A stretch of 23,436 nucleotides of DNA, from positions 1 through 23,436 of the IMG/VR virus record IMGVR_UViG_3300025120_000569, one strand, 5' to 3'. Shown piece by piece: positions 1 through 23,436 of the stretch. Position 1 is the stretch's first letter, and every line of letters starts with the position of its first letter. Source of the stretch: a virus. The notes below the pieces were generated by a model that worked only from the letters and a program-made list of their open reading frames with translations, had not been told where the DNA came from and made no database searches. Position numbers and translations under genes: made by a program.

Positions 1-79
1 TAGCAAGTTGACCGCTTTCATTGGGACGTTTTTCTTCTTCTTGATCCACTATGGCCTCATTGTTTGTTTCTTGTTCCAT
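1..79 (-). CDS. N-terminal fragment of a downstream structural-region gene, function unknown
   Basis: An ATG at 79 opens a frame that runs off the window edge after 26 codons. The visible protein begins MEQETNNEAIVDQEEEKRPN and continues ESGQLA. It is strongly acidic and hydrophilic, with no signal peptide or membrane segment. It starts 31 bases after the stop of the giant structural gene, on the same strand, so it probably belongs to the same late structural block. A weak Shine-Dalgarno candidate (AAGG) lies about 10 bases upstream. The 13 bases TAAATACAGTATG at its start are identical to those at the start of gp25. Too little is present to name a family. Confidence 0.6.
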   Translation of the reverse strand, partial: MEQETNNEAIVDQEEEKRPNESGQLA

Positions 80-80
80 A

Positions 81-90
81 CTGTATTTAC
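81..90 (-). promoter_or_regulatory. Weak late-promoter-like motif before the downstream gene
   Basis: The minus strand reads GTAAATACAG here, four mismatch-tolerant positions short of a full T4 late promoter (TATAAATA). It shares TAAATACAG with the copy before gp25. Only three bases separate it from the ATG at 79, so a normal late-promoter start site would fall at or inside the start codon. Its function is inferred from similarity and the repeat at gp25; it may be coincidental. Confidence 0.25.
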
Positions 91-110
91 CTTACTCAAC
101 AACCACGGTT

Positions 111-3100
111 TTAACTCTTAAGAAATAGCACTGCTGGAGTAGTCTGATCTTGTAATGCTATTCCATTACTTGCAGTATTTGTTCCTTGTGCATACATTAC
201 GTTAGCAGTAACTTGGCTAAACCAAACTTCAACGTTTACTGCTGGTGCAGTTGTTAGTGTTACTTCTGTAAATGTTGTATCGGTTCCAGTTATAGTATAA
301 TCTGTTTCTGGTACAAGCACTGTGCCGGCTACTGTAACTGTTATTGATTCGCTCAATTCAGTACTATCTAATCCAGTTGGTACTATGATTGAAGTTGTAA
401 ATCTTGTTGTTGTACCATCACCGTAATTTGTTTTATCTGTTGTTGTTTTCTGTTGATATGTTGCAGGCAACTGCTCTCCTGGGCCTACATCGCTTACACT
501 ATCGCCTTTAGCATGTACATAGACTCCAGTTCCTGCAGTTCCTCTTCGCAGGTCACTTACTGTGTTGTTAGGTACATCTCTAACTCTATATGTAATTCTT
601 TCTGCTCCGACCGTAAGTTGTCCAAAGATATTATTTTCTAAATTTGGTTCACTTAATTTAGAAGCATCTAATACATGTATTTCTACGTCATCAACTGCAA
701 GTTCTTTTGTAAGTTGTGTTGTGTTCTTTGTGTTCAAACGTAGTAATTTCTGATTACCAAGCATATCTTGGAATATCCTAAAATTCAGACTATTAGGCAC
801 AACAGTGTTTGTGAACATAGTTACTACAAGTACGTCTGCGGCATTAATTACATTTCTATCAAGCACTAGAGTAGTTAGGTTACTTGCATTTGTTGTAAGA
901 TCGTACTCGGCAGTACTAATATAAAGACCATTTAGTGTTACTATTAACCTTTCAGGACTTGTAACTAGTCTTCCTAATGCAAAGTTATTGGTATCAATAG
1001 TTGTTCCGATTGTTCTGTCAAAAGCGGCACTATCATATGGCACTTCGTCGTATCCGTCTCCAGTTGTGACTCCAGTTGTAGTTGGACCTACAAAAACTTT
1101 TGTTAGTAGATTTTGCTGAGCAGTATCATTAAATGTGTATACTGCAAACTGAGCGTTAGCGGCTGCACTTACACGCAGGTCAATTTGATCACCAAGTAGT
1201 ATATAGTCTGCTTCGGTTGTTGTAAAAATCTTAATATCGCTATTAGCAGGCGGCATACCGCCGGTTGTAAATTCTATGTACCTATTGCTTGAACCGTCCC
1301 ATGCACTTAAATTATAATCTACTGCAAGAGCTTGTTTAACGTTATCAACATACACTAGCATATCTGCTGGTGATACAAGTGCTTGATTGCTTATACCTGT
1401 GGTACTGATATAGTACGGACCAGCACTTGAACCATCTCCGGTGTATTCGATACCTTCCGGTGGACGTAGTCTTAGTCCTTCGCGTTGTACTATTAGATTG
1501 GCTCCATTAGTGCCACCTAAACTGTTTGTAAGTTGATCTAGTAAACTAGATCCATCATATGTCATATACTGTACTAAAGGTGTACTCCATGAATACTGTG
1601 TCGGTGTCGTTGTACCAAGGACTCCAAAAGTAATCCAGTCACTAGCACCATAACTGCTTGTAAATGTAACATCAGTTTTAAAACCTGTAGTGTCAGCGGC
1701 AAATGCATAATCAGTAATTACTATACCGTTTACAAATATTACCATCTGATTGATCTGTGTGAACACAACTGGAATAGTTGCTACGTTGTCAACAATCTCT
1801 GTTCCTACAATACTTTCTTTGTATATTTGTGATCCACCGCCTAAGCCGTATACCCTAACTCCTATGTTGTCTCCAACACCTGATGGCATACTTGCACCAA
1901 GTGTTACAACTTTTATGACCCAATTTATTGTATAGGCAGTGTTTGCAATACTTTGACCACTTGTAATATCAATTACTTCAATTCCAACTGGATGTAGTAT
2001 TGCACTTGTGAAATCTAGTGTTGTCCCAGCTCCAGCAAATACAACGTTTATTGTTGCTATGCCAAATCCGTGTCCGTCTGCGTTCCAATCGCTTCCTGGA
2101 CGAGTAAAAACTTTTAGATCAAGTGTGTCAAATTCACTTCCAGGAACTAGTTCTTCTGGAGCATGCGAACTGTATGTGTCTATAAATGCACCACCAACTA
2201 TGTTTATATCTGTTGAACGTGTACCCAAGTAAGTGTCAGTAAATGAACTTTCATATATAACATCAAGTATAGCAGGATCATAAGTTGGTAATCCTTCTGG
2301 ACCAAAGTCAATATTATCAAATGGTGTTGTATCAAAGTTTCCAATATCAAAGCCAGTATTCTCATTGAAGTCAGGTGCGTCAACCTGTACTCCAGGATAG
2401 TCTATACCTGTCATTACTTGTGCTAATTCACGTCCTGGCTCATTTGGTTCTGGTGTGTATAAGCCGATAGTTCTATCTGCACCATCGAGTGTTGACTGGT
2501 CGACCTTTGTATAATTCTCAGGATCAAATATAGTACCACTTGTAAAGTTAGTGTTTACAGTGTAAACTTGTGGTAAACTTACATTTACTACACCCAATGT
2601 AGGTACTGGATATCTAATTAATTGTCCAGCAGTATAGACTGTACTTGCAGTCCAATCCTTCACTTGACTGGTGTATGTTATTCTGTCATATTTTACCGTA
2701 GTTGTAAAGTCACGTACCTGTTGAGGTTCTAGAACCACAACTGCCGTTCCACCAGTACCGTTTCCGCCTGATATTGTAAGTGTTGGTGTTGTTGAGTAAC
2801 CGCTTCCAGTTGTTACCACTGTTATACCTGTTAGAACACCAGCAGTGTTTACAGTTGATGTAAATGTTGCTTGTGTGATCGCATCGCCTGTGACAACTAC
2901 TTGCGGCGGTACTGTATAACCAGATCCGCCTTGAAGCACAGTCACGCTTTTGATTGCAAGTTTATAATTATTGTACCATTGGCTCCAAGGAAACGTAGCC
3001 CAAATACTAGAGGTGCTTGGCACTGCACTTAATGATTTTGGAAATTTAGTATCATCAAGTATTGGTGAAACAAATTGATTTAGTTTTGCATCATAGTATG

Positions 3101-6100
3101 CAGGCAGATCAAAGTCTGTTAGACTGCCGTTGTAAGTGTCTTCGCCTTCGTAGCGTAAGTTGAACTCTCTAACTTGTACATGGTACGGCTTTACTTCTTG
3201 TATATACTGGCTAACAAAGTCTTGATTATCTCTTCTAAAAATTGGATACTCAATAAGGTCACGTATTTTATGGTTTACATCAATCAACGATGTTTTAATA
3301 AGCCAGTCTGGAGCTGATTGTTCGCTCATAATAAATTCAAATGTTAATATCAATAGTTCGTTTCTAAAGATTTTTAATTCGTTTGTAAATATTTCTTCGT
3401 TCAATGCTTTTAGTATTTGTCTTGTCTCAACATCAGGAGCCTGTGCAAATCTTTGTGCATCGAATACTTCAACGTCCCAACCAAAGTTACCTACTGTGTA
3501 ATCCCAAATAGTTTCGTCTATTGCGATTGTACCGTCTTCTAAGAAAACTCTTGTCCATTCACCTGTTGTTGTACTATACTGATATACTTCCTTCTTTGCA
3601 AAACTGTTTGCCAAAACCGTTGCCCACTCGCCATCTAATACATTTTCTAAAGCAAGTAAATTACTATAAACAGCCACTTCGTAGGTACTAGCGTTTGCAT
3701 TGCTATAAGTTGACTTATCAGCGTTTATACCATTCCAGTCAACGTAACTCCAATATAGTTTTGTATCGTAGTTTTGTACTCTTGCAAGTTGAAGTTTAGG
3801 ACCAGCAAGGACTGTATAGATTGTCCATAACCCTTCTTGTGTACTATCACTTGCAACCAGATAGTTATAACCGACTGCAACCTGTCTAAGATCTTGGTAG
3901 GTTAATTCAGCATAAGTTAACAGACGTTTGTCCCATAACCCACTAGCACTTGTTGGTTCTGGATCTTCGCTGTTTAGTAATTTAAAAGTTTTATTATCAG
4001 TAATAGGATATAGTTTCATAATCCTATTTGCACGTTTTAAATAATTTTCAAGTGCGAGAAATCTGTTTACAAAGAAACTTTGTCTTGGTCTAAAATAAGG
4101 TCCGTACTTGTCTGCAGGACTTAATGTTGGATCAGGAACGTTGTTACCCAGTGTATCAACTCCACAATAGCTGTCCAGGAACTTTCTGTAAAGTCCTGTT
4201 CCGAGGAAACTATTTGGATCGTTCTGTGTTATTAAGTCATATTCGCTATGGACTGCATCTGTATTTTGTAGTTTATCAAACTCCACATGTAGTATTGTGT
4301 CAGTAGCAACCAACTGAGTACGCACATTATACAGTCCGATTGTACTTTGGCTTAATGCCGCACTATATGACACTCCGCTTGATCTTGGATCTGTGATATA
4401 TTGTGTAATTGCATTTGAACTAAGTGTTTTATTGCCAGGTACAATAGTTAAGCCTTTAACCCAGTAGTAGTAGTTTGTTACGAAAGTTCCTGCACTGTCA
4501 AGCTCACTAGTTACTACATAACTGTCTTCTGTGTAAACTGTGCCTTCGCCTACATATGCACTTGGTGCCACAGTATTCTTAGTCCATTGATATACATCAA
4601 CCGAAGAACCTGGAAACAGTTGTCCCCAACGCCTTGCTTTATATTCTATTGTGTCCTGATGATAATCTATAAACCTTACTGTAGATAAATCCCACCAAAA
4701 CTCACCTAAGTGTTCATCTCTCCATTGCGAACCAAAATTGTTCACTGTTCCTGTGTTATATGCAGCTGGATCAATTCCGCCTTGATAGTTTATGTTTGCA
4801 CTTGCGGCTCCAAGTATTTTACCTTGTAGCGGATCAATAAAATCTAAATATGTGTCAACTTCGTTGTTTACTTTGCTATAAGTGAATACACTATTGAGAA
4901 GCCTACTGTCAACCATTGGTTGTTCGTTATAAACAATCTTCCACGCACTTTCTTTATTCGCATTGACAAGTTGTGTGACTCTTCCGTAGTCTCCCGAACT
5001 GTCATTTAGATCATCGTTTGGAGCTCCTACTAATAGTACTCCATCAAAGAAATCTACTGCACTACCAAACTTATCAAAGCTCACCATGCTAGTATCATAG
5101 ATCTGTTGCCCAAATGCAAACTTTCCTGGATTGGTTGCACTGGCATTTGCACTGCTCAAATAATTATATGTGTAAACAACACCCGACTCATCAAGAGGAT
5201 CAATTAATTGTGTGCTTCTTGAGTCAAAGTAAGTTGTTGGCAATCCTGTTGTTCCGCTATCAAATGTTGTTGGCAAGTTTGCGGTTGCGTCGGGAGCTCC
5301 TACAACCAATGTAGTTGCAGTGCTATCAATTTTTATGGTCTGACCAAAGTGTCCGTATTCTTGAGGTATCGGTGCTATTATTGTCTGTGCAAACACAATA
5401 GGTGCTAGTCCAAGATCTGCAAACGCAGTTCCTAGCCCAGGTGCCACTTGTAGTTTAATAAATGCTTCACCAGCTTGTATATCAACAAGTGTAATTTGTA
5501 ATGCACCACTAACTTCAGTCGCTTTAATGTTTGGTAAGTCAGCAGTGGTAATATCTGTTACTAAACTAGCAACTGTTGTTCCACTAAGTGTTACATAGTA
5601 GTTGTTAATTCTAATGCTATCTGTTGCAGTTAATACAGGATTAGTTACAGTTCCTGTAATAGTACCAAACAGTCTGCTTTGATTAATCCATCTGTCTACA
5701 CTTCCGCCTTCTGGAGATATTGTACTATCGTTTGGTTCAGAAATATAAAGGCTACAATTAGTTGAGCACATGTCTACTGCTTGACCAAACTTATAATTAG
5801 TACCAACTGTTGATGAGTTGATTGTTTGCACTAATCTAAAGTTATTGGTTTCAATTTCTACAATATCGCCAATGTTAAGTGTGTAAGGATTAGTAGCAGT
5901 ACCAATTGTTGTAGTGGTTCCGCTAAAACTAAATTCTGCATTATTATTTTGTGCAGTTGGTATTAGGTACGTTCCGTTTACTGTGACTGCAGGTGTGCCT
6001 TCTGGTGTATCTACAGTGGTAAAATTTTGTGTGGTTGTTGATGCAGTTGTAACTTGGAAACGTTCTACACTTCTATCGTAAATGTATACTTTACCTGCAT

Positions 6101-9100
6101 CAGTTGTAGTAGTTGATCCAACAGTGACCTCGGCTCCAGGAGCTCCAATAATCACATGTCTACCGTCGGTTGTAGTTGAAATACTCTGTCCAGGCAAGTC
6201 ACCAACACTGCCACCTGTTTTAATAGTTTTTACAAAATCCCAATATGTTTTTGCATCGATTAGTAAGTTACCACTGCTAATTGCAACAAGTAACGTTACA
6301 GTATCACCTGTAAATGTATAATCAAATATTGGACGTAGCAACGATCCGTTGTAATATACTGAAAAACTATAGATATCAGTTACTGAATGAACTGTTGCAG
6401 TACTAAAAGCAGTTGTACTTACAGTTGGTAGATATGTTACACCTTGTAATCTTGTAATTCTAATTGTATCGTTTTCGTTAGGTGCAGTTGCAAATCTTAC
6501 TACTTGATTGGTACCAGAAGTTTGTACTGTATAACCACTACCTGCAGTTTGTGAAATATTATTTCTTGTAACTCCGAGTTGTGTCTGTGCAGTTGCATTA
6601 ACTGCACTTACAACAATAGTACCTGTAATAATAAAATCTCTAGTAGTACCGTCACCTGTAAAGTTAAGTGTTTGACTCTGTACACCAACTTGCTGATAGG
6701 CCCATACATAATCACCACTAGTAGTGGCTGTCGGAGCACTTATGTATAACCAACGTTCATCATCACTGACTGCAATATCTCTTCCAAAGTTGTCAACATC
6801 ATTTGTTCCTGTATTAAACAACTGTGTTTGTGTGTATTCTCCATTAGAACTATTTCGTCTAATACCAACTGCATAACCTTTACTGCTATCACTAGCAGGA
6901 GCTCCTGCAACTAAGCGTTCAGTATTACCTACACTTAAACTAGTACCTGTCCCTACAAACCCAGCTGCAGTAGGTGTCATAATTGTATTTTCTTTATATG
7001 TGTTTGTGTCTGACTTGTTGTAACAATATATACCGCCTTTGCCACTAGCATATCCTGGTGCACCGATTGCTAATCCTTGCCCAATTAGGCCTTGTTCTAC
7101 ACTAGTTCCAAATAAATCATTCAGTATAGGTGTATCGGCATCAATTTCTGTTGGGGAACCAAATGGATTTATTTTTTGTAGTACTGCCCACTTGCCATCA
7201 CCATAATCATCTACCCATGCTTGGTTACCAGAGACAATGTTATTTGCAAAACTTAATCCTGCAACATCACTTGCTTGTGCAACGCGGACAGTTTCAAGTA
7301 TAAACACTAACCCTATGCCTGTAACCGAAGTTACTTCTCCTGGTAAACTAAGTGCAATGGTAATGGTCTGTAAACTCGGAACACTTGCAATAGTATAAGC
7401 ACCATCAACACTTGCGTCAAAGTATTTTATTACAATTCTACTGCCTATAAGCAACCCGTGATTAGTATTAAAAGTTAATGTGCTTGTACCGTTTAGGTTA
7501 TCAACAACTGTTGTTATAGTTGCGTTTACTAAGTTGTTTCTGTATATATTCCAGTCATATGGATTTGCTTTTGCTACCCATATGTTGGTTCCAATAGCAA
7601 TCTGATCCAGGTTAGCAACAATATTACTTAGGTCATCAAAGTTAAACACCTTAATGTCTACGTCATCAAAGTTTACATAACCAGCAGTCGGAAGAGCTAT
7701 GTCATCAGGTATTGTGCCAACTGTGGGTAATATATTTTTATTAGTGATCTTATAACTTTGCTTCCATATATTATCAACAAGTATTTGTTGGTTTGCAGTT
7801 GTGATATCGCCCGGATCAACCACTGCAACAGTACTAGGATTTCCAAGAAGTTTACTTTCATCTAATCTTAATTCAAAGTAACTTCGGTTAGCGTTTGCTC
7901 CATAGATACCACGTTGTATTGCCCAGTTTTCTCGTATTTCGTATTCTGCTTCTTCTTTGCCAAGATTAGCACTTTTAAATTGTTCTGCAGCACCAAGTGT
8001 TCCTTTGGTTCCTAAGAACTGACTGTACAATCCTGCTTGTGAGATATCATCTAAGTTTAAGTTTTGCATATACTGTCTTGGACGGAAACCAATAAGTCCT
8101 AGGCCAAGTAGTGTTGCATCACTTTCTAAGTTAGCAGTATGTATATCGTAGTTTTCTCTAAGAGCGTCAGCCTTGGTTGCTAAGTTTGGTAACAGTCCTG
8201 TTTGTATTCTATCGAAGTCACTCTTTATCCAATCCGCAAACACAAATGTTTCGCTTGGTGCGAGTAATCTAGTAGCACTCCAATATGCTTCTTTATAAAG
8301 TACTATTTGCCCTTTGGTGTATGCGACATTTGCTACCCATTCTTCGATATTATTCTGATTTAGAATAAATCCTTGTGCATCAAGTGTACCGTTCCAATCA
8401 AACACAGTATTACCGTTAAGCAATAGTCTGTTTTGTCTTGCCCCAGTAGTTGGGTTGTAAATTAAATCGTTAAAAATACTTGTATTATCAAATACTATTA
8501 TATGTTCGTATGAGGTAAATCTTGCATTAAGGAAACTAAACGTTTGGTTATTAAGTCCTACAAGTTTAAGTTCATTGTCTAATCTTTCAACTGCATAATC
8601 TTTGCCAAACAGTGGCTCAAAGTTTTGATCAAGCATAATATCGTTTATATTTTCGTTCTGCAAACTCTCTACAACTGAAAATGGTCTTTCGATTTTCAGT
8701 ACATCGGCACCTGGATTTAAATTAATTAAACTGCCTACTGTCCAACTTTGTCCTACCCAGTATAAAAACTCTTCTGACATCTGTTTCCAGTTAACTATAG
8801 TATCATTTATTTGACTATTAAACGTAAGTCCTTGCTTATCGAGAAACGCTCCGTAACTGTTAAGAAAGTCAACTACTGCGTTTGAACTCGTAAACACATA
8901 TCCATACGGTACCTGTACTACATTCTGTGTATAGGAATTGTTTATTCTGCTAGTTTGTCCGTTTACGTTAATAGTGGTAAACTTACCAGTAGGTTGACTT
9001 TGCAATATCTCAAAATAAGGTTTTGTGGTTGAGTAACCTGCCACTGCATATCCTGTAGACGTTCTCTGTACTGTTACCGCAGAATAATGTATTTCTGCAA

Positions 9101-12100
9101 AACTAGGATTGCTATATAAAAACAACTGATAACTCTCATCAGGCAATAACAAACTACTGTTTAAACTATTTGGTGAACTCTTTTCAGAAAATATTTTCAA
9201 GTATGACTTATCGCTAAAACATGCCATCCTATAACATAAACGTATGTCTAAGTTGGACAAGCGTTGTTTCACTGCGACTGTACTATCTAAACCTGTAACT
9301 CTGTTGTAATCAACCACATAATTAATGTAACTATTTTTACTTGTGCCGTTGCCGTATATTGTAAGTTGTGCAGGATCAATTCTAAATCTGTCGTTAAACA
9401 AGTATTGATTATAATCCGTATTGTATTTGTAAAGGTCTCTATCAGAAAATAAACTAAAGAACTTTGCTGACTCTGTTAGTGCGAGTAGTCTTTGTATTGC
9501 AAATGGATAGTAACTGCTTCTTCTCCAAGCAGTTTGTGTAGGAGCATAGTCTCCTGCTACCCAACTTCTTACAAAACTGTTTTGATCATAGCTGCCAACA
9601 ATGCTTTGCATAGGTGATACAAGATTTCCTTGCGAATCAGTTGGTAAACAATCAAGTAGCTCTGGGCGTATAAATTCTTTAACTATTACGTTGCCTGTCG
9701 GATATGAAATAATACCTTTTGACAAATCGTCCCACAATACTGTGTTGCCACTTGTATAAGGTGCAGGTCCGTACCTAATAGTCCACCAACTTGGTTCTAT
9801 ACTAAGTCCGACCATTTCCCAAGGACGTGTGTGAGGACTATCAGTGTCATACAAGTCAAAGTATATGCCTCTCCAGAATCCAAGGAGAGGATCACCATCT
9901 AAACGATTCTCACTTGCTGAATAATTCCATGTAAACTGATCATCAGCATCATATGTTTGATCTTTATACGGCACACGGTTTGCACCGACCCATGCAAGAA
10001 AACTTACATTTAATATATCGTTAATCTCAGTCAGTGTATAAGCAGTTGTTCTGAACTGTCCGGGAATCACATCACTTGCTCTCAACGGTGGATCGTATTT
10101 TTCATAGGTATTAATTTTTATATTATTGTATACACGCTTTTCAAATTCAAGTAGTACATCGTTTCTAAAATCGCCTGTTGGAAATGCAACAGTTAAACTA
10201 CCATCATGTCCTTGTATTACAGTAGTAGGAGTTTGGTACGTGTTATCTAAGAAACTATATGGCAAGTATACTGGGTACATTCCCATCATACTAGGAGTTG
10301 CTGGCACATAACTACCATAAGTGAAAGTATATTCTCGTATTGTGATAATATCGTCGTTAGCCAGTGTAACTTTATCGTTGTTAATTGTTATTCTTGGCCC
10401 ATCAGTTGCAACAGTATACTGTTCGCCGTCGCCAACTAAAATAGTTTGTACTCCGGTTGCTTTAGGAGTAAGGTACACTAAAATTCCTTGATAATTAGCA
10501 CTTGTAAAATTATAACTGTATAATGTGTCAAAGACATAAGTTGATATCGGGCTAAAGGTATACGTGGTGGTTTCAAAATCGTTTCCGCTTGGCAATGCAT
10601 CTGTCCAATAAAATGGTGCATCTGCATTTTTACCTGCATTTATAGATAACAGTGTTGTGTCAAGTATAGTCGCAGTGGTCTTTCCTTCCCAATCGTTATT
10701 TGAAACAAAATCTAGTATTTTATTTTTTGTTTTTGAATATTCTTGACTGTTAAATTCTAATGCACGAAAAAATTCAAACTCTCGCCCAGTGATAAAAGGA
10801 GTAACCATTGTAAGAGGAGCACTCTGTTGCAGTATTAGGTTACCAAACGGTATAATGTTACCAAGATCACGTACATTATTTGCTCCGTGTATCTTTCCTG
10901 AGAAGCTTTCTAAGTTTTGACAAATAGTTTCGTAATGTGTACGTACTGTTCCAAGTGTAAAACCATTGCTATTCTTGTTCATAGCGTTTGATTCTAAGTT
11001 ACTAGGAATAGTATAAAATCCTATTGTACTTGCACTTTCGCTTATCACTTGTACTTCAACTACTGCACCGATTGCAGGTTGTGTTGCTGGCTGACCGACT
11101 ATGTTAGTATTAAATGTTACAACTGTGACGTTATCAGCATTTGTAATATAGTTGTATGTCGACGGAAGGACAAATTGTCCTTCTACAAAAACTTTTACTG
11201 GAATTTTACTAGTGTCAGTAATTACTGGTATATCAAGTACCAACGAGCTACCTGCATAATCAAATGTAAAACTCTGGCGTTGTACATTTGTGTCAAAATG
11301 TGTTTGCCAACCAAGCAATTTATCAAACGATGTTATTGTATTATACTGTCTTATTATACCAGTGTCAATATTTTGCGTACTACTGGTTGTTCCGCTTACG
11401 TATGTAAATTTATCAATATATAAGTTGTTGTCAAAAACAATATCACCAACGTTACTGATTGTAAGATACTTCAAGGGCTGGTCAATAACGCTATCAGTCA
11501 CACCAGTTCCGACTGCATAACTGAATAACTTAGTTCCTACAAATGTAGTACTAGGATATACAGTTGTATCGCTTAAACTATAACCGTTAGCATCATATAC
11601 ATCAAACAATGGTGGCTGATTAACGTCTGTTTTTTGTTGCCCAGCTAACCATGTTGTGCCGTTAAACCAATAACTCTTGCCTTGTTCAGTTGTGCCACTA
11701 AGCACAACAACATTTGTATTAACTGGCTCTTCTGGAGAGGTTAAACTTGCAGCCTGTAGATCAATAGTTTTAACACTGCTGTCTTCAAAGTCTACAAAAT
11801 TTACAGTATAAATTTTATTTGCTACTTGAGGATCAAGATCAGCTGCAAATATTATTCTCGAACCTGCTATTAAATTATAGCCGTCAACACTATATCCAAT
11901 GCTTCCGTTAACATTTTGAAATGCATTCTGTTGGCTAAAATCAATTATGTCAATTGGAGCAGTTGCTTGTATACCATAGTTGAATAGTTTTAAACTTTTT
12001 CTGTATTCAAGTATAGGACGCTTTGCTCTTGCACCATTGTCTATAACCAAAGATACGTTATTATAATTAGCAGTTTGAGTCAATACATCTATATGAAACC

Positions 12101-13727
12101 ATCTGTTGCCTCTGGTCCATGCATTAATATCCAGACTTGCTCTGTTTATTGTCATGTAATCTTGTGACGTAGGAGCATTAGCAGTTGCATCAAAGCCGCC
12201 AACGTCAAATGGTATACTATCAAACGGAACACCAGCACTTACAGTATAAGTTTCGGGTGTTACAAAATTAGTCACTGGTAGTAGCTCGATTGCAGTACCT
12301 ACTCCTTCAACATAGTATTGATTGCCTTCGTATGAACTAGGCACAATAGCACCTGTAAATTCAACTTTCAGTCCGTTTGTAAAAACAACACCGTTTGGTG
12401 ATGTAAAATTTTTCTTTCCTACTATATCGGCATCAACATTTAAATCTGAAATATTTTCTTGGTCAACTAAACGTATAATACCAAAATTTAGTGCATCACT
12501 TTGATCCTGATAATAAAGAAGATCTAAGTTTGCAGTAATGAGAGGTTGTCTCTCAAACAAACCATCGGCGTTTTTATAAAAAGTTACACCTGCATAGTCT
12601 GTACCATAGTTAATAAGACTTTTGCTTAAATTAGCAACGTCTTGTACTTTAGTAAGTTCTATAAATGGACGCAGTGGATTTGCATAATTGTAATTAATCC
12701 TCCATTGTACATAACGCTCTGGATCGGTTGCTAACGCTACACTGTTATCAAAGCCGGCATTTGGTATACCTGGGTTGTCTTGGTCAAATAGTGTATCATC
12801 AAAAGGCGTTAATACTTCCCAACCAACATCTGTATCTGTTGTGATTATAAGTGTTCTACCGTCAAGGTCGGTTATTCCATCGATGCCGCCGTTTGCGTCA
12901 TTGAATACATCAACAAACTGTCCGTTAATTTGATTAAACTGTAGTGTGTCTTCTAATAAATCTGTACTTCCGATATCAGCAAGTGTAAAGAAAAAATTCT
13001 GTGCAGTTTTGCTTGGAACTGAAAATGTTATTGTCCCAACATCATCTCCGTTGTTCACAACACCTAGTACATCTCGAGAACTTTGATTAGGTTGTTGTCT
13101 TAATACGCCACTTGTTCCTGGTTGACTCTGTATCCAAAAATTACGTCCTAAATCAGTTACATCAAACTTGTATTCACCTTGCCTTGCTAGTGAAATAGTT
13201 GGTAATGTTCCTTGTAAAGTGCTAAACGTAAATCCAGTGTTCACATACTTCACGTCATATGTTGCACGTATTGGAATTGCATTTGCAAATACACTAACAC
13301 TGTCTGGTCCTGCTGGTACCCAATAGTATTGTCCAAAGTTCACGTATTTGTCAAAATCAACAAACGGATCAAAACTATAGTATTCGCTATCAAATAGTCT
13401 ATCATTACGTGTTGTATTAGCACCTTGAAGATTTAAACTGTCGATAATACCAGGATAGGTTATTGTGTTTACTAGTTCAGAGCTTTTATCTTTTGTTTGC
13501 ACAACTCCAGGCTCTAACTGGTAATCTGTTCTTATCTGTGTGGGCTCTAATACATAACTGTCAGATGCAGTTACACCAGGCCCAATCTTACGTCCAATGT
13601 ATCCTTCAGTTGGTTTTAACTTTGGATTTTGTGTAAGTTGATCAAGTGTACTACGAAGCAACTGCTTATTTGCGGGTGTTTGTAGTATTTCTGGTAAAAA
13701 CTGTTCAGAACGTATGCGGTTAGCCAT
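111..13727 (-). CDS. Giant multidomain baseplate/tail structural protein (4538 aa), in gene 7 position
   Basis: One uninterrupted frame of 4538 residues (about 0.5 MDa), starting three bases after gp6 with GGAG about 11 bases before the ATG. T4 order is 25-6-7, so position suggests a role replacing or extending wedge protein gp7 (1032 aa in T4); homology to gp7 itself is not evident to me. Landmarks by residue: an aromatic motif YYSFDPFVDFDKYVNFGQYY at about 116-135; RPWEM...RYGPAPYTSGN at about 1299-1328; seven FG-GAP repeats at about 2214-2917; WWDLSTVRFI at about 3011; paired GSGY repeats at about 3600-3645; HAPEELVPG at about 3855; LRRGTAGT at about 4392; and a C-terminal beta domain ending in TASNGIALQ...FLKS. 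Around ten degenerate beta-sandwich modules are scattered through it. I recall several of these motifs from large virion structural proteins of marine T4-like phages, but no search was possible. No enzyme motif, signal peptide or transmembrane segment was seen. The virion role is well supported; the exact baseplate position is inferred. Confidence 0.85.
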   Translation of the reverse strand: MANRIRSEQFLPEILQTPANKQLLRSTLDQLTQNPKLKPTEGYIGRKIGPGVTASDSYVLEPTQIRTDYQLEPGVVQTKDKSSELVNTITYPGIIDSLNLQGANTTRNDRLFDSEYYSFDPFVDFDKYVNFGQYYWVPAGPDSVSVFANAIPIRATYDVKYVNTGFTFSTLQGTLPTISLARQGEYKFDVTDLGRNFWIQSQPGTSGVLRQQPNQSSRDVLGVVNNGDDVGTITFSVPSKTAQNFFFTLADIGSTDLLEDTLQFNQINGQFVDVFNDANGGIDGITDLDGRTLIITTDTDVGWEVLTPFDDTLFDQDNPGIPNAGFDNSVALATDPERYVQWRINYNYANPLRPFIELTKVQDVANLSKSLINYGTDYAGVTFYKNADGLFERQPLITANLDLLYYQDQSDALNFGIIRLVDQENISDLNVDADIVGKKNFTSPNGVVFTNGLKVEFTGAIVPSSYEGNQYYVEGVGTAIELLPVTNFVTPETYTVSAGVPFDSIPFDVGGFDATANAPTSQDYMTINRASLDINAWTRGNRWFHIDVLTQTANYNNVSLVIDNGARAKRPILEYRKSLKLFNYGIQATAPIDIIDFSQQNAFQNVNGSIGYSVDGYNLIAGSRIIFAADLDPQVANKIYTVNFVDFEDSSVKTIDLQAASLTSPEEPVNTNVVVLSGTTEQGKSYWFNGTTWLAGQQKTDVNQPPLFDVYDANGYSLSDTTVYPSTTFVGTKLFSYAVGTGVTDSVIDQPLKYLTISNVGDIVFDNNLYIDKFTYVSGTTSSTQNIDTGIIRQYNTITSFDKLLGWQTHFDTNVQRQSFTFDYAGSSLVLDIPVITDTSKIPVKVFVEGQFVLPSTYNYITNADNVTVVTFNTNIVGQPATQPAIGAVVEVQVISESASTIGFYTIPSNLESNAMNKNSNGFTLGTVRTHYETICQNLESFSGKIHGANNVRDLGNIIPFGNLILQQSAPLTMVTPFITGREFEFFRALEFNSQEYSKTKNKILDFVSNNDWEGKTTATILDTTLLSINAGKNADAPFYWTDALPSGNDFETTTYTFSPISTYVFDTLYSYNFTSANYQGILVYLTPKATGVQTILVGDGEQYTVATDGPRITINNDKVTLANDDIITIREYTFTYGSYVPATPSMMGMYPVYLPYSFLDNTYQTPTTVIQGHDGSLTVAFPTGDFRNDVLLEFEKRVYNNIKINTYEKYDPPLRASDVIPGQFRTTAYTLTEINDILNVSFLAWVGANRVPYKDQTYDADDQFTWNYSASENRLDGDPLLGFWRGIYFDLYDTDSPHTRPWEMVGLSIEPSWWTIRYGPAPYTSGNTVLWDDLSKGIISYPTGNVIVKEFIRPELLDCLPTDSQGNLVSPMQSIVGSYDQNSFVRSWVAGDYAPTQTAWRRSSYYPFAIQRLLALTESAKFFSLFSDRDLYKYNTDYNQYLFNDRFRIDPAQLTIYGNGTSKNSYINYVVDYNRVTGLDSTVAVKQRLSNLDIRLCYRMACFSDKSYLKIFSEKSSPNSLNSSLLLPDESYQLFLYSNPSFAEIHYSAVTVQRTSTGYAVAGYSTTKPYFEILQSQPTGKFTTINVNGQTSRINNSYTQNVVQVPYGYVFTSSNAVVDFLNSYGAFLDKQGLTFNSQINDTIVNWKQMSEEFLYWVGQSWTVGSLINLNPGADVLKIERPFSVVESLQNENINDIMLDQNFEPLFGKDYAVERLDNELKLVGLNNQTFSFLNARFTSYEHIIVFDNTSIFNDLIYNPTTGARQNRLLLNGNTVFDWNGTLDAQGFILNQNNIEEWVANVAYTKGQIVLYKEAYWSATRLLAPSETFVFADWIKSDFDRIQTGLLPNLATKADALRENYDIHTANLESDATLLGLGLIGFRPRQYMQNLNLDDISQAGLYSQFLGTKGTLGAAEQFKSANLGKEEAEYEIRENWAIQRGIYGANANRSYFELRLDESKLLGNPSTVAVVDPGDITTANQQILVDNIWKQSYKITNKNILPTVGTIPDDIALPTAGYVNFDDVDIKVFNFDDLSNIVANLDQIAIGTNIWVAKANPYDWNIYRNNLVNATITTVVDNLNGTSTLTFNTNHGLLIGSRIVIKYFDASVDGAYTIASVPSLQTITIALSLPGEVTSVTGIGLVFILETVRVAQASDVAGLSFANNIVSGNQAWVDDYGDGKWAVLQKINPFGSPTEIDADTPILNDLFGTSVEQGLIGQGLAIGAPGYASGKGGIYCYNKSDTNTYKENTIMTPTAAGFVGTGTSLSVGNTERLVAGAPASDSSKGYAVGIRRNSSNGEYTQTQLFNTGTNDVDNFGRDIAVSDDERWLYISAPTATTSGDYVWAYQQVGVQSQTLNFTGDGTTRDFIITGTIVVSAVNATAQTQLGVTRNNISQTAGSGYTVQTSGTNQVVRFATAPNENDTIRITRLQGVTYLPTVSTTAFSTATVHSVTDIYSFSVYYNGSLLRPIFDYTFTGDTVTLLVAISSGNLLIDAKTYWDFVKTIKTGGSVGDLPGQSISTTTDGRHVIIGAPGAEVTVGSTTTTDAGKVYIYDRSVERFQVTTASTTTQNFTTVDTPEGTPAVTVNGTYLIPTAQNNNAEFSFSGTTTTIGTATNPYTLNIGDIVEIETNNFRLVQTINSSTVGTNYKFGQAVDMCSTNCSLYISEPNDSTISPEGGSVDRWINQSRLFGTITGTVTNPVLTATDSIRINNYYVTLSGTTVASLVTDITTADLPNIKATEVSGALQITLVDIQAGEAFIKLQVAPGLGTAFADLGLAPIVFAQTIIAPIPQEYGHFGQTIKIDSTATTLVVGAPDATANLPTTFDSGTTGLPTTYFDSRSTQLIDPLDESGVVYTYNYLSSANASATNPGKFAFGQQIYDTSMVSFDKFGSAVDFFDGVLLVGAPNDDLNDSSGDYGRVTQLVNANKESAWKIVYNEQPMVDSRLLNSVFTYSKVNNEVDTYLDFIDPLQGKILGAASANINYQGGIDPAAYNTGTVNNFGSQWRDEHLGEFWWDLSTVRFIDYHQDTIEYKARRWGQLFPGSSVDVYQWTKNTVAPSAYVGEGTVYTEDSYVVTSELDSAGTFVTNYYYWVKGLTIVPGNKTLSSNAITQYITDPRSSGVSYSAALSQSTIGLYNVRTQLVATDTILHVEFDKLQNTDAVHSEYDLITQNDPNSFLGTGLYRKFLDSYCGVDTLGNNVPDPTLSPADKYGPYFRPRQSFFVNRFLALENYLKRANRIMKLYPITDNKTFKLLNSEDPEPTSASGLWDKRLLTYAELTYQDLRQVAVGYNYLVASDSTQEGLWTIYTVLAGPKLQLARVQNYDTKLYWSYVDWNGINADKSTYSNANASTYEVAVYSNLLALENVLDGEWATVLANSFAKKEVYQYSTTTGEWTRVFLEDGTIAIDETIWDYTVGNFGWDVEVFDAQRFAQAPDVETRQILKALNEEIFTNELKIFRNELLILTFEFIMSEQSAPDWLIKTSLIDVNHKIRDLIEYPIFRRDNQDFVSQYIQEVKPYHVQVREFNLRYEGEDTYNGSLTDFDLPAYYDAKLNQFVSPILDDTKFPKSLSAVPSTSSIWATFPWSQWYNNYKLAIKSVTVLQGGSGYTVPPQVVVTGDAITQATFTSTVNTAGVLTGITVVTTGSGYSTTPTLTISGGNGTGGTAVVVLEPQQVRDFTTTVKYDRITYTSQVKDWTASTVYTAGQLIRYPVPTLGVVNVSLPQVYTVNTNFTSGTIFDPENYTKVDQSTLDGADRTIGLYTPEPNEPGRELAQVMTGIDYPGVQVDAPDFNENTGFDIGNFDTTPFDNIDFGPEGLPTYDPAILDVIYESSFTDTYLGTRSTDINIVGGAFIDTYSSHAPEELVPGSEFDTLDLKVFTRPGSDWNADGHGFGIATINVVFAGAGTTLDFTSAILHPVGIEVIDITSGQSIANTAYTINWVIKVVTLGASMPSGVGDNIGVRVYGLGGGSQIYKESIVGTEIVDNVATIPVVFTQINQMVIFVNGIVITDYAFAADTTGFKTDVTFTSSYGASDWITFGVLGTTTPTQYSWSTPLVQYMTYDGSSLLDQLTNSLGGTNGANLIVQREGLRLRPPEGIEYTGDGSSAGPYYISTTGISNQALVSPADMLVYVDNVKQALAVDYNLSAWDGSSNRYIEFTTGGMPPANSDIKIFTTTEADYILLGDQIDLRVSAAANAQFAVYTFNDTAQQNLLTKVFVGPTTTGVTTGDGYDEVPYDSAAFDRTIGTTIDTNNFALGRLVTSPERLIVTLNGLYISTAEYDLTTNASNLTTLVLDRNVINAADVLVVTMFTNTVVPNSLNFRIFQDMLGNQKLLRLNTKNTTQLTKELAVDDVEIHVLDASKLSEPNLENNIFGQLTVGAERITYRVRDVPNNTVSDLRRGTAGTGVYVHAKGDSVSDVGPGEQLPATYQQKTTTDKTNYGDGTTTRFTTSIIVPTGLDSTELSESITVTVAGTVLVPETDYTITGTDTTFTEVTLTTAPAVNVEVWFSQVTANVMYAQGTNTASNGIALQDQTTPAVLFLKS
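200..1810 (-). repeat. C-terminal array of degenerate beta-sandwich modules in the giant protein
   Basis: Residues about 3975-4510 contain four units sharing the pattern: aliphatic strand, VxVNG or equivalent (VIFVNGIVI, LVYVDNVKQ, VTLNGLYIS, VTVAGTVLV), then a DY(x) turn (DYAF, DYNLS, EYDLT, DYTIT), then a Thr/Val strand and a final hydrophobic strand ending in a VxxFT-like segment. A different conserved unit (VHVLDASKL-like followed by LRRGTAGT and HAKGD) separates the last two at about residues 4330-4420. Such modules are frequent in phage tail-fibre proteins. Boundaries are approximate. Confidence 0.55.
2733..2960 (-). repeat. Glycine-rich GSGY tandem repeat in the giant protein
   Basis: Around residues 3590-3665 two similar units are spaced 41 residues apart: GGSGYTVPPQVVVTGD and TGSGYSTTPTLTISGGNG. 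Each is followed by an alternating Thr/Val/Ala stretch (for example ATFTSTVNTAGVLTGITVV). The pattern is that of a small repeated beta-structure with a glycine turn, common in phage fibre and tail proteins. The two copies have diverged at DNA level, so this is an old duplication. Confidence 0.6.
4970..7095 (-). repeat. Seven FG-GAP repeats (integrin-alpha-type beta-propeller) inside the giant protein
   Basis: Seven copies of a pattern FGx(S/A)(V/I)...(L)xVGAP...GxVYxY occur in order. The GAP (or SAP/SEP) tripeptides start at residues 2222, 2275, 2330, 2528, 2663, 2810 and 2901. Clear examples are FGQTIKIDSTATTLVVGAP (repeat 6) and FGSAVDFFDGVLLVGAP (repeat 7). Repeat 5 has SEP and contains CSTNC. 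FG-GAP repeats form the blades of seven-bladed propellers in integrin alpha chains and bacterial adhesins. The first three are spaced 53-55 residues, one blade each. Later intervals are 198, 135, 147 and 91, so extra domains are inserted between blades. I do not see the classical DxDxDG calcium loops in the blades. Confidence 0.75.
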
Positions 13728-13730
13728 AGT

Positions 13731-16700
13731 TTAAACTACTCCACTATTTGGTGCAGTACGTAATTGACTACCAGTGAGTGCATCAATTATTTGGACATCA
13801 TTAACTGTAGCGGCATTAACAAATATTTCGTTTGCTTGTGAACGTATCTCGTACAAGTCTCCAAAACTTTTTAGTGGGTCAGTTGGCACAAGCACTACTG
13901 AACTAATAATACTGCCTAATCTGTCATGTAGATAAGCACTTAGTTCACTAAAAAAGAATGTATCACCAAAGTCCCAATTGTCAATGGTAAAATAGGTGTT
14001 CATTGCACTTACAACTTGACTTTTAATTTCGCTTACACTTGCAGTGCTGGCAGTGTTCTTAACACATTTAATTGTTGCACGTAACTCAACTGCTGACTTG
14101 GTTCCAAACAGTGGCTTAAACGTTACACTGTTAAGAATAATGTTATCGCTAATCATCTTATATTCATCTAATGTACTATAACTTGTTGTAAGTTCGTCAA
14201 TAGTAGGCTTCTTAGGTTCGGTAACTGTGCCTGTGCTATCTCTGATATAGTTCTGATACGCTATGTAATAAGACTGTGTAATCAAATATATATCGATTAT
14301 ATTTGTTGTTCCTGGATCAATACGTCTGTTAAGAGGAGCATTATGCCTGTATTGAAAATACAATCCTTGTCTACCGACATATGTTTGATAACCTGTAACC
14401 ACTGCAATAGTTCTCACACCTTCATAATCAACGGACAGTTGATAAAAAATCTTGTCAGTGTATGCATAAAATACCTGCTTATCAGGATATTCGCTTTTGA
14501 CTAATTCAATAGCTGCTTTTGTTGCAAGTGCTCCTATAACTACTCCTGCGGCAAGAGGCAAGTATCTTTCCAAATTATCAAAGTCAACTGTTTGTTGCAA
14601 GTAAACTTGTTTTGTGGTTGGATTTACCAATGGTGCAACTAGTGTTTGGAAGTAATCTGGGTTGTCAGGTATGCCATCATTGTCTGAATCTTTGTAACTT
14701 ATTCTTACTCTAAAGTCATCTACAAAACCATCTGTTTCAACCGGTTGATCAATAATATCTAGTACTTCATCGCTATTAAGCGTAGCACTTGAATCTGGTA
14801 AATTATTTGTTTTAAGAACATTAATAAAGTCGTTAATTACTGTTCCTGTTTTTGGATCATATACTTTTTGCGTACCGTCATAAAAGAAACGTGTTTCTAA
14901 TACACTAGCCCAAAATCTTTGCAGGCTTCTTGAGCTAACAGTATATGTTACACCGTCAGTTTCAAATACAACTAACCAACTGTTGTCTAAACCTGTACCT
15001 GTTGTGTTTTGTGCATTTGTAAGACTAAATGTTATTGCTGGGTTCAAGTTTGTGCTTGTAATAATATACCAAGTACCTGTTAAGTTGTTATAGCCTAATC
15101 CAAAGTCTCTGTAAAGTTCAATGTTTTCACGCATTGTTGTTTCAATAGCAACTGGTAAATCAGTTACAAAGTTTGGAATTACTTCAGTTGGTATTGCATT
15201 TGTTGGAATAAAATTATTAAGTGTTACTGGTCCAGTGCCGTCGCTATTGTTTCCGACACCTTGGTTAGTACCATCTAGTTCTAATGCAGTTACAGTTGCC
15301 CATAATATCATCTTATCGCCGGGTAACGTTGGCGATCCAACTGCTAATCTATTGGTTGCAGTAAAGTATTGACCTGCTGGCGGTGTAAATTTTATAAGTC
15401 CACCATTGGCAATATATTTTTTATTATCACTTGCAGATGATCCAACAGGAGCTGGTGCTCCACTTGCTGTAAATCTAAAGAAGCCAGTGGTTTCATTATT
15501 ACTGGTAGTACTTTGACTCCAATTTAAATTTAACACAGTCAGATCTGGACGTGTAAAGTTTTCATAGTAAAATTCTTGCATACCACGACTTGCTAGTACA
15601 GGTTCTACCTGGTTTACAATAACATCTGTAATATCGTTTTGATCAACATATGTAAATGTAAAACTAGGAACCGCAGTATTTTCGTATATCAATCCATCTG
15701 ATGCAAAAATATTTGTGCTTGAATATTTTCCAGTGATATCAACAAGATCCAAGTATCTACTAGTACCAATTGAACTTCTATTAAGAGCTTTGGACTTGAT
15801 TATAGTTGAATAAAGTGTATATGGAAAATTATTGTAGTCTTCACCGTTCACCATTCTATTTTGTGTATAATATCTTGCTGGTGCACGTTGCTTGATATCG
15901 TTTATGTTTTCTCTGTTTGCAGCATTGCTTACTGGTTGTGTTAAAGCACATGTAAGTGTTAATGTTTCATTCCTGCCAGTACGACTTACATATCCAATTG
16001 CAATCGTAACGTTCTGCATTTCGTCTGGATTAATAATATAGCTTAATCCGTTTGATGCACGTACATAAGTTCTAAAACTTCCGACGGGTATGCTACTAAA
16101 CACTCCGTCACCAAAGTTTAAATTAATTTGATCGTTTGTCCTTGACGTAATACTAAAGTATCTACGTTGTTCTGGAGTCAGTTCTTCTACTGCTCCTGTG
16201 TAAATATTTTCAACATAGTCCCATTCGTTTGTAATATTACCATTGGCATCCAGTTGATACAACCATGTGTCTTCATTATTAATACCTTCAATATTAACAT
16301 TTACAACACGATTTGATATGCGTTCGCCTAAGTTAAAATTTAAGTCTTGTAAACTACCTTGCTTGAACAAGAAGAAGTAACCTGTATTAGCACTGGCATA
16401 ACCTTGCTTATCGTTTCTATATAATATATTGAATGCACCGTTTGGAGCAGGCGATGGCTCGTACACGTAAGTTTTATCCAATGACGTTGCACACACTGCC
16501 TCAAAACCCATTTCAGTACCATTCACTATGCTTTGGAAAGGTATTACTGGCAAAAAGCCTTGTAATAAATTAATTGCATATTCATCAGTTTGTACGCCTA
16601 ATATAGTTTGGCTGTTTCCAGGGCGACCAAAACGCTGACTGTTGTCTAAGGCTGCATTTACAATTACTGTAAACTGTTCTAACCAGTTTGTATTTGTTGT

Positions 16701-17138
16701 ATCGTTCCAATTGACTGTAATATTTGAAAGATTCACTCCAGTAAAGTCAATTACACCTTCAGTAGTGCTTATGCTTTGTACTTTAATATAACCTTGTGAT
16801 GCAGTATTACGCTTTGGAGTATAACTTACTAATTCTGCTAACCTATTAACACTATCTCGTCTTTCAGCAGTGTCAATGAAGTTTTCTCTTGTGTTTAGAT
16901 CGTTTCGAAAACTACCTGCTTGTCCCATAAATGCCATGACATCCAGCAGTGCAATAAATTCACTTGACTCAATGTAATCATTGAAACTTTCTGGATAATA
17001 TAAACGAATGTAGTCTATAAAGCTCTTACGCAGTGTTTCAAAGTCATAACTCTGAAAGTCGGCTTCGCGGTAAGTTTGGTAAATTCTTTTCCAATCCTCA
17101 ACGCCAAATATACTAGTTTGTCTTGTTGTTTTAGCCAT
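13731..17138 (-). CDS. 6: Baseplate wedge protein gp6 (baseplate J-like), 1135 aa
   Basis: gp6 forms the ring of the T4-type baseplate that joins the wedges and drives the sheath-contraction change. The N-terminus is diagnostic: QTSIFGVEDWKRIYQTYREA, then YDFETLRKSFIDYIRLYYPE and ENFIDTAERRDSVNRLAELV are typical of T4-like gp6. The protein is much longer than T4 gp6 (660 aa). The extra material includes beta-rich segments in the middle and a calcium-loop-like DSDNDGIPDNPD at residues 817-828. A C-terminal wedge region follows (FGDTFFFSELSAYLHDRLGS). The start is fixed by TAAGGAAA 8 bases upstream. It follows gp25 after a 51-base gap holding a late-promoter match, and it precedes the giant gene by three bases. 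Identity is near certain; the function of the extra regions is unknown. Confidence 0.93.
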   Translation of the reverse strand: MAKTTRQTSIFGVEDWKRIYQTYREADFQSYDFETLRKSFIDYIRLYYPESFNDYIESSEFIALLDVMAFMGQAGSFRNDLNTRENFIDTAERRDSVNRLAELVSYTPKRNTASQGYIKVQSISTTEGVIDFTGVNLSNITVNWNDTTNTNWLEQFTVIVNAALDNSQRFGRPGNSQTILGVQTDEYAINLLQGFLPVIPFQSIVNGTEMGFEAVCATSLDKTYVYEPSPAPNGAFNILYRNDKQGYASANTGYFFLFKQGSLQDLNFNLGERISNRVVNVNIEGINNEDTWLYQLDANGNITNEWDYVENIYTGAVEELTPEQRRYFSITSRTNDQINLNFGDGVFSSIPVGSFRTYVRASNGLSYIINPDEMQNVTIAIGYVSRTGRNETLTLTCALTQPVSNAANRENINDIKQRAPARYYTQNRMVNGEDYNNFPYTLYSTIIKSKALNRSSIGTSRYLDLVDITGKYSSTNIFASDGLIYENTAVPSFTFTYVDQNDITDVIVNQVEPVLASRGMQEFYYENFTRPDLTVLNLNWSQSTTSNNETTGFFRFTASGAPAPVGSSASDNKKYIANGGLIKFTPPAGQYFTATNRLAVGSPTLPGDKMILWATVTALELDGTNQGVGNNSDGTGPVTLNNFIPTNAIPTEVIPNFVTDLPVAIETTMRENIELYRDFGLGYNNLTGTWYIITSTNLNPAITFSLTNAQNTTGTGLDNSWLVVFETDGVTYTVSSRSLQRFWASVLETRFFYDGTQKVYDPKTGTVINDFINVLKTNNLPDSSATLNSDEVLDIIDQPVETDGFVDDFRVRISYKDSDNDGIPDNPDYFQTLVAPLVNPTTKQVYLQQTVDFDNLERYLPLAAGVVIGALATKAAIELVKSEYPDKQVFYAYTDKIFYQLSVDYEGVRTIAVVTGYQTYVGRQGLYFQYRHNAPLNRRIDPGTTNIIDIYLITQSYYIAYQNYIRDSTGTVTEPKKPTIDELTTSYSTLDEYKMISDNIILNSVTFKPLFGTKSAVELRATIKCVKNTASTASVSEIKSQVVSAMNTYFTIDNWDFGDTFFFSELSAYLHDRLGSIISSVVLVPTDPLKSFGDLYEIRSQANEIFVNAATVNDVQIIDALTGSQLRTAPNSGVV
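14655..14690 (-). other. Calcium-loop-like motif within gp6
   Basis: Codons 817-828 of gp6 spell DSDNDGIPDNPD. The DxDxDG spacing, with further acidic residues at 825 and 828, matches EF-hand-like, dockerin-like or thrombospondin type-3 calcium loops. Metal binding is inferred from the pattern alone. Confidence 0.55.
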
Positions 17139-17143
17139 GTGTG

Positions 17144-17151
17144 TTTCCTTA
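17144..17151 (-). promoter_or_regulatory. Shine-Dalgarno site of gp6
   Basis: The minus strand reads TAAGGAAA, with 8 bases between the GG and the ATG at 17138. It supports the chosen gp6 start and follows the late-promoter match directly. Confidence 0.7.
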
Positions 17152-17155
17152 CCTA

Positions 17156-17163
17156 GTATTTAT
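17156..17163 (-). promoter_or_regulatory. T4-type late promoter candidate upstream of gp6
   Basis: The minus strand reads ATAAATAC inside TCATAAATACTAG, seven of eight to the T4 late consensus TATAAATA when aligned as (C)ATAAATA. It lies in the largest gap of the block (17139-17189). Late promoters are read by host polymerase with phage gp55 and gp33/gp45. The start of transcription would be expected near 17151, leaving a short leader with the ribosome site at its 5' end. Similarity-based call. Confidence 0.5.
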
Positions 17164-17189
17164 GATAAGAATTAAGTACGTAGTTTATA

Positions 17190-17570
17190 CTATACGTCTG
17201 AGAAAGAGGCTCGTTGTTGTTGATTGTCAAAAAACACACGTAAGCTATCTGAGTCTTGTCCTGCGATTGTTTGGACTTCAAGTTCACATAAAAACCCATT
17301 TTCTTGTGCATACACATTTATATCAGATATTTGTATTCTCGGATCTTGTGCCACAACACGTTGTAATTCTGTAATGATTGCTTTAGATGTTTGAGCGTTT
17401 GTAGGTTCAAACATAAGACTCCACATTGACGTTCCTACGTCTGGTCTACCTGCCACTTCTCCTTGCCTAATGTTAAGTGCATTTAGCAAGTCAGCCTTGA
17501 TAAGTTCAAAATCAGTTAGTGTATAATTTTTATATCTACCTACTGAGCTATATCCGATTACTGTTGTCAT
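17190..17570 (-). CDS. 25: Baseplate wedge protein gp25 (126 aa)
   Basis: gp25 is the small wedge protein that helps clamp gp6 and nucleates sheath assembly in T4-type tails; it belongs to the gp25/TssE family once thought to be lysozyme-like. Supporting sequence: DFELIKADLLNALNIRQGEV with GRPDVGTSMWSLMFEP, then TELQRVVAQDPRIQISDINV. These match the usual gp25 layout of a helical start, an R-P-D-G turn, and the EP and DPRI motifs. Its length is normal (T4 gp25 is 132 aa). It starts 7 bases after the gp5-like stop. No convincing ribosome site is visible; the ATG instead abuts a late-promoter-like ATAAATAC. It is followed by gp6 as in T4. Confidence 0.93.
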   Translation of the reverse strand: MTTVIGYSSVGRYKNYTLTDFELIKADLLNALNIRQGEVAGRPDVGTSMWSLMFEPTNAQTSKAIITELQRVVAQDPRIQISDINVYAQENGFLCELEVQTIAGQDSDSLRVFFDNQQQRASFSDV

Positions 17571-17573
17571 ACT

Positions 17574-17581
17574 GTATTTAT
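17574..17581 (-). promoter_or_regulatory. Late-promoter-like motif abutting the gp25 start
   Basis: The minus strand reads ATAAATAC, overlapping the TAA stop of the gp5-like gene and ending three bases before the gp25 ATG (17570). It is the same octamer as the one before gp6. If used as a late promoter, the transcript would begin at or just inside gp25, giving little or no leader. It may instead be a remnant or a translational-coupling junction. Confidence 0.35.
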
Positions 17582-19815
17582 GTTTCTATTCCTGTGACTT
17601 TTTGACTGGCAATTACAGTTTGCACAGCTGTATCAATATCGCTACGTATTACCGTTCCTGTAGTTCCGGTTAGGCCTGTAGTAAATCCTTGTATTTCGCT
17701 GCTAATCTTTTGTGTTGTAAGATTCACTGCATACTGCCCGCCTTTAACCAGTTCATTCATTTGTCCTGCAGTTATGTTTCCGCTTAGAGCTCCGTTAAAA
17801 GTTTGACCTAGTATTGCACTGCCTTGGGTCCATTTTTTTACTGCATCAACTCCAAATTTACTAGCACCACTTACCAGTCCTGCTAAGTCTGCCTCATTTT
17901 CTAAACCAGTCACTATGCCTGCATTTTGTAAACCGTTCAAGCCTTTTGTAAACAAATCTGTTTTAGTTAAGTCTTGTATTGCTTCATTATTTAAAAAGTC
18001 ACTAACGCCGTTTATGCCTTGATTTCCGCTCCACACACTTGAACTGCTTAGTACAGTGTTTAGATCAGAGGTAGCATCTTTAAGGAAGAAATCAGCAGTA
18101 CCCGGCTTTAAGAAACCAGCGTCCTCTAGTTCAGGTGCACTAAATCCAAATTTGCCAACACCAACTGTGTTTGATATTTCATTAAACTTTTGTGGCACAA
18201 GTTTACTTGATTGTGCTAACATACCAGTAACTTTTGTTGGAGCAATCTTGCCAACATTACTTGTTGCTGAGTTTTGTGCTTCGTAGTCACCTTTTTCAAT
18301 TTTTGTAATTTCAGTTGTTGTAGTTTTATCAACTGCTTCTTGTGTTTTTGTATCTAAAGGCACCTCATTTGCACTAGCACTTGATAAGTTAGTAGTTGTG
18401 TTTACTCCTGTGCCACGCTCAGCGTACGGTTCATGTGTTGGAGCTCGAGTAACGATAGTTTCTATTGCAGCCGGCTCTGGTATCCAGCCTTGACTTGCAT
18501 CAAATTTTGTATCTGGTAGTCTACGTTTTGGTATTTCTTGTGCTTTTGGTACATCACCTGCAGCACCGCTATTGAGTTTAATACAACCAGCTTCTAATGT
18601 AAGTCCTGACCCTCCACCCCATGAACCAGTATTACTTTTAAGCATTAATGCACTGTCACTTTTTAAACCAATCATGCTTTTACTATATGCTAGTAAACTA
18701 TTTGTACCTGTCAATGAAAGACTAGCACTTTCTAAACTCATTGCCGTTTTGGCATGCATGTTTATACTACCGTTTTCACTGTTAAAATTTATATTTCTAT
18801 CGGCGTGCATGTTTATTTCGCCAGCACTTCTGATATTTAAACTGTTTGAGGAGTAAACATCAATTGTTCCTTCTTTACCTAGTTCTATCCATGTTTGCCC
18901 ATTTGAATGCATTATATGTATTGTAGGTTCAAGTTCACTATCGTTCATCATTATCTGATGTCCGCCGCTTGTTCTAAACCTAACTAAGTTATCTTCTCCT
19001 TCTTGGTCGCCATCATCCATTACTAAACTGTGTCCACCTCGTCGACCAATTATACTGGCTTGATTTGCTTGTAAACTATTTGCCGCAACTGCAGCCTGAA
19101 ACTGTGCAGAAGTTAAGCCGCCCGAGTATATAGGCCTTCCTGGTGTGCTTATACCAAAACAGGCACTCGGTGACTCTCTTTGACTATTTGAACTGATTGG
19201 GCCGAGAAGAGGATCTGCTATTACTCCTTGCGAAAGCATTTGCCCTGCAAGGACACTATGAACTGGTTTAGGTTGATCAAAAAATCTTGGATTTTCTGCA
19301 ATAGCAGGATTAGCATTATTAATTTCAACTACAGGTAGTTTCTTTTTACCTGCAAATAATGGACTATTACTATCGTCGACATATTCTTCACTCGAACCAA
19401 TAGCAGGTAGCATGTGATTAAGTCCTGGCTGAATAGGCATACCAATATAGTAACCCATACTCGGGTCGCCATCTACAAAGAAACAAATTACTTTTGTTCC
19501 AAGATCCGGAGCACTTCCCCAAAAGCCGTATGATTGATTATTTCCGGTAAAACTTCCTGGACCAGTTGGTTGAGGTGCACTCTGTTGTGTTGTTCCATAA
19601 AATGGAGTTATGTAACTAACAGTACGCCATAAGTCTTTGTTATTTTTATCTGGTCCGGCAATATATTCAATATAAACTTGGACCCTGCCTGACCGTGTTG
19701 GATCAACATTGTTTGTAATTTCTCCAATAAACGGACCGCTTTCTGCCGGCATTCCGCCTTTGTCAGCTTTAAATGCTCTAGGTGTACCTACACTTCTACT
19801 ATAGTTTTCTGCCAT
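17578..19815 (-). CDS. 5: gp5-like central baseplate spike, without lysozyme domain (745 aa)
   Basis: gp5 trimers form the membrane-piercing spike under the tail tube in T4-type phages. Residues about 25-130 fit the gp5 N-terminal OB-fold (FIGEITNNVDPTRSGRVQVY, then GTKVICFFVDGDPSMGYYIG). Residues about 258-418 hold a run of short beta-helix turns like the VgrG/gp5 C-terminal spike (GGHSLVMDDGD, GGHQIMMNDSE, IEINMHADRNINF-type repeats). In T4 a lysozyme domain sits between these two parts; here residues 135-255 show no lysozyme motif. A further 325 residues follow the beta-helix, including TIVTRAPTHEPY (453-464) and FGFSAPELEDAGFLKPGT (556-573). The start is supported by TAAGGAA five bases upstream. 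It follows the hub-like gene by 9 bases and precedes gp25 by 7. Spike identity is strong; the role of the tail extension is unknown. Confidence 0.87.
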   Translation of the reverse strand: MAENYSRSVGTPRAFKADKGGMPAESGPFIGEITNNVDPTRSGRVQVYIEYIAGPDKNNKDLWRTVSYITPFYGTTQQSAPQPTGPGSFTGNNQSYGFWGSAPDLGTKVICFFVDGDPSMGYYIGMPIQPGLNHMLPAIGSSEEYVDDSNSPLFAGKKKLPVVEINNANPAIAENPRFFDQPKPVHSVLAGQMLSQGVIADPLLGPISSNSQRESPSACFGISTPGRPIYSGGLTSAQFQAAVAANSLQANQASIIGRRGGHSLVMDDGDQEGEDNLVRFRTSGGHQIMMNDSELEPTIHIMHSNGQTWIELGKEGTIDVYSSNSLNIRSAGEINMHADRNINFNSENGSINMHAKTAMSLESASLSLTGTNSLLAYSKSMIGLKSDSALMLKSNTGSWGGGSGLTLEAGCIKLNSGAAGDVPKAQEIPKRRLPDTKFDASQGWIPEPAAIETIVTRAPTHEPYAERGTGVNTTTNLSSASANEVPLDTKTQEAVDKTTTTEITKIEKGDYEAQNSATSNVGKIAPTKVTGMLAQSSKLVPQKFNEISNTVGVGKFGFSAPELEDAGFLKPGTADFFLKDATSDLNTVLSSSSVWSGNQGINGVSDFLNNEAIQDLTKTDLFTKGLNGLQNAGIVTGLENEADLAGLVSGASKFGVDAVKKWTQGSAILGQTFNGALSGNITAGQMNELVKGGQYAVNLTTQKISSEIQGFTTGLTGTTGTVIRSDIDTAVQTVIASQKVTGIET

Positions 19816-19820
19816 TTATA

Positions 19821-19827
19821 TTCCTTA
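19821..19827 (-). promoter_or_regulatory. Shine-Dalgarno site of the gp5-like gene
   Basis: The minus strand reads TAAGGAA, whose TAA is the stop codon of the preceding gene. Five bases (TATAA) separate it from the ATG at 19815. This sets the start and implies translational coupling. Confidence 0.75.
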
Positions 19828-22800
19828 CTGTCTAAAGGCGCTTGAATTAGTTCCGCCGCCTCTGTTACCAGTTACGGTTGCACCATTGTTCACTCTTGCC
19901 TTGGATCTTTCTAAAGCACGTTGGGTTTTCTTTTTCAACAACGATCCTTGAAATCCTTTGCCACCTGCATCGTCACTTACTACAGTTGCTCCAGGTTTCG
20001 GATTAACTTGCGGTTGCCAGTTCCCTTTGTTTATAATAGGGTCTACGTAATTAGTGCTACTATTTGTCAGTGTAGAAATTCTTTGATTACGCATAATTGC
20101 ATCGTCATAGGTTTGAGTCGGAACAACTTTACTACCTTGATTTTCGATAGGAGTCGGCCCACTTGGTCTTGTACCACCTGTAATATAATCTGGTCTTTGA
20201 TTAACACCTGTTGGTGCTGAATTATTTGCAACTCCTAGTCCTCTTGCTCTACGTTGTATTGCATCATCGTATGTTGGTGCGGGCTCTTTCTTTGTGCTAC
20301 GCACGCCACTTGGTCGAGCAACAGGTGTTGGAACTTTTTCAACTTCATTTGTTTCTGCTTTCTTTTGTTTTGGGCTATCAACCGCAGTATCAAAATCTCT
20401 AGCAGTGCCTTCTAATGTCTGTGTAAACTTTCCGCCTTTGAACGTACTCCTGCACTTAACAATATTAAATACTAAGGATTCTTCGGGTAAATTAAGCTCA
20501 CCTGTAATTCCACTTTTTTCAAGATTGTTTGCAAAGACTGGTGTTAGCCCAGTTGCTAAATTGTAATCGACAGGGCGATTAAATCTTATTTCAATTAGCA
20601 CCTCACTTGCTCTCGAGTTTACACTTCCATCGGCTTCAAAAGGACTAAGATTTATTTCTGTGTTATAAAACAATTCGCTTTGGGTGAGAAAGTCAGGATC
20701 TCCAACAATTTCAATCGAGCACTTTGCTACATCTGCCGTCGAGTACAATCGTGACGCAAGTTGTGCCGCTGGTACTGTACTTTCACCTGCACCGCCTTGT
20801 GTACTTTCTTCTGAAGAAGATTGGAAAAACTTCTTTTCTGCAAAACGTGCATTACTGTTTACTTGGCTGCCGATACCATCAATGCCAATAGGTTGTAGAT
20901 AGTTTGAATTTACGTCAATCTCAAAGTTTATTACTTCAGTGTTTTCCCCAGTAAACCAATAGTTATATAACTTGTGTACACCTCTATACATTGCCGGAGG
21001 AAAATATGGTGACCTTGGAGTATTAATTTGATATCTGCTTATCAAATATTTAATTTCATAAGCATAGTCGCCTCGATCAATATCGTATTCCAACGGTGTG
21101 CAAGTTTGTGTGACCTTATACCACTGTACTGTTTTCACAGGCGGATTTTGTATCTGTTTTTTTGTAATTTCATCAAATGCAACTGTTTGTTGAGCTGTAA
21201 TATATGTACTATTCTTCATTACTTGGTCAATTAGTTGGACAATCTGAGTTCCAGCCGAGATACTAAAGTTTCTGGAGTCAGGCTTAAAGTTTTGTTTTTT
21301 TTGATTAAACTTTTCATTTGGGTTACTGCTTGTTTGCATGTCCGTGAATCGTTTATCTACTTCACCTTGCTTACGCATCTTAGCATCTTTAAGCCCGGCA
21401 ACATCTTCAAGTTCAATTATGTATCTATCTGGAATACTATAACCCTTTTTTGCCACCAAGTCGTCTTGATGTTTGTTCAGTGCGTTAGTTAATCCTTGAC
21501 TCACAGTAGCCGGTCCAGCTTCTATTTTTTTATTTTGATTAGGAGGCCCGCCTGCGAATTGAGACGCAGTGCTTGCCGTGGTAACAGTTGATCCGTTTAA
21601 CAATGTTTGTACATCTGGTGCATTCAGTTGAAAATTAAAAGGAATTGTTCCTCTGGCAGTACTATAGCCTACATTTTCTTGTGGTACAACTGCTTTTACA
21701 TTATATGTTACCATTTCAGATGTAATCTTATAATTTAAGTGCGATATTTGAAAAGGTATAAACTTTTCAACCAATGCGTTTGGATCAGAAGTTTCCTCTA
21801 TCTTACTATCATTTGATACCAAGTTACCTTGATCGTCGTAGCCAAAAAACCGTATTACTAATAGATAGTTTTGACCATTAATGGTTTGTCCTTTATCACC
21901 AGTGTGTTCCCATACTGCTTGTCTTAATCTCTCTAAAAATGTTATTCCCGAAGGTTCTAAAATATTAAAGTCAAACTTCACTGCATTATGAGGACTGCTA
22001 GTGCCTTGGCTGTTTATTACGGAATCCAAATTAAGATTATCTATAAAAAAATCAACGTCAAAAAACTTATTACGCTGACCGACCGGAGCTCCGCCACTTT
22101 GTAATATTAATTCTGTAGAAGGTAATATTTTTTTATCAGACCCAAGAAGCATTTTGTATTCGTCGCTATTCATAAGATAGATAGAAAGTGAATATGTCTG
22201 ACTTGCAAGACCCAATAACGGGTTGTCTGTAGGTATAATTTTTTCTGCAAATTCAGCTGCCACTGCGGCTCTGCCTTCTACAACTTGACTTGCGTTTCCT
22301 ACACTGTTGCGTTGTATGTTTGTTGAATCATCATCAGTTGCACGATTCAGTGAACCTTGTGCTCCACCTTGTGCTCCAGCTTGTGTGGCAGTAGTTTCAC
22401 GTACGGCATTTGCTCCGCCAACTGTGCTAGTGGATCCTGAACCTTTGACATCTCCAAGTTGTTGATCTTCTAAGCCACTAAGACTAGAGAGTCTTGCATT
22501 TGTCGGTTTGTTTAAACTAGCAACAACAGGTTTTACAGATTGTGTAGTATCGTCAAAGAATTGGTTGTTGCCATCAATAGGTGTTGTAAACCGAGCATTA
22601 GTTACAGATGCAATAGCCTCATTTTGTACTATAGCTCCTGCACTGTCTCTGGGTAAATTATTTAAAACCTGCGTTGTGTTTTCTGTTGATTGGGTGACCT
22701 TACGCACTTCAATTAAGTCGGTTGTTAGTACGTTTGTTTCAACTATATTTGTTGTTAGTTTTACCTTAGTACTAACATAGCCTGTTTGATTTTTTAGTCC

Positions 22801-23001
22801 TTCGTTTTGTCCATTTAGATTTGTCAGTGTGCTTCTAGTTGTTTTAATACTTTCGTCACTAGTATTCCAGTCGTCTCTAATGTTATCCCACTTTGCTCCG
22901 TTGCGAGCTTTTGCTTGTAGAGCCTTTACTGCAATTTTCTGCCTGTTTATCTCAAGTTGTTGAGTTAATCTGGCTGCATTTAGTTCTGCCGGACTTGTCA
23001 T
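19825..23001 (-). CDS. Large baseplate hub-type structural protein, gp27-like features (1058 aa)
   Basis: It lies between gp53-like and gp5-like genes, where a hub component that binds the gp5 spike would be expected. The N-terminal 250 residues are polar, Ser/Thr/Asn-rich and partly helical, probably flexible. Residues about 265-460 look like a tail-hub domain (FDFNILEPSGITFLERLRQA, then NYLLVIRFFGYDDQGN). A second hub-like part spans about 580-870 (IVQLIDQVMKNSTYITAQQ, CTPLEYDIDRGDYAYEIKYL, IEIVGDPDFLTQSE, GGKFTQTLEGTARDF). The last 190 residues are low complexity with two TYDDAI units. T4 gp27 is only 391 aa, so this would be a greatly enlarged form. The start at 23001 has AGGAA six bases upstream and lies one base after the gp53-like stop. 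A virion role is likely; the gp27 assignment is tentative. Confidence 0.7.
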   Translation of the reverse strand: MTSPAELNAARLTQQLEINRQKIAVKALQAKARNGAKWDNIRDDWNTSDESIKTTRSTLTNLNGQNEGLKNQTGYVSTKVKLTTNIVETNVLTTDLIEVRKVTQSTENTTQVLNNLPRDSAGAIVQNEAIASVTNARFTTPIDGNNQFFDDTTQSVKPVVASLNKPTNARLSSLSGLEDQQLGDVKGSGSTSTVGGANAVRETTATQAGAQGGAQGSLNRATDDDSTNIQRNSVGNASQVVEGRAAVAAEFAEKIIPTDNPLLGLASQTYSLSIYLMNSDEYKMLLGSDKKILPSTELILQSGGAPVGQRNKFFDVDFFIDNLNLDSVINSQGTSSPHNAVKFDFNILEPSGITFLERLRQAVWEHTGDKGQTINGQNYLLVIRFFGYDDQGNLVSNDSKIEETSDPNALVEKFIPFQISHLNYKITSEMVTYNVKAVVPQENVGYSTARGTIPFNFQLNAPDVQTLLNGSTVTTASTASQFAGGPPNQNKKIEAGPATVSQGLTNALNKHQDDLVAKKGYSIPDRYIIELEDVAGLKDAKMRKQGEVDKRFTDMQTSSNPNEKFNQKKQNFKPDSRNFSISAGTQIVQLIDQVMKNSTYITAQQTVAFDEITKKQIQNPPVKTVQWYKVTQTCTPLEYDIDRGDYAYEIKYLISRYQINTPRSPYFPPAMYRGVHKLYNYWFTGENTEVINFEIDVNSNYLQPIGIDGIGSQVNSNARFAEKKFFQSSSEESTQGGAGESTVPAAQLASRLYSTADVAKCSIEIVGDPDFLTQSELFYNTEINLSPFEADGSVNSRASEVLIEIRFNRPVDYNLATGLTPVFANNLEKSGITGELNLPEESLVFNIVKCRSTFKGGKFTQTLEGTARDFDTAVDSPKQKKAETNEVEKVPTPVARPSGVRSTKKEPAPTYDDAIQRRARGLGVANNSAPTGVNQRPDYITGGTRPSGPTPIENQGSKVVPTQTYDDAIMRNQRISTLTNSSTNYVDPIINKGNWQPQVNPKPGATVVSDDAGGKGFQGSLLKKKTQRALERSKARVNNGATVTGNRGGGTNSSAFRQ
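20086..20316 (-). repeat. Duplicated RPSG...TYDDAI linker repeat in the hub-type protein
   Basis: Residues about 896-917 (RPSGV...PAPTYDDAIQRR) and 945-972 (RPSGP...PTQTYDDAIMRN) are two units about 50 residues apart in a Pro/Asn/Thr-rich C-terminal region. Both end in TYDDAI followed by basic residues. They look like short linear motifs in a disordered tail, possibly binding a partner twice. No known motif is recognised. Confidence 0.55.
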
Positions 23002-23002
23002 A

Positions 23003-23308
23003 TTAGATTCCTAATACTGTTTTTAATGTCGACTCTTGTGGGAGGTAAATTGTTGTGCCTGTGACAAAATCAAACAAAGGATCTTGTAATTGATTTGGGT
23101 TACGCTGAGCAAACACCCACCAAAGACTTGGATCTCCGTATAGGTCAAACGCTAGTAGATCAGGACGTAGATTGTATGTCGCATTTATAGTCATACTTAA
23201 ATCATCAATTAGTTTTGGTATAGGTCGATCCACCATTACTCCAAGATACTGATTTTCTATAACAGGCGTATCAAAGTACATACTGTTTGATCCATAAGAT
23301 ACTGCCAT
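23003..23308 (-). CDS. 53: Baseplate wedge protein gp53-like, LysM-type (101 aa)
   Basis: gp53 is a wedge component that helps join wedges around the hub in T4 tails; marine relatives are short and LysM-like. Visible here: DLSMTINATYNLRPDLLAFD, then LYGDPSLWWVFAQRNPNQLQ and FDFVTGTTIYLPQ, the usual series of an LRPDLLA.DLYGDP..WW core followed by a hydrophobic GTTIYLP strand. The protein is shorter than T4 gp53 (196 aa) but of the usual length for this branch. I chose the ATG at 23308 over the GTG at 23314. The upstream stop overlaps it (TAATG), and AAGGGAA sits 7 bases before it but would be too close to the GTG. One base separates its stop from the next gene. Confidence 0.88.
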   Translation of the reverse strand: MAVSYGSNSMYFDTPVIENQYLGVMVDRPIPKLIDDLSMTINATYNLRPDLLAFDLYGDPSLWWVFAQRNPNQLQDPLFDFVTGTTIYLPQESTLKTVLGI

Positions 23309-23436
23309 TACCACATTCCCTTCTTAATTAGATTGCCATTTGCATATTCTTTCAGACTAAACTGTTGACTTGCCATCTTCCTGCTTACTATTGGTAATAA
23401 GTTGATTGTCATTGACATCTTAGTTGGTACATAAGT
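23308..23436 (-). CDS. C-terminal end of a probable tail-tube cap/baseplate protein (gp48-like?)
   Basis: The last 42 codons of a gene entering from the high-coordinate edge, ending in TAA at 23310-23308. The visible end includes VPTKMSMTINLLPIVSRKMA and then FSLKEYANGNLIKKGMW. From memory, a VPTKM strand followed by NLLP, R-S and an ANGxLxKKG tail is found at the C-terminus of gp48-type tube caps of marine T4-like phages, which lie before gp53. Only the end is seen, so the name is tentative. The stop and the gp53 start share one base, suggesting translational coupling. Confidence 0.5.
   Translation of the reverse strand, partial: TYVPTKMSMTINLLPIVSRKMASQQFSLKEYANGNLIKKGMW
23316..23322 (-). 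promoter_or_regulatory. Shine-Dalgarno site of the gp53-like gene
   Basis: The minus strand reads AAGGGAA, lying in the last codons of the upstream gene. Seven bases lie between it and the ATG at 23308, and only one base before the alternative GTG at 23314. It therefore decides the start in favour of the ATG. Confidence 0.65.

Follow-up and report, generated by a model that had tools for sequence, protein, structure and literature searches.

Propellers are already known in phage tails. The jumbo phage phiKZ carries a seven-bladed propeller of putative function as the C-terminal domain of gp131 (4GBF), at the periphery of its baseplate, and the head of the phi11 receptor-binding protein (RBP) is a five-bladed propeller (PMC4901313). 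In SU10, the nozzle is a tail protein with a seven-bladed propeller, which bears an extra domain between blades and a loop on which fibres dock (PMC9509320). Furthermore, the related jumbo phage AP-J-162 encodes a stand-alone integrin-like propeller, gp213, beside its tail genes (PMC11242549). In the open-access literature, no report came to light in which the giant protein encoded next to gp6 contains a propeller, and no paper that brings together FG-GAP repeats and the phage baseplate.

Here we describe a predicted propeller of this last kind, encoded on a viral contig of 23,436 bases from an uncultured giant phage (hereafter the window). It differs from phiKZ gp131, in which the propeller is the terminal domain of another protein, and 4GBF was not in the top 50 of the VIA structural matches. 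It also differs, as an inserted domain, from AP-J-162 gp213 and the Atu_ph07 'hemagglutinin', which are propellers of ~375-409 aa encoded by separate genes. The nozzle propeller of SU10 and T7 instead lines the tail channel of podoviruses, and we know of no relation between it and FG-GAP repeats.

The giant gene and the insertion point

Read along the minus strand, the window encodes a gp53-like protein, an unnamed virion protein, and gp5-like, gp25-like and gp6-like proteins, followed by a gene of 4,538 residues. The genes, and the parts of the giant protein that frame the propeller, are as follows.

23003..23314, minus strand: gp53-like wedge protein (Pfam PF11246, phrog_7145)
17578..19815, minus strand: gp5-like hub protein (phrog_13211, E 2e-27)
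17190..17570, minus strand: gp25-like wedge protein (Pfam PF04965)
13731..17138, minus strand: gp6-like baseplate wedge protein (phrog_10646, E 3e-275; phrog_219, E 1e-25)
111..13727, minus strand: giant virion structural protein, 4538 aa (phrog_10938, E 3e-289 for the whole protein; homologues in jumbo phages)
7542..13727, minus strand: N-terminal scaffold, aa 1-2062, common to jumbo phages without the propeller (homology)
7173..7226, minus strand: hairpin of the scaffold preceding the insertion, aa 2168-2185, QAWVDDYGDGKWAVLQK (aligned across the junction with PA5oct, RaK2, CBB and Vibrio 2.275.O)
2628..4925, minus strand: C-terminal scaffold, aa 2935-3700, common to jumbo phages without the propeller (homology; AlphaFold2 model of low confidence)

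The same order of gp6 and giant gene is found in PA5oct, Atu_ph07, Phosso, RaK2 and CBB, and the PA5oct homologue of the giant protein is annotated ESI-MS/MS, which is evidence that the scaffold is part of the virion. From this gene order and annotation, and without a match to T4 gp7, we infer that the giant protein belongs to the baseplate. The initial annotation had placed it in the gene 7 position, and the gene does lie directly after the gp6-like one. However, T4 gp7 was not matched among PDB sequences, and a poor model of aa 2936-3700 (pTM 0.45) gave no significant fold match, T4 gp7 included. Equating the protein with T4 gp7 thus rests on gene order. Relatives have a fibre-like gene two positions downstream of the giant gene.

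Both scaffold flanks are ~25-30% identical to the giant structural proteins that cultured jumbo phages encode, and the N- and C-terminal pieces each match phrog_10938 separately. The phrog_10938 proteins of RaK2, PBECO4, CBB and GAP32 have the same scaffold and gene order, but they are ~3,300 aa long and carry no propeller. Judging by its sequence, the phage belongs to the jumbo phages related to PA5oct, RaK2, Atu_ph07 and SCTP-2, a description that should replace the 'marine T4-like' of the initial annotation.

When the flanks were aligned with the propeller taken out, the insertion mapped to the tip of the hairpin, splitting it into W(V/I)D...W.V.. and W.....(V/I)D. This site is empty in RaK2, CBB and Vibrio 2.275.O, and is occupied by a short loop of ~15 residues in PA5oct. 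In Atu_ph07 and Phosso, the same hairpin holds another insert, which is longer and contains GxGY repeats; Atu_ph07 has its propeller in a stand-alone gene, while the propeller site of its giant protein is filled otherwise. By this alignment, the propeller was inserted cleanly, at a single precise position in the scaffold. Many other variable beta domains are also present in the scaffold.

Repeats and predicted fold of the propeller

The seven ordered GAP/SAP/SEP tripeptides reported in the initial annotation were all recovered at residues 2222, 2275, 2330, 2528, 2663, 2810 and 2901, each belonging to one FG-GAP repeat. The tripeptide [GS][AE]P occurs 10 times in the whole protein, where shuffling gives 3.0 +/- 1.7 occurrences; 7/10 fall within one stretch of 680 residues, the propeller region. 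At the sequence level, the tripeptide by itself is weak evidence and its repeat context strong evidence. Leave-one-blade-out HMMs, built from the other six blades only (taken from an 87-sequence alignment), recovered the held-out blade in 7/7 cases (i-E 5e-7 to 0.05), and each held-out blade outscored every non-blade place in the 4538 aa. The full blade HMM found seven blades and one chance-level match on the giant protein. The leave-one-blade-out HMMs and the AlphaFold2 model together rule out that the seven motifs arose by chance.

A profile search on the segment gave the FG-GAP match that had been anticipated: Pfam PF14312 (FG-GAP_2; gathering cut-off 23 bits) scored 38.1 bits on the segment, 25.1 bits on the whole protein and 50-75 bits in relatives. 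Only one repeat passed singly in the window protein (the blade 7 stretch), and 1-4 did so in relatives. By these scores, the feature belongs to the FG-GAP_2 repeat family. It shares this family with the bacterial FG-GAP proteins of PF14312, but in the phage one set of seven repeats stands in a scaffold, and most of the single repeats have diverged too far to reach the cut-off.

The AlphaFold2 model, computed from an alignment of 73 related segments that share 39-87% identity with that of the window, had a mean pLDDT of 88.7 and a pTM of 0.85, with 7 x 4 = 28 predicted strands. Foldseek matched it to integrin alpha heads with probability 1.00, and the top VIA-align match was integrin alphaM (Z 25.7, 358 residues, rmsd 2.7 A, 20% identity), the alignment running from residues 125-870 of the model over residues 1-741 of the integrin. 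WD40 propellers reached a similar Z with fewer aligned residues (285-289) and 12-13% identity. Since integrin alphaM aligns over a greater length and with higher identity, the model argues for an integrin-type propeller. The segment is thus predicted to be a complete, integrin-alpha-like, seven-bladed FG-GAP propeller with a match spanning the whole ring; the structure prediction suggested as a check thus bears out the fold proposed at the outset. Searching PDB sequences with the propeller profile returned a chance match only; as modelled, the relation to integrins shows in the fold and not in sequence searches.

In terms of extent, the region originally given (4970-7095) was right, the propeller being slightly wider. 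Its parts are listed below.

4926..7172, minus strand: seven-bladed FG-GAP propeller with three inserted domains, aa 2186-2934, 749 residues (AlphaFold2, Foldseek/VIA, PF14312, junction alignment)
6978..7118, minus strand: blade 1, aa 2204-2250, GAP at 2222 (blade HMMs, predicted strands)
6816..6962, minus strand: blade 2, aa 2256-2304, GAP at 2275 (blade HMMs, predicted strands)
6687..6803, minus strand: blade 3 strands A-C, aa 2309-2347, SAP at 2330 (blade HMMs, predicted strands)
6246..6686, minus strand: blade 3 C-D loop with inserted beta domains, aa 2348-2494 (predicted strands)
6219..6245, minus strand: blade 3 strand D, aa 2495-2503 (predicted strands)
6066..6191, minus strand: blade 4 strands A-C, aa 2513-2554, GAP at 2528 (blade HMMs, predicted strands)
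5865..6053, minus strand: blade 4 C-D loop with inserted beta domain, aa 2559-2621 (predicted strands)
5817..5864, minus strand: blade 4 strand D, aa 2622-2637 (predicted strands)
5682..5798, minus strand: blade 5 strands A-C, aa 2644-2682, SEP at 2663 (blade HMM, predicted strands)
5400..5681, minus strand: blade 5 C-D loop with inserted alpha/beta domain, aa 2683-2776 (predicted strands)
5379..5399, minus strand: blade 5 strand D, aa 2777-2783 (predicted strands)
5100..5363, minus strand: blade 6, aa 2789-2876, GAP at 2810, long B-C loop (blade HMMs, predicted strands)
4926..5081, minus strand: blade 7, aa 2883-2934, GAP at 2901, where the Pfam match lies (PF14312, blade HMMs, predicted strands)

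Going by the usual topology of propellers, the C-D inserts of blades 3, 4 and 5 would all lie on one face. In relatives, the blade 3 insert has a weak, below-cut-off Pfam resemblance to DUF2460 and to the T7 tail fibre N-terminal domain. A CxxxC at 2654/2658, in the A-B hairpin of blade 5, is kept in 73/73 aligned sequences.

The likeness to the N-terminal propeller of integrin alpha consists of the seven FG-GAP blades and the superposition of the whole propeller; unlike the integrin, the phage protein bears C-D domains on blades 3-5 and has no calcium-binding A-B loops. The DxDxDGxxD calcium loop was absent from the window propeller, and likewise from the insert regions of the 130 proteins in which at least five blades were counted; the A-B hairpin loops are all 2-5 residues long. 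We therefore rejected an integrin alpha subunit proper, in which blades 4-7 have calcium-binding A-B loops.

A catalytic role has been considered for the phiKZ gp131 propeller (PMC4901313), and a sugar-degrading or similar enzymatic domain might be envisaged here as well. However, the top fold matches were integrin heads and WD40 propellers rather than propeller hydrolases, and no enzyme family scored above cut-off in Pfam or NCBIfam, so that we regard an enzyme as very improbable.

Distribution among uncultured jumbo phages

Scanning IMG/VR with the part of the scaffold that immediately follows the propeller yielded at least 585 related stretches. Among the best 80, which were read, 72 had exactly seven detected blades, six had eight and two had fewer, one of the two having a shortened frame, as is noted for L089. 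A second scan, seeded with PA5oct, added 57 more distant loci. All 57, like every other uncultured relative examined, have FG-GAP repeats at the same place, 30 of them exactly seven as counted by HMM detection, which gives 2-6 or 8 for some relatives and missed blades that can be made out by eye in L158 and L116. Many of these distant loci are devoid of the extra C-D domains, and the propeller of compact relatives comprises ~464 aa. The contigs of relatives reach 332 kb. In five contigs of 262-332 kb, FG-GAP_2 matches fell in frames of 4,491-4,953 residues, the size of the giant protein, and none fell in small separate genes.

When a tree was built from the scaffold region, the rows with the propeller lay on one side of a branch (support 99) and all eight rows without it on the other; the tree was made by a quick method, and has long branches and a midpoint root only. 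The propeller state would have changed once on this tree, and a single gain is the simplest reading. Against cultured phages, tblastn of the propeller region gave no match, and that of a compact relative's propeller gave, weakly, only the FG-GAP-rich protein of Phosso. We found no relative of the propeller in species-representative bacterial and archaeal genomes.

A more far-reaching reading, which we hold to be less likely than not, is that a large uncultured jumbo lineage took up one integrin-type propeller into its wedge scaffold, at a single site where accessory modules are exchanged (nothing, a short loop, a GxGY array or the propeller). Its baseplates would then use this domain as the regular head for binding hosts or docking fibres, a head that the cultured relatives we examined do not have.

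Evolutionary rate and possible role

Between close relatives, the dN/dS of the propeller is 0.07-0.13, about the same as for the rest of the protein; these values are rough, with dS near saturation in the pairs used. We did not observe a hypervariable propeller surface among relatives of 77-87% identity, and the most variable parts of the protein lie outside the propeller, at aa 2063-2186 and the C-terminus. As a rule, tips that determine host range diversify rapidly. The slow evolution of the propeller therefore favours a conserved partner, either some other protein of the virion or a surface molecule that does not vary. As read from the sequences, it speaks against a rapidly adapting host-range head and slightly favours the docking of virion proteins.

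These data bear on the 'adhesin-like head' of the initial annotation, that is, a receptor-binding head of the baseplate contacting a glycan or protein of the cell surface. The integrin-like fold and the gene of a virion protein stand, and the same fold binds ligands in integrin alpha heads. Likewise, gp131C of phiKZ and the phi11 RBP head have been proposed or shown to act in receptor-binding devices (PMC4901313). The strong, scaffold-like purifying selection, together with the absence of a hypervariable surface and of the calcium loops described above, nevertheless disfavours host binding. In integrins, the B-C and D-A loops form the ligand face; these loops are mostly short in the window, and some relatives have large insertions in them, up to ~100 residues, which would suit an adhesin. 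On balance, host binding by the propeller seems rather unlikely to us, yet worth keeping in view.

Our preferred reading, to which we would give an even chance, is that the inserted propeller serves as a docking platform at the wedge periphery. The propeller would form a rigid knob on the periphery of the wedge and act as a platform for proteins; together with the three C-D domains of blades 3-5, it may anchor fibres or other proteins at the periphery of the virion, by analogy with the nozzle propeller of phage SU10, which holds the short tail fibres. Contact with the host would then be indirect. Docking is favoured because of the low dN/dS, the adjacent C-D inserts, the downstream fibre-like gene and the fibre dock loop of SU10. 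Some points count against it: a head whose ligand is an unchanging sugar of the cell surface should likewise have a low dN/dS, and the loop insertions of some relatives could be receptor tuning.

A purely architectural role, in which the propeller takes up room in an enlarged baseplate and makes it stiffer through contacts between wedges, without binding any specific partner beyond the wedge, would be in line with the slow evolution, with the other variable beta domains of the scaffold, and with cultured jumbo phages that have no propeller or other inserts at the same site. However, exactly seven blades are kept in divergent lineages even where the inserts differ, which suggests that a surface is maintained rather than mere bulk, and makes this explanation improbable.

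Altogether, an integrin-shaped, putative binding head appears to be pinned to an exact scaffold point within the baseplate cluster of a widespread uncultured jumbo lineage. The same site being empty or otherwise filled in related phages, nature provides a plus/minus comparison, which bears on how giant baseplates attach fibres or hosts. Moreover, the domain is defined (749 residues here, ~464 in compact relatives) and could be expressed for tests of its partners.

Cysteine pair of blade 5

In blade 5 of the phage propeller, the A-B hairpin carries a CxxxC motif at the position that the calcium loop occupies in integrins, and this pair is kept in all 73 of the 73 aligned sequences.

Window 5754-5768 (aa 2654-2658 of the giant protein): CxxxC pair, A-B hairpin of blade 5, aligned across relatives

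The giant protein outside the propeller

We found a weak, sub-cut-off match to the carbohydrate-binding module CBM_5_12 in the giant protein. Separately, one related record is annotated as a 'chitin-binding type-3 domain-containing protein'. On the common scaffold, Atu_ph07 and Phosso carry long GxGY-repeat arrays around the propeller site. In relatives, the giant gene is directly followed by genes for a phrog_11259 protein and a 450-aa fibre-like protein.

Window 8277-8342 (aa 1796-1817): weak CBM_5_12 match, below cut-off
Giant proteins of Atu_ph07 (L010) and Phosso (L011), ~aa 1640-3210: GxGY repeat arrays around the propeller site
Relative L003, 17181-19218, plus strand: phrog_11259 and fibre-like proteins, directly 3' of the giant gene

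FG-GAP proteins of Phosso

Sinorhizobium phage Phosso has 55 FG-GAP_2 matches, the majority of which lie inside two neighbouring giant hypothetical proteins (~3,160 and ~3,690 aa). Two further FG-GAP proteins of ~390 aa (92124-94532) adjoin a MazG gene.

PV764938.1 (L189), 48338-68978, minus strand: giant hypothetical pair with FG-GAP_2 matches
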